This document shows positions 1-64,000 of a stretch of DNA of 64,000 nt, piece by piece. This stretch comes from Planctomycetota bacterium (GTDB taxonomy: Bacteria > Planctomycetota > E44-bin39): assembly GCA_004376375.1 (NCBI GenBank), contig SOJX01000087.1:1-64000 (forward strand). Reading direction: 5' to 3'. The notes beneath the pieces were generated by a model. It was not told the origin of the DNA. It did not search any database and saw only the letters and a list, made by a program, of their open reading frames with translations. The number at the start of each line of letters is the position of its first letter. Position 1 is the first letter of the stretch. The translations under genes were made by a program, and so were the position numbers.

Positions 1-270
1 GCCGTCGTGCCCGAAGAAGCCAAAATTGTCAAGCGCATCTTCCGCTGGTCAGCCGAGGGGCGCAGGCTTTGCTGGATCGTGGGGCGTCTGAATAATATGG
101 CTGTGCCTACCCGCAACGGCGGCGTCTGGCGTGTCTCCACGGTCCAAGGAATTTTACGGAACAGGTTCTATACGGGTTACATCGTGATTGAGGGAGAACT
201 TGTCCGCAGCCAGAACGCCGCTATTATTCCTGGTTCACTTTTTGAATCCGCAACACGCAAGGAGGGTTGA
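1..270 (+). CDS. Serine recombinase fragment (3' end of a recombinase domain)
   Basis: The reading frame is open from the first base and ends at TGA 268-270. The residues match the Recombinase (pfam07508-type) DNA-binding domain of large serine recombinases: an E-A-x-I-V-x-R-I-F segment, a GGVWRVSTVQGILRNRFYTG segment, and a closing I-I-P-x-x-L-F-E segment. In the usual family a zinc ribbon and coiled coil follow, adding roughly 200 residues. This protein stops about 10 residues after the I-I-P segment, so it is either a short type or truncated. The catalytic N-terminal domain lies left of the window. The intact recombinase at 56,457-58,385 is a different, longer protein. Confidence 0.7.
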   Translation, partial: AVVPEEAKIVKRIFRWSAEGRRLCWIVGRLNNMAVPTRNGGVWRVSTVQGILRNRFYTGYIVIEGELVRSQNAAIIPGSLFESATRKEG

Positions 271-1058
271 TGGGACTTACAATACACTACGGCTTCGAAT
301 TCACGGGCGGCAAGCGCGCGCTTCTGAAAAAACTGGAATGGCTGAAAAGCCGGTACGCTGATTTTCCCGTGAATTCCGTCGGCGACATCCTCGAAATCAA
401 ACAGGCGAGGCTGGAGAAAGGATTCGGCAAGCACGGCAAGGAATTGTTTTCAGAGAACCACTTGGGTTTCATGATGTCGTTTTGCTATTTCCCTGAAACG
501 AAAGTGGACAAAGCGCTGATGGATATTATCAAGCGCACCGGCGTTACGGCCAAGATTGGCGAACTGCCTCCGCGTGACCAGAAGCGTTTTCACCGCTTGC
601 GGCGATTGTCGAGAGAGAATTGGGAACGGCGCGCCGAGCGCATCAGGAAATCAGCCAACGGCCTTCTGCTTGCCGTGGATGTCGGCGAAGGCTGTGAGAG
701 TTTCGACATCATGCTCGGCCGCCTGGGCAATGGTAGAACTTGGCGAGGCCAGGATTTTACAAAAACGCAATACGCGACGCACTTTCATACGTGCCACCTT
801 GCCGTCTGTGAAATGCTGGATTTCTGCGAGGATGCAGGTATTCTGAAACGCGTCCTTGATGACGGCCATTTCTACGAGAGCCGCGACATCCAGAAGCTTG
901 CTAAGAACATTAACGCCTCGACCGAGATGATTCAGGCAGTAACCGGTGTGCTCAAAGGCACGGCCAAGAAGCGAGGCTTCAAGGTCAGCGCCAATATCGA
1001 CCGCGCAGTCAACATCATGAAGGTCACCAGAAAGAAACCCCGTCCAAGCGACGGATAG
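270..1058 (+). CDS. Hypothetical protein, phage/element-associated
   Basis: This is a 262-residue protein that I do not recognise beyond a general likeness of its first residues (MGLTIHY...) to hypothetical proteins found in mobile elements. ATG 270 overlaps the stop of the recombinase fragment (TGATG), and GGAGGG lies at 261-266, so the two genes are translationally coupled. A TTG at 267 is an alternative start. The middle has an F-H-R-L-x-R-L basic stretch, then a T-H-F-H-T-C-H segment that could bind metal. The C-terminus is Lys/Arg-rich. No catalytic motif is certain and no membrane segment is visible. Confidence 0.6.
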   Translation: MGLTIHYGFEFTGGKRALLKKLEWLKSRYADFPVNSVGDILEIKQARLEKGFGKHGKELFSENHLGFMMSFCYFPETKVDKALMDIIKRTGVTAKIGELPPRDQKRFHRLRRLSRENWERRAERIRKSANGLLLAVDVGEGCESFDIMLGRLGNGRTWRGQDFTKTQYATHFHTCHLAVCEMLDFCEDAGILKRVLDDGHFYESRDIQKLAKNINASTEMIQAVTGVLKGTAKKRGFKVSANIDRAVNIMKVTRKKPRPSDG

Positions 1059-1065
1059 ATTTTCG

Positions 1066-1579
1066 ACGAGACCCATACGAGACTTCCACGTTCGCAACCC
1101 GCGCTTCCAGAAGAAGCGGGAGCCCACACGAGAATTCTACGAGACCTCCACGATAAAAAAACATTTTTACTCTTGTTTCAGAAGGAGGTCATATGGCTTA
1201 CAGAAATGCAACTTTTGTTTTACCACCGAAATTATTGAAGCGCGTCCAAAAATACTATTCAGGCTTATTATGGGTTCCGCCTGTCAGCACAAAAAGGCGC
1301 GACAAGGAGATTCTAATGCTCAGCCGGAAAGGATTGAGAACTTCACAGATCGCGGAAGTTGTTCACCTTTCCATTCGCAGAGTTCAACAGGTTCTCCGCG
1401 AAGCCACGGAGAGGCGAAAAAAGAACTAATATAATTTCGTTGTCAAAACATTAGCAACCGTGTTTAATGAGATAGAAGACGAACGAAGTTTTTAATACGC
1501 GAGAGTTCTACGAGACTAAAACGATAGACTTCCGCCCTGCGATAACAAGGGGCTGGGGTTCACGAGAGTACTTACGAGA
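1066..1579 (+). repeat. Four paired ACGAGA repeats with one-helical-turn spacing
   Basis: Four sites carry two copies of ACGAGA on the same strand: 1066-1071 + 1077-1082, 1128-1133 + 1139-1144, 1499-1504 (first base G) + 1510-1515, and 1562-1567 + 1574-1579. The start-to-start distance is 11, 11, 11 and 12 bases. The first two are also followed by C-(T/C)-T-C-C-A-C-G. They flank the small regulator gene at 1193-1429, two on each side. Spacing of one DNA turn suggests an operator bound by a dimer or a tandem binder; this is inference. Confidence 0.6.
1193..1429 (+). CDS. Small HTH regulator, CD3324/Mor-like
   Basis: This 78-residue protein has a good ribosome binding site (AGAAGGAGG at 1181-1189) before ATG 1193. 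The N-terminus (Y-R-N-A-x-F-V-L-P-P-x-L-L-x-x-V-Q-K-Y-Y) resembles CD3324-family proteins, which are small relatives of the Mor/C activator group of phage Mu. The C-terminal half (I-L-M-L-S-R-K-G-L-R-T-S-Q-I-A-E-V-V-H-L) is a helix-turn-helix. It sits amid four paired ACGAGA repeats and directly before the prophage structural genes, so a late-gene activator or repressor role is plausible. Family call moderate, role inferred. Confidence 0.65.
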   Translation: MAYRNATFVLPPKLLKRVQKYYSGLLWVPPVSTKRRDKEILMLSRKGLRTSQIAEVVHLSIRRVQQVLREATERRKKN

Positions 1580-1610
1580 AAGTACACGGTGAGCCTCAGC
1601 CCCTTTTTTT
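1549..1610 (+). terminator. Strong rho-independent terminator in the portal leader
   Basis: GGGGCTGGGG (1549-1558) pairs with CCTCAGCCCC (1594-1603), followed by seven T (1604-1610). The loop contains a second perfect stem, GTACTT with AAGTAC, presenting one ACGAG copy. The T-run ends only 13 bases before the portal GTG start at 1624, and no ribosome binding site lies between. Late transcription coming from the left would have to pass it, so antitermination or a separate internal start would be needed. Confidence 0.75.
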
Positions 1611-1623
1611 ATTTGGTTGCGCA

Positions 1624-3075
1624 GTGGCGGAAATTATTAAAGCAACAATTCTCGGAGATGATGACAGCGGCGTTGACGCGGTCGGGCGGTCGACGCAGTT
1701 GCCGGAAGATTCCTGGGATTACGACAAGACCGGCGCGAAAGAGCCGCCGTACAACCTCGACGCGCTGGCGCTCTTCCTCGAAATCAATACATGGCATTAC
1801 CGCTGCGTGAAGGCCAAGGCAATTAGCACTGCCGGGCTGGGGTTCGACTTCGTGGTCCCGGAAGGGATAAAGGACCCCGATACCGAACATAAGCGCGCCA
1901 TCCAGAAGTTCTTCAACCACCCGAACGATGAGCAGACTTGGGGTGAGGTGCTGGAGAACGTCCTCACCGACTTCGAAGCGCTTGGCAACGGCTACTTCGA
2001 GGTCGTGCGTAACAGGTTCGGCCAGGGGCCGCCGAAGGCGATCTACCATGTCCCCGCCGTCACGATGCGCGTCCGCAAGGACAAGAAAGGCTTCATCCAG
2101 AAGCGCACCAACAAGATGGTCTATTTCCGCAATTTCGGAAGCGATCCGAAGTCAAGCGACTCGTTCGACCCGCGCGACAAGGATAAGCCGGAAGCCAAAC
2201 GCCGTCTCCTCAACGAAATCATCCACCTCAAGAACTACCACCCGCGTTCAAGCTACTACGGACTGCCGGATTTCTTGCCGGCGCTTCGCGCGCTCGTGGG
2301 GAACAAGAAGGCGGGCGATTTCAACATCCAGTTCTTCGAGAACAACGCGGTCCCGCAGTACGTCATAATCGTAAAAGGCGGCGAGCTCGCCAAGGGAACC
2401 AGGAAACGCATTGAGGAATATTTCCGTACGCACATCAAGGGCAACGCGCACAAGACCCTTATCCTGGAAGTCCTCCAGGATGAGGGCGAGAAGGTCGATC
2501 TCGAAATCAAGCCGCTCTCCGTGGACATCAAGGACGCATCGTTCAGGATGTTCCGCTCCGACAACGCAGAGGAAATCCGCGTCGCGCACGGTGTTCCCGG
2601 GCGGCTCATCGGCCTGACCGAGAAAGGCGGCCTCGGGGGTGCGGGCGAAGGCGCGACGCAGCAGGAGATATTCAAATACCACGTTATCGAGCCGAAGCAG
2701 ACCCGCCTCGAGTACCGCATCAACAACTTCCTCGTCAAGCGCGGCTTCGGCTTCCAGGACTGGGAGCTGCGGTTCAAGGAGATCGATGTCACCGATGAGG
2801 CGAAGGTCGCGGAGATAATCCAGAAGCTGGTCAAGCTCGGCGTGCTCACGATAAACGAGGGCCGCCGCCAGATGGGCCAGAAGCCGCTGGAGCATCCCGG
2901 CGCTGACATCCCATTCATGATGACATCGATGGGGCCGTTGTCGCTCGACACGCTGGCCGAGGGTGGAGTCCGCCCGCAAATGATGCCGGCGGAAACCGGC
3001 AAGGCGTTGATGGATTCGCTTCTCTCTCTCAGGAAAGCGCTCCGCACCGAAATCGTGAGGAGGGAGGCGGTATGA
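1624..3075 (+). CDS. Phage portal protein
   Basis: This 483-residue protein matches PBSX/P2-type portals, the dodecameric ring at the capsid vertex through which DNA enters and leaves. Visible family features include an N-terminal L-A-L-F-L-E-I-N-T-W-H-Y-R-C-V segment, the I-I-H-L-K-N-Y-H-P-R-S-S-Y-Y-G-L-P segment near residue 200, and A-H-G-V-P-G-R-L-I-G-L near residue 320. The start is GTG 1624 with no good ribosome binding site. The gene overlaps the next one (ATGACGG at 3072). In most phages a terminase precedes the portal gene; none is seen here. Confidence 0.85.
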   Translation: MAEIIKATILGDDDSGVDAVGRSTQLPEDSWDYDKTGAKEPPYNLDALALFLEINTWHYRCVKAKAISTAGLGFDFVVPEGIKDPDTEHKRAIQKFFNHPNDEQTWGEVLENVLTDFEALGNGYFEVVRNRFGQGPPKAIYHVPAVTMRVRKDKKGFIQKRTNKMVYFRNFGSDPKSSDSFDPRDKDKPEAKRRLLNEIIHLKNYHPRSSYYGLPDFLPALRALVGNKKAGDFNIQFFENNAVPQYVIIVKGGELAKGTRKRIEEYFRTHIKGNAHKTLILEVLQDEGEKVDLEIKPLSVDIKDASFRMFRSDNAEEIRVAHGVPGRLIGLTEKGGLGGAGEGATQQEIFKYHVIEPKQTRLEYRINNFLVKRGFGFQDWELRFKEIDVTDEAKVAEIIQKLVKLGVLTINEGRRQMGQKPLEHPGADIPFMMTSMGPLSLDTLAEGGVRPQMMPAETGKALMDSLLSLRKALRTEIVRREAV

Positions 3076-5192
3076 CGGAAGCGCTTCTCACTCCCTTCTC
3101 GACGGTGGCTACTGCGGACCTCCGCCGCGCGGACGACCTGGTCGGCGAAATCCTCGGCGATATTCTCCTTGTCAAGGCTAATCCGGAAGGTGCCGCGATA
3201 GCCGGTTTCCAGACACGATACACCGGGGCGCTGGAAAAAATCCTCCACGGCCAGTTCGACAAGTTCGAGAGCGAAGGCCTGCGCGGCGAGATCGACGACA
3301 TCATGGCCTACGCCGAGACGACCTTCGGTAAAGAGGTTGCCGATAAACTCCGGCCCGACACTGAAAATTACCTGCGCCGCGCATTCCGCGCCGGGCAGGC
3401 ATTGAAGTTTGTACCCGACAACATCGCCACGCTCTGGGACAAGCCGCGCCAGGAAGCACTGGACTGGCTGGTAAAGCACGACCGTTTCTGGATCGGCAAG
3501 GTCTTCCCGGAACACCTGTCGAAGGACTTCAGAGACACCATCGTCGACGGGCTAAACCGAGGCCTTGGCCGAAAAGACATCGGCCGCAGGCTTCGTGAAT
3601 CAGTGCTGGGCAAACCCGGGCTGCCTGCGAAACAGGAGTATTACACCCGTATCGCGTCGACGAGCGTCAACCGTGCTCGGAACTGGGGAGCGGTGTTTTC
3701 GCTGCAGACCGCGGGCTTCACCGAGTACGAAATCCGCGCGGTGATGGACGAGCGGACAAGCCCTATCTGTCGCTTCATGAACGGCAAGGTCTTCCGCGTT
3801 CAGGAAGCGGTAAGCCAGGTGGAGCGAGCGCTCTCGTCTCCGCCATCTGCAATCGAGTCCATAGCGCCCTGGCCGCGTTACGATACTAAGCGGGGCGACC
3901 ACTACCTGACCGTTGGCGGCTCACGCCGCTACCTGTCCGGGAAATCCTCGCGGTGGATGGCTAACCGCGGGCTTTCGCTTCCACCATACCACGCGAACTG
4001 CCGCGCGACCTATATTGTAACACGCAAGCAGTCCCGGGAACTGGAGGAGCGCCCCCGGGAAGAGAAACAGATCGTCTCGGCGAAGGTGCCACCTTTCAAA
4101 CCGTTTACGGAAAAAGAACTCGCCGGGAAAAAGGCCGCCGAGCTCCGCATGTTCGCTCGGGAGAAAAAGATCAAGTACTTCCGAGTGATGAACAAGAGCG
4201 AACTCCGGATCGTGCTGACGAATCCGGGGCGCTGCGAGGAGATCGCGCGGATCGCCAAGGCGCGCTGGCAGCGCAAAACTATCCCGGACCCGCGTGCGGG
4301 CATCGCGCGTCTGGCCGGGGCGTACCGGAAGAAAGCCGTCCGCGAGCTGATGGAGACCGCCAGGGCGAAAGGCATTAAGAACTTCCGGGTGATGACGAAG
4401 GAGCAGTTGGTCACCGTCCTTTCCGATCCTTCGAAGCACGATGAAATTCAGCGAGCTGTCCGTGCAAAGCTCCGGGCTGCGCGCGGCATACGTGGTAAAA
4501 AACCGAAAACGACGCGAGCGGAAGAGTTCGGGCTCGAAGATGTCGTTGCGCGTAAGAAGAACGCGATACAGGAGGTCCTGTCCCAGGCTGACAGCCACGG
4601 CAGGACAAGCCAGAAAGCTTACAAACGCCGCCTGAAAAAATGGCTTGAGGATTTCAATCTCGATCACCTGGAAGCGGCTGCCGAAAAGGGCCTGGAAGTC
4701 GGGGCCTGGGACTCGTGGAAAAAGGTTCCGTGGCGCGGCCGGGCAAAGGAGTTCGCCGGGCTGTACTGGCGAGAGCGGTTCCGGATGGCGCTGATCTCGA
4801 AGTCGCGGGGCGTTTTCAATCACGAGTTCGGGCACTTTCTCGACGACATCCTGGTGGTAACCGGCCCCGGGAAAGGGAAGCTTCCCGTCACGGCCAAAAG
4901 GGCTGTCGGAAAAGCGCTCACTAATGCGAGGAAACGTGCTCTCGCCCAGATGATCAAGCGCGATTCCTCGTGGCGGAACATGTCTGTGTTCTGGGATACG
5001 GACTGGAGGAGTTTCTGGAAGGTGCCCAACCTGGACACGGTCAGTGCCTACGGACTGAGCGACCCGGCGGAGTTCTGGGCTGAATGCGTGGAATCATATA
5101 TGGCGAAAGGCAACCGGCTCCTGGTTAAAGAGCCGGAGATGTACAAGATCATCAAGAAGCATGTCTTCAATGGAAAGGAATTCCTGAAATGA
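3072..5192 (+). CDS. Minor head protein (Mu gpF/SPP1 gp7-like) fused to repeats and a zincin-like domain
   Basis: This 706-residue protein has at least three parts. Residues about 1-320 match head morphogenesis proteins, with the I-A-S-T-S-V-N-R-A-R segment, D-E-R-T-S-P-I-C-R-F-M-N-G-K, and the ending P-P-Y-H-A-N-C-R-A. Residues about 350-480 hold two copies of a 45-residue repeat (K-x-A-x-x-L-x-x-x-A-R-x-K-x-I-K-x-F-R-V-M-x-K-x-x-L) resembling SAP/Rho-N-like nucleic-acid-binding helices. Near residue 583 is H-E-F-G-H, followed near 665 by A-E-F-W-A-E, a pattern of zinc metallopeptidases of the lethal-factor type. Such fused effector domains may be injected with the DNA; that role is inference. 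It overlaps both neighbours. Confidence 0.8.
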   Translation: MTEALLTPFSTVATADLRRADDLVGEILGDILLVKANPEGAAIAGFQTRYTGALEKILHGQFDKFESEGLRGEIDDIMAYAETTFGKEVADKLRPDTENYLRRAFRAGQALKFVPDNIATLWDKPRQEALDWLVKHDRFWIGKVFPEHLSKDFRDTIVDGLNRGLGRKDIGRRLRESVLGKPGLPAKQEYYTRIASTSVNRARNWGAVFSLQTAGFTEYEIRAVMDERTSPICRFMNGKVFRVQEAVSQVERALSSPPSAIESIAPWPRYDTKRGDHYLTVGGSRRYLSGKSSRWMANRGLSLPPYHANCRATYIVTRKQSRELEERPREEKQIVSAKVPPFKPFTEKELAGKKAAELRMFAREKKIKYFRVMNKSELRIVLTNPGRCEEIARIAKARWQRKTIPDPRAGIARLAGAYRKKAVRELMETARAKGIKNFRVMTKEQLVTVLSDPSKHDEIQRAVRAKLRAARGIRGKKPKTTRAEEFGLEDVVARKKNAIQEVLSQADSHGRTSQKAYKRRLKKWLEDFNLDHLEAAAEKGLEVGAWDSWKKVPWRGRAKEFAGLYWRERFRMALISKSRGVFNHEFGHFLDDILVVTGPGKGKLPVTAKRAVGKALTNARKRALAQMIKRDSSWRNMSVFWDTDWRSFWKVPNLDTVSAYGLSDPAEFWAECVESYMAKGNRLLVKEPEMYKIIKKHVFNGKEFLK

Positions 5193-5470
5193 TCAGCGCG
5201 ATGATCGCCAAACGGATAAATGACAAGATGGAGCCGGTGGGAACCATCGACGTGGACGCGAAGGAATTCACGTTCGAGACGGAGGACAAGCGGCTCGCGC
5301 GGCTCCTGGAGAGCGCCCATGAGAAAGGCGTCGAGGCGATGGGCGGCGACGGCTTCGTGGACGAGATCTCGGTCGACCGTGTGGTGCGGGTAAAGATCAC
5401 GGAGGCAAGCGTAGCGCCGCTGACCGACATGCTGCTCGATAACGGCTATCACTGGTGGGAAGAGGGATAA
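5189..5470 (+). CDS. Hypothetical small acidic protein
   Basis: This 93-residue protein starts at ATG 5189, overlapping the stop of the head protein gene (ATGATC...), and its TAA overlaps the next ATG (TAATG at 5468-5472). It is rich in Asp, Glu, Val and Lys, with no Cys, no membrane segment and no recognised motif. The tight coupling on both sides and coding-like composition support a real gene. Function unknown. Confidence 0.65.
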   Translation: MISAMIAKRINDKMEPVGTIDVDAKEFTFETEDKRLARLLESAHEKGVEAMGGDGFVDEISVDRVVRVKITEASVAPLTDMLLDNGYHWWEEG

Positions 5471-7959
5471 TGGACGAGTTCGTGAAAATTGACAAGGACT
5501 GCAGCGTGCGCGAGATGTCGCCCGAGGCGCTTGAGAAAGCGAACTACCTCGGCAACAAACAGCGGCTTGCCAAGTACATTGTCGGCAAGTTCCCGGAAGG
5601 CGTGAAGACAATCTACGACCCGATGGCCGGAGTCTCCAGCGTCCTTATCGAGGCTGCGAAACGCGGCATAAGGGTGCGGGGCAACGACCTGTCGATTATT
5701 CCTTTCTGGTATTCGAAAGGCGTTTTCGAGGGCGCTCCACTTTCCGAGTCCGATGTCGATAAACTTGTCCAGGCCCCGCTCCATAACGGATGGTTGACGG
5801 AAGAGTGGAAAGGCATGTATCCGCGGCAACGCGATATCCGCCGCTACCTCGACGGTCTGGCTAAAAAAGCGCGTGCAATCCAGGGCGCGAAAGGCTGGAC
5901 TGCGAAAGCAATCGCATCGCTTACTCTCCAGCGGCTTTATTCTGAATCAGGTTCCGGCTACTCCACCATCAAGTACGAATCGGTGGATGCAGTTCGGAGA
6001 GTCGTCGAACGCGCCGCCAAGGATATCAACGTTATCGTAGCCGAGGTATCGGGCAAGGGCACGATAACAAACGAGGACTCGCGCACGATGAAGTTCCCGA
6101 GCGCGGATGTCGTTTACTTCGACCCTCCATACTTCAAAAAGGATAAAGGCGCGGTCCAGTATTTTCAGACGTACCGGATCACGAACTCGGTCCTGCTCGG
6201 CAAGGAATGGAAGGCAAAAAACCTCAAGCCGGAAGACATTCCCGCGATCCTGGAAAATCTCTGTAAATCCTGCAGGCATATTTTTATTTCGACCAGCTCG
6301 AACGAGGTGATGCCATATGCGAAGGAATTATCCCGCCATAAAAGAACGATGAAACGGTTCCGGCTCTCTTATCGGGTTACGAGCGGTTTCGGCTCAAGAG
6401 ATGAAGAGCAGCACCAGCATCTTTACGCGGCGAAGGCTGAGAAACAGTCCGACCCGTTCCTGCGCATGCCTGAAGAAGATGATGTTTACCGTTACGTAGT
6501 GCACGAGCACTGGCGCGGCAAATCGCTTCATGCAGATTTCAGGATCGAGAGCGTTGGCAAAAAAAACCTTATCGGTTGGACGCTGAACACGCTTATCGCG
6601 GATGCTGTCAAGGAGCCTGTTGAAACGGTCGAGGCCGCAAAATCGCTCAAGTTCAGTGATTATTCAAAGATCGACTGGGACACGGGCGAGTTCGCCGGTA
6701 AAAACGCTCAAATCCTCTCCGAGCAGAAACCGAAACCTGCATCCACGGACTGGCTTGAGTTCGAGGGCATTATAGAACCGGGTGAAACCGGTGCGCTCGA
6801 AGATGCACCCGGCGTCATCCGAATCGTCGACAAAGGCGAATGCGAATACGGCGCGCAGAAGCGGGGTTTCCACGAGTACTTCCCGCGCTCCGCCAGAAAA
6901 TCCGGCGGCCTCAGTTACCGCGTGGTTTTCGTCGAGTTCAAGGATGGTGCATGGCTGCTCTCGAAGCCGGAAGACCAGACGCCATACGTGCTTTCCGGGC
7001 GCGCAGTAAAAGACGGTTGGGTGCCGCCGGAAGGATTCTCAGCACTTCCGAAAGCCGTCCGCGAGCAGGTGCCGGAGGAATACCGCTACTGGCTGAAGGA
7101 GAGTGAATCAGAACGGCGCAAACTGCGCGACGTGCTCGTCGATGCGCTCGACAAAAACGGTGGCTTCCAGCCTGATGATATTCAGCCGCTCGATTTCGAG
7201 AAACGTAAACTCATCCCCTTCAATCAATGGGGCGGCTCGGCGAAGTATGCAAAACTCCTGGCGGAGCGGTTCCCCGAGCACAAACGATATATCGAGCCCT
7301 TCTGCGGCAGCGCTGCCGTGTTTTACGCAAAGGACAAAGCGGCCGAGGCGATCCTCGCCGATCTCGACCCGGAAGTGGTTTTCGCACACAAGTTTATCCA
7401 GGGCCTGACGCGGCAGGCATTCGAATCTCTCAAGCGATTCAACTGGACTGTCTCGCGTTCCGGTTTCCAGAAGGTTCGGGAATGCAAGCCGAAGTCCGAT
7501 ACCGAGCGTTTCTGGAAGATGGTCTACACCCGCCTCTGCGCCTGGGGTGGGAAGCCTGATGCAAGCGGTTATTCCACAATAAACGATGGCAAAACATACG
7601 GCCTTGAAGACCTCTGGCGCTTCCATGAAAAACTCGCAGGCGCGAAAATCATTGTCCAGGACTGGCAAAAAACACTTTCCGAATACGACAGCCCCGGAGC
7701 ACTATTTTTTATCGACCCGCCTTATGTGGACGAGTGGGGATCGAAAGAGGAGATCAGCCCGGAGGATATTGCAAAAGCAGCATCAGGCCTGAAAGGTAAT
7801 TTCGTTATCGCTTATACCGATTCGGCAAGGGCCAGGAAAGCATTCGCCAAGACTGGAAACCAATTCAAAATGAAATTCATGGAAGCCAGGCATGCAGGCC
7901 TGTGGCAAAAGCGAAGCCGCCTGTTCGTGGCATCCTTTGACGTTAGAAAGGGGAAATAA
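5470..7959 (+). CDS. Double DNA adenine methyltransferase with a central LigD phosphoesterase-like domain
   Basis: This is an 829-residue fusion. The N-terminal half has an AdoMet-binding-like Y-D-P-M-A-G-V-S-S-V and the catalytic D-P-P-Y near residue 218. The middle (about 340-540) has H-E-H-W-R-G-K-S-L-H-A-D-F-R, then W-L-E-F-E-G-I-I-E-P-G-E-T-G-A and a closing H-E-Y-F, the pattern of LigD 3'-phosphoesterase domains (H-x-x-R-x-L-H-x-D-F-R). The C-terminal part is a D12-class methylase with P-F-C-G-S-A near 610 and I-D-P-P-Y near 747. ATG 5470 overlaps the preceding stop. It lies among virion genes, so protection or processing of packaged DNA is likely; substrates are unknown. Confidence 0.8.
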   Translation: MDEFVKIDKDCSVREMSPEALEKANYLGNKQRLAKYIVGKFPEGVKTIYDPMAGVSSVLIEAAKRGIRVRGNDLSIIPFWYSKGVFEGAPLSESDVDKLVQAPLHNGWLTEEWKGMYPRQRDIRRYLDGLAKKARAIQGAKGWTAKAIASLTLQRLYSESGSGYSTIKYESVDAVRRVVERAAKDINVIVAEVSGKGTITNEDSRTMKFPSADVVYFDPPYFKKDKGAVQYFQTYRITNSVLLGKEWKAKNLKPEDIPAILENLCKSCRHIFISTSSNEVMPYAKELSRHKRTMKRFRLSYRVTSGFGSRDEEQHQHLYAAKAEKQSDPFLRMPEEDDVYRYVVHEHWRGKSLHADFRIESVGKKNLIGWTLNTLIADAVKEPVETVEAAKSLKFSDYSKIDWDTGEFAGKNAQILSEQKPKPASTDWLEFEGIIEPGETGALEDAPGVIRIVDKGECEYGAQKRGFHEYFPRSARKSGGLSYRVVFVEFKDGAWLLSKPEDQTPYVLSGRAVKDGWVPPEGFSALPKAVREQVPEEYRYWLKESESERRKLRDVLVDALDKNGGFQPDDIQPLDFEKRKLIPFNQWGGSAKYAKLLAERFPEHKRYIEPFCGSAAVFYAKDKAAEAILADLDPEVVFAHKFIQGLTRQAFESLKRFNWTVSRSGFQKVRECKPKSDTERFWKMVYTRLCAWGGKPDASGYSTINDGKTYGLEDLWRFHEKLAGAKIIVQDWQKTLSEYDSPGALFFIDPPYVDEWGSKEEISPEDIAKAASGLKGNFVIAYTDSARARKAFAKTGNQFKMKFMEARHAGLWQKRSRLFVASFDVRKGK

Positions 7960-7962
7960 TCC

Positions 7963-9168
7963 ATGCTCCTTGTCGAATTCGAATATCCGGTCGAGATCGC
8001 GAAAGCATACGAAGAGAGTGGTCGCTTCATCGTCGAGGGCTATGCCGCGACGAGCGATTTCGACATGCAGGAAGACATTATCACCGAGGAAGCTATCCGC
8101 TCTTCCGCGAAAGACCTGATCGAGAATTCGACAGTCCTGCACAATCACAATCCGGATGAGGCTATTGGACGAGTGCTCGAATCGAAGGCACGCCCGGGCG
8201 GCCTTTACCTGAAAATCCTTATCTCCAAGACAGCGCCTGACATCTGGCAGCAGGTGAAAGAAGGAGTGCTTAACAAGTTCTCGGTACGCGGCAAGATTCT
8301 CGAAGCACGCAAGGAATGGGTTCCGAGCCTTAATAAACACGCGCGCCTGATTCTCAAGATGCGGCTTGTCGAGGTATCGCTTGTCGCGGTCCCGGCCAAT
8401 CCCAAGGCGCGGGCTATCCGGTGGTATGTGGAAAAAGCGCTGGCCGAGTTCGAAAAATCAGGCGGCGATATAGGCAAAAAATCATCAACCGAAGGAGGGT
8501 TTGAAATGGATGAAGACATCGTTATCGAGGAAGAGCTTATCGAAGCATCAGGCGATCCCGATGCTGGGGATCAGCCGGGAGAATCGGACAAGCCGGACGA
8601 CAACACTCCGCCTGAAAACGTGAGCAAACAGGAAGGGGAAGCGCAGCCCGACAACCGGATGGTTCAGATCATCGCTCTCGTGGCGAAGCTTCTCGCCGTG
8701 GTCGAGGACGAGAACCAGAAGAAACTGCTTACCCAAATCCGCACGATAGCAAGCGGCGCGGCCAATGCCGGGCCGTCACCCCAGAAAGGTGAGCCATCCG
8801 ACAGCGGACCCGGGGACAGCGATGCTGAACCAGATGTTCCGTCATCCACACCGGCTGCTGCGGAGGGTGAGGCCAAAGTCGAGAAGGCGGGCCGGAAGAT
8901 TTCATCCGCGCGGATCGCGCGCCTGAAAAAACTTCTCGACGAGCTCAAGGGCTTTATCGAGGAGGTGGACGCATCGGCGGCGGCACAGGGCGATAAAAAA
9001 TCAGGCGGTGATACCGGCGCTTCAGACGAGCTCATGAAGACAGTTCGTAAACTTACCGAGCGGCTCGATGCGCTCGAAGGCGCGCCGGGCGCGCGCACAT
9101 CCCTCGACGGCCAGGAAAACCTCGCCGGCGAGCAGGACACGAAATCAATCTGGAAGGGAATGGTCTAA
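7963..9168 (+). CDS. Prohead protease, XkdF-like, with fused scaffold tail
   Basis: The first 160 residues match the XkdF/HK97 prohead protease group: an opening that includes V-E-G-Y-A-A-T-S-D-F-D, the histidine segment V-L-H-N-H-N-P-D-E-A-I-G-R-V, the serine segment F-S-V-R-G-K and the ending V-S-L-V-A-V-P-A-N-P-K-A. The remaining 240 residues are acidic, low in complexity and predicted helical, as expected for an internal scaffold that is cleaved during maturation. An internal ATG with a perfect AAGGAGGG site lies at 8505, which could make the scaffold alone. It directly precedes the capsid gene. Confidence 0.8.
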   Translation: MLLVEFEYPVEIAKAYEESGRFIVEGYAATSDFDMQEDIITEEAIRSSAKDLIENSTVLHNHNPDEAIGRVLESKARPGGLYLKILISKTAPDIWQQVKEGVLNKFSVRGKILEARKEWVPSLNKHARLILKMRLVEVSLVAVPANPKARAIRWYVEKALAEFEKSGGDIGKKSSTEGGFEMDEDIVIEEELIEASGDPDAGDQPGESDKPDDNTPPENVSKQEGEAQPDNRMVQIIALVAKLLAVVEDENQKKLLTQIRTIASGAANAGPSPQKGEPSDSGPGDSDAEPDVPSSTPAAAEGEAKVEKAGRKISSARIARLKKLLDELKGFIEEVDASAAAQGDKKSGGDTGASDELMKTVRKLTERLDALEGAPGARTSLDGQENLAGEQDTKSIWKGMV

Positions 9169-9200
9169 CGACTGAAAAACCATAAAGGAGGATACAACCG

Positions 9201-10151
9201 ATGAAGCAGAACGAGCTTTTGCAAAAGGCGCTTGAGACCGCGGACCTTATCGCGGGCGGAGGCGATCTCAACCCCGAGCAGTCTGAGAAGTTCATCACCT
9301 ACCTGCACGACCTTTCGGTGATGGCGAAAGACGCCCGCCTTATCCCGATGAAGTCGAAGAAGCGGGAGATCAACAAGATCGGGATCGGCCAGCGCGCAAC
9401 CGTGCCCGCGTCCGAAGGCATCGACCCGGGCGTGCGCAAGAAACCCACCTTCTCGAAGACGGTGCTCGACACGGTCGAGCTGATGACACCGTTCGAGATC
9501 ACCTACGACGTGTTCGAGGACAATATCGAGGGCGACAACCTCGAGAACTCGATCATCAAGCTCTTCGCCACGCAGATCGCGATGGATCACGAGGAGCTCT
9601 ACATCATGGGCGACACAGCGTCCGCCGACCCGTTCCTCGCCCTGACCGATGGCTGGCGCAAGACCGCGAACGCCGGCGGGCACGTCTACGACCACGAGGG
9701 CGGCGGGATCGTCGTCGACATCCTCGGCCAGCTGCTCGACCTGGTGCCGGAGAAGTATCTCAGGGACTACGGCGACCTGCGTTACTACGTCAGCCCGAAG
9801 TTCGAGCACGCCTACAAGAAGATTCTCGGCCAGCGGCCGACACCGGCGGGCGACAAGTTCCTGCTCACGGATACGCCGGCGACTTACGCGGGCATTCCGC
9901 TCACACGCGTGCCGATGGTCCCGTCGAACCTCGCGGCGGACATCGGAGGGACGCCGTTCACCGATCTTACGTTCGCCATCCTCACGCTCAAGAAGAACCT
10001 TATCGTCGGCGTCCACCGGCAGATGAGCCTCGAGCGCGATAAGAACATCTTCGCTCGCATGAGGCAGTACGCGTTCACGAGCCGCGTGGACTGCACCTAC
10101 GAGGAAGCGGACGCGGTCTGCATCGCCGAGAATATTTCGGTCGGAGCATAA
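9201..10151 (+). CDS. Major capsid protein
   Basis: This 316-residue protein follows AAAGGAGG at 9184-9191. It has the layout of HK97-fold capsid proteins of the myovirus/PBSX group: an N-terminal helix, a T-V-P-A-S-E-G-I-D-P-G segment near residue 73, the M-T-P-F-E-I-T-Y-D-V-F-E-D-N segment, the I-A-M-D-H-E-E-L spine-helix-like segment, and a C-terminal P-domain ending Y-T-Y-E-E-A-D-A-like. Its position after a prohead protease/scaffold gene and its length support the call. High Gly/Asp/Leu codon bias suggests strong expression. Confidence 0.85.
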   Translation: MKQNELLQKALETADLIAGGGDLNPEQSEKFITYLHDLSVMAKDARLIPMKSKKREINKIGIGQRATVPASEGIDPGVRKKPTFSKTVLDTVELMTPFEITYDVFEDNIEGDNLENSIIKLFATQIAMDHEELYIMGDTASADPFLALTDGWRKTANAGGHVYDHEGGGIVVDILGQLLDLVPEKYLRDYGDLRYYVSPKFEHAYKKILGQRPTPAGDKFLLTDTPATYAGIPLTRVPMVPSNLAADIGGTPFTDLTFAILTLKKNLIVGVHRQMSLERDKNIFARMRQYAFTSRVDCTYEEADAVCIAENISVGA

Positions 10152-10153
10152 TC

Positions 10154-10921
10154 ATGGCGGATGAAACAAAAGAGCCGAAGGCTGCCGGGGAAAAACGGCA
10201 GCCGGTGACAGGCAGACAGATTCGCTGCCCTGTCTGTGACAGCCCGGGAGATGAAATCCCCGCTGAGAAGCGCACCTGCCAATGCGAGGAATGTGGCGCT
10301 CTGTTTCTGAACCCGCGGCCTTCGGTCGGCGAGATTCGAAAGCAGCGGGAGAAACGTTTCGAGGGCAAGGACGCGCTCGTCCTGTCCGCGGCGATCCGTC
10401 ATGACTCCAACGCGGCAGTCGAGGTGATGCGCGGCTATAACCAGCTTGCATCGGGGAAAAATGCTCCCCTGAATGCTTTTGGCAAGCGAATCCTGGACAT
10501 TGGCTGCGGCTTCGGTTACCGCATGCGCGAGTTCGAGAAGTACGGCTGGACGGTTATCGGAACCGAGCCGAGCGCAAACGCGAGGAATTATGCCGCCTCG
10601 ATGATGCTCAATCTTATCAAAGCCGACTTCGAGGAAATCCCGTCGGGGTTGTACAACCTGGTTCTTATCGAAGACATCATCGAGGAAGTGCCGGAGCCGA
10701 ACAAGCTGGCGGCGGCAGCCCAGGCTGCCCTTTCACCGAACGGGGTAGTTTGCGTTTCCGTTCCTGCACCTGCCGAGGATGAAGTCGTCGCCGAAGGTAA
10801 GCTCTACCGCTTCGGCGAGGATTCGCTTCGCAGGCTGTTCATGCAGAACGGGTTCGACATGCCTCGTGTAAAGACAGACTCGAAACTCAGAATGTGGTTT
10901 CGCTTGAAAAGGAAACTTTAA
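10154..10921 (+). CDS. Zinc-ribbon class I methyltransferase
   Basis: This 255-residue protein has an N-terminal four-cysteine ribbon (C-P-V-C at about residue 26 and C-E-E-C near 44, followed by L-F-L-N-P-R-P), then a Rossmann AdoMet domain with the motif I-L-D-I-G-C-G-F-G-Y and acidic strand V-I-G-T-E-P. This arrangement is typical of methyltransferases acting on sugars or small molecules. It is two bases after the capsid gene, an unusual place, suggesting virion modification or a moron. Substrate unknown. Confidence 0.8.
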   Translation: MADETKEPKAAGEKRQPVTGRQIRCPVCDSPGDEIPAEKRTCQCEECGALFLNPRPSVGEIRKQREKRFEGKDALVLSAAIRHDSNAAVEVMRGYNQLASGKNAPLNAFGKRILDIGCGFGYRMREFEKYGWTVIGTEPSANARNYAASMMLNLIKADFEEIPSGLYNLVLIEDIIEEVPEPNKLAAAAQAALSPNGVVCVSVPAPAEDEVVAEGKLYRFGEDSLRRLFMQNGFDMPRVKTDSKLRMWFRLKRKL

Positions 10922-10924
10922 CCA

Positions 10925-11317
10925 ATGCCTGCTAAATCACCGGAAGACATTATCCAGGCCCTTTACGACGCTGCGCAGAACGGACTACGCGTTTCTGTAG
11001 TCAGCGGCGGCGGAGGTGGCGATGCTAGCGAAGCGACGCTTTTAGCCCTGCTTGCACTCATGATGCCGGGAGTTCCGGAGCATAGGGTCGGAACGGTCGG
11101 GACAACTCCGCAGCAGATCACTTTCTCCGGGCCCACCAAGTTCATCATCGTGCAGAACATCGCCAAGGAGGAGTATCTGGAAGTTTCCTTTGATGGTGGA
11201 AGCACGTACATGGTTGTCATCAGTGGAGGCCAGATTGCTTTACCTTGCCGGATTACTGGATTGTATGTCCGGTCGAGCGTGGGATCTTCAGGTTACGAGA
11301 TACTGGCGACGGTGTAG
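10925..11317 (+). CDS. Hypothetical structural protein, possible capsid decoration
   Basis: This 130-residue protein starts three bases after the methyltransferase stop. It has a short helical N-terminus, a glycine run near residues 35-39, and a beta-rich C-terminal half with no Cys before a V-x-x-S-S-V-G-S-S-G ending. It is not recognised. Position between capsid and connector genes and the beta-rich make-up would suit a decoration or head-fibre protein; this is inference only. Confidence 0.55.
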   Translation: MPAKSPEDIIQALYDAAQNGLRVSVVSGGGGGDASEATLLALLALMMPGVPEHRVGTVGTTPQQITFSGPTKFIIVQNIAKEEYLEVSFDGGSTYMVVISGGQIALPCRITGLYVRSSVGSSGYEILATV

Positions 11318-11325
11318 GAGGCAGC

Positions 11326-11979
11326 GTGGCGACTTATGCGAGCTTACAGGATATACGCGACCGCGGCGTCGACCAGGCGGCTGCGGACGATGCTGCTGTT
11401 GAGCGCGCGCTCGCACGGGCGACGCTCGTTATCGACGCTTATTGCGGGCGGGATTTCTGGAAACGTGATGAAACGTACCTGGTCGATGGCACGGGAAAGG
11501 ACGCGATTTTTCTCGATGACCGGCCCGTGGTTCAGGTGACCGAGTTGAAAGTAGATGAACAGGCGGTCTCGCCTGATAGTTATCTGGTTTACAGCCAGGC
11601 GGGATACATCCGTTTGAACGGAGGCATTTCGCTTTTCGGAACTCACCCGGGCGTTTTCCCGAAGGGCGCGCAAAATATCGAAGTGCACGGGTTTTTCGGC
11701 TACGAGGACGTGCCGCCGGAGATCGGAGAAGCGTGCATCCTGCTTGCGCTAATGTTCCTGCGCACCGCGCAAGCTGAAGCGAACGTATCCGAGTCGCAGG
11801 CGAACACGACGGACAAGGCAGTCGGGATCAAGCGCGTGAAGATCGACGAGTTGTCGGTCGAGTTCGAGTATCCGAAAGACGTGGCAATCAGCACTTCGAA
11901 GCGGCGAACAACGGGTCTTGTAGAAGCTGATCGGCTGCTTGCGCGTTTTCGGCGTGACCTGGAGGCAATGGCAATCTGA
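11326..11979 (+). CDS. Head-tail connector (gp6/DUF1320-like adaptor)
   Basis: I chose GTG 11326 because AGGAGG lies at 11316-11321 and overlaps the previous stop; an upstream in-frame start at 11245 would run through the preceding gene. The 217-residue product begins A-T-Y-A-S-L-Q-D-I-R-D-R-G-V and continues with A-L-A-R-A-T-L-V-I-D-A-Y-C-G-R-x-F, the pattern of helical head-tail adaptor proteins. A beta segment follows (F-L-D-D-R-P-V-V-Q-V-T-E-L). It is longer than the simplest adaptors because of the C-terminal basic region. Confidence 0.75.
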   Translation: MATYASLQDIRDRGVDQAAADDAAVERALARATLVIDAYCGRDFWKRDETYLVDGTGKDAIFLDDRPVVQVTELKVDEQAVSPDSYLVYSQAGYIRLNGGISLFGTHPGVFPKGAQNIEVHGFFGYEDVPPEIGEACILLALMFLRTAQAEANVSESQANTTDKAVGIKRVKIDELSVEFEYPKDVAISTSKRRTTGLVEADRLLARFRRDLEAMAI

Positions 11980-12389
11980 TGGGTTTGAAAGACGGAGTCA
12001 ACGCAGCATGGGATAAGGCGCTGTCCCCTCTCTTCGAGGAATTCAGTACCGAGGTCCAGGTTCAGTCTGTGGATAAGGCAGCTACCACCGTCGACCCGCT
12101 CTACGACGAGCCGGTTGCTGAAAAAGTTTTTACCGATCCGGTGATGGTGCATGCCCGCGTAAAACTCAAGAAGGAACGACTCGTACTTCCCGGCGGCGAA
12201 GACATCGAGATCGACGGGAAGGTAACTGTCCGTTCCGATGAGCTCGATGCAAAAGGGATCGCGCTCGACATCGGATCGAGAGTAATTTTTCAGAGCGAGC
12301 GATACACGGTTGTCCACCGCGAGACACGTGCGCAAGTTGGCGAAAAATTCCTGCTTGTCCGTGTTGCCGTGGTTAGGGAGACGGCGTGA
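11979..12389 (+). CDS. Head closure/head-tail joining protein, putative
   Basis: This 136-residue, beta-rich protein starts at ATG 11979, overlapping the stop of the connector gene. It includes P-V-M-V-H-A-R-V-K-L-K-K-E and a S-R-V-I-F-Q-S-E-R-Y-T-V-V-H-R-E segment like stoppers that cap the connector. No firm domain is recognised; the call rests mainly on position, size and beta content. Confidence 0.55.
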   Translation: MGLKDGVNAAWDKALSPLFEEFSTEVQVQSVDKAATTVDPLYDEPVAEKVFTDPVMVHARVKLKKERLVLPGGEDIEIDGKVTVRSDELDAKGIALDIGSRVIFQSERYTVVHRETRAQVGEKFLLVRVAVVRETA

Positions 12390-12922
12390 TGGCTGGCGAA
12401 GGCAAGACAGGCGATTGGAAAAAACTTCGGAATATCATGGGCGAGTTTGGCGAGCGCCTGCATCGCAACGCTGAAAAAACACTTCGCCGGGCAGGCGAGG
12501 AGCTCGCGTCCGACATGAAGACCCGAATACTCGACGGCAAAGATATGAAACCGCTTCACGGATTCACAATCGAGCAAAAAGGCTCCAGCAAACCGCTTGT
12601 CGACGATGGCGACATGCTTGGCTCTATCGGTGTGCGCTTTATCGAGGAGCTTGCCGTGTTCGTGGGCGCGCACCGGAAAACCGAGGACGGCCGCGACCTG
12701 GTCGAGCTTCACAACCGGGAAAACGGAACCCGCGTGAAAGTGACGCCGAAGATGAGGGCTTATTTACGTGCCAGAGGTTTCAACCTCAAAAAAGAGACGA
12801 CTGAGCTTTTTATTCCTGGACGACCGTTTATAAAGCCTGCTTACGAGGATTTCAAGGATCGGAAAGTGGCCGAGAAGCTCGCGCTACAGATGGTTGAAGA
12901 CACGCTGGAAGGCAAGGGCTAG
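12389..12922 (+). CDS. Phage virion morphogenesis/tail completion protein (Mu gpG or HK97 gp10-like)
   Basis: This 177-residue protein is coupled to the upstream gene through TGATG at 12387-12391. It shows the family pattern of a helical basic N-terminus, a middle G-S-S-K-P-L-V-D-D-G-D-M-L-G-S-I segment (commonly 'LxxTGxLxxSI' in relatives), and the closing I-P-G-R-P-F-I-K-P-A. These proteins join the tail to the head or complete the tail end. The segment near 122-140 (K-V-T-P-K-M-R-A-Y-L) is as in Mu-like relatives. Confidence 0.75.
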   Translation: MAGEGKTGDWKKLRNIMGEFGERLHRNAEKTLRRAGEELASDMKTRILDGKDMKPLHGFTIEQKGSSKPLVDDGDMLGSIGVRFIEELAVFVGAHRKTEDGRDLVELHNRENGTRVKVTPKMRAYLRARGFNLKKETTELFIPGRPFIKPAYEDFKDRKVAEKLALQMVEDTLEGKG

Positions 12923-12924
12923 CA

Positions 12925-13473
12925 ATGCCTGATGAAAACATCATCACTGGAATTGAAGCATTATTGAAGGCAGGCCTAGAGGACCCGGTAAACGTATCGC
13001 TGGGCGGAGAACCTGTTCCCGTGCGCGTGGTAACACCTGACCCTGATCTGGTGGAGCTTATGCTTCCGGTTACGACGCTCCAGCTTGTCGATGTGCGCCG
13101 CGGCCTGGACAGGTCGAACAACGAGTTCCTTGTCGAGAAGAATATGCAGGACTTTACGGCGCGGGTCGAGTGGCCGGAAGCGCCCTACAACCTGCACTAC
13201 ACGGTCCGCGGCCATACTGAATCGAGCAGGCAGGACAGGTTATTGCTCGGGCAATACATGAGGTTCGTGGATGCGCATCCGGTGCTCGTCAGTGCAAGCG
13301 GGCGGAAATTCTATCTTTCGCGGAGCCTGTCGTTCCGCGACAGAAGCAGCGAGCGCTCTTTCGAGAAAGCGCTTACATTCGTAGTGAAGGCGCGGCTGCC
13401 GGTGGGAGTGGAAGAGACCGTGCCGCTAGTGCTTGAACACAAGCTGAACGTTAAAGACGTCAACGACGATTAG
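12925..13473 (+). CDS. Putative tail terminator protein
   Basis: This 182-residue protein starts two bases after the preceding stop. It has an initial helix (I-I-T-G-I-E-A-L-L-K-A-G-L) and a beta-rich body, and lies just before the sheath gene, the usual place for the tail terminator. I see no signature that proves this. No transmembrane segment, no Cys. Confidence 0.5.
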   Translation: MPDENIITGIEALLKAGLEDPVNVSLGGEPVPVRVVTPDPDLVELMLPVTTLQLVDVRRGLDRSNNEFLVEKNMQDFTARVEWPEAPYNLHYTVRGHTESSRQDRLLLGQYMRFVDAHPVLVSASGRKFYLSRSLSFRDRSSERSFEKALTFVVKARLPVGVEETVPLVLEHKLNVKDVNDD

Positions 13474-13486
13474 GGAGGTAAATCCA

Positions 13487-14977
13487 ATGTCGAAGGAATA
13501 CTTGCGGCCCGGGGTTTTCATGGAAGAGGTCCCGTCCGGCGCATTCCCCCTGGAGGGCGTCGGCACAACGACGGGCGCTTTTATCGGGATAGCAGAGCGG
13601 GGCGCCTTGAACGGCCCGCAGCTTATCACCAACTGGACGCAGTTTACGAAACACTTCGCCTCGTACCGCCGGGATTCGTTTCTCGCCTACGCGGTGAACG
13701 GGTTTTTTCTCAACAAGGGCAAGCGCTGCTATATCGTGCGTGTAGCGTCCGACACCGCAGCCATTGCCAGTGCCACCCTCAAAGATCGAAGCCCACTGAA
13801 GGTACCTACATTGCTCGTTCAGGCCCTGAACGAAGGCGAATGGGGAAACTCGCTGTACGTCGAAGTGACTGACAACATTTCCGATCCGGTAAACAAATTC
13901 GATCTTATAGTGAAAGATAACGAGAAGATATTCGAAACGTGGGAAGGCCTTTCAATGGACCCGGATGCGAAAGACTATGTATGTACACGGGTTAATGGCC
14001 GGTCGAATTATATCCAGATTACCGATCTCGAAAGTGATACCCCTCCGCCTGATAATCGTCCTGTAGTTAAGACAGAGCATATTAAAGACGGGGCCGATGG
14101 CGTAAGCGACATCAGCGATTCCGATTACATCGGCGATTCAGCCCTTCGCACCGGTCTTTACGCCTTTGACACTGTGGACGATGTGAACTCGCTTTCGATT
14201 CCCGGCAAGTCGAGCGCGGCGATTGTCCAGGCAGGGATCGATTACTGCGCAGGGCGCGCCGACCTCGGTTATATCGTCGATTCAGTGCCCGGCTCGACGC
14301 CTCAGGACATCAAGACCTTTCGTGAGGGTTTCGACAGCTCCTATGGCTATCTCTATTACCCGTGGATCAGGATAAACGATCCGCTGACGGAAGCGCCGAA
14401 GCTGGTGCCGCCGTCTGGCCATATCGCCGGTATTTTCTCGCGCAGCGATACCGAGCGCGGCGTCCACAAAGCGCCGGCGAACGAGATCGTCCGCGGCGCG
14501 GTCGGGCTTGAGTATCCCGTCACAAACGGCGAGCAGGAAGTATTGAACCCCGCCGGCGTGAACTGCATCCGCGCGTTTCCCGGTCGAGGGATTCGCGTAT
14601 GGGGCGCGCGGACGATGTCGTCCAACCCCAATCTTCGCTACATCCACAAGCGCCGGTTCCTGATGTTTGTCGAAGAGTCTATCGCCGACGGTACGCACTG
14701 GGCCGTATTCGAGCCGAACATGCCGCGGCTCTGGGCGAAGGTTATCCGCACGATTACCGGCTTTCTGCGCCGCCAGTGGCTCGAGGGCGCGCTCTTCGGC
14801 AAGAGCGAGGAAGAAGCGTACTACGTCAAGTGCGACGAGGAGACGAATCCGCCCGAGGTGCGCGCCGCCGGCCAGGTGGTTACCGAGATAGGTGTCAACA
14901 TCGTCGAGACGGCCGAGTTCGTGATCTTCCGCATCAACCAGTGGGACGGTGGGAAGTCAGTTACGGAAGCGGCGTAA
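13487..14977 (+). CDS. Contractile tail sheath protein
   Basis: This 496-residue protein follows GGAGG at 13474-13478. It is a typical sheath: N-terminal L-R-P-G-V-F-M-E-E-V (the arm that links neighbouring subunits), A-F-I-G-I-A-E-R-G, and the conserved C-terminal region with R-A-F-P-G-R-G-I-R-V-W-G-A-R-T, then F-L-R-R-Q-W-L-E-G-A-L-F-G and a final beta arm. Contraction drives the tail tube through the host envelope. This gene fixes the particle as myovirus-like. Confidence 0.9.
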   Translation: MSKEYLRPGVFMEEVPSGAFPLEGVGTTTGAFIGIAERGALNGPQLITNWTQFTKHFASYRRDSFLAYAVNGFFLNKGKRCYIVRVASDTAAIASATLKDRSPLKVPTLLVQALNEGEWGNSLYVEVTDNISDPVNKFDLIVKDNEKIFETWEGLSMDPDAKDYVCTRVNGRSNYIQITDLESDTPPPDNRPVVKTEHIKDGADGVSDISDSDYIGDSALRTGLYAFDTVDDVNSLSIPGKSSAAIVQAGIDYCAGRADLGYIVDSVPGSTPQDIKTFREGFDSSYGYLYYPWIRINDPLTEAPKLVPPSGHIAGIFSRSDTERGVHKAPANEIVRGAVGLEYPVTNGEQEVLNPAGVNCIRAFPGRGIRVWGARTMSSNPNLRYIHKRRFLMFVEESIADGTHWAVFEPNMPRLWAKVIRTITGFLRRQWLEGALFGKSEEEAYYVKCDEETNPPEVRAAGQVVTEIGVNIVETAEFVIFRINQWDGGKSVTEAA

Positions 14978-14993
14978 CAGGAGGATATAAGCA

Positions 14994-15452
14994 ATGCCGA
15001 ACGCAAGAACCGATCCTTTTCCGAGATACCATTTCCTTGTCGAGATCGACGGGATCAGCCGGGCCGGGTTTATGACCTGCTCCGGCCTCGAAGAGGAAAC
15101 CGAAGTCCGGACCTATCGTGAAGGCGGCGATCAGAGCACTGAGCGCAAGCTCGCGGGGCTCAATTCGTATGCTGCGATTGTTCTCGAAATGGGCTCGACG
15201 GCAGACAGCGAGCTCTGGGAATGGCGGCAGCGTATCAAACGCGAGGGCGCGCAGGGCAACCGCAAGGCGATCACGATTATCCAGCAGAACGAGGCGCGCG
15301 AGGAAGTCAAGCGCTGGCTCATACTCGATGCATGGCCGTCGAAGTTTACGGCACCGGAGTTCGATGCGACCTCGTCGGACAATGCTGTCGAGTCAGTCGA
15401 AATCCAACACGAAGGCCTGCAGCTTACTGTAAGGCCTGCGGCATTCAGCTAA
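14994..15452 (+). CDS. Tail tube protein (T4 gp19-like)
   Basis: This 152-residue protein is preceded by AGGAGG at 14979-14984. It begins N-A-R-T-D-P-F-P-R-Y-H-F-L-V-E-I-D-G and contains C-S-G-L-E-E-E-T-E-V near residue 31, the hallmark of the gp19/Hcp-related tube family found after sheath genes. It forms the rigid inner tube. Length fits the family (about 140-160). Confidence 0.88.
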   Translation: MPNARTDPFPRYHFLVEIDGISRAGFMTCSGLEEETEVRTYREGGDQSTERKLAGLNSYAAIVLEMGSTADSELWEWRQRIKREGAQGNRKAITIIQQNEAREEVKRWLILDAWPSKFTAPEFDATSSDNAVESVEIQHEGLQLTVRPAAFS

Positions 15453-15466
15453 AGGAGTGAAAAACC

Positions 15467-15853
15467 ATGACAGCGGAAACAGTCAGAACCGATTACACCT
15501 TCGAGCTTCCGAAGGGCTACGTCGACGAGAAAGGCGAGGTCCACAAGGAAGTCTCGATCCGCGAAATCACAGGCGCTGACCAGGAAGCGATGCTCAGCCC
15601 GCAGCTTCGAAACAACCCGGCGAAAATGCTGACTGCGCTCCTCGCCCGGGTGATCGTTAAGCTCGGTTCGCTCGAGGGCCGCCAGGTCGATACCCGCGTG
15701 GCGGCCGGCATGTACAAGAGCGACCGCGACTTCCTCATCATGAAGTTGAAAGAAATCGACTCCGGGCCTGACATGGAGATCGATGTCGAGTGCCCGGACT
15801 GCGGTAAAAAATTCAAGGCGATGCTGGACATCTCGGATTTTTTTACACAGTAA
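15467..15853 (+). CDS. Tail assembly chaperone, zero-frame product
   Basis: This 128-residue protein starts at ATG 15467 after AAAGGAG. It lies between tube and tape measure genes, the standard place for tail assembly chaperones. Near its end is a C-P-D-C-G-K-K-F pair that looks like half a zinc ribbon. Seven T at 15838-15844 form a slippery site five codons before the stop, so a minority of ribosomes should move to the -1 frame and make a longer product. Confidence 0.75.
   Translation: MTAETVRTDYTFELPKGYVDEKGEVHKEVSIREITGADQEAMLSPQLRNNPAKMLTALLARVIVKLGSLEGRQVDTRVAAGMYKSDRDFLIMKLKEIDSGPDMEIDVECPDCGKKFKAMLDISDFFTQ
15838..15844 (+). promoter_or_regulatory. Slippery site for -1 programmed ribosomal frameshift
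   Basis: The zero frame reads GAT TTT TTT ACA CAG TAA, so bases 15838-15844 are T TTT TTT, a legal X-XXY-YYZ heptamer. In the -1 frame the reading continues TAC ACA GTA ACC ... with no stop through to 16086. The -1 reading has no good start codon or ribosome binding site of its own. This is the arrangement known from lambda G/GT and many long-tailed phages. Confidence 0.8.
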
Positions 15854-16086
15854 CCGCTGATCTCGGGAAGGTAGCAATTGAGTTCGCCGGGTTGCTGCCG
15901 GCCCTGCAGTCATTCGATTGGCGGCCCGAGCATGTCCGCCGCGAGATCGCGGTAATCGCCTACCACTTCCACTGGAGCCGCGCTGAGTGCATGGGACTGT
16001 CGCGGCGGGAGCGAGCCGCGTGGATCGAAGAGATCAAGCGGATCAATAAGGAGATCGAGAAAGCGATGAAAGGGAAATCGAAGTAA
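15844..16086 (+). CDS. Tail assembly chaperone, frameshift extension (T domain)
   Basis: The -1 frame from 15844 gives about 80 residues, starting Y-T-V-T-A-D-L-G-K-V and including S-F-D-W-R-P-E-H-V-R-R-E-I and W-S-R-A-E-C-M-G-L-S-R-R-E-R. The last part resembles the small proteins often listed after tail chaperones. Fused to the upstream product it makes a protein of about 206 residues. The stop overlaps the tape measure start (TAATG at 16084-16088). An independent TTG start at 15892 is possible but lacks a ribosome binding site. Confidence 0.75.
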   Translation, partial: YTVTADLGKVAIEFAGLLPALQSFDWRPEHVRREIAVIAYHFHWSRAECMGLSRRERAAWIEEIKRINKEIEKAMKGKSK

Positions 16087-18647
16087 TGCCGGATTCTATC
16101 GGCCTGGGCATAATCATCCGATTGAAAGACGAGGCGACGCGCGGTGTGCGTGCCGCGCTCGGTGGGATCGAACGTCTCGGCGACGAGGCCGACAAGACGC
16201 ATAAGCGCGTGGCCAAGCTGGAGTCCGGGTTCCGCCAGTTGCGAGATGCCGGCCTTGGGCTGACCGTCATGGGTGCGGCCGCGGCCGGCGCGCTTTATTC
16301 CGTGGTGAAGCCTGCGGCCGCCCTCCAGGAGCAGGTCAAGAACGCACTCACGCTCACGGGCGAGACCGGCGACGCGTTCGCGCGCATGGAGCGCGACATG
16401 ACAAAGCGCGCGCTGGAGCTTTCCACCGTGCTCGGGATATCCGCGGCGGACGTCGCCGAGTCTTTCTACCAGGTGCTCTCGTCCGGCGCTGAAGCGCTTT
16501 CACCCCAGTTCGATGCACTGACGGTCACCGCGCTCAAGATGGCGAAGACGGTCGGCCTGGCTCCCGCTGATGCTGTCGAAATCCTTTCTGACACGCTTCA
16601 TGCATTCGAGATGGATGTCTCCAAGGCTGAGCGGGCCGCGGACGTGTTTTTCGCTACTTCAAAATTGACAGCTACCACGGTCCCTCAGCTTACCGAAGCC
16701 ATGCGCGAGGCAGGTCCGGCTGCCGCCTCGGTTGGGTACTCGCTGGAAGCGACTTCCGCCGTGCTCGCGGGATTTGCGGCGAAAGGCGTCAAGGGCGCGA
16801 AGGCTGGGACAGCGTTCAGGATGATACTGACCAGGCTTGCCAAGCCGCCTGGGGACGCGGCAAAGGCGCTGCGCTTCCTCGGCGTATCGGTCTACGACGC
16901 CTCCGGCACGATGCGGCCGATGATCGACATCCTGAAGGACATGCAGAAAGGAATGAGCCGGCTCACGGGTGCGCAGAAGGCGGCTGCCCTGAAAGCAATC
17001 GCAGGCGAGGAAGCATTTTCCAAACTCGGCGGCCTGCTCGAAGGCAACCTCGACACGCTGGAATCATGGAGGCAGGAGCTTACCAAGAGCGGCGCTATGG
17101 AGCTCGCGTTTTCGCAGAAGATGGGGGCGGCAAGCGAGCAGGTCAAGGTGCTTTGGATTTCGATCAAGAACCTGGCAATCAGTATAGGCCATCCGCTTCT
17201 CGAATCCCTTTCCGGCGCTGCCTCATGGCTTGGCAAAGTGATGCAGAAATTCGCCGGTTTCGCAAAGGCACATCCGATCCTCGGGAAAGTAGTCGGCGTG
17301 ACGCTCGCGGTCGTCGGAGTGTTCGGGCTCCTGGCCGGCAGCGTGCTCATGGTAACGGGCATGATGGGCCTGTTCGCGCTCAAGTGGATACCGCTGGTTA
17401 AGGTTGGCATGTCCACGCTTTCGGGCGTGGTGACGCGCGCGATCCCGACATTTATTGGCTGGGGCAAAGCATTAATCGCCAGTGCGCGCACAGGCAAACT
17501 TCATGCGCTTATGACGATGAATGTTGGCAGGGCGCTGAAAGTCGCGGCAGGGGCGACGTGGGGCGCTGTAAAGGCCGCTGTCGCGTGGACTGCCTCCACC
17601 GTTAAGAACATCGCAGTAAAAGCGGCGCATGTTGTCTCGATTGTAGCCGGTACAGTCGCAACCTGGGCGGGTATCGTAGCGTCCAAGGCGGCAGCCGTCG
17701 CGCAGTGGTTGTGGAACGCTGCGATGACCGCGAACCCAATCGGCCTGATTATCGCCGGTGTCGCAGCGCTCGTCGGCGGCATTGTGCTCCTCGTCAAGAA
17801 CTGGGACGCGGTGACCGGCGCGGTAAAGGGCGCTTTCAAGTGGTTCAAAAACCTGCTCGGGAAAGCACCGGACTGGCTGCTGGCGATTATCTTCCCGTTC
17901 GGTCTCATTATTAAACATTTCGACAAGGTCAAGGCGGTCGCGCTCAGTGTTTTCGGCGCAATCAAAAAAGCAGTGTCTTCGGTCGTCGGTTGGATCGTCT
18001 CGAAATGGGGAACCATCAAGAAAGTTCTCCTTATCGCGCTCGGCCCAATCGGTCTCATAATCGCTTATTTCGGAAAAATCAAGGCAGCCATCGGGTCGGT
18101 CGTGACCTGGGTGGCTTCCAAGTGGGGCGCGATAAAGGATATCTTGCTTGCACCGGTTGAGCTTGTCATGAAAGGCTGGACCGCCGTGAAGGATGCGCTC
18201 CTGGGCGTGTTCACTGCCGTCGCCGATACTGTCTCCGGCGTGTTCGGTGCTGTCAGGAAATCCATCTCCGGTGTGATCGACTACATTTGGGGCAAGATCA
18301 CGTGGGTGATCTCGAAAATACCGGATGTTTTCCTGCCGGAGAGTTTGGAAAAAATCAAGTACGCACGCAAGGCGCAGGAAAAAGGTGCTCCGGTTGGAGG
18401 CCAGATTATGGTTGCGGCTACCGCTTCTGCAACTGAGCGTGCGGTTGCGAGGCCAAGAGTGCCGCGCGACGCCGGCGAGCTTCCCGCATACGCGATGGCT
18501 GCTGCGCCAAGCGCTTCGAGCAGCCAGTCGGTCGTGATCCAGTCCGGCGCGATCCAGATACACGCGGTCCGCGTGGATGAAAACGTTGTCCGCCGGATCG
18601 ATTACGAGCTTGCAAAACTTATCCGCAGAAGGCAGGAGCGGCGATGA
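16086..18647 (+). CDS. Tail tape measure protein
   Basis: This 853-residue protein sets tail length and is threaded through the tube. The N-terminal half matches the PhageMin_Tail/TP901 core: V-A-E-S-F-Y-Q-V-L-S-S-G near 122, T-A-T-T-V-P-Q-L-T-E-A-M-R-E-A-G-P near 200, and G-T-A-F-R-M-I-L-T-R-L near 245. The second half has many hydrophobic stretches and repeated W-I/V-x-S-K-W-G-x-I-K units (about 635-700). The C-terminal region carries a short basic tail. Start ATG overlaps the chaperone stop. Confidence 0.88.
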   Translation: MPDSIGLGIIIRLKDEATRGVRAALGGIERLGDEADKTHKRVAKLESGFRQLRDAGLGLTVMGAAAAGALYSVVKPAAALQEQVKNALTLTGETGDAFARMERDMTKRALELSTVLGISAADVAESFYQVLSSGAEALSPQFDALTVTALKMAKTVGLAPADAVEILSDTLHAFEMDVSKAERAADVFFATSKLTATTVPQLTEAMREAGPAAASVGYSLEATSAVLAGFAAKGVKGAKAGTAFRMILTRLAKPPGDAAKALRFLGVSVYDASGTMRPMIDILKDMQKGMSRLTGAQKAAALKAIAGEEAFSKLGGLLEGNLDTLESWRQELTKSGAMELAFSQKMGAASEQVKVLWISIKNLAISIGHPLLESLSGAASWLGKVMQKFAGFAKAHPILGKVVGVTLAVVGVFGLLAGSVLMVTGMMGLFALKWIPLVKVGMSTLSGVVTRAIPTFIGWGKALIASARTGKLHALMTMNVGRALKVAAGATWGAVKAAVAWTASTVKNIAVKAAHVVSIVAGTVATWAGIVASKAAAVAQWLWNAAMTANPIGLIIAGVAALVGGIVLLVKNWDAVTGAVKGAFKWFKNLLGKAPDWLLAIIFPFGLIIKHFDKVKAVALSVFGAIKKAVSSVVGWIVSKWGTIKKVLLIALGPIGLIIAYFGKIKAAIGSVVTWVASKWGAIKDILLAPVELVMKGWTAVKDALLGVFTAVADTVSGVFGAVRKSISGVIDYIWGKITWVISKIPDVFLPESLEKIKYARKAQEKGAPVGGQIMVAATASATERAVARPRVPRDAGELPAYAMAAAPSASSSQSVVIQSGAIQIHAVRVDENVVRRIDYELAKLIRRRQERR

Positions 18648-19516
18648 GCCTGGTCAAAGGATCAATCACTCCTATCGACCCCGAGGGCGACCCGGTCTTT
18701 TTCGAATACAACCCGTCCGAGCTCGAGGTCTCGAAGGAAGTCAACTGGGCGGAGATCGGCGTGCCAGGACTCGATTACCCACTGCAGCAGTTTATTCGGG
18801 GGCAGCTCAAGACGCTATCGCTCGAAATCTATCTCAACCAGGATCACTACGAGCGCTCCTATGATGTGCGGGACGCGGTCGAGCGGTTCGAGTCCCTGGT
18901 CGAGAGTACTGAAAAAACCGGCGCTCCGCCGATATGTTTTTTCCACTGGGGTAGGTTCGACTTCATATGCGTCATCGGCTCGATCTCGACCCGGTACACG
19001 ATGTTCAACATGGCCGGCGAGGCAATCGAAGCGACTGTGCGGCTGACGCTTCGCCGTTACGTGGAGAAGAATGTATCGTTCCGTCCGCCACGGCACGAGG
19101 TCGCGTTACCGCTCCCGCGAAAGGCGCAGAAACCTGCTTTCGAAGGCTGGCAAAAGGGAAGCGGGTCTGTGTTCTCACCACCCGAGGAAAAAACCATTAC
19201 GAGCGCTGATGAACTTATCGAGATAGGAGAAGTACGTATCCATATCGCTAAAGAAGGCGAGACTTTCCAGAGCATTGCTGCACTACATTATGGCGACCCC
19301 GCGCTCTGGCGCGCAATCGAATATGCTAATCGTAATCGGATAACAGATAATGTTCGGGTAATACGGGCAGGTGAAAGGATTGTCGTACCTGATATCGAAA
19401 ATGCTACCACAGTTACCGAGGCGTTGACCAACTTCCCACCGGAGACAAAGGAGGCGCTTCGCTCAGGTAATGCCGGGAACTCACAGGCTGAAACTTTGTT
19501 CAGGGCAGTGAAGTAA
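18644..19516 (+). CDS. LysM baseplate/tail protein (XkdP or gp53-like)
   Basis: This 290-residue protein starts at ATGA 18644, overlapping the tape measure stop. Residues about 195-255 form a LysM domain: H-I-A-K-E-G-E-T-F-Q-S-I-A, then L-W-R-A-I-E-Y-A-N-R-N-R-I, then I-R-A-G-E-R-I-V-V-P. The N-terminal part (F-F-E-Y-N-P-S-E-L-E-V-S-K) is as in XkdP-type proteins, which link tube and baseplate hub. Its stop overlaps the next start. Confidence 0.82.
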   Translation: MSLVKGSITPIDPEGDPVFFEYNPSELEVSKEVNWAEIGVPGLDYPLQQFIRGQLKTLSLEIYLNQDHYERSYDVRDAVERFESLVESTEKTGAPPICFFHWGRFDFICVIGSISTRYTMFNMAGEAIEATVRLTLRRYVEKNVSFRPPRHEVALPLPRKAQKPAFEGWQKGSGSVFSPPEEKTITSADELIEIGEVRIHIAKEGETFQSIAALHYGDPALWRAIEYANRNRITDNVRVIRAGERIVVPDIENATTVTEALTNFPPETKEALRSGNAGNSQAETLFRAVK

Positions 19517-20634
19517 TGACAAGAACAATAAACCCAACTCGCAGGATCATTATCGAGGGGCAGGACATCGGGAAACTCCTGAGCGACGATGCGATTTCGC
19601 TTTCGGTCGAGGATCATATCGAGGAAGCGGACGCTGCATCCTTCGAGATCACGAACCGCAGAAACGAATGGATCGACCATCCGCTTTTCGAGCAGGGCAA
19701 TTCGGTCGAAGTCTATCTCGGCTACGGAAAGCAGCCGCCAAAGATTTTCGAAGGCGTGATTGCGGTCGTGGAGCCACACTTCCCGCAGGATGGTGTGCCG
19801 GCGCTTTCGATTACCGCTTACGACCGCTCATACCTCCTACGCAAGAAAGGCGACAAGGATAACGCGTTCCCGGACCGGACGGCGAACGAACTCGTGCGTG
19901 AGATCGCGCGTCAATACAGGTTCCGCGAGAACGAAATTATCACGCCGGATACGATCCTGAAGAAGCGGTACTTCCAGCAGAATTCAAAGAGCGACTGGGC
20001 GTTCCTGAAGGAAGTGGCGAAAGACATCGGGTTCGAGCTCTACCTGGAACTCGGAACGCTCTACTTCCGAAAGCCTCAGACGAAGCCCGAGATAATCCCC
20101 GGCACTTTCGCTTACCGGAAAAACCTTCTCAGCTTCGAGCCTTCGCTTTCGGTCGAGAAGCCTGTCTCGAAAGTCATCGTCCGGGGTTGGGACTCGATAC
20201 TGAAACGGCCTTTCCAGGTCGAGGTGGATGATCCATACGCGGGCGAGCGCGATGTGCTCGGCGAGCAGGCGGGAAGCGGTTTCGGCGGGTTTGGTGAAAG
20301 CGTTCGCATATTGCACGATGTCGTTGCAGATAACCAATTCCATGCCTGGACTATTGCCGAGGCATATTTCCAGCAGAAGGAGTTCGAGCTGATTACCGCG
20401 ACCGGCTCGTGCGTTGGCGAGTCGGAACTGAAAGCGAAGCGCCTGATACGGGTCGGCGGCGTCGGCCGGAAGTTTTCGGGGCTTTACTACCTGACACGCG
20501 TGACCCACCGGCTTGACGACGGTGGCTACATCTGCGAGTTTGAGGCGAAACGAAACGCGATCTCGCGCATCGCGGTCGAGGACAAGAAGGATATCGAGCG
20601 GCTCGAAAACGAAGGCTATGCGGTACGGAGATAG
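19516..20634 (+). CDS. Baseplate hub protein (gpD / late control D-like)
   Basis: This 372-residue protein has the hub fold features of gp27/gpD proteins: early D-A-I-S-L-S-V-E-D-H-I-E-E-A-D, then V-E-V-Y-L-G-Y-G-K-Q-P-P-K-I-F-E-G-V-I, T-A-Y-D-R-S-Y-L-L near residue 99, and a C-terminal G-R-K-F-S-G-L-Y-Y-L-T-R-V-T-H segment. The hub joins tube, spike and baseplate. Start overlaps upstream stop (TAATGAC). Confidence 0.85.
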   Translation: MTRTINPTRRIIIEGQDIGKLLSDDAISLSVEDHIEEADAASFEITNRRNEWIDHPLFEQGNSVEVYLGYGKQPPKIFEGVIAVVEPHFPQDGVPALSITAYDRSYLLRKKGDKDNAFPDRTANELVREIARQYRFRENEIITPDTILKKRYFQQNSKSDWAFLKEVAKDIGFELYLELGTLYFRKPQTKPEIIPGTFAYRKNLLSFEPSLSVEKPVSKVIVRGWDSILKRPFQVEVDDPYAGERDVLGEQAGSGFGGFGESVRILHDVVADNQFHAWTIAEAYFQQKEFELITATGSCVGESELKAKRLIRVGGVGRKFSGLYYLTRVTHRLDDGGYICEFEAKRNAISRIAVEDKKDIERLENEGYAVRR

Positions 20635-20636
20635 GA

Positions 20637-21347
20637 ATGCCTGGTGTGCTTGATGAAATGACAGACGAGTACCTGGAACGGTTGAAACGGAAGCGGTTCG
20701 GCCTGTACCGGGGGATTGTGCGCGACGTTGACGACCCGGAAGAGAAAGGCCGCGTGCGAGTCGAAATCCACGAGCTACTCGGTGAAGGCAAGCTAACGGA
20801 TTGGGTTTCATATTGCGCACCGTTCGGCGGCGGTGGCGCAGGATTCTTTATGCTCCCGAAGCTGGGCGACGGCGTCTGGGTCATGTTCGAGCGCGGCGAG
20901 CCTTCGAAACCTGTGTGGATCGGTTTCTGGTTCAGCGAGGAAGATGCTCCACCGGAGGATGCCGGCAAAAATGTCCGGGTGATCCAGACAAAGAGCGGCC
21001 ATAAGATTGTTTTCAACGATGAGAAAGGCAGAGAGTCTATCGAGATTACTGACCCCGCTGGCAACCATGTCCGCATCGATACGAAGTCCGGCGAGATAAT
21101 TCTCAATGTCAACCTGATGCTTCGGTTGGGTTCAGAAGGCGCTGCTGAATCTGTTGTGCTCGGCGATTCGTACATGTCGTTCTGCAATACGTTCGTGGGC
21201 CTGGTCAATGCGCTGATTGCATCGTTCAACAGTCACACTCATATCGGCAACCTGGCGCTGCCGACAACACCGCCATCTGTTCCGTTCGCACAGGTGCAGC
21301 AACCGATGATGCAGGCGCTTTTATCTACGAAAGTGAAAACAGAATGA
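20637..21347 (+). CDS. Baseplate spike, gpV/gp5-like OB-fold protein
   Basis: This 236-residue protein carries the gpV/VgrG OB-fold pattern: Y-R-G-I-V-R-D-V-D-D-P-E-E-K-G-R-V-R-V-E-I near residue 21, W-V-S-Y-C-A-P-F-G-G-G-G-A-G-F-F near 57, and P-K-L-G-D-G-V-W-V-M-F-E-R-G. A beta-helical needle region follows (V-I-Q-T-K-S-G-H-K-I-V-F-N-D-E-K-G). It pierces the host outer surface. It starts two bases after the hub stop. Confidence 0.87.
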   Translation: MPGVLDEMTDEYLERLKRKRFGLYRGIVRDVDDPEEKGRVRVEIHELLGEGKLTDWVSYCAPFGGGGAGFFMLPKLGDGVWVMFERGEPSKPVWIGFWFSEEDAPPEDAGKNVRVIQTKSGHKIVFNDEKGRESIEITDPAGNHVRIDTKSGEIILNVNLMLRLGSEGAAESVVLGDSYMSFCNTFVGLVNALIASFNSHTHIGNLALPTTPPSVPFAQVQQPMMQALLSTKVKTE

Positions 21348-21371
21348 GCGAAATCAATCTGAGAGGGATAG

Positions 21372-21758
21372 ATGCCTGAAACGTTTCTGGGCAGAGGATG
21401 GGCTTTTCCCATCCAGGTGGACAATGCCGGCGGCATCCTGATGCGCTCCGCCGAAGACGACATTCGAGAGGCCGTCGGCATCGTCCTGACTACGCGCCTG
21501 GGTGAGCGCGCGATGCGGCCGGAATTCGGCTGCGCAATCGGCGACCTTGTTTTCGATTCCAACGATGCAGGCCTCGCGGGCCGGATCGAATTCTTTGTCC
21601 GCAAGGCGCTCGAACGCTGGGAGCCGAGGATTACTGTCAAGGAAGTTTCCGTCGGCAACTTCGGCGAGCGGATCGAGATCGATGTGCGATACGTGATCCG
21701 GACGACGAACCGGGAAGATAACGTGGTGGTGCCGTTCTTTACTGGTGGGCTGCCATAA
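21372..21758 (+). CDS. Baseplate wedge protein, gpW/gp25-like
   Basis: This 128-residue protein contains the gp25 signature: W-A-F-P-I-Q-V-D-N-A-G-G-I near residue 10, I-R-E-A-V-G-I-V-L-T-T-R-L-G-E-R-A-M-R-P-E-F-G-C near 32. Relatives nucleate sheath assembly at the baseplate. GAGAGGG precedes ATG 21372. Confidence 0.88.
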   Translation: MPETFLGRGWAFPIQVDNAGGILMRSAEDDIREAVGIVLTTRLGERAMRPEFGCAIGDLVFDSNDAGLAGRIEFFVRKALERWEPRITVKEVSVGNFGERIEIDVRYVIRTTNREDNVVVPFFTGGLP

Positions 21759-21768
21759 AAGGAAATCA

Positions 21769-23661
21769 ATGTCAGTAAAAGGAAGACTCATTCCTGTTCC
21801 CAATCTTGACGACCGCGATTGGCGGGCGGTCAAGGATGCGATGATTCTGGCGATCCCGGATCGGACGCCTGAATGGACCGACCACAACCTGACCGACCCC
21901 GGCATCACGCTCATCGAGGCATTCGCGCTCCAGGTCGAGCAGCTCATCGTCAAGCTGAACCAGGTGCTGCCGAAGCATATGCGCGAGTACCTGAACATGA
22001 TCGGCGTCACACTCACGCCGCCGTCGGCTGCCAGGGTAAATTGTTTTTTCCGCACAACCACGAAACCGACCTTCGACATTACGGTTCTGAAAGGCTTCGA
22101 GGTCGGCACATCCGGCGCGAGCGGTGAAAAGCCTGTCGTCTTCACGACCGACCAGGACTTGGTGATTCACATTGCGATGCTTAAGAAATTCCTGGCAGAC
22201 CAGGCCGGAATAATTACTGACTTCACAGATGACGCTCTCGATGCGGGCACCACGTTCAATCCGCTGTCATCGGTCGCCCCTGGCGACGCGCTTTATTTCG
22301 CCTACAACGAGAATAATTACTTTGAGAAGTTAACCGTGGATGTCGCTGTCGCCGCTTCAGGTATTTCCGGCGTATGGGAATATCTCGAGGCCCAGGCCGA
22401 TGGTACGACTTCATGGGAGCTGCTTGCGGTTGATGACGGGACACAAGGATTCACACAATCTGGCGACCTAACTTTTGAAGTCCCGTCGCGCTGGGATTCG
22501 ACTTCGGTCGGCAGCATCACCGCCACATGGTTGCGCTTCCGCATTACAGATGTCGCGCCAGGCGGTTCATTCGCCACGCTGCGCACGCTCGACATCGACA
22601 ATATCCTGGGGCGGGTTTCCTGCTCGAATGCAGTCACCGTAGCCGAAGAGACTCTCGGATCGAGCGATGGCTCTATCGACCAGCGCTACTTCCTCGCCAA
22701 AGTACCTGTGCTCGACATTACCGTCGTCGTAGACGAAGGCACAGGGTTTCAGGATTGGACCGAGGTCGACGACTTCTCAGCTTCCGACCCGGAAGACCGT
22801 CACTACATGTTGAATCGCGGAACCGGTGAAATCCTCTTTGGCGATGGACGTCACGGCAAGGTCCCAGACAAGGGAACCGGCAACGTGCGCGCCAGGCCAT
22901 ACCGCTACGGCGGCGGCAGCAAAGGCAACGTCGGTGCGGGTACGATTATCAAGCTCCGCGAGACGCATCCATTCATCGCATCGGTGGTAAACAAGGAGCC
23001 GGCCTCCGGCGGCGGCGATGAAGAGACTATCCAGGAGGCAATTGTCCGCGGGCCTGCCGAGGTGCTGCGCACGCGGAACCGTGCCGTCACTGCAGAAGAT
23101 TTCGAGACGCTGGTGCTGGAAAGCTCGACCGGAATCGCCCGGGCAAAGACGCTTCCGCTCTTCGATCCCGCGGAGCCGAATGTGCCGAAGCCGGGCCTTG
23201 TCTCGGTAATCGTGCTTCCGAAAGGCGGCGCGCCGCTCTCGCTCGCGCTGCGGGCGCAGGTGCGTGAATACCTCGATGCGCGGAGGCTTGTCACGACGAC
23301 GATCTATATCGTTGAAGCTGAGTTTGTTCCCGTTGACATTGGCGTGACCGTCGTCAAGACCCCGGAAGCTAATTCCGCCGGGCTCGAGGCCAGAGTGCGG
23401 GACGTTGTCAGTGAGTTTTTCGATCCCGAGTTCGGCGGCAACCCGGCGCTGGCGGTTTCTTACGTCACAGATATTTCCAGCGAGCGCGGCCCTGGCTGGG
23501 AGTTTGGCCGCGATGTTTACCGCTCGGAGTTGTTCGAGCTGCTTGAACGCATTGATGGCGTGGATCACGTGGATGAAATCACTTTGCCGGCGGCAACGAT
23601 TCATATCGAGGAATACCAATTGCCGGAACTGCAGAATATTTCGGTAACGATAATCACGTAG
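21769..23661 (+). CDS. Baseplate J protein
   Basis: I chose ATG 21769 (AAAGGAAAT upstream) rather than an in-frame start at 21745 inside the preceding gene. The 630-residue product matches the 'putative baseplate assembly protein' group of gpJ: D-D-R-D-W-R-A-V-K-D-A-M near the start, W-T-D-H-N-L-T-D-P-G-I-T-L-I-E near residue 35, F-G-D-G-R-H-G-K-V-P near 357, R-T-R-N-R-A-V-T-A-E-D-F-E-T-L-V near 440. The long insert between about 140 and 290 looks like beta-rich surface domains. Confidence 0.85.
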   Translation: MSVKGRLIPVPNLDDRDWRAVKDAMILAIPDRTPEWTDHNLTDPGITLIEAFALQVEQLIVKLNQVLPKHMREYLNMIGVTLTPPSAARVNCFFRTTTKPTFDITVLKGFEVGTSGASGEKPVVFTTDQDLVIHIAMLKKFLADQAGIITDFTDDALDAGTTFNPLSSVAPGDALYFAYNENNYFEKLTVDVAVAASGISGVWEYLEAQADGTTSWELLAVDDGTQGFTQSGDLTFEVPSRWDSTSVGSITATWLRFRITDVAPGGSFATLRTLDIDNILGRVSCSNAVTVAEETLGSSDGSIDQRYFLAKVPVLDITVVVDEGTGFQDWTEVDDFSASDPEDRHYMLNRGTGEILFGDGRHGKVPDKGTGNVRARPYRYGGGSKGNVGAGTIIKLRETHPFIASVVNKEPASGGGDEETIQEAIVRGPAEVLRTRNRAVTAEDFETLVLESSTGIARAKTLPLFDPAEPNVPKPGLVSVIVLPKGGAPLSLALRAQVREYLDARRLVTTTIYIVEAEFVPVDIGVTVVKTPEANSAGLEARVRDVVSEFFDPEFGGNPALAVSYVTDISSERGPGWEFGRDVYRSELFELLERIDGVDHVDEITLPAATIHIEEYQLPELQNISVTIIT

Positions 23662-23668
23662 GTTGAAT

Positions 23669-24289
23669 ATGCCTGAAACCGTGCAAGATACCTTATTCAG
23701 ATCGCTGCCCGGAATCTACCGCCGGGAAGAAGAAAGCGGATTTACTTATCGCCTGCTCGGCCTGTTCGCGGGCGTGCTGGAAGATTTGGAGGATGAGGTT
23801 TATGGTCTGCATCGCCAGATCAACCCGGCACAGGCCGAGGCGCGGTTCCTGGCGTGGCTTGCATCATGGGTTGCGCTCGTGCTCGACGAGACGTGGGAGG
23901 AGTCTAAGCGCCGGGAACTGATTGGTCGCATGGTTATTCTCTATACGACTCGCGGGACGGTGGAAGGCATCCGCGAGTTCGTGGAGATCTATACGGGTAT
24001 TAAACCGGAGATCGTTGAGGAGTGCAATGCCGGCTGGCGGATCGGCGTGCGGTCCACCGTTGGGGAAGACATGAAGATCTTCGGCACGTGGGAAGAGAAC
24101 GCACACCGCTTCAGCGTGCTGGTCAAGACGTTCGACGAGTTCGACCTGGAGCGCCGGGAAAAAATCCGCGACCGCGTCCTGATCGAGAAGCCGGCACATA
24201 CGCAACTCGTCCACGTGGGGTGGTTCGCTTCGTACTGGCAGATCGGCATCCGTTCCACTGCCGGTGTTGATATGAAAGTTGGAGGTTGA
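23669..24289 (+). CDS. Tail protein I (gpI-like)
   Basis: This 206-residue protein starts at ATG 23669 shortly after J. The pattern L-P-G-I-Y-R-R, then L-A-S-W-V-A-L-V-L-D-E-T-W-E-E-S-K-R-R-E-L and R-G-T-V-E-G-I-R-E-F-V-E-I-Y-T-G is typical of gpI-type baseplate proteins that connect J to the fibres. Order J-I-fibre is conserved in P2/Mu-like phages. Confidence 0.82.
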   Translation: MPETVQDTLFRSLPGIYRREEESGFTYRLLGLFAGVLEDLEDEVYGLHRQINPAQAEARFLAWLASWVALVLDETWEESKRRELIGRMVILYTTRGTVEGIREFVEIYTGIKPEIVEECNAGWRIGVRSTVGEDMKIFGTWEENAHRFSVLVKTFDEFDLERREKIRDRVLIEKPAHTQLVHVGWFASYWQIGIRSTAGVDMKVGG

Positions 24290-24290
24290 T

Positions 24291-26102
24291 GTGGCACTCA
24301 AGAGACTCAAGTGGCTCAAATACCTGTTCGTGAACCGCGTCGAGGCGGAAACTGAGCAGCAGTACTGGAACGATAAACGCAAGAAGCATCTCGCCGGCGA
24401 GCATTCAGAGGGCGTGGTTGCGGGGCTCGATGTAGCCGAAACTGTTCCGCCCTCGCTTTCTGTTGATATGGCTGCCGGCCGTTCACTCGATACCGAGGGC
24501 AACGATCCCGAGGTCGAGTCGCCACAAGAGCTCGACTGTGCAGGGCTGGTTCCCCCGACCGGCGAGGTTACTGTTTACGTTACACTTCGCTATAACACCA
24601 CCGAGACCGAGCCATACTTTGTCGACGAGATCGGCGACTACCAAAATAAGTACACGCAGGACAGTTACATTTTGGAAGCCACGACGCAGCCGCCGGTTGC
24701 GCCGCAGGCGGAGCTCGCACGTTTCCGCCTGGGTGCGGGCGCGACTGAAATCCGCGATGCTGCCGACCCGAATAATCCCGGCCTGAACGAGATCGACCTT
24801 CGCAGCGTGAAATATTCCGGTAAAGAGGTGCTTGCCCTGCGCGACCTGTCCGATGTGGACCCCGATGAAGCCGATGCCTTCAATAACATGAACTCGCCGT
24901 CGGCGTCGAACCCGGTCGCTACCGCAGCAGACGTGGAAGATGCTGTCGCTCCGGTTCGGGACGAGGTCGAAGCTGCGCGCGGCTCGGAAGCTTCCCTGGA
25001 CGGGCGGCTCGACGTGATGCTGAACGAGGACGGCTCATTCAAGGGGATTACGCAGATTACACCTGCAGCCCCACTCACCGGTGGCGGCACGGCTGGCGAT
25101 GTGCCAATTGGAATCGCGGACGCTACGCCGGCGGAACGAGGCGCTATGTCGTCGGCCGACAAGACCAAGCTCGATGGAATAGAGCCGGGCGCGACCGCAG
25201 ACCAGACGGCGCAGGAAATCCTCGACGCGCTTAAAACTGTCGACGGTGCCGGCTCCGGCCTCGACGCCGACCTGCTCGACGGCTCGCAGCACAAAGGGCT
25301 CGGCGGAAGTGAGCACGCTATTGCAACCCCGTTTTCAGCCGGATTCATGGGATCTAGCGACAGATTCAAACTCGATAACATTGAGTTCGGCGCTACCGCT
25401 GACCAGACGCCGTCTGAAATTCTTACTGCGATAAAAACCGTCGACGGCCCGGGCTCCGGTCTCGATGCGGACACGGTGGACGGGAAACACTACAACGAGC
25501 TTACTGTCGATCCTGCCACAATAGACCACAATTCTTTGGCGGGATTATTTGGCGGCTGGCAGTATAACCACCTCAGCAGCAAACAGAACAACATTCTTAA
25601 TAGCGGCTACTGGAAATGGTATCAGGCCGGAGAAGATAGCCCGATCCAGTTCGCGGGCTCTTTCCGCCTGGCCTTTATCAAGAATAACTTTTTATTTTTC
25701 GGCACACGCACGTTCCGCATTCACCTCGAGCGCGACGGTGGCGAAATGGGGAACCTGAGCGAGCTCGGCACTATCCTCGCCGACTGGGATTTGGATTACA
25801 TCCCGAACCCCGCGTGGATCAGGGATTTTTACGTTTCCTTTGCAGGTATCTGGGATGCTGGAAACCCGAGTTGGTGGGCTTTCAAAATCAACTGGCTCCA
25901 GCTTGTGCCTTCAGATGAAGTGTCAACTCTGAACCTCACCGGTCTTCCCGGTGATGATATCAGGCAGCTTTCCACGCGCCATTGGGATCTGCTTGTTAAT
26001 TTTACTTTCCGCGGTCCTTCCGGTGGTGGTTGGTGGGGTGCTGGCCCGGACTGGGCCACGGCAAATGTCTATTTCACTTATTACAAGTTGCCGCTGATCT
26101 AG
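24291..26102 (+). CDS. Tail fibre protein
   Basis: GTG 24291 is chosen because GGAGG lies at 24281-24285, overlapping the gpI stop. The 603-residue product has two copies of a trimer-forming repeat seen in fibres: M-S-S-A-D-K-T-K-L-D-G-I-E-P-G-A-T-A-D-Q-type and M-G-S-S-D-R-F-K-L-D-N-I-E-F-G-A-T-A-D-Q-type, each followed by T-V-D-G-x-G-S-G-L-D-A-D. The last 180 residues (W-rich) are a likely receptor-binding tip. Codon use in the tip region is slightly more A+T-rich. Confidence 0.78.
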   Translation: MALKRLKWLKYLFVNRVEAETEQQYWNDKRKKHLAGEHSEGVVAGLDVAETVPPSLSVDMAAGRSLDTEGNDPEVESPQELDCAGLVPPTGEVTVYVTLRYNTTETEPYFVDEIGDYQNKYTQDSYILEATTQPPVAPQAELARFRLGAGATEIRDAADPNNPGLNEIDLRSVKYSGKEVLALRDLSDVDPDEADAFNNMNSPSASNPVATAADVEDAVAPVRDEVEAARGSEASLDGRLDVMLNEDGSFKGITQITPAAPLTGGGTAGDVPIGIADATPAERGAMSSADKTKLDGIEPGATADQTAQEILDALKTVDGAGSGLDADLLDGSQHKGLGGSEHAIATPFSAGFMGSSDRFKLDNIEFGATADQTPSEILTAIKTVDGPGSGLDADTVDGKHYNELTVDPATIDHNSLAGLFGGWQYNHLSSKQNNILNSGYWKWYQAGEDSPIQFAGSFRLAFIKNNFLFFGTRTFRIHLERDGGEMGNLSELGTILADWDLDYIPNPAWIRDFYVSFAGIWDAGNPSWWAFKINWLQLVPSDEVSTLNLTGLPGDDIRQLSTRHWDLLVNFTFRGPSGGGWWGAGPDWATANVYFTYYKLPLI

Positions 26103-26112
26103 GAGAACCAGA

Positions 26113-26811
26113 ATGACATATTACTTCCTGGACATCCTTCAGAAATGCGTGATTGCCAGGCTCACGGACGACGAACAAGCACAGGAAATCATCGCCGCCC
26201 TCGGCTCGCGCTACGGCGTGATCGAGACCGAGCAGGCATTCACGGAAAAGGAGATCACGGTTCCCACCGGGCCGGCGGCCGGCGGCATGGACACCACACC
26301 GGACTACGGCCCGCTCGTCACGCGGGAAATTGCCTACGAGCCATTCGTGGTCGCGGATGTTTTCACCGACTACGACATCCCCGCTGCCGAAGTCAATTAC
26401 AACGCTTCCCGTTACGATCCTGAAACCGACGCCCAGGGGTTCGTAAGGGATTTTACGCGTATCTTGAATACGCCGCCGCCGAAGGATTTCCTGCGCGTTA
26501 CAACGGACGCTACCGACGACAACCCGCCGGACGGCTACCCCGATATTCCGGCGGACGGCGCTTCCACCTGCCGCATCATGATCCAGAAAGCCAACGGCTG
26601 GACAGGCGAAGACATGACCGGCCCGGAAGATAACGAGCTTATTCAGATTTCCACGGAGGCCGGAAGGCTGTCCGCTGTCCAGGCGAACCTGGTGGACGGA
26701 TACGCCGAGGTGATTCTGACGAGTTCCAGCGACACCGTAATCACACAGGTCCGCGTTCACGATCCAACGGAGACGCTCGCGGAAGGCTCGATTCAGATTC
26801 AATTCGCATGA
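26113..26811 (+). CDS. Hypothetical protein after the tail fibre, possible fibre partner
   Basis: This 232-residue protein follows AGGAG at 26102-26106. The C-terminal half (about 110-230) looks like an immunoglobulin-like beta domain, with the V-L-like ending V-I-T-Q-V-R-V-H-D-P-T-E-T-L-A-E-G-S-I. The N-terminal part is unassigned. Its place suggests fibre assembly or an accessory fibre; no family is recognised. Confidence 0.55.
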   Translation: MTYYFLDILQKCVIARLTDDEQAQEIIAALGSRYGVIETEQAFTEKEITVPTGPAAGGMDTTPDYGPLVTREIAYEPFVVADVFTDYDIPAAEVNYNASRYDPETDAQGFVRDFTRILNTPPPKDFLRVTTDATDDNPPDGYPDIPADGASTCRIMIQKANGWTGEDMTGPEDNELIQISTEAGRLSAVQANLVDGYAEVILTSSSDTVITQVRVHDPTETLAEGSIQIQFA

Positions 26812-26819
26812 GGTGAATA

Positions 26820-27053
26820 ATGACGCCGGGGAAAAAAGAAAAACTGGAAGCTGAAGTCGCAGGTCTCGAGGCACGGATGGATGGTGTCCAGCAGGGCCTC
26901 GAGAAGAACACCGAGGCCACTTCCGCCATGCGTGAGGATGTCGCCCGGCTTCGCGGAGAAATCAATGGAACTCTGCCGCGTATAGAGCGGAACGTAGAGC
27001 GCATCTTCGACCGCCTTGAGCACAACCAGGAGGCGGTCAAATCGTACCACTAG
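26820..27053 (+). CDS. Coiled-coil protein, possibly 5' half of a split membrane protein
   Basis: This 77-residue protein follows GAGGTG and starts at ATG 26820. It is almost wholly a heptad coiled coil (E-A-E-V-A-G-L-E-A-R-M-D-G-V-Q-Q). It ends at TAG 27051-27053, but the same frame continues directly with AAA GTG CAT... into the membrane-anchored sequence at 27057-27233. Joined, the two would look like XhlA/holin-accessory proteins (coiled coil then C-terminal membrane anchor). Confidence 0.6.
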   Translation: MTPGKKEKLEAEVAGLEARMDGVQQGLEKNTEATSAMREDVARLRGEINGTLPRIERNVERIFDRLEHNQEAVKSYH

Positions 27054-27056
27054 AAA

Positions 27057-27233
27057 GTGCATACGCACAGCCATGAGATTGGCCTTATCTTCACCGCTCT
27101 CCAGCAGAAGGCGGACGACAAGGGCAACTCTGAAGCGCATAACCGTATCTGGCTCGTGATCAGGATTTCCCTGATTGCGATATTTGGCTTGCTGGCTGCG
27201 CTCCTGATAGCGAAGGCAGTCGGCTCACTTTGA
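27057..27233 (+). CDS. Small membrane-anchored protein, in frame with the preceding gene
   Basis: This 58-residue reading frame (GTG 27057) was found by reading the gap. It starts V-H-T-H-S-H-E-I-G-L, continues hydrophilic to about residue 36, then has one membrane helix W-L-V-I-R-I-S-L-I-A-I-F-G-L-L-A-A-L-L-I and ends A-K-A-V-G-S-L. No ribosome binding site precedes GTG 27057, so readthrough or a nonsense mutation in a 136-residue gene is as likely as a separate gene. Confidence 0.5.
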   Translation: MHTHSHEIGLIFTALQQKADDKGNSEAHNRIWLVIRISLIAIFGLLAALLIAKAVGSL

Positions 27234-27245
27234 TGGAGGTATCAC

Positions 27246-27461
27246 ATGAAACCCTGGTACAAAAAAAAGAAAGTATGGGCAAGCATTATCGGGGCGCTTG
27301 CCGCCGTGCTTACGGTTTTCCTGGCCCCGAAGGATATTGAGACAGCAAAGGTCGTTACCGCGGCAGTTCTCGAGGCGGCGATTGCCATCGGCTTGGTGAC
27401 CGCGGAAGCCTCAATTGACAAGGCTGCGGTCGGAAATGCTGAAAAGGAGAAGACCCCATGA
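27246..27461 (+). CDS. Putative holin-like membrane protein
   Basis: This 71-residue protein follows GGAGG at 27235-27239. It has a Lys-rich N-terminus, one hydrophobic segment about residues 11-27 and a second about 36-55, as in small phage holins. Its place after the tail genes and beside a small lipoprotein gene fits a lysis cassette. No endolysin gene is visible nearby. Confidence 0.6.
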   Translation: MKPWYKKKKVWASIIGALAAVLTVFLAPKDIETAKVVTAAVLEAAIAIGLVTAEASIDKAAVGNAEKEKTP

Positions 27462-27697
27462 GGACAATTGACATTATTATTGCACTGCTTCTGGTATTTA
27501 TACTCACCGGCTGCGCTTGGGCACCGACGATGGATGCGGACGTGGCGGAATCAATCGTCCACCTGGACAAAATGGTTGTGCGCGTGGTCAAGAATGGCGA
27601 GGATGATCCCGCTCTGAAAGAGGCGACGCTGCTTCTCTCGGAGCGTCTGCGGAAACTCGCCGAAACAGAACTCAAGATTCAAGGAGCCGAAAAATGA
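27458..27697 (+). CDS. Small lipoprotein, possible spanin subunit
   Basis: This 79-residue protein overlaps the upstream stop (ATGAGG at 27458). It has a signal helix (I-I-I-A-L-L-L-V-F-I) and lipobox L-T-G-C with Cys 18, so it should be lipidated. The rest is helical and charged. Outer-membrane spanins (Rz1/o-spanin) are small lipoproteins in lysis cassettes, but proline-rich sequence is lacking, so the assignment is tentative. Confidence 0.6.
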   Translation: MRTIDIIIALLLVFILTGCAWAPTMDADVAESIVHLDKMVVRVVKNGEDDPALKEATLLLSERLRKLAETELKIQGAEK

Positions 27698-27990
27698 AAG
27701 ACATCCTCGATGCCGCGAAGCGTGCAAAAGAATTCATCGACAAGCACAAGGACGACCCGGAGGTCAAGGCAATCTGCGCAGACCTGCGCGACCTCTACGC
27801 CGCTTTCGCGGAAGGCGATGAAGAAAAGCTCTCTCATATTGCCAGTGTTGATCCCGACGTGATCAAGGCAATCGAACTTTCAGAGAAGCTCGACACGTTG
27901 CGACAGAAGCGCGAGAAGGCCAACGCCTTCTTTCGTTTCTGTGCCGACGTAGTGAAAATCGTGCTTGCTGCCAAGGGTTTCAAGCTGTAG
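27694..27990 (+). CDS. Hypothetical small helical protein
   Basis: This 98-residue helical protein is coupled to the lipoprotein gene (AAATGAAAG at 27692). It is Lys/Asp/Glu-rich with a more hydrophobic end (F-F-R-F-C-A-D-V-V-K-I-V-L-A-A). No family recognised. It is the last plus-strand gene of the structural module. Confidence 0.55.
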   Translation: MKDILDAAKRAKEFIDKHKDDPEVKAICADLRDLYAAFAEGDEEKLSHIASVDPDVIKAIELSEKLDTLRQKREKANAFFRFCADVVKIVLAAKGFKL

Positions 27991-28160
27991 CAAGACACGG
28001 TGACGGGGTGACGCGGAGGCACGGCGAATATCCATCAACTCATCCCAGCTTTTAGCAATCCAAGCTGTCGGCATAATAATCTCCTCGAAGTAAGGCAAAA
28101 ATAATAACACTATTCTACAACGCAGGTCTCCAAACTCAAGCAGTTCTTAGAAGGGAGTAA

Positions 28161-28203
28161 GTGCTGCCTGCAATGGGTAGGCCCGGCCCGAAAGGGCCGT
28201 TTA
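28161..28203. repeat. Cassette-flanking repeat, copy 1, with hairpin
   Basis: Shared with 30,011-30,052: C-C-T-G-C-A-A-T-G-G-G-T-A-G, then two or so variable bases, then the perfect hairpin CGGCCCGAAAGGGCCG (28184-28199). The hairpin is followed on the plus strand by T-rich sequence to about 28,220, so it may stop plus-strand late transcription. The copy sits at the 3' end of the minus-strand HEPN-like gene. The 215 bases from 27,991 to 28,205 hold nothing else I can support. Confidence 0.75.
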
Positions 28204-28205
28204 TG

Positions 28206-29330
28206 TTATGTTTTTTCTTTTTCCAATAATTTTTCTAGTTCTGCTCTATATATATCATAGACTTTCTTCACAGCATAGTATGCATCATAGAGTTCTTTTT
28301 GCGTTCTGTTTTTCGAACGGTATTCGCCTCGTGCATTACGTATGGCATGCATAATTTCATTTCGATAAGTCAATGCCAATCCAGTTTTCTTTAATAATTC
28401 AAGGGAAGGCCGTTTGCTTTCTTCCATAAAGATATACGGATTTATCATATTGCATAGGCTCATTCCCAATTCACGAATATAGTCGTCAGCCAGATTCTTG
28501 TCGGCATCTGCTGGCATCTTGGCGCGGATCATTTCGTAGATAAAGGCACCATGTGCTCCTTCAAGGGCTGCCACAGCCAACAACAGGCCTCCTGTTATAT
28601 CGTCGTTGAATATTTTTTCCCCTGCCTCAAAAGCAAACTCGTAAAAAACGTAGTTCGATTGTCGCTCAATTGTTTCTGACACATTATCAAGCTTATGCTG
28701 CGGTATATTTTTCAAATTTCCAACAAACCCACCGCCTCCACAAAAATGCTCTTTTGATGAACCATACATAACCTCAAGTGCATTTTCCCAAGAAACTCGC
28801 ATTGTGGAATTGCCTGCGATTACTACCTTGCGCCTTAAGTACTCAAATATGTCTGGGAATCTAATCTTGGTCTGTTCTTCTTTCCCGATAATCGTTTTCT
28901 CTAGCAGGAATTCATGCGCCATAATAAAGGCATTTATACCGCTCAATATATATCTTTGGTGTTTAAAATCATCTTTCACTTGTACTAGTTCATCAGAAGG
29001 AGTAGCTGTTCTGAGAAGGTTAATGTCATCACCCGGTAGTTTGACGGTGTTTAATATTATCAGAACATCTGAATGTAAATCTGGGATTCGCCCTCCGTGC
29101 TTCCCAATTATAGTGGAAATATCATCATTTTCACTAACGCTCACTTTATTATTTATCCATAGTTCGAAATCGTGTCGGCCAATGGAATAACGTATTTGAA
29201 ACCGGTCTCCGACTCCAAAACGGAATCGAGGCTTGATTACATATCCCAGACGAATGTCTTTTTGAGTGATTTCAGCTTGGTTAATGTCGTCACTTAGAAA
29301 GAAATTATTCCGAATTTGTTGCAGAGCCAT
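28206..29330 (-). CDS. HEPN-motif protein, 374 residues
   Basis: I do not recognise a named family over the full length. Residues 318-330 read L-A-L-T-Y-R-N-E-I-M-H-A-I, containing R323-X4-H328, the catalytic motif of HEPN ribonucleases, in a helical C-terminal region (about 225-370) as expected for HEPN folds. The N-terminal 120 residues are beta-rich. It is A+T-rich relative to the phage genes. It follows the 203-residue HEPN-like gene by 38 bases on the same strand. An RNase-type abortive infection role is inference. Confidence 0.6.
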   Translation of the reverse strand: MALQQIRNNFFLSDDINQAEITQKDIRLGYVIKPRFRFGVGDRFQIRYSIGRHDFELWINNKVSVSENDDISTIIGKHGGRIPDLHSDVLIILNTVKLPGDDINLLRTATPSDELVQVKDDFKHQRYILSGINAFIMAHEFLLEKTIIGKEEQTKIRFPDIFEYLRRKVVIAGNSTMRVSWENALEVMYGSSKEHFCGGGGFVGNLKNIPQHKLDNVSETIERQSNYVFYEFAFEAGEKIFNDDITGGLLLAVAALEGAHGAFIYEMIRAKMPADADKNLADDYIRELGMSLCNMINPYIFMEESKRPSLELLKKTGLALTYRNEIMHAIRNARGEYRSKNRTQKELYDAYYAVKKVYDIYRAELEKLLEKEKT

Positions 29331-29368
29331 CCCCGATATTCTCCATCCTGCAACAGCCAGGAAGGCTG

Positions 29369-29980
29369 TTATTTAGAATGCTCCGAGTCATAGTACTTAA
29401 CGGACCATTTCATTTCTAATACAACTTTTCCGTCTTCCTTAATGTAGCATATGAAATCATGCCCGAATACTACTCCGGGTTCATTGATATCCTTTCGGAG
29501 TTTGCGTTCCCCCAATACTTCGTATTTTGGCCTTCGTATTATTACACCATGATTCATGAGTTCTTGTTCAATAATATTTAAATCTCGCTCAAAATCATCC
29601 CAAGTCGCTTTCGCGTTGATTTTATGGGCAATATCATTTCTCTTTTCCCGGATGCGATGCAATTCTCCGCCGTCTTTTAATTTATTCATATCTGATAAGA
29701 ATTCTATTCTGCCATGAAGTGAGTTTCGGTATTTTTTCTTTGGAATCCTTAAGCCATTCGTTTCGATGAATGTCTGTAAATATTCATCCAGTATCGAACC
29801 AAGCCGCAAATAAAAATTCGACGCCATGAACGGAGCCAAATCTTCTTGAGGAACCATCCCGTTATTAATCATGCCAGGCAAAGGATCAATATGGCATGAT
29901 TTTATAAAATTATACTCAATAAGAAGTTTTCGCCAAGCCTGAATAAATTCACCATACGTATTGCTAAGATTATTTGTCAT
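29369..29980 (-). CDS. HEPN-motif protein, 203 residues
   Basis: This helical protein contains H-R-I-R-E-K-R-N-D-I-A-H-K with R114-X4-H119, the HEPN ribonuclease motif. A conserved-looking N-terminal helix bundle (residues 1-75) precedes it, and a beta-rich tail (about 145-200) follows. Together with the 374-residue HEPN-motif gene downstream it forms a two-gene unit bracketed by direct repeats. Whether one neutralises the other, as in toxin-antitoxin pairs, cannot be told from sequence. Confidence 0.6.
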   Translation of the reverse strand: MTNNLSNTYGEFIQAWRKLLIEYNFIKSCHIDPLPGMINNGMVPQEDLAPFMASNFYLRLGSILDEYLQTFIETNGLRIPKKKYRNSLHGRIEFLSDMNKLKDGGELHRIREKRNDIAHKINAKATWDDFERDLNIIEQELMNHGVIIRRPKYEVLGERKLRKDINEPGVVFGHDFICYIKEDGKVVLEMKWSVKYYDSEHSK

Positions 29981-30010
29981 TTATGTTATAGACCTCCAGC
30001 ACGAAGAGCA

Positions 30011-30052
30011 GTGTCACCTGCAATGGGTAGCACGGCCCGAAAGGGCCGCTTA
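30011..30052. repeat. Cassette-flanking repeat, copy 2, with hairpin
   Basis: This is the second copy of the 28,161-28,203 repeat, in the same orientation, with the hairpin at 30,033-30,048. TTTATGTTAT, found next to copy 1 at 28,200, also recurs near 29,980, shortly before copy 2. The HEPN pair thus lies between direct repeats about 1.85 kb apart, as if inserted or duplicated by recombination. It also abuts the 3' end of the HNH-like gene. Confidence 0.75.
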
Positions 30053-31015
30053 TTCTCCAAAATACTCTATCTTCCGCTCATCCCCTTGGTAATAAATTAT
30101 TCCCGCGTATTGCCGCTCTTTCTGTGTAATATCACAATCATTGATGGCAAATAAGCCTACTGGATCTACAGTGTTGCTGAGGACGGCAAATGGATTCCCG
30201 GAAATCTTACCGCAGTCTATGAAAAATAGCCTCCTGCCGAAGAATGTTAGCCACATCAGAAGCGAATCCCCGAATCTCTCCATCGTGATTTTATGGAAGG
30301 GCTTCGGTTCAACGTCTGATACCAGCGGAAGGATAATATTACTCTCCACGTCAGTGTTGCCAATGGCGATCTGACGTAATATATCCGACCTCACAGTATC
30401 AATAATATTACTGCCGCTCGGAAAGCAGAAGAACAGGAATTCCAGTACTATCTTTGCCACAGGCCTATAGGGTGGATTCACTGCCGTCTTATAAACTATA
30501 TCGACTTGTTCACCGTGGCGTTTTATAATTGTATGCTCGGCAATATCCACAGACTGCCCAGGTTGAAGCTTGTCTATTTTCTCGCGAGCTTCGCCGATTA
30601 TCCGCTCCAACTCATCCTTGCCAATCTTTTCCTTTCGCAACTGGTTCCGCAGGTGGGTTACCCCGTCTTCTTCAGAATATTCCAGTCTTCCATCAAGTTT
30701 GCGGGGTATTACTCGAACGCGGCCTTTCCGGTACTGCAACATACGTTTCTTGTCAGAAACATCCGTTATTTTCGCCTGCCGGAGCATAGTCTCCAGTGGT
30801 TTACTCAGGTTCAGTTTGTCTACCGCCTCGACCACTGGAGGGTATTGTAATAATTGGGTGTCGACTTTAGACCCGAACTGGCTATTACATTTTCCGCATA
30901 CGTCGTGGGTAATCCAAATCCCATAGATATTCTGGGGGAATATGTGTTCGTTGGGAGGGTCGTCACCGACAGGTTCAGGGCAGAAAATGCAAATTATTTC
31001 GTTATGGTTTTTCAT
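30050..31015 (-). CDS. HNH endonuclease-like protein
   Basis: I chose ATG at 31,015 because the HNH motif starts only nine residues later and the longer frame overlaps the upstream gene. The 321-residue product has C9-I-F-C12, E-H-I-F-P with H24, and C40-G-K-C43-N44, the zinc-linked HNH (HNH_5-like) pattern of nucleases. The rest has no recognised domain. It is 13 bases downstream of the PD-(D/E)XK-like gene, in one minus-strand operon. DNA cleavage in a defence role is likely but inferred. Confidence 0.7.
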   Translation of the reverse strand: MKNHNEIICIFCPEPVGDDPPNEHIFPQNIYGIWITHDVCGKCNSQFGSKVDTQLLQYPPVVEAVDKLNLSKPLETMLRQAKITDVSDKKRMLQYRKGRVRVIPRKLDGRLEYSEEDGVTHLRNQLRKEKIGKDELERIIGEAREKIDKLQPGQSVDIAEHTIIKRHGEQVDIVYKTAVNPPYRPVAKIVLEFLFFCFPSGSNIIDTVRSDILRQIAIGNTDVESNIILPLVSDVEPKPFHKITMERFGDSLLMWLTFFGRRLFFIDCGKISGNPFAVLSNTVDPVGLFAINDCDITQKERQYAGIIYYQGDERKIEYFGE

Positions 31016-31028
31016 TGCGCTGCCATAA

Positions 31029-32048
31029 CTATCCCATATCCTCGAAACTCTCCGGGATATTCCCGAATTTCCATGCCGCCTCGATGACGGCTCTAATCGC
31101 TTCGGGATGCGCCGCATCAATCGGAGGATTTTTACCGAACAGGCCAACCGCGTATCCAGATGGAGCAGGTTCATCTCCGTCGAGGTAATGGTCTGGATAA
31201 TTTGAAAACACCAGAAGGCTCCAGGGGTCGGACTCTCCTTTTTCCTCTCGGTCCCTGATAATTGGCTGCACGATTTTATCAAACCATGCTTGCGACATAC
31301 GAATAGGGGATGACGGCGGCAGATTCAGGTCGAGGAAAATGACATATGGATGCTGCACAGGCTTTGCAATTGCATCATTTATAAGCCGCCGGACTCTTAC
31401 TCGAACCCGTTCATCTGACACCCGCGGCCCTGGCTTACTCAGTACACCTTTACGACGTTTGCTCTTGGCTTCGACGTTTATTTTTTGCCCGGTTTCCCTA
31501 TGCGTGGCGACAAACTCGGTGTGCTTGGTTGTTCTGTCAGTATCATCCTCAAACTCAATATCGAACCCGGCGCGGATACATGTTGCGACTGCAAACACCT
31601 CGTGACGCGCACCCTGGAATCCGTCCCTGTTTTTCAACCGTTCTACCAGACGATCAGGAAGCGAGCTGTGGTGCTGGAGAATATAAAGGTCGTAAGACAA
31701 TAAGATGTAAGCATCCATGGGGCCGCTCGGTGTTATACGGTACATGCCTTCGGAGTCGGGCTCTTGTTTGGCCTGTAACTTACATGTCAGGTCATACCAT
31801 TGTATTACCGGATGCCGTTCCTCGAAAGGTTTCGCCAACTCGGCTTCGAACCACTCCCGCGTGAAAACGTATTTGGGAAAATCATGCAAAAAGTCGAGCG
31901 GGACCGGCCATTTTGAGGAATGATAGAAGTTACTGCCGACGGCAACAAACTTCTGCCCCTGGAAGTCTGCATGAATCATAGGGCGCACCTTGCCAAACCG
32001 ATTCCTTCGGGCCTTCATGGCCTCAGGTTCTTCATATGGACTACTCAC
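31029..32048 (-). CDS. PD-(D/E)XK nuclease-like protein
   Basis: This 339-residue protein has a C-terminal restriction-endonuclease-like core: E150 in G-A-R-H-E-V-F-A-V-A-T, E178 in H-T-E-F-V-A-T, and E193-A-K195 in N-V-E-A-K-S-K-R-R. The first 130 residues are unassigned. It is the first gene of the minus-strand cassette, behind a good promoter at 32,136-32,164. No methylase is coupled to it, so it is not an ordinary restriction pair. Confidence 0.68.
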   Translation of the reverse strand: MSSPYEEPEAMKARRNRFGKVRPMIHADFQGQKFVAVGSNFYHSSKWPVPLDFLHDFPKYVFTREWFEAELAKPFEERHPVIQWYDLTCKLQAKQEPDSEGMYRITPSGPMDAYILLSYDLYILQHHSSLPDRLVERLKNRDGFQGARHEVFAVATCIRAGFDIEFEDDTDRTTKHTEFVATHRETGQKINVEAKSKRRKGVLSKPGPRVSDERVRVRVRRLINDAIAKPVQHPYVIFLDLNLPPSSPIRMSQAWFDKIVQPIIRDREEKGESDPWSLLVFSNYPDHYLDGDEPAPSGYAVGLFGKNPPIDAAHPEAIRAVIEAAWKFGNIPESFEDMG

Positions 32049-32135
32049 TGATTACACCTCAACTTGACAGGTTTTATAATTAGCACTTCCTGGACCTGCC
32101 CCAGGCATGCATCCGACCCCCCTCCCAGCATAGCA

Positions 32136-32164
32136 AGTGTATCAGAAATTCATCGGTTTGTCAA
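32136..32164 (-). promoter_or_regulatory. Sigma70-like promoter of the minus-strand cassette
   Basis: On the minus strand TTGACA (32,159-32,164) is separated by 17 bases from TACACT (32,136-32,141). Transcription would start near 32,128 and run into the gene at 32,048. The 316-base gap from 32,049 to 32,364 otherwise holds a CCCCTT/AAGGGG inverted repeat at 32,223-32,241 without a T-run, and the leader of the next plus-strand gene. Confidence 0.65.
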
Positions 32165-32364
32165 GATATCCGCTGTTCGCTCCACTCAGAAGGGTGGCTG
32201 CTAGCATAGCTGCAAGCCACAACCCCTTGCAGAGTAAGGGGATATAGAGCAATAATTCCAGGAATACTCTTGCTTTCCCCTGCGTAAAGAGCCCTCATGT
32301 GTCACATGCTCGCGATGGAGCCGCGCATGGGGCACGGCTCGAAATCGGGCAAGGAGGAGCAGAC

Positions 32365-32928
32365 ATGGCGAAAGCGAAAAAGAAGAAAGCTAGTAAAGCC
32401 AGCGCTAGGAAGCAGGCCAAGACAGCGAAGGCCAAAACTGGCAAGCCCAAGGGTGCTACGGCCCCGGCGCAGAAGAAAAAGAAAGCGCCGCCGGCGGAAT
32501 TGGCAACGCTCAAGAAGAAGGCAGAGGAAGCCAGGACGGAACTTGTGAAGGCAGAGAACGAGGCCAACGCGCTACGCATGCAGGCAAAGAGCGTGGAATC
32601 GGTGGCAAAGAAGGCCTACGCCGAAGCTGTCGCGCCGTACCGCGAGGCCTGCCGCAGGGCTGGGGTCGAGTGCGAGTTTGCCGGCGGCAAGGCGGGCTGT
32701 GTCACCGAGCGCGTCAGCTACTTGGTTGAAAAAGTTAAGGGCGGCATTAGAATCATGATTAAAGGCCGCCCCGAGACCGACGAGGTCATTTCCTTCAAGA
32801 CACTCGATAAATCCATTGGAAAGGCTGCGGTAGCTTATATGGAAAAGTTCATTGGAGCAAAGGAAGCTGTGGGCAACAAGGCCGCTGGTTTGGGAAACCG
32901 CATCCGTGCTGCCTTGGCCAAAAAGTAA
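32365..32928 (+). CDS. Histone H1-like Lys/Ala-rich protein
   Basis: ATG 32,365 is chosen because AAGGAGGA lies at 32,351-32,358; an in-frame start at 32,299 lacks a site. The 187-residue product starts with about 45 residues rich in Lys, Ala and Pro, like bacterial H1-like DNA-binding tails, then a coiled coil (A-E-L-A-T-L-K-K-K-A-E-E), then a folded-looking region with three Cys. It is a likely DNA-binding protein. Composition is G+C-rich like the phage genes, unlike the cassette to its left. Confidence 0.62.
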   Translation: MAKAKKKKASKASARKQAKTAKAKTGKPKGATAPAQKKKKAPPAELATLKKKAEEARTELVKAENEANALRMQAKSVESVAKKAYAEAVAPYREACRRAGVECEFAGGKAGCVTERVSYLVEKVKGGIRIMIKGRPETDEVISFKTLDKSIGKAAVAYMEKFIGAKEAVGNKAAGLGNRIRAALAKK

Positions 32929-32945
32929 CTCTGCGCGCATTTCCA

Positions 32946-32984
32946 CCGAGAGGACCCGGGCCAGATGCTCGGGTTTCTCTCCGG
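32946..32984 (+). terminator. Hairpin after the H1-like gene
   Basis: CCGAGAGGACCCG pairs, with small mismatches, with CGGGTTTCTCTCCGG around a loop GGCCAGATGCT. It begins 18 bases after the stop of the H1-like gene. The following T-run is weak (ATAAACC), so it may be a partial terminator or RNA-stability hairpin. Confidence 0.5.
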
Positions 32985-33009
32985 CATAAACCATGTTGCA
33001 GCCACAGGT

Positions 33010-33689
33010 TTATTTTTCCCAGTTGCTCGTGTATTTCGTTTCAAATACCCTGACGGCATACCGGTACAGCGCTTCGTCGCCGGTAGAACTGAGGTAATGC
33101 TTGCCGTTGAGCCACCATGACAATTTCTGCGACGCCTCTATCATCAGGCTCTTCATTCTCGCGTCATTAATCGGCACGTCTTCGGCGTGGTAATTCTCAA
33201 GGACGGTGTTCCTGAAACAAAAGGCAACCATCACGTTCGCTTCTTCCCGAAAGGTTATGTTTTCTATTGGCTTTGTTGGGAGATTCTCCTGGTTGGCCGC
33301 CTGCGCGCGATAAACTGTATAAATTCGGGAGCCAACGTGTCACCATACTTTTTGGATAAATACTCCGCAACTTCCTCTGTGCCGTTCCATCTTATATCAT
33401 GCATTGCCCGCCTCCATGATGGCGATCCGAACTTTGAAATCGAAAGTAGGATATATGAGAGCAGAGCGAAAGCAACCTTATTTTTCGCGTTCCGAACAGT
33501 TGTATCCGCATGAGCGTCAAAAATATTCCAGAACTGAGAATATACCTTATCATTCGCCGTGTTGTAATAGCACAGGAGTTTCCCATATCGGTCGGAAATG
33601 TTCTGGTGAAGCGCAGGGCTTCTTTTTAAAGTATATATTGACAGCGGAGGACGACTTTGATATGTATAAGACGATTCTACATAGCTCAA
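33010..33689 (-). pseudogene. Possible frameshifted gene of unknown function
   Basis: Two minus-strand readings in different frames follow one another: 33,689-33,264 (141 residues, start TTG) and a reading open from about 33,335 to 33,010. The second, read from its upstream stop, gives coding-like text such as P-I-E-N-I-T-F-R-E-E-A-N-V-M-V-A-F before its first usable start at 33,231, which suggests the N-terminal part was lost by a frameshift near 33,300-33,335. No family is recognised. Alternatively these are two small genes. Confidence 0.4.
33638..33666 (+). promoter_or_regulatory. Sigma70-like promoter of the BREX-like operon
   Basis: TTGACA (33,638-33,643), a 17-base spacer and TATGTA (33,661-33,666, running on as TATAAG) form a near-consensus promoter 58 bases before the HTH gene at 33,724. 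It is the only strong promoter I see before the long operon. Confidence 0.68.
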
Positions 33690-33723
33690 ACCGGCATGAT
33701 TCGGAACGAGAAGGATTCAAACG

Positions 33724-33936
33724 ATGGAAGATCGCTGGCTATCGGTTGACGAAATTGCGGCACACCTTGGCGTCAGCCGAGATACTGTGTATCGATGGAT
33801 CGAACACAAGGGGCTCCCAGCACATAAAATTAGCCGCCTCTGGAAATTCAGCAAAAAGGAAATCGACGAGTGGGGGCGTGGTGGTGGTGTCGACGACAAA
33901 AAGCACCAAAAGGATACGGGCCAGCAGGAATGGTAA
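33724..33936 (+). CDS. Excisionase-family HTH regulator
   Basis: This 70-residue protein has the HTH_17/excisionase pattern (winged MerR-like): W-L-S-V-D-E-I-A-A-H-L-G-V-S-R-D-T-V-Y-R then W-I-E-H-K-G-L-P-A-H-K-I-S-R-L-W-K-F. Related proteins bind DNA and act as regulators or recombination directionality factors. It is the first gene after the promoter and its end overlaps the next gene, so it probably controls the operon. Confidence 0.82.
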   Translation: MEDRWLSVDEIAAHLGVSRDTVYRWIEHKGLPAHKISRLWKFSKKEIDEWGRGGGVDDKKHQKDTGQQEW

Positions 33937-35357
33937 ATAGCAATATGGCTGAAAAGGGGAAAACAGGACACAGGCAAAGACTCAGAGATTGCTTCTTAAC
34001 GGGCAACGCGGAGTCGTGCTCTGATGAAATGTTGTTGGAACTGCTTCTTACCTTTACTATCGGACGCAAGGATGTTTTGCCGCTCGCTCAAGAGCTTATT
34101 CGGGTCTTTGGCAGTCTTTCCCAGACTCTTTCTGCCTCTCATGATGAACTTCGCAAGGTGAAAGGAATCGGGCAGTCATCAACTGTCTTGTTCAAAGTGG
34201 TTGATTTCATTCGATCAGGAACCACGTCCACTATAACAAGACCTTCACTTCCGAAAAAGGTAGCAGGAACTACTCAGCAGAAGTTGTTTGAGAACCTGCC
34301 GGATGAACAAACTCCAGATCAATCTTCTTCCAATACCATGAACAAGAAACCGGTGAAATCGAAAAAACCTTCCGTCTCAGACAAGCAACCAGTAACAAAG
34401 GATGGTGCTCCAACGGCTTCTATCGTGGCAGATATACCTCCAGCGCCTCCGCGTTCATCTCGATCTTCAAAGAAACAACTCGCAGCCCAAAAGAGAACTC
34501 GCCGGAAATTTCAAGTCAGCAGTGGCTACCTTCTGGAATTTGACCAACTTGCTCGCATTCTTCATTTTCTCCTGGAACATCGGGACGCAAAGAAGATTAG
34601 TCGTAAGGCGTTGCAGGAGGATACCGGCCTCGCAGACCGTCAGGTTGCAGCCCTTGTCAGCATGGGAACTGCGATAGGTTTAATCCGACCTGCCGTCCAG
34701 ATATTGACTCCTGTGGGATTGCTCCTTGTAGAACACGATATGTTCATGGAGAAAAAGGGTTCTCTTGAGTGGTGTCACTATGCTGGAGCGGGTGACTCCA
34801 GAAATCTAATCTGGTTTGAAATATTCAATCACCTCCTGGTGGAAACCGCCTCTATGACACAGAATGAGTGGAATGGATACCTGCGGAACCGCTTTTCGGG
34901 GCAGTATACGGACGGGACCATTCGTAAACATGTTCCCAAGGAGGTTCGCTTTGTTGTCGATGCATATTTAAATCGGAATCTCCGTAAACTGGAACTTCTG
35001 CATCGGTCGCCCGATGAACGTCTTTACCGTCGCCGCTACACCAATTTCGTCCCCCTTGTTCTCAGTGCCATGATCTATAATTTCTGCGCCACAAAGGATA
35101 CTCATCTTTCCCAGGTTGGCGAGATGGCTGTCATGCCCGGTTCTCCGGCTATGATCTTCGGGCTTGATGCCGCTTCGTTCCGACAGCAGATCGAGGCGCT
35201 TCACGACCGCGGCTGGCTGCGATACGAAACCACGCACAATCTCGATCAGATCCGTCTCAAGCCTGACTTCTCGGCACTAGAGTTCCTCACGGCATATTTT
35301 GAGGACCGGGAACCGCGCGAGAATTCCAAACCATCACCCGGAGGCACCTTCGTATGA
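33930..35357 (+). CDS. RadC N-terminal (HhH) domain fused to a DUF4007-like domain
   Basis: The product is about 475 residues from ATG 33,930 (overlapping the HTH gene) or 470 from ATG 33,945. Residues about 12-95 match the N-terminal helix-hairpin-helix region of RadC (G-H-R-Q-R-L-R-D-C-F, L-L-E-L-L-L, V-K-G-I-G-Q), but the JAB/MPN domain of RadC is absent. A Lys/Ser/Pro-rich linker follows. Residues about 200-455 resemble DUF4007 proteins (segment G-L-L-L-V-E-H-D-M-F-M-E-K-K-G-S-L-E-W), which occur with DNA-modification defence systems. A DNA-binding subunit of the BREX-like complex is a reasonable inference. The DUF4007 call is moderate. Confidence 0.62.
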   Translation: MVNSNMAEKGKTGHRQRLRDCFLTGNAESCSDEMLLELLLTFTIGRKDVLPLAQELIRVFGSLSQTLSASHDELRKVKGIGQSSTVLFKVVDFIRSGTTSTITRPSLPKKVAGTTQQKLFENLPDEQTPDQSSSNTMNKKPVKSKKPSVSDKQPVTKDGAPTASIVADIPPAPPRSSRSSKKQLAAQKRTRRKFQVSSGYLLEFDQLARILHFLLEHRDAKKISRKALQEDTGLADRQVAALVSMGTAIGLIRPAVQILTPVGLLLVEHDMFMEKKGSLEWCHYAGAGDSRNLIWFEIFNHLLVETASMTQNEWNGYLRNRFSGQYTDGTIRKHVPKEVRFVVDAYLNRNLRKLELLHRSPDERLYRRRYTNFVPLVLSAMIYNFCATKDTHLSQVGEMAVMPGSPAMIFGLDAASFRQQIEALHDRGWLRYETTHNLDQIRLKPDFSALEFLTAYFEDREPRENSKPSPGGTFV

Positions 35358-35818
35358 GTGACCCCGTAAACATGGTTCAACTCGTGAGAGATTTGCCTTC
35401 CCGTCCCCGCGGAAGAGCTTGCATTGTACTCACCCATGAGTATGAGAGCCAAAAGGAATGGGCTGCAGAGTTGGCCCGCCAGACGGATTCCGAACACCTC
35501 GACCTACTGGAACTTTTCGCTCAAGACAAAAACCTCAGCAGCAAGATTGGACAGTTCCTGGTCCCCAGCCTTTTCAATTTTTTGAAAAACCGTAGCCAAT
35601 CGCCTGTTCTGGTTATTTCAGGCATAGAGTTTCTCAAGGCGACGTGGGCAGGCCAGTCGGATGTCGTCGAACAGTTCGCCAGCCATGTGGAAACCTGGAA
35701 TCAGAAGCCCTGCCTGCTTTTTGTTCTTCAATACGACAAGATGATTGCGACCCGCGAGTATCGACGCTTCCGTCAGCACACATTTGTGGTTGACCAGAAG
35801 GAGACATTGGCGTTATGA
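35354..35818 (+). CDS. Small BrxF-like protein without a Walker A motif
   Basis: This 154-residue protein overlaps its neighbours at both ends (ATGA at 35,354; ATGA at 35,815). It has alternating strands and helices like a P-loop ATPase: G-R-A-C-I-V-L-T-H-E-Y near residue 20 and S-P-V-L-V-I-S-G-I-E-F near 77, then P-C-L-L-F-V-L-Q-Y-D. There is no G-x-x-x-x-G-K-(S/T), so it probably does not hydrolyse ATP. Size and place resemble BrxF, the small protein of type 3 BREX. The name is tentative. Confidence 0.45.
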   Translation: MSDPVNMVQLVRDLPSRPRGRACIVLTHEYESQKEWAAELARQTDSEHLDLLELFAQDKNLSSKIGQFLVPSLFNFLKNRSQSPVLVISGIEFLKATWAGQSDVVEQFASHVETWNQKPCLLFVLQYDKMIATREYRRFRQHTFVVDQKETLAL

Positions 35819-38800
35819 AGAATAACGGCCTGTTCAGTTCGCTTTTCATCGAGGAATTGAAAGACAGCGTCAAGCTTGACGACGCGGCCCAAGGGCGTAT
35901 GGCCACACTGGCGCAGACATGGCGCACCCGCAACACCCAGGATACCGAGTCCCTGTGGGAGTCTTTCTTGAAACAGGCATTGGGTTATCTTGAGTTCGTT
36001 CCGCCCGGCAAACCAACCGCTCAAGGCGTTTACCCGCTTTATGAAGACTGGAACTTCACCAAGTGCATCAGCGTCCTCTACCTCGCTCCGCCCGTATCGG
36101 ACATTGACAATACCTCGGTCGGAAGTTTCTATCCCGCTAAGCTTCTTGGGCAGCTTAAGGAACGAAAGCTTAACTGGGGCATTCTGACTGACGGTGCCAG
36201 CTGGCGGCTTTATTCCACCAAGAGTTCCAGACCATATGAAGATTATGTGGAACTTCCGTTGGAGCAGGCCTTGGAAGGATCGGATGAGGCCGAATACGGT
36301 CTTTTTGAGCGATTCTTTCACAAGGATTCCTTTATTGCCGAAGAAACTGAGGGCACAGAGAGCGGGCAACAGGATGAGTCCGCCGGTATCTACAAGTGCC
36401 GCCTTGACCACGATGGGGATCAATCGGAAGAGATTCTTGAAGAGTGGGTCAAACAGCCCTTTCTTGCCCAAGTGGACGAGGTGTTGCAGTACCTCTGCAA
36501 CGGATTCATTTTTGACACCAAGAAGAGCGGAGAGGAATACACCGAAGAGGAACGGGGCGAGATATTCGAAAGCGCCGTAAAACTGATCTACCGCTGCTTG
36601 TTCCTGTTCTATGCCGAGGCCCGCAGGATGCTACCGTCAGACCCAGACAAAGCCGATCTCTACCTGCGGCACTCCATCCAGGCGCTCTGCGAGGAGGCTC
36701 GCAAGTTCCGCTGGGGTGAACGCCGCGACACGGACCAGTACGATCTTTGGAAGCATCTAAAAGGCTTGATAAACGCCGTAAACGACGGTGACCCGGAATA
36801 CGGCATTATGGGTTATAACGGCGGCCTGTTCGATGACGAAGAAGAGCGGTTTCTGGGCCAACATCAACTGCGTAATGATTTCCTCTCCCGGGCACTTTAC
36901 CTGCTCGCGTTTGTCGAGCCTTACGATAACGAACGGGACGACGAATACCCCATACCCTACGAGGACCTGGAGGTCCGTCATCTTGGGGAGCTTTACGAAA
37001 ACATCCTGGAATACACGGTCCAGCTTGCCGACGCCGACCGTATCCGCCGCCGCACTAAAAAGGGTGTGGAAATGCTGCTTGCCTCCCAGGCGACGAAAAA
37101 GGCAGGCGACACCCTGATCAAAAAGGGAGATGTTTACTTCGGAGAGTCTGCCTTGGAGCGCAAGCAGACCGGCTCCTATTACACGCCAGAATCATTAGTA
37201 CGCTTTCTCAACGAAAAAACAATCGTCCAGCCCCTTCGTGAAATCTTTGAGCGGGAATACCGGCAACGCTTCAACGATTTGCTGGAGCAGGCAACCAATG
37301 GGCACGATACAGGAACCCGGCGCGGGGCGGCCCAATCAGCCGCGATGTTGGTCGAGCGTTTTGTCGAAGATGAAGTTTTAAACTTCAAGGTCTGCGATCC
37401 GGCCATGGGCAGCGGTCACTTTTTGGTGGCCGCAGCTAACCAGATGGCCGGGCTGGTCGTCGCCTTGCTCGAAGAAGTGCCCCATGTCAAAGAAATGACG
37501 GTTTCTGTCACCAGCCGTCCCAACGACTGGCGGCGGCGTATCACCCGCCATTGCCTGTACGGCGTCGATCTCAACCCGCTGGCCGTAAACCTGGCCAAGC
37601 TCTCACTCTGGCTCAACTGCTTTGCCATCGAACACCGGTTGACGTTTCTCGATCACCACCTGCGTTGCGGAAACAGCCTGATCGGCATTCGCTCTCTCGA
37701 TCAACTCGCTTTCATCCCGGAACGCAAGAAAGAAAGCAAGAAAAAGAAGAATCCGCAGAGATTGCTTTTTGATAACAGCGACCTTTCGAGTGTTCTGGCG
37801 AATGCCGCGAAGAACGTAGCCTCAATAACACGGATTGATGAGGACGACACCGACACCCAGAAAGCCGTGCTGGATGACGCCCTAGCGACAACATCAGGCT
37901 TACGCCCTTTGGCGAACCTTTATACGGCATATTTGATGGATCCTGGTATTCCGGCGGATGATTACAAGGAGATATTCGAACGGCTCGCCAAAGGCAAATC
38001 GGTTGCCGGAACTTTGAATCCAGCACTGCCTGAGATATTAGAATCGGTCGAGGCTTATCGGGAATGGCACCTTTTTTATCACTGGCCGCTGGAGTTTCCC
38101 GATGTTTTTGGTCCAGATGTGGTGGGCGGGTTCTCAGCAACCGTCGGTAATCCGCCATGGGATATTGTCAAACCCAACTCCCAGGAGTTCTTCTTGGATT
38201 ACGATCCCAAGTTCCGTTCCTACAAAAAGCAGGAGGCCAATCGGGTCTCCAAGAAACTGATGGCTGACAATACGGCGATTGCTGAAAAGTGGGAAAAATA
38301 CCGTGACGGATTCGCAGAGCAGAGTGCCTATTTCAAGGAACCTCAGAGTTACAGTGCCCTAGGAAAAGGCGACATTAATACTTTCAAGCTCTTCCTGGAA
38401 CAGTTTTTCACCGTGCTTAATGACGGCGGTCGCATGGGCATTGTGGTGCCTAGCGGGATTTATACCGACCAAGGCTGTCAGCCCTTGCGGGAACGGTTCT
38501 TCAACCAGAGCCGTACTGAGTTTCTCTACTGTTTTGAGAACCGTAAACCAGTATTCAACATACACCGCAGTTTCAAGTTCGTCTTGTTCGGCACGCAAAA
38601 AGGCGGAGAGTCTGACCGGTTCAAGTGTGCTTTTATGGAGCATGACCCGGAACGGTTACAGGTTATTGATGACAAAGCACTCCGAATGAGCGTGAAGCAG
38701 GTCAAGATGTTTTCGCCTGATACGTTGAGTGTCATGGAGTTCAAGAGCCAGCGGGATATTGATATTTTTTCGCAACTCAGACGATGTCAATTTTCTTTCG

Positions 38801-39789
38801 GTTATCAAAGTATCACTGACTATTCTTTCGACATCATAAGAGAGTTTGACATGTCAGGCGATAGCCATCTATTTCATTCCAACTTAACAAATAGCCGAAT
38901 GCCCCTCTATGAGGGGGGCTTATTTTGGCACTATGACTCATATTTTTCTTCTCCCAGATATTTTCTTGAAGAAACGGATATAAGGGAACATTTACCCAAG
39001 CGTTACCCCGGAAGTAACTGGCAAACATGTGATGACTATAAACTTGTGTTCAGAGCAATTGCATCTCCCACAAATATACGGACATTAACTACAAGTATTC
39101 TTCCAAAACGAGTTGTTTGTAACCATAATGTGAGCGTTGTTCTAATAAAAAGCCTTTCCGATTCTCCCCTATTCATATTGTTGAAACTAATGAGTGTGGC
39201 GAACTCACTCATTTTAGATTGGTTTGTACGTATACAAGGGACAACGTATTTGAAATTTCAAAATATTTGTTCACTGCCATTACCCGAAAACATGCAAACT
39301 ATTTCTGACATTGAATTGATAGCCAGAGCATCAAGATTGCTTTGCACAAATGCTGATTTTGGGCCATTATGGACTGATGTTTTTTCCACCAAATGGCAAT
39401 CTTCCTCTTTCTGGTACCCATCCTCCGCACCCATCGACACCTACGGCCCGGCCCACGAGCAGGAGATACGACGCCGCTTGCGGGACGAAGCCAAAAACCT
39501 GACACCAGCATGGGGTTCGCACTGCGGGGTCCACGACCAGCTGCCCGACCGGCGGGACACCGGCGATAGAGCCCAACTCCGATCCGAGATCGACGCCTAT
39601 GTAGCGCATCTCTATGGATTGAACAGGGATGACTTCGCCTACATCCTTGACACCTTTCCGGTGCTCAAAAAGAAAGAGAAAAAGGCATTCGGCGAGTTCA
39701 TGTCCAAGCGCAAATGCCTAGAAGAGTATGACAGAATCGGGAAGATTTTAGTCAACGAGCAGGAGAATCAGAATGACACACACTATTGA
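35815..39789 (+). CDS. pglX: PglX-like adenine DNA methyltransferase
   Basis: This 1,324-residue protein has the layout of BREX PglX and type IIG enzymes. The N-terminal 170 residues resemble the nuclease-type domain of IIG enzymes (W-G-I-L-T-D-G-A-S-W-R-L-Y) but the usual E/D-x-K core is not visible. Methylase motifs: C-D-P-A-M-G-S-G-H-F near residue 527 (AdoMet) and G-N-P-P-W near 778 (catalysis). The region 38,750-39,390 is markedly A+T-rich and holds the target recognition part. In BREX, PglX methylates host DNA at a non-palindromic adenine site. It overlaps the DUF262 gene by 17 bases. Confidence 0.85.
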   Translation: MKNNGLFSSLFIEELKDSVKLDDAAQGRMATLAQTWRTRNTQDTESLWESFLKQALGYLEFVPPGKPTAQGVYPLYEDWNFTKCISVLYLAPPVSDIDNTSVGSFYPAKLLGQLKERKLNWGILTDGASWRLYSTKSSRPYEDYVELPLEQALEGSDEAEYGLFERFFHKDSFIAEETEGTESGQQDESAGIYKCRLDHDGDQSEEILEEWVKQPFLAQVDEVLQYLCNGFIFDTKKSGEEYTEEERGEIFESAVKLIYRCLFLFYAEARRMLPSDPDKADLYLRHSIQALCEEARKFRWGERRDTDQYDLWKHLKGLINAVNDGDPEYGIMGYNGGLFDDEEERFLGQHQLRNDFLSRALYLLAFVEPYDNERDDEYPIPYEDLEVRHLGELYENILEYTVQLADADRIRRRTKKGVEMLLASQATKKAGDTLIKKGDVYFGESALERKQTGSYYTPESLVRFLNEKTIVQPLREIFEREYRQRFNDLLEQATNGHDTGTRRGAAQSAAMLVERFVEDEVLNFKVCDPAMGSGHFLVAAANQMAGLVVALLEEVPHVKEMTVSVTSRPNDWRRRITRHCLYGVDLNPLAVNLAKLSLWLNCFAIEHRLTFLDHHLRCGNSLIGIRSLDQLAFIPERKKESKKKKNPQRLLFDNSDLSSVLANAAKNVASITRIDEDDTDTQKAVLDDALATTSGLRPLANLYTAYLMDPGIPADDYKEIFERLAKGKSVAGTLNPALPEILESVEAYREWHLFYHWPLEFPDVFGPDVVGGFSATVGNPPWDIVKPNSQEFFLDYDPKFRSYKKQEANRVSKKLMADNTAIAEKWEKYRDGFAEQSAYFKEPQSYSALGKGDINTFKLFLEQFFTVLNDGGRMGIVVPSGIYTDQGCQPLRERFFNQSRTEFLYCFENRKPVFNIHRSFKFVLFGTQKGGESDRFKCAFMEHDPERLQVIDDKALRMSVKQVKMFSPDTLSVMEFKSQRDIDIFSQLRRCQFSFGYQSITDYSFDIIREFDMSGDSHLFHSNLTNSRMPLYEGGLFWHYDSYFSSPRYFLEETDIREHLPKRYPGSNWQTCDDYKLVFRAIASPTNIRTLTTSILPKRVVCNHNVSVVLIKSLSDSPLFILLKLMSVANSLILDWFVRIQGTTYLKFQNICSLPLPENMQTISDIELIARASRLLCTNADFGPLWTDVFSTKWQSSSFWYPSSAPIDTYGPAHEQEIRRRLRDEAKNLTPAWGSHCGVHDQLPDRRDTGDRAQLRSEIDAYVAHLYGLNRDDFAYILDTFPVLKKKEKKAFGEFMSKRKCLEEYDRIGKILVNEQENQNDTHY

Positions 39790-40852
39790 TTCTAAAAAAA
39801 TCGAAAAAAGATTCAAGAAAGCACAAGATAGCTTGGTGCTTCAGTCTGCTGATTTGTCGCTGGAAACAGTGGCCGAAATGGTAGCGAAGAAAGCCATTGA
39901 AATAGATCCAAAATACCAAAGGCGTGAACGCTGGAGCCGCGAGAAACAGTCGGCGCTGATTGAGTCATTCATCCTCAACGTGCCTATTCCGCCAATCTAT
40001 CTGGCAGAAGATGACTATGGTAACTATTCAGTTATTGACGGCAAACAAAGACTGACAGCTATCTTTTTCTTTATGAAAAAGAAAATGCGTCTTCAGTCTC
40101 TTGAGGATTTTAAGGAAATGGAGGGAGCCGCATTTGAGGAACTTCCCAATTCTATTCAAAATGCTTTGAATATTCGACCCTATGTTCGTGTCGTGACTCT
40201 ATTGAAACAATCCGATCCCGATATTAAATACGAGGTATTCACACGTTTGAATACCGGTGGGGAACCACTCATACCGCAGGAAATTCGCAACGTGGCATAT
40301 AGAGGCAAAGTTAATGACCTTATTTTTAGCCTTGCTGATAACGATTTTCTGAAAAGGCAACTTAAGATCAAAGATCACCGCTCAAAACCATATCGGATGA
40401 TGATTGACGCGGAGTATGTACTACGCTTCTTTACTCTACTGGAGCAATGGAGGGATTTTTCAGGAAAAATGCGTGTTTCGATGGATGTTTTCATGAAAGA
40501 ACATCAGCACAAAGACAGAGATTTTGTAGATAATTTGCGCAAACAATTCAATACTTCAATTCAATGTTGCAAAGAGATATGGGGGGACAATGCCTTTAAG
40601 CGATACATGAACGATCAGTGGCGCAACCTAGTTCTCGCAGGAATGTATGATGCCCAGATGCTTGGAGTATCACTGCTCAGCAACGCTGAACGTAAGCGGG
40701 CCGTGCAGAACAAAGAACAGATTATTGCCAAGACAATCGCTCTGTTAAAAAACGATGAACAATTTGAGACCTCTGTACGCCAATTCACATCGAATCCGAT
40801 GAGAGTTCGATACAGAATCGAAACCATGCTTGAAGCATTAAAAACGGCATAA
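39773..40852 (+). CDS. DUF262 protein (ParB-like, GmrSD-type N domain)
   Basis: This 359-residue protein carries the DUF262 motifs: D-P-K-Y-Q-R-R-E-R-W-S near residue 44, V-P-I-P-P-I-Y-L-A-E near 68, and S-V-I-D-G-K-Q-R-L-T-A near 88, corresponding to the D-G-Q-Q-R nucleotide-dependent nuclease site of the GmrSD group. The DUF1524 HNH half is absent. It is A+T-rich compared with its operon neighbours and forms a pair with the following HEPN gene. Confidence 0.8.
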   Translation: MTHTIDSKKIEKRFKKAQDSLVLQSADLSLETVAEMVAKKAIEIDPKYQRRERWSREKQSALIESFILNVPIPPIYLAEDDYGNYSVIDGKQRLTAIFFFMKKKMRLQSLEDFKEMEGAAFEELPNSIQNALNIRPYVRVVTLLKQSDPDIKYEVFTRLNTGGEPLIPQEIRNVAYRGKVNDLIFSLADNDFLKRQLKIKDHRSKPYRMMIDAEYVLRFFTLLEQWRDFSGKMRVSMDVFMKEHQHKDRDFVDNLRKQFNTSIQCCKEIWGDNAFKRYMNDQWRNLVLAGMYDAQMLGVSLLSNAERKRAVQNKEQIIAKTIALLKNDEQFETSVRQFTSNPMRVRYRIETMLEALKTA

Positions 40853-40857
40853 AACAT

Positions 40858-41781
40858 ATGAGCGCACAAGCTAATTTTCTCAGAGGGATGCATGGATTTC
40901 GTTTGGCGCAACAACATGAAGCTTTAGTTGAAAAGGCGCCAGACGAAAGAGAGCATAACCTTCGCTCAAAGGCTTTAAGAAATGGCATTGCCATTATTGG
41001 ATTCTCTATTCTTGAACATTTTATCAGAGCACGGACTGGAGAGTTGCTGCTTTCATTCGATCGGGTTAGCATTTCCTTTGAAGACTTGCCTAATAAAATT
41101 AAAGAGATTGCTACGAAGGGTGCAGTAAAAGGAATTGCGGCCAGAATGAAATATAACGATAACGCTATTGCTTTCACGCAAACCGAATCAGCGATTATAG
41201 CATCATCCCTAAAGACGACTTATCAAATATCCCAATACTCAATTGGGTGGGATGGTTCTAATCTTAATGTAGATGACATCGGTAACATTTTCAAATGCTT
41301 TAACATTGAGGCTGGGTGGCTTGCCATTGACACTTTATCCGGTAGACTTGACCTGGCAATTTTATCTTCAAAAGAGGCTTTTAAAAATGCGGCTCAGCGA
41401 CGGCATGATGCTGCTCACAATATTGACGCTGAAATACAACCCGGGCACCTAGAATCCTTTGTCAGAGAAGCATATGTAATAGCACTTGGATTCGATTTGC
41501 TATCGAGTACAGCATATCATAAGATCTATATTGGTGATAATAATTACTTGAATAGTGTTAATAAGATTACAGCCGGGGATATTGCTCTGCGAACGATAAG
41601 TCTTGATGGGAACAGATGGAAGGAGTTTCGTGAAGGCGGAAGGAGAGCGGTAAGAACAGCAGAGACAAAAGAGGAATTGTGGCCTAACGCTCTAGTGCGC
41701 GCAGGAAATAATAATGAGTTTTTGTTGTGTATGGATTCAGATGGCTTCCCATCTGAGTGGGAATTCCCCTCACTTTTATGA
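40858..41781 (+). CDS. HEPN-domain protein (RiboL-PSP-HEPN-like)
   Basis: This 307-residue protein starts six bases after the DUF262 stop. A helical bundle runs from about 20 to 225 and contains A-A-Q-R-R-H-D-A-A-H-N-I near residues 180-190, with the R-X4-H motif of HEPN ribonucleases. The remaining 80 residues are beta-rich. HEPN proteins of this kind are commonly found beside DUF262 proteins in defence islands. The pair interrupts the BREX gene order and is likely a nested second defence unit, by inference. Confidence 0.7.
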   Translation: MSAQANFLRGMHGFRLAQQHEALVEKAPDEREHNLRSKALRNGIAIIGFSILEHFIRARTGELLLSFDRVSISFEDLPNKIKEIATKGAVKGIAARMKYNDNAIAFTQTESAIIASSLKTTYQISQYSIGWDGSNLNVDDIGNIFKCFNIEAGWLAIDTLSGRLDLAILSSKEAFKNAAQRRHDAAHNIDAEIQPGHLESFVREAYVIALGFDLLSSTAYHKIYIGDNNYLNSVNKITAGDIALRTISLDGNRWKEFREGGRRAVRTAETKEELWPNALVRAGNNNEFLLCMDSDGFPSEWEFPSLL

Positions 41782-41889
41782 TAAATACGAATCATGAATA
41801 TTAAGATATAGAAAACTCATCAGTTGTTGTTAGACGGAGCGGGTGGACGAAATAGGCAAAGCGATTTTGAGGAAATCGGAGAATAAGAG

Positions 41890-44800
41890 ATGAGCAAAAT
41901 TAAAGAGGTCGTGAAACTGAAATCCGGCTACGCGAATTTTGTGGAGCTGAAAAGCGCTTTTGAGGCGACACAGGAGAATGCGGACCGGATGGCCATGTAC
42001 CGACCGACCAAGGCTCACCGCGTGGCGTTCGAACGTATTTGTCGAGGGCTCTATCAGCCAAATGACAAGAAGTTCTATCTACTCAGCGGCTCCTACGGAA
42101 CTGGTAAATCGCACCTGTGCCTGATGACGGCAAACGTTTTGAGCCGGTCCAGCGGTGACCCGGGAATTGCCGGATTCCACGAGAACTACGCCAAGCTCGA
42201 TCCCGAGAAGGCCAAGCTGATTAAGAATATCCGCAAGGACGGCCAGTACCTGGTGGCGATCTGTGACTACCACTCGGGGCGGCATTTTGAAGATGTTGTG
42301 ATGAAGGCGGTCTTTGGGGCTTGTGAGACCAAAGGCTTGAACACCGGGGTGGAAACGGAGTTTGACGAGGCGGAACACCAACTGGCCGAGTGGGAGAAAA
42401 AGGGCGATAAGGGCGGTATCCGCAATTTCTACCAGGACTTTAGCAAAGCGCTTGAATCGGTCGCACCTGGGCTTACCATGGATCAGCTTCGTACCGGGCT
42501 CAAGAACTACGACTCAAATGTGCTTGAGAAATTCCGTACCACCTTCAAGGAAATGATGGGAGGCGTTGAGTTTCAGGCCCAGGCCGGCAACCTGATTCCG
42601 ATTCTCAAAAAATTGGTTAAAAGCCAGGCTTTCAAGAAACGGTTCAAGGGGCTGGCCATCTTCTTCGATGAATTTCAATATACATTGGAGAATCGAGCGT
42701 ACGCTAAAGATGTACTGCATGGATTTATGGAGACTATTTGCAAAAGCGAACCGAACGTGCTTTTTGTGGGATGTATTCACAAAGACTTCAAATCTTACGC
42801 AGACCGTTTCAGCAAAGACGATGCGGCGGTCATGAGTGCCCGTATCACGCAAGTTGATCTGCTCAACGAAGGGATCGAGGAGATCATCGGGGCTATCGTC
42901 GAAACAGATAAGCAGTGCAATGCCTGGAAAAAAGAGATCGCACCCAAGACGGGCGTCTTTGATCAATTGGTACCGCCATGTAAGTCACTTGACCTGTTCC
43001 CCTGGATTGAAGATGTAAACCGTATTCGAGAACGGGTGCTGGAGGATATCTACGGCGTGCATCCCATGGCCCTGTCCTGCTTGCTGAACCTTTCATCTGA
43101 AATCGGTTCGGATGCGCGCAGCACCTTTACCTTCTTCTCAGGCGATGTGGGCGGAGAAAAGGGTTCATACGCGGACTTTATCGAGAATGCTGAGGTGACG
43201 GTGGCTGGCGGGAAGCTGAACCTGTACACGGTAGATCAGCTGTTTACGTTTTTCAAAAAGGAACTCTCGCAAAAGAATCCGGAACTGCGGGAACGACAAC
43301 GGCAGTTTGTCAATGGCTTCTACGCCAGCATAGACGCCCTGCGAAAGGCCGCCAAAGGAGAACTGCTGAGATTCCATGAGGATGAACGCATCCAAGTGCT
43401 CAGGACAATCCTGATCTACCAACTCTGTCAGATTCCGACGAGCCTGGAAAACATCCAGTTTGGACTATATTGCCTGAGCAAGTCCGAAAAAACCCAGGTA
43501 AAGAAATACTTAAAGGATTTGGATAAAATGGGTGCTGTGTTCCTCCGACAACAGTCGAAAACTTATGAGCTAGCTGCAAGCACTGGCGAGGACCCCTATG
43601 ATCTGATAGAGCGCTACGTAACCGATACCAAATTGCATCCATCGGACACGGTAACAGCTTTCATGGAAGAGGCCAGCGGAAAGCGTCTTTCGGATTATTC
43701 CGAAGCCAAGGGATACAACCTGCCCTTTGGGGAGGACAAACGCTTCCGTACCCGTTTTGTCCGCGCAAAGGATCTCGGGGATGCGCTTTGGCAGGAAATC
43801 CGTATGGACTATGCAGAGAGTCGTAGCAAACCAGCGAAGAGCTTCGAAGGAACTCTCGTCCACGCACTATGCGAGGACGAAGGCGAAATCAATTTAGCAA
43901 GGGAGGCGGCCAAGACCATTTCGGATGACAATGTGGCCCTGGCTGTGCCGCACGCACCGCAACCCTTTTCGGAAACCCTGCTGCAAGTGAAAGCATGCCG
44001 CCATTACCTGCCACCAAACGAGGCGGGGAAAATAAGCGCCCAGACCGAATCACGGCTGCGCGACATCCTTGAGAATCCTAAAGACGGATACCTGCCAACT
44101 CTCCAGCGCGTGTTTAGAGACATCGTGGAAGGCAGCGGAGCCTGCTGGTATTGGCAGGGAGAGAAAATCCTAGTGGACAAACCTAAGCAATCCCACAAAC
44201 CTGCGGACATGCTATGCGATGAGTTGTTCAAGAAACGCTGCCGCATTAAACATCCAGACTTGAATTTCTGCCACGACGTAAAATGGTGCACTGGGAAGAA
44301 CGTCGCATTGAAGCAGGCTGTAGGCGTTCTGCTGGAAGCAGAAAGGGTTCTGATTGATAACGGTAACCCCGACAATCACGGCGAGAAAAGGTATTTGGAG
44401 AAAGTCCTGCTGAAAGGCGCAGGAGCCCTTAAGAAAATCGATTCTGAAGGCGTGGTTTCTTATTTTGCGTGCGAGACCGATCCCGCCAAGCTCCACAATG
44501 ATTTTCCGGTATTCAAAGAACTGTGTGACCGGCTGGCAAATCTCAATCCTGGGAAAATATTCTCGGTTGGCGCTTTTCTTGAAGATGCAAAGGATACGCC
44601 CTATGGCGTTGGTGGTACACCTTTGATGCTATCGCTGGCTCATGTCATTCGGGCCTATGGCGAACGATTGATTGTGTACAAAGACTCCACCATGATGGTG
44701 GAGCAGCCTCTTCGGTCCTATGACGACTTGGTCAAGATCGTGTCAGACCCTGCCGCCAAGACAGTCTTTGTGGTCCGTGATATTTCACAGGCCCAAATCA

Positions 44801-45933
44801 CCCTCATCGATCTGGTCGCCAAAGCAGTTGACGCACCGCCCCTGAAGCATGGCGAAACCCGATCTCTTAACTCCGCCTTTGAGACGCTCAAACAATGGTG
44901 GAGCAGTTTGCCGGCTGTTGCCAAAGTGATCAGTCTGTATGAAAAAGGGCGAAAGGTGCGTTTGACCAGTCTCAAAAATCTGATGGACGGATTGACCGGC
45001 AGCGTGGACCGATTTGATTTCATGCTCAAGCGATTGCCTGCGGTTTACAGCGGCGGTTCAGTTGGCGACACACTCACGGAAAAGGACGCCAAGACCATCT
45101 GTGATGCCTTTGCCGAGGATGTAACACTTCTCAACTCGGGCGAACAGAGTGCACAAGGCCAGGTGGCGCAGGCTGTTTGTGATATCTACGGTGCCAAAGG
45201 CGACATGATCGAATGTGAAAATGTGGTCAGCAAATGGTACTCAAACTTGAATCCAAGCCAACGCGATCCACAAAAGTGCGACCACGAGGATGCGAAACAG
45301 TTTCTTGTGCGCCTGGCCGATCAGTCCGTCAGTTTCAGCACGAAGATAGTTAAGCTTCTGTCGAAAGATTTCGGATTTGGAGCGGTAGCGGAGTGGACAT
45401 CGCTTCACGTCAAAGACTACGTAGCCAAGCTAAAACAGGCCAAGGCAGAGATTGATAAAGCCAAGCCGGTCGTCCATAAGCCGGCTGTGGATGAGGGCGT
45501 ACATGAAATTCGGGAATCACAGGAGATGTATATCGAAATCCCCAAAGGGGCCGCTCGATTGATCTACACCCTGGATGGAAGAGACCCCCGTCACTCGGAC
45601 AATGTCCAAAAAACCGACAACAAGCTTGATCTCGTCAGTCTTCTTAAAGACCGGCCCAATGTGAAGATAAAAATGCGGGCCGTGGACCAGGACGGCAATG
45701 CCAGCGATGTTGTCAGTGTCGAGTTGGTCAGCAAGGAACGAAAATACGAGATACAGGTGGAGTCGGACATCTTCGGCGAAAAGGAAGCGACGTTTAAGTG
45801 TCCGGATGACACGGAAGGATTGGTGGCCGTCCTAAAATCCGTTATCAGCTATGGAGTGAAAAAGAACCTGTTGAGCACTGATATGGCCAAGAAACTTGAA
45901 ACGCTACTAAGCAACGTCACCAAGGACAAATGA
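41890..45933 (+). CDS. brxC: BrxC-like large P-loop ATPase
   Basis: This 1,347-residue protein has Walker A L-S-G-S-Y-G-T-G-K-S near residue 65-72 and Walker B A-I-F-F-D-E-F near 254, as in the BrxC/PglY (DUF6079-type) ATPases of BREX. Residues about 1,200-1,280 form a small beta domain with I-Y-T-L-D-G-R-D-P-R-H-S-D-N, resembling the CHB_HEX_C-type domain (Y-T-x-D-G-S-x-P) of sugar-binding enzymes. It restarts the BREX order after the DUF262/HEPN pair with a 108-base gap. It probably couples ATP use to target recognition. Confidence 0.82.
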   Translation: MSKIKEVVKLKSGYANFVELKSAFEATQENADRMAMYRPTKAHRVAFERICRGLYQPNDKKFYLLSGSYGTGKSHLCLMTANVLSRSSGDPGIAGFHENYAKLDPEKAKLIKNIRKDGQYLVAICDYHSGRHFEDVVMKAVFGACETKGLNTGVETEFDEAEHQLAEWEKKGDKGGIRNFYQDFSKALESVAPGLTMDQLRTGLKNYDSNVLEKFRTTFKEMMGGVEFQAQAGNLIPILKKLVKSQAFKKRFKGLAIFFDEFQYTLENRAYAKDVLHGFMETICKSEPNVLFVGCIHKDFKSYADRFSKDDAAVMSARITQVDLLNEGIEEIIGAIVETDKQCNAWKKEIAPKTGVFDQLVPPCKSLDLFPWIEDVNRIRERVLEDIYGVHPMALSCLLNLSSEIGSDARSTFTFFSGDVGGEKGSYADFIENAEVTVAGGKLNLYTVDQLFTFFKKELSQKNPELRERQRQFVNGFYASIDALRKAAKGELLRFHEDERIQVLRTILIYQLCQIPTSLENIQFGLYCLSKSEKTQVKKYLKDLDKMGAVFLRQQSKTYELAASTGEDPYDLIERYVTDTKLHPSDTVTAFMEEASGKRLSDYSEAKGYNLPFGEDKRFRTRFVRAKDLGDALWQEIRMDYAESRSKPAKSFEGTLVHALCEDEGEINLAREAAKTISDDNVALAVPHAPQPFSETLLQVKACRHYLPPNEAGKISAQTESRLRDILENPKDGYLPTLQRVFRDIVEGSGACWYWQGEKILVDKPKQSHKPADMLCDELFKKRCRIKHPDLNFCHDVKWCTGKNVALKQAVGVLLEAERVLIDNGNPDNHGEKRYLEKVLLKGAGALKKIDSEGVVSYFACETDPAKLHNDFPVFKELCDRLANLNPGKIFSVGAFLEDAKDTPYGVGGTPLMLSLAHVIRAYGERLIVYKDSTMMVEQPLRSYDDLVKIVSDPAAKTVFVVRDISQAQITLIDLVAKAVDAPPLKHGETRSLNSAFETLKQWWSSLPAVAKVISLYEKGRKVRLTSLKNLMDGLTGSVDRFDFMLKRLPAVYSGGSVGDTLTEKDAKTICDAFAEDVTLLNSGEQSAQGQVAQAVCDIYGAKGDMIECENVVSKWYSNLNPSQRDPQKCDHEDAKQFLVRLADQSVSFSTKIVKLLSKDFGFGAVAEWTSLHVKDYVAKLKQAKAEIDKAKPVVHKPAVDEGVHEIRESQEMYIEIPKGAARLIYTLDGRDPRHSDNVQKTDNKLDLVSLLKDRPNVKIKMRAVDQDGNASDVVSVELVSKERKYEIQVESDIFGEKEATFKCPDDTEGLVAVLKSVISYGVKKNLLSTDMAKKLETLLSNVTKDK

Positions 45934-48353
45934 GGAGCTGGAGTGTAACCGTGGGAAACGAAAACCAGGTATCAATCAGCTATATCGGCAATCTGGCGCA
46001 CACTCCCCCCGATGATGTCCTTCTGGTGGAGAACGACGGGGATTATGTGCGAGCGTGCCATACGCTGTCGCACCGCGAGAAATCCGATATCGGCCTGAAG
46101 GTGTGGGTGCGTTCAAAGAACCACTTTGCCTGGCTGAGGGATTTCACCGAACAGATTGACTGCTCATCCAAGTTTGAGGAAAAAACGCCCCGCCTGGTGT
46201 TGGCCGAGCAGTGGAATGTACAGATACCCGAGTGGCTGACCGATACTGATGTTCTCGACTTTAACCTTTTAGATATACCTGTAGATTCTCAGAAACAGAC
46301 CGATTTTGAAAACCGTTTACTCATACATCTCCTGGGAGCCGCCTTTCAGCCGGACATGCTTATTAGTGCCCATCTTGTCGATGTGATCAAGGCGCTCGTC
46401 AGTGATGAAGCAAAAGCAGCATTTAAGAAATACCCGGTACTGCGCCGCTGTTTCGAGACCAAATGCGAGCAATGGGCGAAGAGGAGCAGCGAGACATGGG
46501 TAAAGGACATCTGCAGACAGCTCCCTGAAAATTCGAATGAAGTCTGGCAGTGGCTCAGCTTGTGGGTCGGCTTGCACGGCTATCCAGAGAAACTGCTAGA
46601 ATACGTGCTGGCTCCAGAGCAGGTTCTGCTTATACGGAAGGTTCCTCCGGACGTGATCAACGATTTGCCCTTGGAGTCTACGGCCAAGGAACAGATGCTA
46701 ACCCAGATTGAACTGCTCTTTAAAGAAACATGGGAGCAGGTAACGTCAAGTGACATGTTCCGAAAGGTTGTAAGATGGACTTCAGGAAGACTCCTGAAAG
46801 AGTATCATTTCATTTCGAGCATTCTCAGGAATAATCGATTTCCACCAACTGAAGAAGATGTTCAGGAGGTGCAGACAAAATTCAGATATTGCCCAGGCGT
46901 GAGCGAAAACCAATTGAATGCCCTTAGATACTGCGTTAAGCCCGACCGCCCAACCCTGCTCGGGCTGGAAGAAGAATGGAGTAGCGTTGAATGGATTCGA
47001 TGGACAGCTGAGGAATACGTGCCTTACCGTACTTGGCAAGTGCATAACGGCTATTACGATGAAGACCTGGAGCAGACGGTAGCACGCTTCACGGATTGGT
47101 ATATTGCCGAATATACATCGATCCATAAAGATCCCGACCTCAGCCTGACTCACTGCTTGAGGGTCCTTTCATCGAACCGTTCAGAAAATGAGTTTTCGAT
47201 AATACTTCTTATTGATTGCCTTCTCTTGGCTTTTATGGATATCCTGGACGATGCGCTTCGCAACGTGGGTTTCAGCCGCCATAATTTACACTACCGCTTC
47301 GCTGCGCTGCCAACCATTACGGAATACAATAAGGCTGCGCTCCTGAGCGGAGAGTGGCAGGAGAAAACCGGGAGCTATGAGGCCATTCTCAAAACTCGCG
47401 CCAACACCGATTGGGGTGGTAAACAGGTCGTATACCTGAGCAATCTGAAATCGATGTTGGAAATGGCGGCCCCTCAAGAGGCGACCATTGTCGTTCTCAA
47501 CTTCGTTGACGGAGATGAGTTGCTCCACTCGGACGTGGAATCCAAGAATATCACGTATGAGGATGAGTTGCATCGCCTTTTTACGCGCATGGCTGAATCG
47601 GTAAGCAAGTTGTCGCAAGAGTGGTCCGGGCCAAGAGAACAGTTAAGCGTTTATGTAGTCACCGATCATGGTGCCTGTCGCATTCTCGAAGAAGAGAAAC
47701 GATCCTTTGATTCTACAGTCGTTAACAGGCTGTTTGCCAACGAGAAACACCGGTTTTCGGCCGTAGCCGAAGATCAGATAGATGAGATACCTGAAAACTT
47801 GTGGGTGCTGGGGCATCGATTTAAACGGCCGTTTATCTCGGAGAACACGGTCTATTTCTTGCCCAAAGGGCACAATACCGTTCGCCAGGCAGGCAGGGTG
47901 AAAGGCTATATACACGGCGGTGTCACTCCTGAAGAGGTCATCGTTCCGGCAGCACAGTACAAATTGGTAAAGGCGGCTTGGAAAACACTTGCCACGCGTT
48001 TCCTCAACCTGGACCAAGTGAGAGAAACCGGCAGAGCCAAATTCTATATCCAACGAGTCGTAACGTTGGAGGTCGAGATACAGAACCCGAACCCCTCTGA
48101 CGTCCGTGTTTTCCGAGCAAGTATAATGTCGCCTGAAACCGACCTCAAGAGCTGTGAAACCGTAGTAATACCGGCAGGGAGCGTGAACACACTTCAAATG
48201 AACTGCTATTTCAAAAAGGCTGCCTTGGGAGAAAGAAGCCTGGAGATAGAGATTGCATATGAAATTGCCGGCAATCAGCACACGCTCCCCTTAACGCTTG
48301 AAAGTGAGTTCAGATCAGCCATTGCAAGCGGATTCAGCCTGAGGGACCTTTAA
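45930..48353 (+). CDS. pglZ: PglZ alkaline-phosphatase superfamily protein
   Basis: This 807-residue protein overlaps the BrxC stop (ATGA). It has the PglZ domain motifs in order: I-L-L-I-D-C-L near residue 424 (metal/nucleophile region), L-P-T-I-T-E-Y-N-K-A-A-L-L-S-G near 455, V-V-T-D-H-G near 576, and Y-I-H-G-G-V-T-P-E-E-V-I-V-P near 660. The C-terminal 120 residues are an immunoglobulin-like beta region. PglZ is the signature gene of BREX and is required for protection. Confidence 0.88.
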   Translation: MRSWSVTVGNENQVSISYIGNLAHTPPDDVLLVENDGDYVRACHTLSHREKSDIGLKVWVRSKNHFAWLRDFTEQIDCSSKFEEKTPRLVLAEQWNVQIPEWLTDTDVLDFNLLDIPVDSQKQTDFENRLLIHLLGAAFQPDMLISAHLVDVIKALVSDEAKAAFKKYPVLRRCFETKCEQWAKRSSETWVKDICRQLPENSNEVWQWLSLWVGLHGYPEKLLEYVLAPEQVLLIRKVPPDVINDLPLESTAKEQMLTQIELLFKETWEQVTSSDMFRKVVRWTSGRLLKEYHFISSILRNNRFPPTEEDVQEVQTKFRYCPGVSENQLNALRYCVKPDRPTLLGLEEEWSSVEWIRWTAEEYVPYRTWQVHNGYYDEDLEQTVARFTDWYIAEYTSIHKDPDLSLTHCLRVLSSNRSENEFSIILLIDCLLLAFMDILDDALRNVGFSRHNLHYRFAALPTITEYNKAALLSGEWQEKTGSYEAILKTRANTDWGGKQVVYLSNLKSMLEMAAPQEATIVVLNFVDGDELLHSDVESKNITYEDELHRLFTRMAESVSKLSQEWSGPREQLSVYVVTDHGACRILEEEKRSFDSTVVNRLFANEKHRFSAVAEDQIDEIPENLWVLGHRFKRPFISENTVYFLPKGHNTVRQAGRVKGYIHGGVTPEEVIVPAAQYKLVKAAWKTLATRFLNLDQVRETGRAKFYIQRVVTLEVEIQNPNPSDVRVFRASIMSPETDLKSCETVVIPAGSVNTLQMNCYFKKAALGERSLEIEIAYEIAGNQHTLPLTLESEFRSAIASGFSLRDL

Positions 48354-48370
48354 GTGGAGGCAGGAAAAAC

Positions 48371-50392
48371 ATGATGTCGTTTGAACGCAAAGCAAAAGAC
48401 TACTATGGTGAGGTTGTCATCAACAAAGGTCTCATGGGAAGGGCCGGATTCGGTGCTCGTGCGATACCGGTCTATGTCGGTGAATGGATCATTAGCCAGT
48501 TCATGGACGGAGATGAACTTACAGATGACGGCAGAACCGAGATTGTCAATACGATCTCAAAATACTTACCGCAAAAAGCGGACAAGAATATGATCCTGAA
48601 TCGCCTTATGGAGCAGGAAGAGGTTCGCATTCTGGATGACTTTCGGGTCAACGTGAACCTGGAGCGCCACACGCACGATCTAAGCATTCCGCTACTGGAT
48701 GTTCGAAATGGGATGGTGCAAAAGGATATCATTGACAACAACCCCATGCTCCTAAAAACGGGCATGTGGGGTCTGGGAACATTGCGGTATGTGCCCCCTG
48801 ACGGCGAGGACGTGAAGAAAGGCCAAATATGGATGGTCGAATTCAAAGCGTTCCAAACCCCAGGGGTCGATTTAGACTATTTCCGGGATTCGCGTAAACA
48901 CTTCGATATAGCTGAGTGGATAGACCTTTTGGTATCGAGTTGTCAATTCAATCCCGACGTTCACAGGTTGTCGCAGAAACTTTTGCTCCTCAGCAGAATA
49001 ATCCCCTTGGTCGAGCCAAGGGTCAATATTACAGAACTGGCACCGAAAGGTACTGGGAAGTCGTTCGTGTTCGATAATATCAGCCGATATGCAGCCGTGA
49101 TACCAGGCGGGAAACTCTCGGCACCTGCTTTGTTTTTCAACAGCAACACAAAGCAAATCGGTCTCATTCCACGATATGATGTTGTTGTAATCGATGAAAT
49201 CCAAAAAATTCATACCGATGCGTCCGGCGAGGCCATGGCTGCCCTTAAGATGTATCTTGAAAGTGGCAGATATCGTAGAGCAACGGGAGACATGGGAACG
49301 TCAGAGTCCGGCTTTGTGATGCTCGGCAATATCAGGTTGGGTGTCAACCGGTTGCCACTGTATGAAAGCGACGGGATATTCAAGGAACTGCCAGCCGCCC
49401 TTCAGGAATCGGCATTCATAGATCGAATTCACGGGCTGATCGAAGGGTGGTTCATGCCGCGTGTGTCTCGGAACACCCCATCAAAATCATTTGGATTCAA
49501 GGGAGATTTCTTTAGCGAAGTACTGCATGAACTGCGTGTCGACCTGCGGTATGCGGATTATGTCTCCCAGAGTTTGCACCTCCCGCAATGTGAGGATATG
49601 CGGGATAACAAGGCTATCTCCCGGCTAGCGGAAGGCTTTCTGAAACTGCTGTTCCCCGATCTCGAATTAAGCGAGGAAGAATTCATTTCCTACTGTGTGA
49701 ATCCCGCGGTTCGCATGCGTCAGCAGATTCGAGATGAACTGTCGAAAATCGACCAAGAATACAAGTGGATCACCATAAAAAGTCAGATTCCGGATGAGTT
49801 CCAATTATCCCATCCGGATGAACGGCCAAACCCGGAGGAAGAAGCGAAAAAAGTCGATCCTCTGGCACCAGATCGTATTCCTGAAGAAAATACTCTGGAT
49901 CTTATCGAGGGGCAGAAGGGAATCTCATTTGAAAAGCTTTTCCTTCCTTATATCAAGGATGCCAAAGCGATCAAGATTTATGACCCATACATTCGACTGC
50001 AGTATCAAATATACAACCTGATGAGTTTCTGCGAGATCCTGGACCCGCCGGTAGAAATGCTGAAGGTCGATCTCGTCACGGCATGTGACGCCTACCAAGA
50101 AACTGATCTGAGAAGGAAGCTTGACGAACTGAAAAAGGGACTGAGGCCTGATTGTATAGAGTTAAACTATGTTTTCGACAACAATCTTCATGACCGGTGG
50201 ATAGAAACGGACACGGGCTGGAGAATTATCTTAGGCCGTGGCCTCGACATATTCCAAAAACCGGAGGATAAGTTCACCTTGGGATTCTTGGATCAGACGA
50301 AACGGAAATGTAAAGCAACAACGATTACTTATACACGATCACATACAGGGAATATCTCAAATGGACCCAACGAAGGCGAGGGAACACAATAA
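48371..50392 (+). CDS. brxL: BrxL-like AAA+ ATPase with C-terminal MIT_C (MITD1-type) domain
   Basis: This 673-residue protein has the BrxL N-terminal and ATPase regions: L-A-P-K-G-T-G-K-S near 222-231 and V-V-V-I-D-E-I-Q-K near 268-276, with D-x-G-T-S-E-S-G and L-x-E-S-A-F-I-D-R sensor segments. From about 508 to 665 the sequence is MIT_C: I-Y-D-P-Y-I-R-L-Q-Y-Q-I-Y-N, then N-L-H-D-R-W-I-E-T-D-T-G-W-R-I and G-R-G-L-D-I-F-Q-K-P, matching human MITD1's phospholipase-D-like end. The Lon-like protease domain of standard BrxL is not seen. AGG site precedes ATG 48,371; 17 bases follow PglZ. Confidence 0.82.
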   Translation: MMSFERKAKDYYGEVVINKGLMGRAGFGARAIPVYVGEWIISQFMDGDELTDDGRTEIVNTISKYLPQKADKNMILNRLMEQEEVRILDDFRVNVNLERHTHDLSIPLLDVRNGMVQKDIIDNNPMLLKTGMWGLGTLRYVPPDGEDVKKGQIWMVEFKAFQTPGVDLDYFRDSRKHFDIAEWIDLLVSSCQFNPDVHRLSQKLLLLSRIIPLVEPRVNITELAPKGTGKSFVFDNISRYAAVIPGGKLSAPALFFNSNTKQIGLIPRYDVVVIDEIQKIHTDASGEAMAALKMYLESGRYRRATGDMGTSESGFVMLGNIRLGVNRLPLYESDGIFKELPAALQESAFIDRIHGLIEGWFMPRVSRNTPSKSFGFKGDFFSEVLHELRVDLRYADYVSQSLHLPQCEDMRDNKAISRLAEGFLKLLFPDLELSEEEFISYCVNPAVRMRQQIRDELSKIDQEYKWITIKSQIPDEFQLSHPDERPNPEEEAKKVDPLAPDRIPEENTLDLIEGQKGISFEKLFLPYIKDAKAIKIYDPYIRLQYQIYNLMSFCEILDPPVEMLKVDLVTACDAYQETDLRRKLDELKKGLRPDCIELNYVFDNNLHDRWIETDTGWRIILGRGLDIFQKPEDKFTLGFLDQTKRKCKATTITYTRSHTGNISNGPNEGEGTQ

Positions 50393-50439
50393 GCCAGACA
50401 GACTTTATCGAGAGTATGGACCCTAAGAAAGGATTATTA

Positions 50440-52314
50440 ATGGCATCATCCCATTTCCACCGCCTGAAGTCGCTCTCTATCATCGGGGGCTTTCTTGACG
50501 ATCAGTCGTTCGAGCTCGCCGATGCGCTGAACTGTATTATCGGTGCGCGCGGCACAGGCAAGACGACGGTCTTGGAATTCGTGCGCTATGCGCTGGACGA
50601 AATGCCAAGCGATACATCCGCGTGCAGACGTATCGAATCACTCGTGGATAAGAACCTGGAAGGCGGTCGCGTACAATTGGGCATCGAGACCAGGGACGGC
50701 CTTTCCTATATCATCAGCCGATCCGCCGGTGATGATCCGATTGTACTGACGGAGGATGGGAAACCGACCGAAATCACGCTCAAGACCGGTGGCTTCTTCA
50801 GAGCGGATATCTACAGCCAGAATGAAGTAGAGAACATAGCCGATCAGGCGCTCTCCCAGTTGGACCTGATTGATAATTTCGAGGCTGAGGAAATCGCCGA
50901 GATTGAGCGGCGAATCAAAAGCGCCAAGGCCGATCTTGCCTCGAACGCCAGCAATATCATGCCTTTGGAGGATAAAAAGGCAGCGCTCGAAGAAGAGATC
51001 GGTGCTCTGCCAAGTATTGAAGAGAAGCTGAAAGCGTTCAAGGGCGAAGGCGACGAGGATTCAAAGGAAATCGACAAGGCTCATGAAATGAAAGCCCTGC
51101 GGGACCGTGAAAAGCGCCTTATCCAGTCTACAGCGGAGCTATTGGAAGAGATGTCCCGCGATTTAGCGGAGCTTATTGGCCGGATAAGCCTCCGCACAGA
51201 ATCCTTGGGTGATCGGGATATGATGGAGGGACCCAACGCAGAAACGCTGCGCGAGATTCTTGACGGACTTCGCGCGTGCGGCGGTGATGTGGACAAGCTA
51301 CTCCAGGAAGCGCGTTCGCGCATAGAGAAAGAGCAGGAAGATATCTCGGCACGGGAATCGAAGCTCGGCACGGCCCATAATGAACAAGAGATCAAGTTCC
51401 GTGAACTGATCGAGAAGCATAAGGAAGCCAGGGGCAAGGCAACGGAGCGTTCCCGCCTAGAGAAATTGAGGAACGAGCTCAAGGCCAAGGAACGGTCGCA
51501 GACCGAGACCGTCAAACAATTGAAGGAACTCCGGGAAAACCGAACCGCGCTCACTGAAAGGCTGTCCGAGCTTCGTGACGAGCGTTTCACCATTCGCAAG
51601 CAGATCGTGGACCACATCAATGCTAACCTCTCGCCACACATTCGTGTCAGCATCGTGCAGTACGGCAATCCCGAGAAATACCGTGCTCTCCTTGAGAACG
51701 GACTTCGGCCCGCTCGGGTACGTCGCGGTCAGGTCGCCCAAAAAATCGTCAACGCATTCTGGCCTGCGGACTTTACTGAGGTCATCAAGGAAAAGAACTC
51801 GCAGACGCTCGTGGATAAAGCGGAGTTGAACCACGACCAGGCAAACAAGGTAATGGCGGTTCTTTCGGGGTCGAGCTTGCTTTTTGAACTTGAAACGGTC
51901 GAGTTGATCGACCTACCAAAGGTTGAACTAAATGATGGCGGAACCTACAAGGACACGGGCTCGCTTTCCACGGGGCAAAAGTGCACGACCATCTTGCCGA
52001 TTCTTCTACTGGAAACCGAGCATCCGCTCCTTATCGACCAGCCGGAGGACAACCTTGACAATCGCTTCGTTTTTGAAACCATCGTTGATAGCATTCGCAA
52101 GGTCAAGAAAAAGCGGCAGTTGGTCTTCATTACGCACAATCCCAACATCCCCGTGCTTGGAGATGCCGAGAAGGTATTTGTGCTGGATTCGGACGGAACA
52201 AACGCGCGCAAGACAAACGAAGGCACGGTAGACGAATGCCGGGATGATATCGTGACATTGCTTGAAGGCGGCAAAGAGGCGTTTGATATGCGTAAGGAGA
52301 GGTACTCGCAATAA
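50440..52314 (+). CDS. SMC/RecN-type ATPase, TrlF-like without the PHP domain
   Basis: ATG 50,440 is preferred because AAAGGA precedes it; ATG 50,416 is also in frame. The 624-residue product has Walker A I-G-A-R-G-T-G-K-T-T near residue 31, a coiled coil about 150-410, the ABC signature L-S-T-G-Q-K-C-T and Walker B L-L-I-D-Q-P-E-D-N-L-D. This is the pattern of ATPases that accompany PHP phosphoesterases (TrlF group), but no PHP domain is attached or adjacent. It overlaps the kinase gene (AATAATGAATG). A DNA-end or DNA-structure sensor is plausible. Confidence 0.75.
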   Translation: MASSHFHRLKSLSIIGGFLDDQSFELADALNCIIGARGTGKTTVLEFVRYALDEMPSDTSACRRIESLVDKNLEGGRVQLGIETRDGLSYIISRSAGDDPIVLTEDGKPTEITLKTGGFFRADIYSQNEVENIADQALSQLDLIDNFEAEEIAEIERRIKSAKADLASNASNIMPLEDKKAALEEEIGALPSIEEKLKAFKGEGDEDSKEIDKAHEMKALRDREKRLIQSTAELLEEMSRDLAELIGRISLRTESLGDRDMMEGPNAETLREILDGLRACGGDVDKLLQEARSRIEKEQEDISARESKLGTAHNEQEIKFRELIEKHKEARGKATERSRLEKLRNELKAKERSQTETVKQLKELRENRTALTERLSELRDERFTIRKQIVDHINANLSPHIRVSIVQYGNPEKYRALLENGLRPARVRRGQVAQKIVNAFWPADFTEVIKEKNSQTLVDKAELNHDQANKVMAVLSGSSLLFELETVELIDLPKVELNDGGTYKDTGSLSTGQKCTTILPILLLETEHPLLIDQPEDNLDNRFVFETIVDSIRKVKKKRQLVFITHNPNIPVLGDAEKVFVLDSDGTNARKTNEGTVDECRDDIVTLLEGGKEAFDMRKERYSQ

Positions 52315-53477
52315 TGAATGAAGGTCAGGATAAGATAAGGATCGAAGAAACATTCGCCCGGTTACAAACTAACCGTGAAGCTTTGCCGTGGCCGGAACGC
52401 CGCGCGCTTGCACAATCTTTGGCTGAAACACTGATATCGGAAGGCGTCTCTGAACCGGTCCTGGCCTTGGTTTTCCTGCTGGCCGATGACCCGAAGTGGG
52501 AGGTGCGCCGTGATATCGCGGATTGCCTCCTGCTCATCCCCGAAGACGACTTCCCGCGCCTTGCAGCCAAACTTTCTGCCGACAGCAACTCGTTCGTGCG
52601 AAAGGCTGCCGAGCGAGCACTGGACCGTCGTCGACGCGGGCAACGTGCCGAGGCGAAACGGCAACGGGGTCTGGATGGAGTTCAATCTCAGTACGTTGCG
52701 TTGGAGAAAATACACGGCAAGGTGGCAGCAGAGAAGGCCCGCCACATGGCCGAGCGACTCTACGACATTCTGGTCGGGGCGACGGTCCATGACATGCGCG
52801 GAATCATGACGCCCCTAAAGTCCAGCGTGACGACCCTCTTGAGCCATCTGGAGGAGAGCAATCTGGACCCGAAGCTATTCCACAAAAACCTGATCAAGAT
52901 GAAGGACCGCATCGCCATCCTTGAGTGGTTGCTAGAGGATATGCGTCAATATTCCCAACCCACGCCACTCGAGCGCAGGCGCGAGCGATTCGCGGAGGTC
53001 GTTCACAAGGCGCACGATATTGTAAAGGACAGATTCAAAGCCACTGATCGCGCCCCCGAAGGCATCCTAGTAAACATCGATGTGCCGGAAAATATTACTC
53101 TTGAAATCTCGCGTCAGCAAATCATAGTGGCAATCGCCAACATCCTGCAGAATGCCTACGAGGCCTTTGAAACCAGACCGAATACATTCCAGAAGGGCAC
53201 CATAGAACTACGTGCACGGACGCTAGACAATGCACGCAGCGAGCATGCAGTGCAAGATAACGGTATGGGGCGCAGCAAAGAGGACCTGGCCAAGGTACGG
53301 TTATTTGTTCCCGGTGGATCGTCAAAAAAGCAGCATGGCTCTGGACTCGGCCTGCCCAACGCAAGAAAGAGGGTCATTGACCACGGAGGTGATCTTGCCA
53401 TCGACAGCGAAGAAAACCAAGGAACAACCGTAACGATCACACTGCCCGTCGAGACAGAAGGGCAGGATCAGCGATGA
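52314..53477 (+). CDS. Soluble histidine kinase with HEAT-like N-terminus
   Basis: This 387-residue protein has no membrane segment. Residues about 45-110 look like HEAT repeats (D-P-K-W-E-V-R-R-D-I-A-D-C-L-L then S-N-S-F-V-R-K-A-A-E-R-A-L). A phosphoacceptor-type helix has V-H-D-M-R-G-I-M-T-P-L near residue 160. The HATPase domain (about 255-385) has N-I-L-Q-N-A-Y-E-A-F, V-Q-D-N-G-M-G and G-S-G-L-G-L-P-N-A. It senses something inside the cell, perhaps through the ATPase encoded just upstream. Overlaps the regulator gene by four bases. Confidence 0.8.
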   Translation: MNEGQDKIRIEETFARLQTNREALPWPERRALAQSLAETLISEGVSEPVLALVFLLADDPKWEVRRDIADCLLLIPEDDFPRLAAKLSADSNSFVRKAAERALDRRRRGQRAEAKRQRGLDGVQSQYVALEKIHGKVAAEKARHMAERLYDILVGATVHDMRGIMTPLKSSVTTLLSHLEESNLDPKLFHKNLIKMKDRIAILEWLLEDMRQYSQPTPLERRRERFAEVVHKAHDIVKDRFKATDRAPEGILVNIDVPENITLEISRQQIIVAIANILQNAYEAFETRPNTFQKGTIELRARTLDNARSEHAVQDNGMGRSKEDLAKVRLFVPGGSSKKQHGSGLGLPNARKRVIDHGGDLAIDSEENQGTTVTITLPVETEGQDQR

Positions 53478-54541
53478 CTTATCACGCTCTTGTCATCGAT
53501 GACGACCCGGAAATCCTGGAGGACGTGAAAGATCGTCTCGAATCCCTTGGCCACACCTGCGATTGCGTGGACTGCCAACATGCTGCCCACGAGCATATCG
53601 AGCAGCACTCGTATGCCTATATGCTACTTGATCTGGAGATTCCGGTTCGGTACGGCAAACCCAGCCGCATTCAGAATGGACAGAATCTGCTGCGGGAAAT
53701 TCGAGCCACTAAGGGCTGTGAGGCCATTCCTATCATTGTGATAACCGCACACGGCCACGATAGCCCTGATCTTGCCGCGGAAGTATTGCGGGGCGACGGT
53801 GCGGATGATTTCGTCAGGAAACCGTTTCCTGACAGTGGACGCACGCTTGAGAAGGCTGTTACAGAAGCACTAAGCCGGTGCTCACAAGCCACGAAGGTTG
53901 AACCGCCGGCTAAAAAGGCTACCACTCAGCGGGCCTCGTCCGGCGGGCCACAGCCCTTTCAGCGAGGCGAGTTAGTGTTCTTTTCAAACAGGGTGGAGCT
54001 TTGCGGTGTCAAAATTCTTGGGGATTCAGGACTTGGACATTCCCGTAGGATGCTTAACCTTTTACGAAAGAAGAGATCAGACGGTAGATTCGTCAGGATC
54101 AGCGGCGAGGAGCTGGCAGATAAGATTGGAAAGGACGTGGGCGGGTCCATCGTCATAGGGACAATAACGGGCTGCGCCAAATCTATCAGGAGCAGCATAA
54201 AGGAGCGTCTCTTTCGGGATCTTAACATCGTATGCCAAAAGCAAAATGTCCTGGTGCGTGATGACCAAGGCTACCATTTTAACGACGACAAGATCACGGT
54301 CCGGGACGGCACCCACGACGAGAATGGCAATGCCCCCGGGGACATTCAGGATTTGAACGAAAGGCAACAATGGATACTCGAACAGACCGGGAAAAGCAAC
54401 GAAGTTAACCGGAAAAGGATCGAAGACAAATACAATGTTAGTTCGAAGACCGCGAAGCGGGACTTCATGAAATTGGTGAAGCTAGGCCTAATCGAGTACG
54501 TCCGGAAGCCGCATCCGGGCTATTACAGGGGTAAACAGTAA
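53474..54541 (+). CDS. Response regulator with C-terminal winged-helix output
   Basis: This 355-residue protein has a receiver domain (1-130): D-D-D-P near residue 9, phosphoacceptor D in Y-M-L-L-D-L-E-I-P near 53, T in V-I-T-A-H, and K in V-R-K-P-F. A middle domain (about 165-265) is unassigned. Residues about 290-355 are a DeoR-type helix-turn-helix (I-E-D-K-Y-N-V-S-S-K-T-A-K-R-D) ending Y-V-R-K-P-H-P-G-Y-Y-R. A decayed relative of this last part lies at 56,218-56,448. It is the last gene of the operon. Confidence 0.82.
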   Translation: MTYHALVIDDDPEILEDVKDRLESLGHTCDCVDCQHAAHEHIEQHSYAYMLLDLEIPVRYGKPSRIQNGQNLLREIRATKGCEAIPIIVITAHGHDSPDLAAEVLRGDGADDFVRKPFPDSGRTLEKAVTEALSRCSQATKVEPPAKKATTQRASSGGPQPFQRGELVFFSNRVELCGVKILGDSGLGHSRRMLNLLRKKRSDGRFVRISGEELADKIGKDVGGSIVIGTITGCAKSIRSSIKERLFRDLNIVCQKQNVLVRDDQGYHFNDDKITVRDGTHDENGNAPGDIQDLNERQQWILEQTGKSNEVNRKRIEDKYNVSSKTAKRDFMKLVKLGLIEYVRKPHPGYYRGKQ

Positions 54542-54604
54542 CGCAATCAGGTCGATTCATAACTTTCCATTGACGCGGCGAGTGCGGCGGGGTAAACAAG
54601 CTGC

Positions 54605-55978
54605 ATGACTTTCAAGCCCGGTAACACCATCGGTAGCGTACTTCCTGAAGCAGTTAGGAACACTGCGATGTACTTCCGCATAAACGAAAAATATAAAATT
54701 ATACGCCAGCCTTATGGAGCAGCTATTTGGGATATGAGCAGGCATGACTATCTGGTTACCAATCACACGGGGCGCTGTATTTTGGAGGCCTGCGATGGGA
54801 CTGTACAATTGGGGGATATTATCTCTAGGGTAAAAGCCTCTTTCCGAAGCAAGGAAAGCGTCCTAGCGCAAGCAACAGAAGATGTTCGAGTATTCGCTGA
54901 GCAAGCGCTACGCAACGGACTTATTTCACAATTTGCGAAATCGTACGAAGGTCAAGTCTCGGTTAAGGGTTCAGTTGACCAGCTTTCTATTATTAGGGCC
55001 GAGATAAGCGTAACCGACAAGTGTAATCTGAGATGCTCGTATTGCTGCGCGGAATCAGAACCCGCATCGCACTCTCACGATCTTACGACATTGCAGTGGA
55101 TACATGTTTTCAACCTGCTGAAGACGGCCGGGCTAAGAAAGGTAACAATCACTGGTGGAGAGCCCTTGGTTCGGTCAGATATTAGAGTGTTGCTTAAATG
55201 GTTATGTGAAAACCACATTGCCGTGTCGCTACTTAGCAATGGAATGCTGATTAATGAATCAACAGCAGATTTTTTAGCTCACTTGGGGAACTTGATAGAG
55301 GTTAAGATCAGCGTTGATGCAATAAAAAACCCAAGGCTACATGACGCGGAGCGAGGCGACGGGTCATGTCAGCGTGCTGTAAGGGCGCTATCCGTCTTGC
55401 GGGATTATGGAATTCCAACGGTTGTGAATATGACCGTGCACCGATTAAACATTAGCGAGCTTCATTTTCTTGCCGAGTGGTGTAGCAAACATGGGCATCA
55501 GATCGAAGCGTCCCCGATAACCCTCGAAGGTAGAGCTCTGCAAGATTACTGCCTTTCTCCAGAAGAGGAGGCATCTTTTTGGCAGAACCACGAAAAAGCT
55601 ATACTCAAACATCCTGGAGCTGTTGTTGCCGCCACTACTGAATACTTCCCAGTCTGGAGTCCGGAGTACAAGTGCGCTCTTATTTATGGTGCTGTTGGTG
55701 TGTCAGCGCAGGGTAAACTGCTGCCTTGCCTTAGAGCCGAATCGTTTTTCAGTTCTCTCCAGTTGGGATTAGAAAGTACGGATGACCTAACCTCGCTGAG
55801 AGAATTTGTTATCGAGGATACGGACTTATATAGTATAATTAGGCCAATTTACTCTTGCTTTGTTCCCAGCACGGAGATATGCTTAAGTTGTGAGTACCTG
55901 ATGAGATATTGTAACGGTTGTGTTGTGGCGCAACACGCCATGCAACACAGAGGACTTTGCGTAAGGGAGGACTTATAA
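54605..55978 (+). CDS. PqqD-radical SAM peptide maturase
   Basis: This protein is 457 residues from ATG 54,605; ATG 54,668 with AGGA at 54,655 is an equally good start. Residues about 23-110 look like a PqqD-type peptide-binding domain (I-W-D-M-S-R-H-D-Y-L-V-T-N-H-T-G). The radical SAM core has C140-X3-C144-X2-C147 and G-G-E-P at 184-187. The C-terminus has a SPASM/twitch-like Cys group (E-I-C-L-S-C-E-Y-L-M-R-Y-C-N-G-C). Such fusions bind and modify a ribosomally made peptide. A 47-residue candidate substrate is encoded directly after it. Confidence 0.82.
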   Translation: MTFKPGNTIGSVLPEAVRNTAMYFRINEKYKIIRQPYGAAIWDMSRHDYLVTNHTGRCILEACDGTVQLGDIISRVKASFRSKESVLAQATEDVRVFAEQALRNGLISQFAKSYEGQVSVKGSVDQLSIIRAEISVTDKCNLRCSYCCAESEPASHSHDLTTLQWIHVFNLLKTAGLRKVTITGGEPLVRSDIRVLLKWLCENHIAVSLLSNGMLINESTADFLAHLGNLIEVKISVDAIKNPRLHDAERGDGSCQRAVRALSVLRDYGIPTVVNMTVHRLNISELHFLAEWCSKHGHQIEASPITLEGRALQDYCLSPEEEASFWQNHEKAILKHPGAVVAATTEYFPVWSPEYKCALIYGAVGVSAQGKLLPCLRAESFFSSLQLGLESTDDLTSLREFVIEDTDLYSIIRPIYSCFVPSTEICLSCEYLMRYCNGCVVAQHAMQHRGLCVREDL

Positions 55979-55979
55979 G

Positions 55980-56123
55980 ATGAAGACGCCCAAGGTGAAG
56001 GTGAAGGCGAAGAAGAAGGCTTTCGTAAAAGAAAAAACAACAAAAGTCTCATATGAAGCTCCAGGCTTTCTGAACAACCAAGGTCTCATACGGCCTCGGT
56101 GCACTGGCAAGCGGAATTGTTGA
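55980..56123 (+). CDS. Candidate RiPP precursor peptide, 47 residues
   Basis: This short gene was found by reading downstream of the radical SAM gene. AGGGAGG at 55,964-55,970 is well placed before ATG 55,980, which follows the maturase stop by one base. The peptide has a Lys/Val-rich start (M-K-T-P-K-V-K-V-K-A), a middle S-Y-E-A-P-G-F and an end G-L-I-R-P-R-C-T-G-K-R-N-C with Cys at positions 40 and 47 (the last). The Y-x-x-P-x-F...G-L pattern recurs in many RiPP precursors. No peptidase or exporter is adjacent. Confidence 0.68.
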   Translation: MKTPKVKVKAKKKAFVKEKTTKVSYEAPGFLNNQGLIRPRCTGKRNC

Positions 56124-56217
56124 TATTTCCTGAGCAGTTTGCCCAAGAGGTTTGCAGAGAAGATTTGTGTATTAGTGATTTACGCCATATTCAATTAACC
56201 TAATAATCATCCAGAAC

Positions 56218-56448
56218 GATGGTGATAAAAATGTCCCCGGGGACATTTCCGATGTCCCTTCGAATGTCCCATTAAGTGTCCCCGGGGACATTACCACGAA
56301 TAAGCGATAGGACCGGATTCTGAAGCAGATCGAGAAACGGTTCGGAGTAAGCGCAGAGACGGCCAAACGCGACCTCTCTGAGCTGACGAAACGCGGTATA
56401 ATCGAATACGTTCGGAAGCCGCACCCGGGCTACTACAGGCAAAAGTAG
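56218..56448 (+). pseudogene. Decayed response-regulator C-terminal domain
   Basis: The reading frame has no start and contains TAG at 56,308-56,310. Before that stop it reads K-N-V-P-G-D-I-S-D-V-P-S-N-V-P-L-S-V-P; after it, K-R-F-G-V-S-A-E-T-A-K-R-D-L and I-E-Y-V-R-K-P-H-P-G-Y-Y-R. This mirrors the last 60 residues of the regulator at 53,474-54,541. The linker contains two copies of GTGTCCCCGGGGACATT-like DNA (56,229-56,246 and 56,276-56,293). The rest of 56,124-56,456 holds nothing else that I can support. Confidence 0.7.
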
Positions 56449-56456
56449 TTGCGAAA

Positions 56457-58385
56457 TTAGGCCGACTCCCGTATAATGCGGGTAGCCATAAAGAGATACG
56501 GCGAGGGCGGCTTCAGAAAGAGGGATACGACCGGAGCGACGACGGCAGGCTTCGGTTCGAAGTTCGGCCAGTTGCCCCGACAATCATAAAGGAAACTTGC
56601 GGCGTCAGACGGCGTCGCAAGTTGCTTTAATTCCAAGTAGTTAGAACTGAGCATAATGTGCGCAGTTTTCTTTTTTGGTTGTATTGAGATGGAATCAACC
56701 ATTAAGGAAACAAATTCCTTCTTTTCAGGCAGGGTCGCCACCGCCCATAATTCCTTCAACTCGCTTGCGAGTTTAACCAGCCGCTCGACGACCTTCGTGG
56801 ATGCAACAATCTTCTTCTCGATTGTGGATGTGTTTGCAAGTTCCAGGTTTATCCGGTCGCGCTCTTTTCGTAAGGAGACCATTTTTCCCGAAATGATATC
56901 CTTGTTTTCCGGCGTGATACAGTCAACAAGTGTTTCAAGCCGCTCTTCAATCGTGCATAGCTCGCGCTTCAAATCTCCACGTCTTTGCTGTGCGAGTGCA
57001 GGCGCATTTGAAAGATCGCGGTTTGCACGTCCGATTACACCCGAAAGATTCATGGACTTTACTTCTTGATCAAGTGCATCAAACACTGCCGGTTCAATTA
57101 TATTAGACGGCAAAAAGTTGCTGTCGCAAGTATGCTTTCCCCTGAGCTTGTAACCGCCGCAGATATAACCCTCTTTTTCCTTGCCGTTTTTCTTCTTTGT
57201 AGCTCCCTGGAAATGGAATCCGCAGTTGCCGCATTTTATCTTGCCAGAGAAGAGATACTTTGATCCGAGCGAGCGCCTTGATTGGGACTTATCCGTGCAC
57301 CGTATTTTTCGTTTCGCTTTCGCTGCCTCGAAAATATCTTTCGAGACAAGCGGTTCGTGTGTGCCTTCGAGAATTATCCAGTCTTTCTTATTGTTATGCC
57401 TGATTGTTGTCGGCATATGCTTCGGAAGTCGCTCCGTCTTAACTCCATCACCTTCTACGGTCAGCCTGAAAAATTTACCCATCGAGCGTTTATTGAAAAC
57501 GGTATTGCCAATGTAGTGCTCGTTCTGAAGTATCTGCTGAACAGTGCCGATGCTCCAGGGCTTTCCTGTCGGTGAAGCACACCCGATATTATTCTTGAGT
57601 GCTTTGTTAAGCCTGTTCACTATGGCGTACTGCCCGAGGTTTTCATCAACATACAACCGAAACATTTTGCGGATGGTTTCGACTCTTTCAGGCAAAGATG
57701 GGATAAGCCCGATGAGGTCGGTATCGGCTTTCTGGAATCGAGTTCCGGCAGGTAGAACGCGCAGTAATTTTCCGTCAATATCGTAAACTTCTTTTGAGCG
57801 GTCATGCAGCCATCTTACAATCGTATGAGGATTGCCATCCTTGTCGATGTATACTGTATCATACCCGAACGGCGCTGCTCGGCCGATGTTGAAAGCGCGT
57901 GCCTTGTCTTTCGCATCACCGGCACGAGAAACGATATTGCGGCAGACGTATTCGCCTATTTTCCTGCTGTACTCGCGGGCGAGCCACTGCTTGGTGGAAA
58001 CGATAAGATCATCCGTATCATCGCCCTGAAGGTTTTCAGTAACGTAAATGATCTCAACGCCATGTTTTCTGAACTCGTGACGGTAGTAACCTGCTTCATC
58101 GTTATCAAGTCGACCGAACCGGGAAATATCGTAGCAAAGGATATAGCTGAAGTTGACGTTTTTCGTGCGGGCGTCATTCAGCATTTCGAGGAATACTTTG
58201 CGGCGCTTGACTTCGGTGCCGGTGAATGCCTCTCGATATGATTTAACGATGATGTAGCCGTTGGCCTCTGCGAACTTTGTTATCTCACGTTCCTGGCCAG
58301 CGAAAGATTCGATCTGGCGAGTATCTTCTTCAGTCGACTTGCGCACGTATACAGCGGAAAGCCTGACATCGTTTTGATTACTCAT
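56457..58385 (-). CDS. Large serine recombinase
   Basis: This 642-residue protein has a resolvase catalytic domain: V-R-K-S-T (catalytic Ser near 17), S-F-A-G-Q, C-Y-D-I-S-R-F-G-R near residue 85. The Recombinase domain follows (P-F-G-Y-D near 170; W-S-I-G-T-V-Q-Q-I-L-Q-N near 280), then a zinc ribbon (C-G-N-C-G then C-G-G-Y...C near 370-410) and a coiled coil (about 445-545). Such enzymes integrate and excise phages and islands. It lies at the right end of the BREX/RiPP block and is transcribed toward it. Its start overlaps the small gene upstream. Confidence 0.88.
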   Translation of the reverse strand: MSNQNDVRLSAVYVRKSTEEDTRQIESFAGQEREITKFAEANGYIIVKSYREAFTGTEVKRRKVFLEMLNDARTKNVNFSYILCYDISRFGRLDNDEAGYYRHEFRKHGVEIIYVTENLQGDDTDDLIVSTKQWLAREYSRKIGEYVCRNIVSRAGDAKDKARAFNIGRAAPFGYDTVYIDKDGNPHTIVRWLHDRSKEVYDIDGKLLRVLPAGTRFQKADTDLIGLIPSLPERVETIRKMFRLYVDENLGQYAIVNRLNKALKNNIGCASPTGKPWSIGTVQQILQNEHYIGNTVFNKRSMGKFFRLTVEGDGVKTERLPKHMPTTIRHNNKKDWIILEGTHEPLVSKDIFEAAKAKRKIRCTDKSQSRRSLGSKYLFSGKIKCGNCGFHFQGATKKKNGKEKEGYICGGYKLRGKHTCDSNFLPSNIIEPAVFDALDQEVKSMNLSGVIGRANRDLSNAPALAQQRRGDLKRELCTIEERLETLVDCITPENKDIISGKMVSLRKERDRINLELANTSTIEKKIVASTKVVERLVKLASELKELWAVATLPEKKEFVSLMVDSISIQPKKKTAHIMLSSNYLELKQLATPSDAASFLYDCRGNWPNFEPKPAVVAPVVSLFLKPPSPYLFMATRIIRESA

Positions 58386-58576
58386 TACGCCACCTCGGGC
58401 GCATCGTCTCCGCCTTCGGCCCGCCCGTGTTTCTGCAGGTATGCCCGTACCAGCCAGCGAGCAAGGAGTCGCTCCAGCATTTGTTCGACCGACCGGTCGC
58501 GTTGAATGCTCTTCTCAGAATCAATGCACTCGACAGCGGGTTTCTTATTGGAAGGTTTTTCCGAAGTCGTTTCCAA
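58385..58576 (-). CDS. Small protein upstream of the recombinase
   Basis: This 63-residue protein is coupled to the recombinase by TAATG at 58,383-58,387. It starts at TTG 58,576 with a weak GTGAGG site. The C-terminal half (S-V-E-Q-M-L-E-R-L-L-A-R-W-L-V-R-A-Y-L-Q) is an amphipathic helix. Unknown family; recombinase accessory function is possible. The 306-base gap from here to 58,883 holds a weak plus-strand promoter candidate (TTGAAC 58,789-58,794, 17 bases, TATCCT) and a short ATCCTAAC direct repeat; an attachment site could lie here but cannot be shown. Confidence 0.5.
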   Translation of the reverse strand: METTSEKPSNKKPAVECIDSEKSIQRDRSVEQMLERLLARWLVRAYLQKHGRAEGGDDAPEVA

Positions 58577-58882
58577 AATGCCTCACGCTTAATCAAAAGG
58601 GCTTCAATTAAAGAAAGGCCTCTGGAATAGCTGTCTAGGGGACAATGGAAATTCGACTTGGGTTTCATTGTTTTCATCATCTACATGAGGGCATACGGCT
58701 GCCAGATAATCAAGTCCATTCCCGTCATTTGGTCATAATTCCATACTGGCTAATAGATTGCAGAAAAGGTAATTTTCTGAAAAAGTACTTGAACCCAACG
58801 GCTTAATACGATATCCTAACAGCATCCTAACTTCGGAAGTGATTCGAGGTTGTTTCTCTTTATTTGGAGGTAAGATAGGACA

Positions 58883-59998
58883 ATGAAACCCATTCACCGC
58901 CCATTGCGGGAATATTCGTTTTTCCGCAAAACCAGCAATACGTTGCTGAAACGATTTTTCGACCATCATAAAGCATTGAAGTCAATCGAATGGAATGGAC
59001 GTACCGAAAATGAGGTGCAAGATATCTACCAGGCGTATATCGAATTGCCTGCCAAGGTCAAAAGTAAGATTGAGGATGACCTTGAAAACCTAAACGATGT
59101 TTCTTCTCAGAAAGGCATGCCGTGTCTTGTGGATGCCGCCGCGAGCCAAGGCGTAAAATGCAAAGATATATCGGCGTACAATCTCGCCATGACTCTTTTT
59201 CTTGACTGCAGGGAAGCCTTCGACATTGCTCACGAATGGTGGACTATCAATCACTTCCAAAGCTATACGGACTTTCGCGGGCGGAAACCTCATGACGTCA
59301 AGGACCCCGAAGCTGGCAAGCCGCATTTCGAGGCCGCCTTCTCCGAGTTCCTTGACAGTATGTCGAAAGGGATAGATATTCATGTTGACGTCTACAATAA
59401 CGCCAATAAAATCGCATATGTCGTCTGCCATGAAGATTACGTGAAACCAATCGAGCGCTTCCGCAATCACAAACTGCAAGTTCTTAAAGACAAGCCGGTC
59501 TTCTATGCGACGATTGTCTATTATCCCAAACTTGGCAAACTCAAAGTCAAAGCGGCGAAGAATGACGTGGTTGAATTCACCCGTGATGCTTTCGCCGAAC
59601 ACATCATCAAGAAGAAAGATTTCTTTCAACACGCGGACGTCAAGCTAATTTATGACCTGAATTGGTTCAAGCGCCCTTGGCGGTTCGAGACCGACCCCGC
59701 CGATCATATCTCGCGGGTCAAAGTAGTAAGCATCCGATTCCATCCTGAGCCTGGCAGCAAGGACCAGATCGAAGTAAAATCCTATGATAACCTGGCGCAG
59801 CGCCTGAAAGACATGAATGTGGATTTGAAACGCGCCGAGATTAACCGTGTTTCGCTGTGTTTCAAGTTCCCGGGCATTGGCCGCGCAGGATCGAAAACAG
59901 TCAACCTAAGTATGCCGAATCACAATAATCTTAGCGACAGTGAAAACGACCAGTTAATTGAAAGGTATCTTGTTGATTGGGAAATCGCAAATATGTGA
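58883..59998 (+). CDS. Hypothetical protein, 371 residues
   Basis: The start is ATG 58,883 after GGAGG at 58,866-58,870. The protein is mixed helix/strand without membrane segments. Segments A-F-D-I-A-H-E-W-W near residue 112 and W-F-K-R-P-W-R near 262 are notable, but no family is recognised. It begins a plus-strand set of phage-type control genes, divergent from the recombinase. Confidence 0.6.
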   Translation: MKPIHRPLREYSFFRKTSNTLLKRFFDHHKALKSIEWNGRTENEVQDIYQAYIELPAKVKSKIEDDLENLNDVSSQKGMPCLVDAAASQGVKCKDISAYNLAMTLFLDCREAFDIAHEWWTINHFQSYTDFRGRKPHDVKDPEAGKPHFEAAFSEFLDSMSKGIDIHVDVYNNANKIAYVVCHEDYVKPIERFRNHKLQVLKDKPVFYATIVYYPKLGKLKVKAAKNDVVEFTRDAFAEHIIKKKDFFQHADVKLIYDLNWFKRPWRFETDPADHISRVKVVSIRFHPEPGSKDQIEVKSYDNLAQRLKDMNVDLKRAEINRVSLCFKFPGIGRAGSKTVNLSMPNHNNLSDSENDQLIERYLVDWEIANM

Positions 59999-60863
59999 TG
60001 GTGACGTTCTCGACGCCTTAAGCACCTCTCTTGAGCCGCGTTTCCGCGCTTCGGCGATACTGTCGGCTGAAAGCACTGTCGTAAAATTCTTGCTCGAACG
60101 CGGAATGTTGTTGAAGGGCTACGAATCCACGGTGCTCTGCGACCGGTGTGAGGAGAGATGCGAGGTCGAGGTTCAGGCAGAAAACGACAGACGTTTTTTC
60201 ATTTGCCCGACTGGTTTCATCGAAAGACCGGTTTCTGTGACGGAAGATGATGTTTCATGTTATCGGTTCGATTTCGCGTCATTATGCGCTTGCATTGTCC
60301 GTGAAAACAACCTGAAATCGTGGGATGACAGATCCAATATTGGACAGCCATTTTCTTCCGTGGCGAATGGACGCAAGTTGAACCTAACCGTAGCTGTAAT
60401 TTATGGTCCGTATTTAGCCTCCAACGTCGTGCTGTCCGTGCTGGCAACGCAGAAAGCGCGCATCGGGTGCGATGTTCTGATTGTGCTCACGGCAAAGGTT
60501 GATCAGAATAAGGCGCTCGATGGCGTGCTTGCAGCCGAAGGGATCATACTGGCGACGCTTGCAGAACTTCTTAACAGGCGATCATTCAATTTTAACCTCG
60601 AAAAGAATGAGATGTTATTTGAAATCGCGGTCAAGGAACTCGATGATGAAGCGTGGTATCCCCATGTTCGGCTCGCAGAAGTAGCTGGCGTGGGCAAAGA
60701 AGCCCTGCGAAAAAGACTGGATAGATTTAGAAAAACCTCCCTTGACGGCTGGAAGGAAAACGAGGACCGCCGGTCACGAGAAGTGAAATACCATTTCCAA
60801 TTCAAGGTTGTAAAAGACATTTTGAAAGAACTGTGGGCGTCCAGCGAACGTCCAGCAAAATAA
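59958..60863 (+). CDS. Hypothetical Cys-containing protein with C-terminal HTH-like region
   Basis: The reading frame overlaps the end of the preceding gene; the start is uncertain (TTG 59,958, 59,970 or 59,973 are options). Up to 301 residues. A C-D-R-C near residue 55, C-E-V near 62 and F-I-C-P near 75 suggest a zinc site. The C-terminal part (R-L-A-E-V-A-G-V-G-K-E-A-L-R-K-R-L near 240) looks like a helix-turn-helix. The family is not recognised; a regulator of the element is plausible. Confidence 0.55.
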   Translation: MKGILLIGKSQICDGDVLDALSTSLEPRFRASAILSAESTVVKFLLERGMLLKGYESTVLCDRCEERCEVEVQAENDRRFFICPTGFIERPVSVTEDDVSCYRFDFASLCACIVRENNLKSWDDRSNIGQPFSSVANGRKLNLTVAVIYGPYLASNVVLSVLATQKARIGCDVLIVLTAKVDQNKALDGVLAAEGIILATLAELLNRRSFNFNLEKNEMLFEIAVKELDDEAWYPHVRLAEVAGVGKEALRKRLDRFRKTSLDGWKENEDRRSREVKYHFQFKVVKDILKELWASSERPAK

Positions 60864-61002
60864 TTTATCTCCCTTCCTCTCTTACCCTAACTCCATAAGC
60901 ATTCATTTTCAGCCGTCCAGCCAACAACCGTTGACAACACGGAATTAATATCCCGACTAAACTGAGTCTCGTTCCTTCAATTTATTCATAAGGAGAAGGC
61001 CC

Positions 61003-61191
61003 ATGGAACGAGATTGGCGATGCTCAAACTGTAACACACTACTCGGCAAGTGGCACGATGGAGGACTTGATATCCGCTATAAGGAATTGAAAGTTCTCGT
61101 TGACGGAAAAGTCTGCATCGAATGTAGGAAGTGTTTGACAATCAATAAAACTGAATCTGGAGAAGACCCGGCAACGGTAGCCGGGAAGTAA
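61003..61191 (+). CDS. Com-like zinc-binding translational/transcriptional regulator
   Basis: This 62-residue protein follows AAGGAGA at 60,990-60,996. It has W-R-C-S-N-C near the start and C-I-E-C-R-K-C near residue 45, giving two C-x-x-C pairs as in phage Mu Com, which turns on mom translation. The following 80 bases contain a partly palindromic CGAGGT-rich segment. Here the next gene is a sigma-like protein rather than a mom gene. Confidence 0.72.
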   Translation: MERDWRCSNCNTLLGKWHDGGLDIRYKELKVLVDGKVCIECRKCLTINKTESGEDPATVAGK

Positions 61192-61271
61192 TTTCATAAA
61201 AGCCCAGAGGCCCACGAGGTCCGAATAGGCCATTTCGAGGTGCATGACGCCCGGCTAGAAAGCAGGGAGTC

Positions 61272-62033
61272 ATGCAATATGAATCGAGACGTCGTGACAA
61301 GGAAGATCTGTACTGGAAATTGGGAACCGAAGAATTCAGAAAAATGCTGGCGGGCCTGCAAAAATGCGAGCCGTTCATGCAGCAATTCAGAACTTGGAAG
61401 GATGTAATCAAGTTCATGCGAAAAGGCACATCTCAGGACCCGCGGAAAAGCGAAGTGCTGCGCGCAATACTCCAGGCGTTTGCCAGCAACAACGACCCGC
61501 GCTGGCACAACATCCTGTTGGCAATTTTCTGGCCCGGGCTTTGCTCCATCGACAAAAGGAAGGCCAAATGGGACGAGAATGACGAAGAGCGCTGGCAGAA
61601 CATCACGACCACGTTCATCGAAGTCATCTGCCGTATCGACCTGTCGAAACGATCCGAGCGGCTCGTACAGAAAATCTACAATGATACTGTCCACCGCTTC
61701 TATGACCGGTGCAGCCGAGCATGGAAAAATATCGGAGTCGAAACGACGGCGGATGAAGCGGAACTTATCGAACTCGCTGGTGGCGCAGAGGATTTGAACT
61801 TTGACCTGATTGAATTGCACGAGGCGCAGGAAACGGCAATCGAGCGTCTGCGCGAGTATCTCGTTGCGGGCCGAATCAAGGAGCCCGACTTTCACCTTCT
61901 CGTTGGCACTAGAATTTACGGCAAAACCATCCGCGAGTATGCTCGCGAGGCTGGCATCAACTACCAGACGGCCAAGAAGCGCCGCCAGCGTGCTGAAGCC
62001 GCGCTCCGCCTCGTTGAGTGGTGGAAACCGTGA
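61272..62033 (+). CDS. Sigma-like/late transcription regulator
   Basis: This 253-residue protein ends in a sigma region-4-like helix-turn-helix: I-R-E-Y-A-R-E-A-G-I-N-Y-Q-T-A-K-K-R-R-Q near residue 218. The middle (about 80-150) resembles sigma region 2 in layout (W-H-N-I-L-L-A-I-F-W, then V-H-R-F-Y-D-R-C). Proteins like this often control late genes in prophages. It faces the minus-strand restriction remnant. Confidence 0.65.
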   Translation: MQYESRRRDKEDLYWKLGTEEFRKMLAGLQKCEPFMQQFRTWKDVIKFMRKGTSQDPRKSEVLRAILQAFASNNDPRWHNILLAIFWPGLCSIDKRKAKWDENDEERWQNITTTFIEVICRIDLSKRSERLVQKIYNDTVHRFYDRCSRAWKNIGVETTADEAELIELAGGAEDLNFDLIELHEAQETAIERLREYLVAGRIKEPDFHLLVGTRIYGKTIREYAREAGINYQTAKKRRQRAEAALRLVEWWKP

Positions 62034-62087
62034 TCAAAGCGTAAAAATAACTTGCCTTGACGAGTGTTTGGATCAGGACGTGTGCTC

Positions 62088-62279
62088 TCAATCATTTCTT
62101 GAAGAGCCGCTGCTTCGGTCATCAATTTCTGTCGGATTTGATCCTTTACTCGCGCTCACTGGTATTGAATCACTCGTGGACATTCCGTTGAGAAATGGAA
62201 CCTCCTTCTCCGGCTTGGAGCCTTCATCGGTTGTCGCCAACGGAAGCGAAACTTCAATCAGTTTCTTTCGACAAGTCAT
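62088..62279 (-). pseudogene. 5' remnant of a DUF1156-type methylase gene
   Basis: The reading frame overlaps the upstream nuclease stop (ATGA at 62,276-62,279). It begins M-T-C-R-K-K-L-I-E-V-S-L-P-L, which closely resembles the start of DUF1156 proteins (M-T-x-R-K-K-L-I-E-V-A-L-P-L), and continues D-E-G-S-K-P-E-K where they have (N/R)-E-x-S-x-R-E-K. It then diverges and stops after 63 residues; full proteins are near 900-1,000. The gene was therefore cut by deletion or the sequence decayed. Confidence 0.55.
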
Positions 62280-63613
62280 AGACTAAACTTCTCCATCGCC
62301 TCAATACTTTTCGCGAAACCGTCTCGGTTGATCGTGCCCATGAGTGTTCCATCCGGCATGATACTTCCGGGGAATTCAGTGGTGGTTTTAGTCTTGGCTT
62401 TGACATCATCTTCGCCCATATCGAGATTCAAAAGGACTGGCTCTTTCGGATTATGAATAGCCCTACCGATTTGCTTAAGGATTTCCTTGTCAATGCCCAT
62501 GACCAGTACACCGCCCCCGCGTCGACCAGACCAACGGAAGGGCGGAAAATCCAAGAGCCAAGGCTCAAAGAAGGGCAGTATTTGCAAATCAGGAACCTTC
62601 CACCCCGCAGTAACGACTGCGAATTGCCGACTGCCAATGTTTAAGATGGGCAGTTCGACTTTCTCCATGTGCTTCTCTCGAAGCTCGCGCAAAGCCAATC
62701 CAGATGAAACGAATCCCATTCCGATAAGCCATGCACCATAGTTGCATCGTCGAACCAAATCAGATGAGAGCTCCGCTTGAGGTAGATTTGAGTCTTTCCG
62801 TCCAGGGGGATCTACATAGGCAATCAACGATGGGTCGTCATGCGCGTCGTTCTCCTCACGAAGTAGGGTAGCAATCCCGTAGCTCTTGGCAGGCGTTGGC
62901 GTGATAGTGGAAGACCACGCCCCCAACTGTGTGAGAGCCTGGTTCAATACATCCTTCGTATAGGGATAGTCGTTGCCCGGCTCTACGAAGCCGCCTTTCG
63001 CTTCCATCAGAGCAACGTCGCCATTCATCTTTTCGAAGATGAAGTCGGGTTCATTTTGCGGTTTGCCAGATGATACCAAGCTGGAGATGTACTGCGCTAC
63101 TTTTAGCTGGTCGGTATGCGTGATGTTGGCGTTTCTTGCCGCGCGCGCCCATACGGTTGCACACCGGTCCCAGTAGACATATCCCCATTCAACCATCGCG
63201 AGATAAGCGATTGCCTCACCGACACGGCCCGCCAGCCCCGTTTCCGCAAAATCCTCAAGGGCAAATACAGCACTATCTCTCTTCCTGAAGTTCGTTGAAT
63301 TCCACAGGAATGTGTCCTCGTGCTCCAAGGTGAAGGCAAAGGCCCGCCGATTTGCCATATTCGCAGTAAACGTGCAGGCTAATTCAGTCTTCTTCGCGGC
63401 GTGGAAGAACTCCCAGGCACTGAATGGAAGTTGCGCCGTATCAAAAGGGCCGTAGGAGCAATCGGCTTCGGCCCGCTTCTTCGACCCTGTCCGAATCCGC
63501 ACTGGTCTGTACTTGGTTGTCACCTTTGCCTTGTCGATCTCGACGAGTGGCAACTGGCTTGTGCCCGTTGGCGGCGAAATCACGATGGGCTGATTGGGGA
63601 TGATCAGGTGCAT
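62276..63613 (-). CDS. Restriction-endonuclease-like protein (PD-(D/E)XK)
   Basis: ATG 63,613 is chosen because the upstream part of the longer frame is not protein-like. The 445-residue product has E133 in G-R-V-G-E-A-I-A-Y-L, P189-D190-F-I-F-E-K and E204-A-K206-G-G, the PD-(D/E)XK nuclease core, near the middle. The first 110 residues are unassigned. Genes of this kind precede DUF1156 methylases in some defence islands, and here a DUF1156-like remnant overlaps the stop, which supports a degraded modification-linked system. Confidence 0.7.
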   Translation of the reverse strand: MHLIIPNQPIVISPPTGTSQLPLVEIDKAKVTTKYRPVRIRTGSKKRAEADCSYGPFDTAQLPFSAWEFFHAAKKTELACTFTANMANRRAFAFTLEHEDTFLWNSTNFRKRDSAVFALEDFAETGLAGRVGEAIAYLAMVEWGYVYWDRCATVWARAARNANITHTDQLKVAQYISSLVSSGKPQNEPDFIFEKMNGDVALMEAKGGFVEPGNDYPYTKDVLNQALTQLGAWSSTITPTPAKSYGIATLLREENDAHDDPSLIAYVDPPGRKDSNLPQAELSSDLVRRCNYGAWLIGMGFVSSGLALRELREKHMEKVELPILNIGSRQFAVVTAGWKVPDLQILPFFEPWLLDFPPFRWSGRRGGGVLVMGIDKEILKQIGRAIHNPKEPVLLNLDMGEDDVKAKTKTTTEFPGSIMPDGTLMGTINRDGFAKSIEAMEKFSL

Positions 63614-63812
63614 CAGGACCACCACTTGTTTAGGTTCGTGCGATATTTTATTCAACACACCAAACTTGCAGTATAGGCAAATACTATTGAAAAACAAGAA
63701 AGAACTAATTCTCCAGATATTTCCCCCCTTTGTCCCCCGTTTTTGCCGCTCTGCCCCCTTTTTGTAGATAGAGGCACATGATTGCAGCCGTGCATGGAAG
63801 GAGGCAGAGACC

Positions 63813-64000
63813 ATGTTCACGACGACAGAAGTGAAAGATTTCATGGATGAGATATTCGAGGAAGAGGCGCTCGTCATCGGCGGGCTTGTAGCCGTCGGCA
63901 AAATCGACGGTGACCTCGTCCGCCGTCTCATGGAATGTTTCGATTCAATCCGCTCCCGCGCAATTCGCCGCCTCGACGACGGCGATGAAGATGTGAACCC
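63813..64000 (+). CDS. Partial hypothetical protein running off the window
   Basis: AAGGAGG at 63,798-63,804 is well placed before ATG 63,813, and the frame stays open to the end (62 codons). The product is acidic with a long predicted helix: starts M-F-T-T-T-E-V-K-D-F-M-D-E-I and includes G-L-V-A-V-G-K-I-D-G-D-L-V-R-R. Unknown family. The 199-base gap before it holds the divergent upstream region of the nuclease gene. Confidence 0.55.
   Translation, partial: MFTTTEVKDFMDEIFEEEALVIGGLVAVGKIDGDLVRRLMECFDSIRSRAIRRLDDGDEDVN

Follow-up and report, generated by a model that had tools for sequence, protein, structure and literature searches.

The locus described here lies on the forward strand of a 64,000-nucleotide stretch of a Planctomycetota contig (SOJX01000087.1), to which we refer as the window, and consists of a core of six genes and a variable cargo slot (Table 1). 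The core is complete and has the same order in four other genomes (L048-L051), with 43-92% identity, and it is partly present in further contigs, where contig ends interrupt it. The content of the cargo slot, between the genes for the methyltransferase and BrxC, varies between genomes, with Schlafen AlbA proteins in L048 and L049, an AAA_21 ATPase and a DUF4276 protein in L050, and an empty slot in L051. In the window, the DUF262 protein of the slot is close to NsnA of the Menshen system (E 1e-73), and searches of 21 and 246 genomes from the phylum recovered no NsnC; the C-terminal tail of the window BrxL matches PADLOC NsnC weakly (E 0.0032). The 154-amino-acid protein of the core gave no match in hhalign comparisons with Type-1 BrxB and with a 166-amino-acid protein of Thermomicrobium. 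In Desulfoferrobacter (L052:5679-6908), the pglZ gene is interrupted by a transposase-like open reading frame of ~410 amino acids, and given that pglZ is split, this system is probably broken.

Table 1. Features of the BREX-related locus, with positions in the window
Feature	Position	Strand	Evidence
UPF0758_N (RadC-type HhH) + DUF4007 (SspB/BrxP-like, BrxA-type DNA binding), core gene	33870..35357	+	profiles, relatives
154-aa protein at BrxB/BrxF-type place, core gene	35354..35818	+	position, relatives
Eco57I/MmeI-type N6-adenine methyltransferase (DPAMGSG, NPPW), core gene	35815..39789	+	profiles, motifs, relatives
Cargo slot: DUF262 (NsnA-like, Menshen) + weakly HEPN-like gene	39773..41781	+	profiles, relatives
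BrxC/SspC-like P-loop ATPase, 1347 aa (Walker A GSYGTGKS), core gene	41890..45933	+	profile, motif, relatives
PglZ, 807 aa (LLIDC, TDHG, HGG motifs kept), core gene	45930..48353	+	profiles, motifs, relatives
brxL with MIT_C tail, 673 aa	48371..50392	+	ORF, Pfam, NCBIfam
BrxL_N, residues 11-140, 92 bits	48401..48790	+	Pfam
BrxL MCM-like AAA+ ATPase, residues 154-465, 336 bits	48830..49765	+	Pfam
MIT_C / PLD-fold tail, residues 517-655	49919..50335	+	Pfam PF16565, PDB match, predicted fold
DPYIR motif, residues 538-542	49982..49996	+	alignments
H607-x-R609-x4-D614, equivalent of the HKD motif	50189..50212	+	alignments, profile-profile alignment
GRGLD, residues 622-626, approximately at the place of GSxN in HKD enzymes	50234..50248	+	alignment; sequences read side by side

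The last gene of the core encodes a BrxL of 673 amino acids. Its N-terminal part is BrxL according to Pfam, with AAA+ motifs (Walker A APKGTGKS, Walker B VVVIDE) and without an MIT domain, and the protein scores 437 bits, above the cut-off, with the NCBIfam model of BrxL (TIGR02688). The model of Lon-tailed BrxLs (TIGR02653) reaches 252.8 bits against a cut-off of 628 and matches only residues 5-461. Beyond the ATPase, the MIT_C model PF16565 is matched with 148.2 bits (cut-off 25, E 2e-43) over profile positions 1-141 of 142, bearing out an earlier note on this DNA, which had proposed from the sequence a BrxL homologue that ends in MIT_C. The four motifs that it had listed are present in the order given, namely DPYIRLQYQIYN (538-549), LHDRWI (606-611), GWRI (616-619), and GRGLDIFQKP (622-631), and the interval that it had assigned to the tail, 49890-50392, encloses the domain proper. 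The tail domain is kept in 14 homologous loci and is therefore no assembly artefact; NCBI names such proteins either "BrxL" or "MIT C-terminal domain-containing protein."

In order to place the tail structurally, we compared it with known structures by sequence and by predicted fold. In a phmmer search of the PDB with the window protein, only human MITD1 was recovered (2ymb_A, E 1.7e-28; 4a5z_A, E 9e-28), the next match having an E value of 0.12. Residues 486-673 were modeled with AlphaFold2 (mean pLDDT 76; the loop at fragment positions 142-161 is poor), whereas a full-length model was too poor for use (pLDDT 42). With the model of residues 486-673, Foldseek again placed MITD1 first (4a5z_B, E 7e-16, TMt 0.77, 34% identity), followed by the phospholipase D (PLD) superfamily enzymes phosphatidylserine synthase (PSS), Streptomyces PLD, and TDP1, in agreement with the earlier assignment of the region to a MITD1-like domain of PLD fold. 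Human MITD1 shares with the tail the HxR, DPYxR, and RGLD motifs of its PLD-fold C-terminal domain but begins with an MIT domain and functions together with ESCRT-III, neither of which applies to the window BrxL. The label "ESCRT-type" merely reflects the member of the family that was described first; the window BrxL has no MIT or ESCRT part.

The tail stands where the standard BrxL has its Lon-like domain, as had been suggested: in a Type-1 BrxL of Acinetobacter (L080), used as a control, Lon_C is found at the equivalent place (E 2.5e-12). No Lon profile matches the tail region of the window BrxL, and no Lon structure is among the 50 Foldseek matches listed for the tail model, so that, together with the MIT_C match, a Lon-like tail is ruled out. 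The match to Lon that the earlier note had named as a refutation was thus looked for and did not appear. Lon-tailed BrxLs (L080; PDB 8EMC type) have the same BrxL_N and AAA+ core, which in L080 is ~27% identical to that of the window, but differ in carrying Lon_C for MIT_C.

To gain an idea about the state of the PLD-type site, we examined the conservation of the tail. H607, D608, R609, and D614 are invariant among 15 close homologues. A wider set of 30 MIT_C domains was drawn from human MITD1, from fusions with proteins other than BrxL, and from BrxLs of several phyla including Type 1; no domain of this set deviates at H607, R609, R623-G624-L625-D626, or R645. Position 614 is Asp in 25 of these domains, Asn in 4, including MITD1, and Ser in a single broken gene; the latter belongs to a Hymenobacter plasmid (L037:13418-15459), where brxL is in pieces. 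Asn at this third position is tolerated in the PLD superfamily, TDP1 having an HKN motif. In an hhalign comparison of a 25-sequence MIT_C profile with a profile made from PLDc_2 proteins of the phylum, the H-D-R-x4-D of MIT_C aligned with H-A-K-x4-D of PLDc_2; the match is a moderate one (E 2.5e-5, probability 75%). This indicates an HKD site in which Lys is replaced by Arg. The earlier note had asked whether the active residues of the PLD fold are kept, and the answer is yes for His and Asp and no for Lys: the canonical H-x-K-x4-D is absent from the tail, and all 30 domains have Arg, a conservative variant, in its place. Since we know of no HKD enzyme that works with HxR, catalysis by the tail is inferred. 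That the tail acts on a phosphodiester, as had been proposed, is nevertheless plausible, because H-x-R-x4-D stands at the position of the HKD motif.

The locus belongs to neither Type-1 nor Type-4 BREX. None of the Type-1 markers BrxA (DUF1819), BrxB (DUF1788), PglX, and Type-A PglZ was found among the proteins of the locus, and the window PglZ scores far under the Type-1 cut-off. Its gene order agrees with that of Type 4 as represented by a Thermomicrobium plasmid (L077; DUF4007, small protein, BrxC, PglZ, BrxL), with SspB- and SspC-like profiles and grouping BrxL cores, the PglZ and SspC matches being weak. However, PAPS reductase and cysteine desulfurase are absent from the window operon, which has an Eco57I-type methyltransferase instead, and the window BrxL is tailed, whereas Type-4 BrxLs have no C-terminal extension according to the main text of a recent survey (Rakesh and Krishnan, NAR 2026 gkag035; PMC12839542). 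Membership in either type is thus ruled out by a missing defining feature. A related arrangement is found on an Abditibacteriota plasmid (L076), with a related methyltransferase, DUF4007, a small AAA protein, BrxC, PglZ, and a tail-less BrxL of 485 amino acids. In the portions of the survey's main text that were covered, we found no Type-4-like arrangement with a methyltransferase described, and the window locus appears to be an undescribed, conserved six-gene relative of Type-4 BREX that is based on a methyltransferase.

The exchange of the Lon domain is in itself not new. In its main text, the survey reports 1,030 of 2,913 Type-1 BrxLs, i.e., about one-third, in which an "HKD-endoDNase" that has an HRD motif takes the place of the inactive Lon domain; it credits an earlier Menshen paper for this tail and describes the HKD variant as specific to Type 1 (PMC12839542). 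In our own data, a tblastn search of plasmids with the window tail yielded 25 records, mostly annotated as brxL, and the MIT_C loci of Rhodococcus, Hymenobacter, Rhodovulum, and Methylomonas lie within recognizable Type-1 BREX operons. The three Type-1 BrxLs scanned with Pfam (Thioflavicoccus, Rhodococcus, and Rhodovulum) all carry MIT_C with the motif HxRx4[D/N]. It is therefore very probable that the HKD tail published for Type 1 is MIT_C, given that the Type-1-side BrxLs of our tree, apart from a single Thermus protein, carry either Lon or MIT_C and no other PLD domain. While the HKD-tailed Type-1 BrxLs of the survey share the architecture of the window BrxL, the core of the latter lies in a lineage on the Type-4 side, so that the novelty seems to be the presence of this tail in a BREX lineage other than Type 1.

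To assess how often the tail was acquired, we built a tree from the cores of 48 BrxLs, leaving out the tails; this was a quick search with SH-aLRT support only, midpoint rooting, and some long branches. The window BrxL groups with 12 relatives that carry MIT_C, with the tail-less L076 as sister, followed by the tail-less L073 and the Type-4 L077. The Type-1 BrxLs form the other side of the tree, with 24 Lon tails, 7 MIT_C tails, and one long-branched Thermus protein with a different 98-amino-acid tail (L078); here, the MIT_C tails are split between two clades that lie among BrxLs with Lon tails. The branches with good support require the MIT_C label to have changed at least three times, which could also reflect fewer gains combined with losses. 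The simplest reading is that an effector module was attached repeatedly, once onto a tail-less BrxL and twice in place of Lon. A tree of the MIT_C domains themselves recovers these three groups again, albeit with low support. Within this sample, the PLD domain of human MITD1 is nearest to the tails found in a single clade of Type-1 BrxLs (L034:14977-15462; L067, L110), with 47% identity over 150 columns and 140 bits, compared with 102 bits against the window tail. This proximity suggests that the ESCRT factor MITD1 and a tail of phage defense systems share ancestry. MIT_C was also found joined to a dynamin GTPase domain in a Thiodictyon plasmid protein (L038:9628-12471), as well as C terminal of an MZB (MrfA-type Zn-binding) domain and of an IF2_N domain (L016:1-1932 and L039:9437-10486), and we found none in phages or viral contigs. 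ABC transporters (L017-L019, probably also L117-L118) gave matches of 20-27 bits, which were discarded as false positives.

How BREX arrests phages is still disputed, and the standard BrxL has no catalytic tail. Nucleases of the PLD superfamily with a single motif act as dimers. On duplex DNA, BrxL assembles in an ATP-dependent manner into double rings, in which the C-terminal domains meet at the equator and the DNA is exposed inside a chamber ~80 Å wide (PMC10164562). A PLD domain with one motif depends on a partner to complete its site, and such a tail-to-tail ring would supply it. We consider it most likely, with slightly better than even confidence, that the tail is an effector of the HKD/HRD type that cuts DNA where the two rings of BrxL meet. 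As in the solved BrxL, the window protein would build a ring on DNA from its N-terminal and AAA+ domains, and the C-terminal domains of two such rings, opposed at the equator, would pair and thereby unite two HRD motifs in one PLD-type site. DNA without the host methyl mark, which would here label self, may be recognized by a complex of the methyltransferase, BrxC, and PglZ and then loaded into the ring, to be nicked or cut within the chamber. With this tail, BrxL would no longer be a motor or clamp for DNA but an effector nuclease, which works alongside PglZ. The conserved HRD motif and the matches to MITD1 and PLD enzymes in sequence and modeled fold point to such a nuclease, and the occurrence of MIT_C in three BrxL lineages, once beside tail-less relatives, is the pattern that a mobile effector module would be expected to show. 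The authors of the survey independently take the Type-1 form for an active endoDNase, as stated in its main text (PMC12839542). A BrxL with an active-site motif makes the question of whether BrxL is an effector accessible to a single mutant, H607A.

The Arg found at the place of the catalytic Lys in every member counts against this reading and fits a different one, in which the tail is a noncatalytic structural or phosphate-binding module that joins the two rings, its His/Arg pocket grips the DNA backbone or a nucleotide, and PglZ is the nuclease. Lon and MIT_C are exchanged at one and the same place in BrxL, the motifs of PglZ are intact at the window locus, and the Lon-like tails of Type-1 BrxLs, which have no Ser-Lys dyad, mediate ring dimerization (PMC10164562; main text of PMC12839542). 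Nevertheless, a pure dimerizer has no need of an invariant His, Arg, and RGLD across such divergence, let alone of the Asp/Asn position, which is kept too, and Type-4 BrxLs work without any tail. We regard a purely structural tail as possible but doubtful. A conserved pocket alone is no proof of catalysis, though, since MITD1 keeps the His and Arg and yet is described as membrane binding.

This property of MITD1 (reported by Hadders 2012), the likeness of the tail to it in sequence and fold, and the dynamin fused to MIT_C are in line with the suggestion of the earlier note that the tail acts on membranes, in which case it might take BrxL to the cell envelope along with the phage DNA that it has trapped. 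We found no support for this in the tail, which has no hydrophobic segment and contains 23 Lys and Arg versus 24 Asp and Glu; this composition is no argument to exclude membrane binding either, because the MITD1 domain has an equal make-up. Against a membrane role stand the conserved HKD-type pocket and the fact that nearly all bacterial MIT_C copies found are on BrxL, a ring that encircles DNA, and such a role is improbable and the least favored of the readings discussed in full. The breadth of the PLD superfamily, with TDP1 among the fold matches, would also allow the tail to hydrolyze or transfer a phosphodiester other than genomic DNA, such as a nucleotide signal, a phospholipid, RNA, or a protein-DNA adduct. 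Given that in BREX loci the tail is joined to a ring that encircles DNA, DNA is the more parsimonious substrate, and we give such alternatives very little credence.

The locus might represent an undescribed, methylation-based BREX subtype that is sister to the phosphorothioate-based Type 4, in which a mobile HRD nuclease was fused to a tail-less BrxL independently of the two events in Type 1, and the tail of MITD1 might descend from one of these phage-defense tails; we put this forward as a tentative and, as a whole, rather unlikely scenario.

Additional genes surround the locus. Directly downstream of brxL (50416-54541), the window encodes a TrlF-family-like ATPase, a HEAT-repeat histidine kinase, and an HTH response regulator, of which no clear equivalents were seen beside brxL in related loci. 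At the end of the island (54605-55978) lies a radical SAM protein with a PqqD-like N terminus that is weakly viperin-like according to PADLOC. Upstream of the core, at 21745-26811, open reading frames resemble, as judged from sequence alone, contractile-tail or baseplate genes of a phage tail or a related structure.
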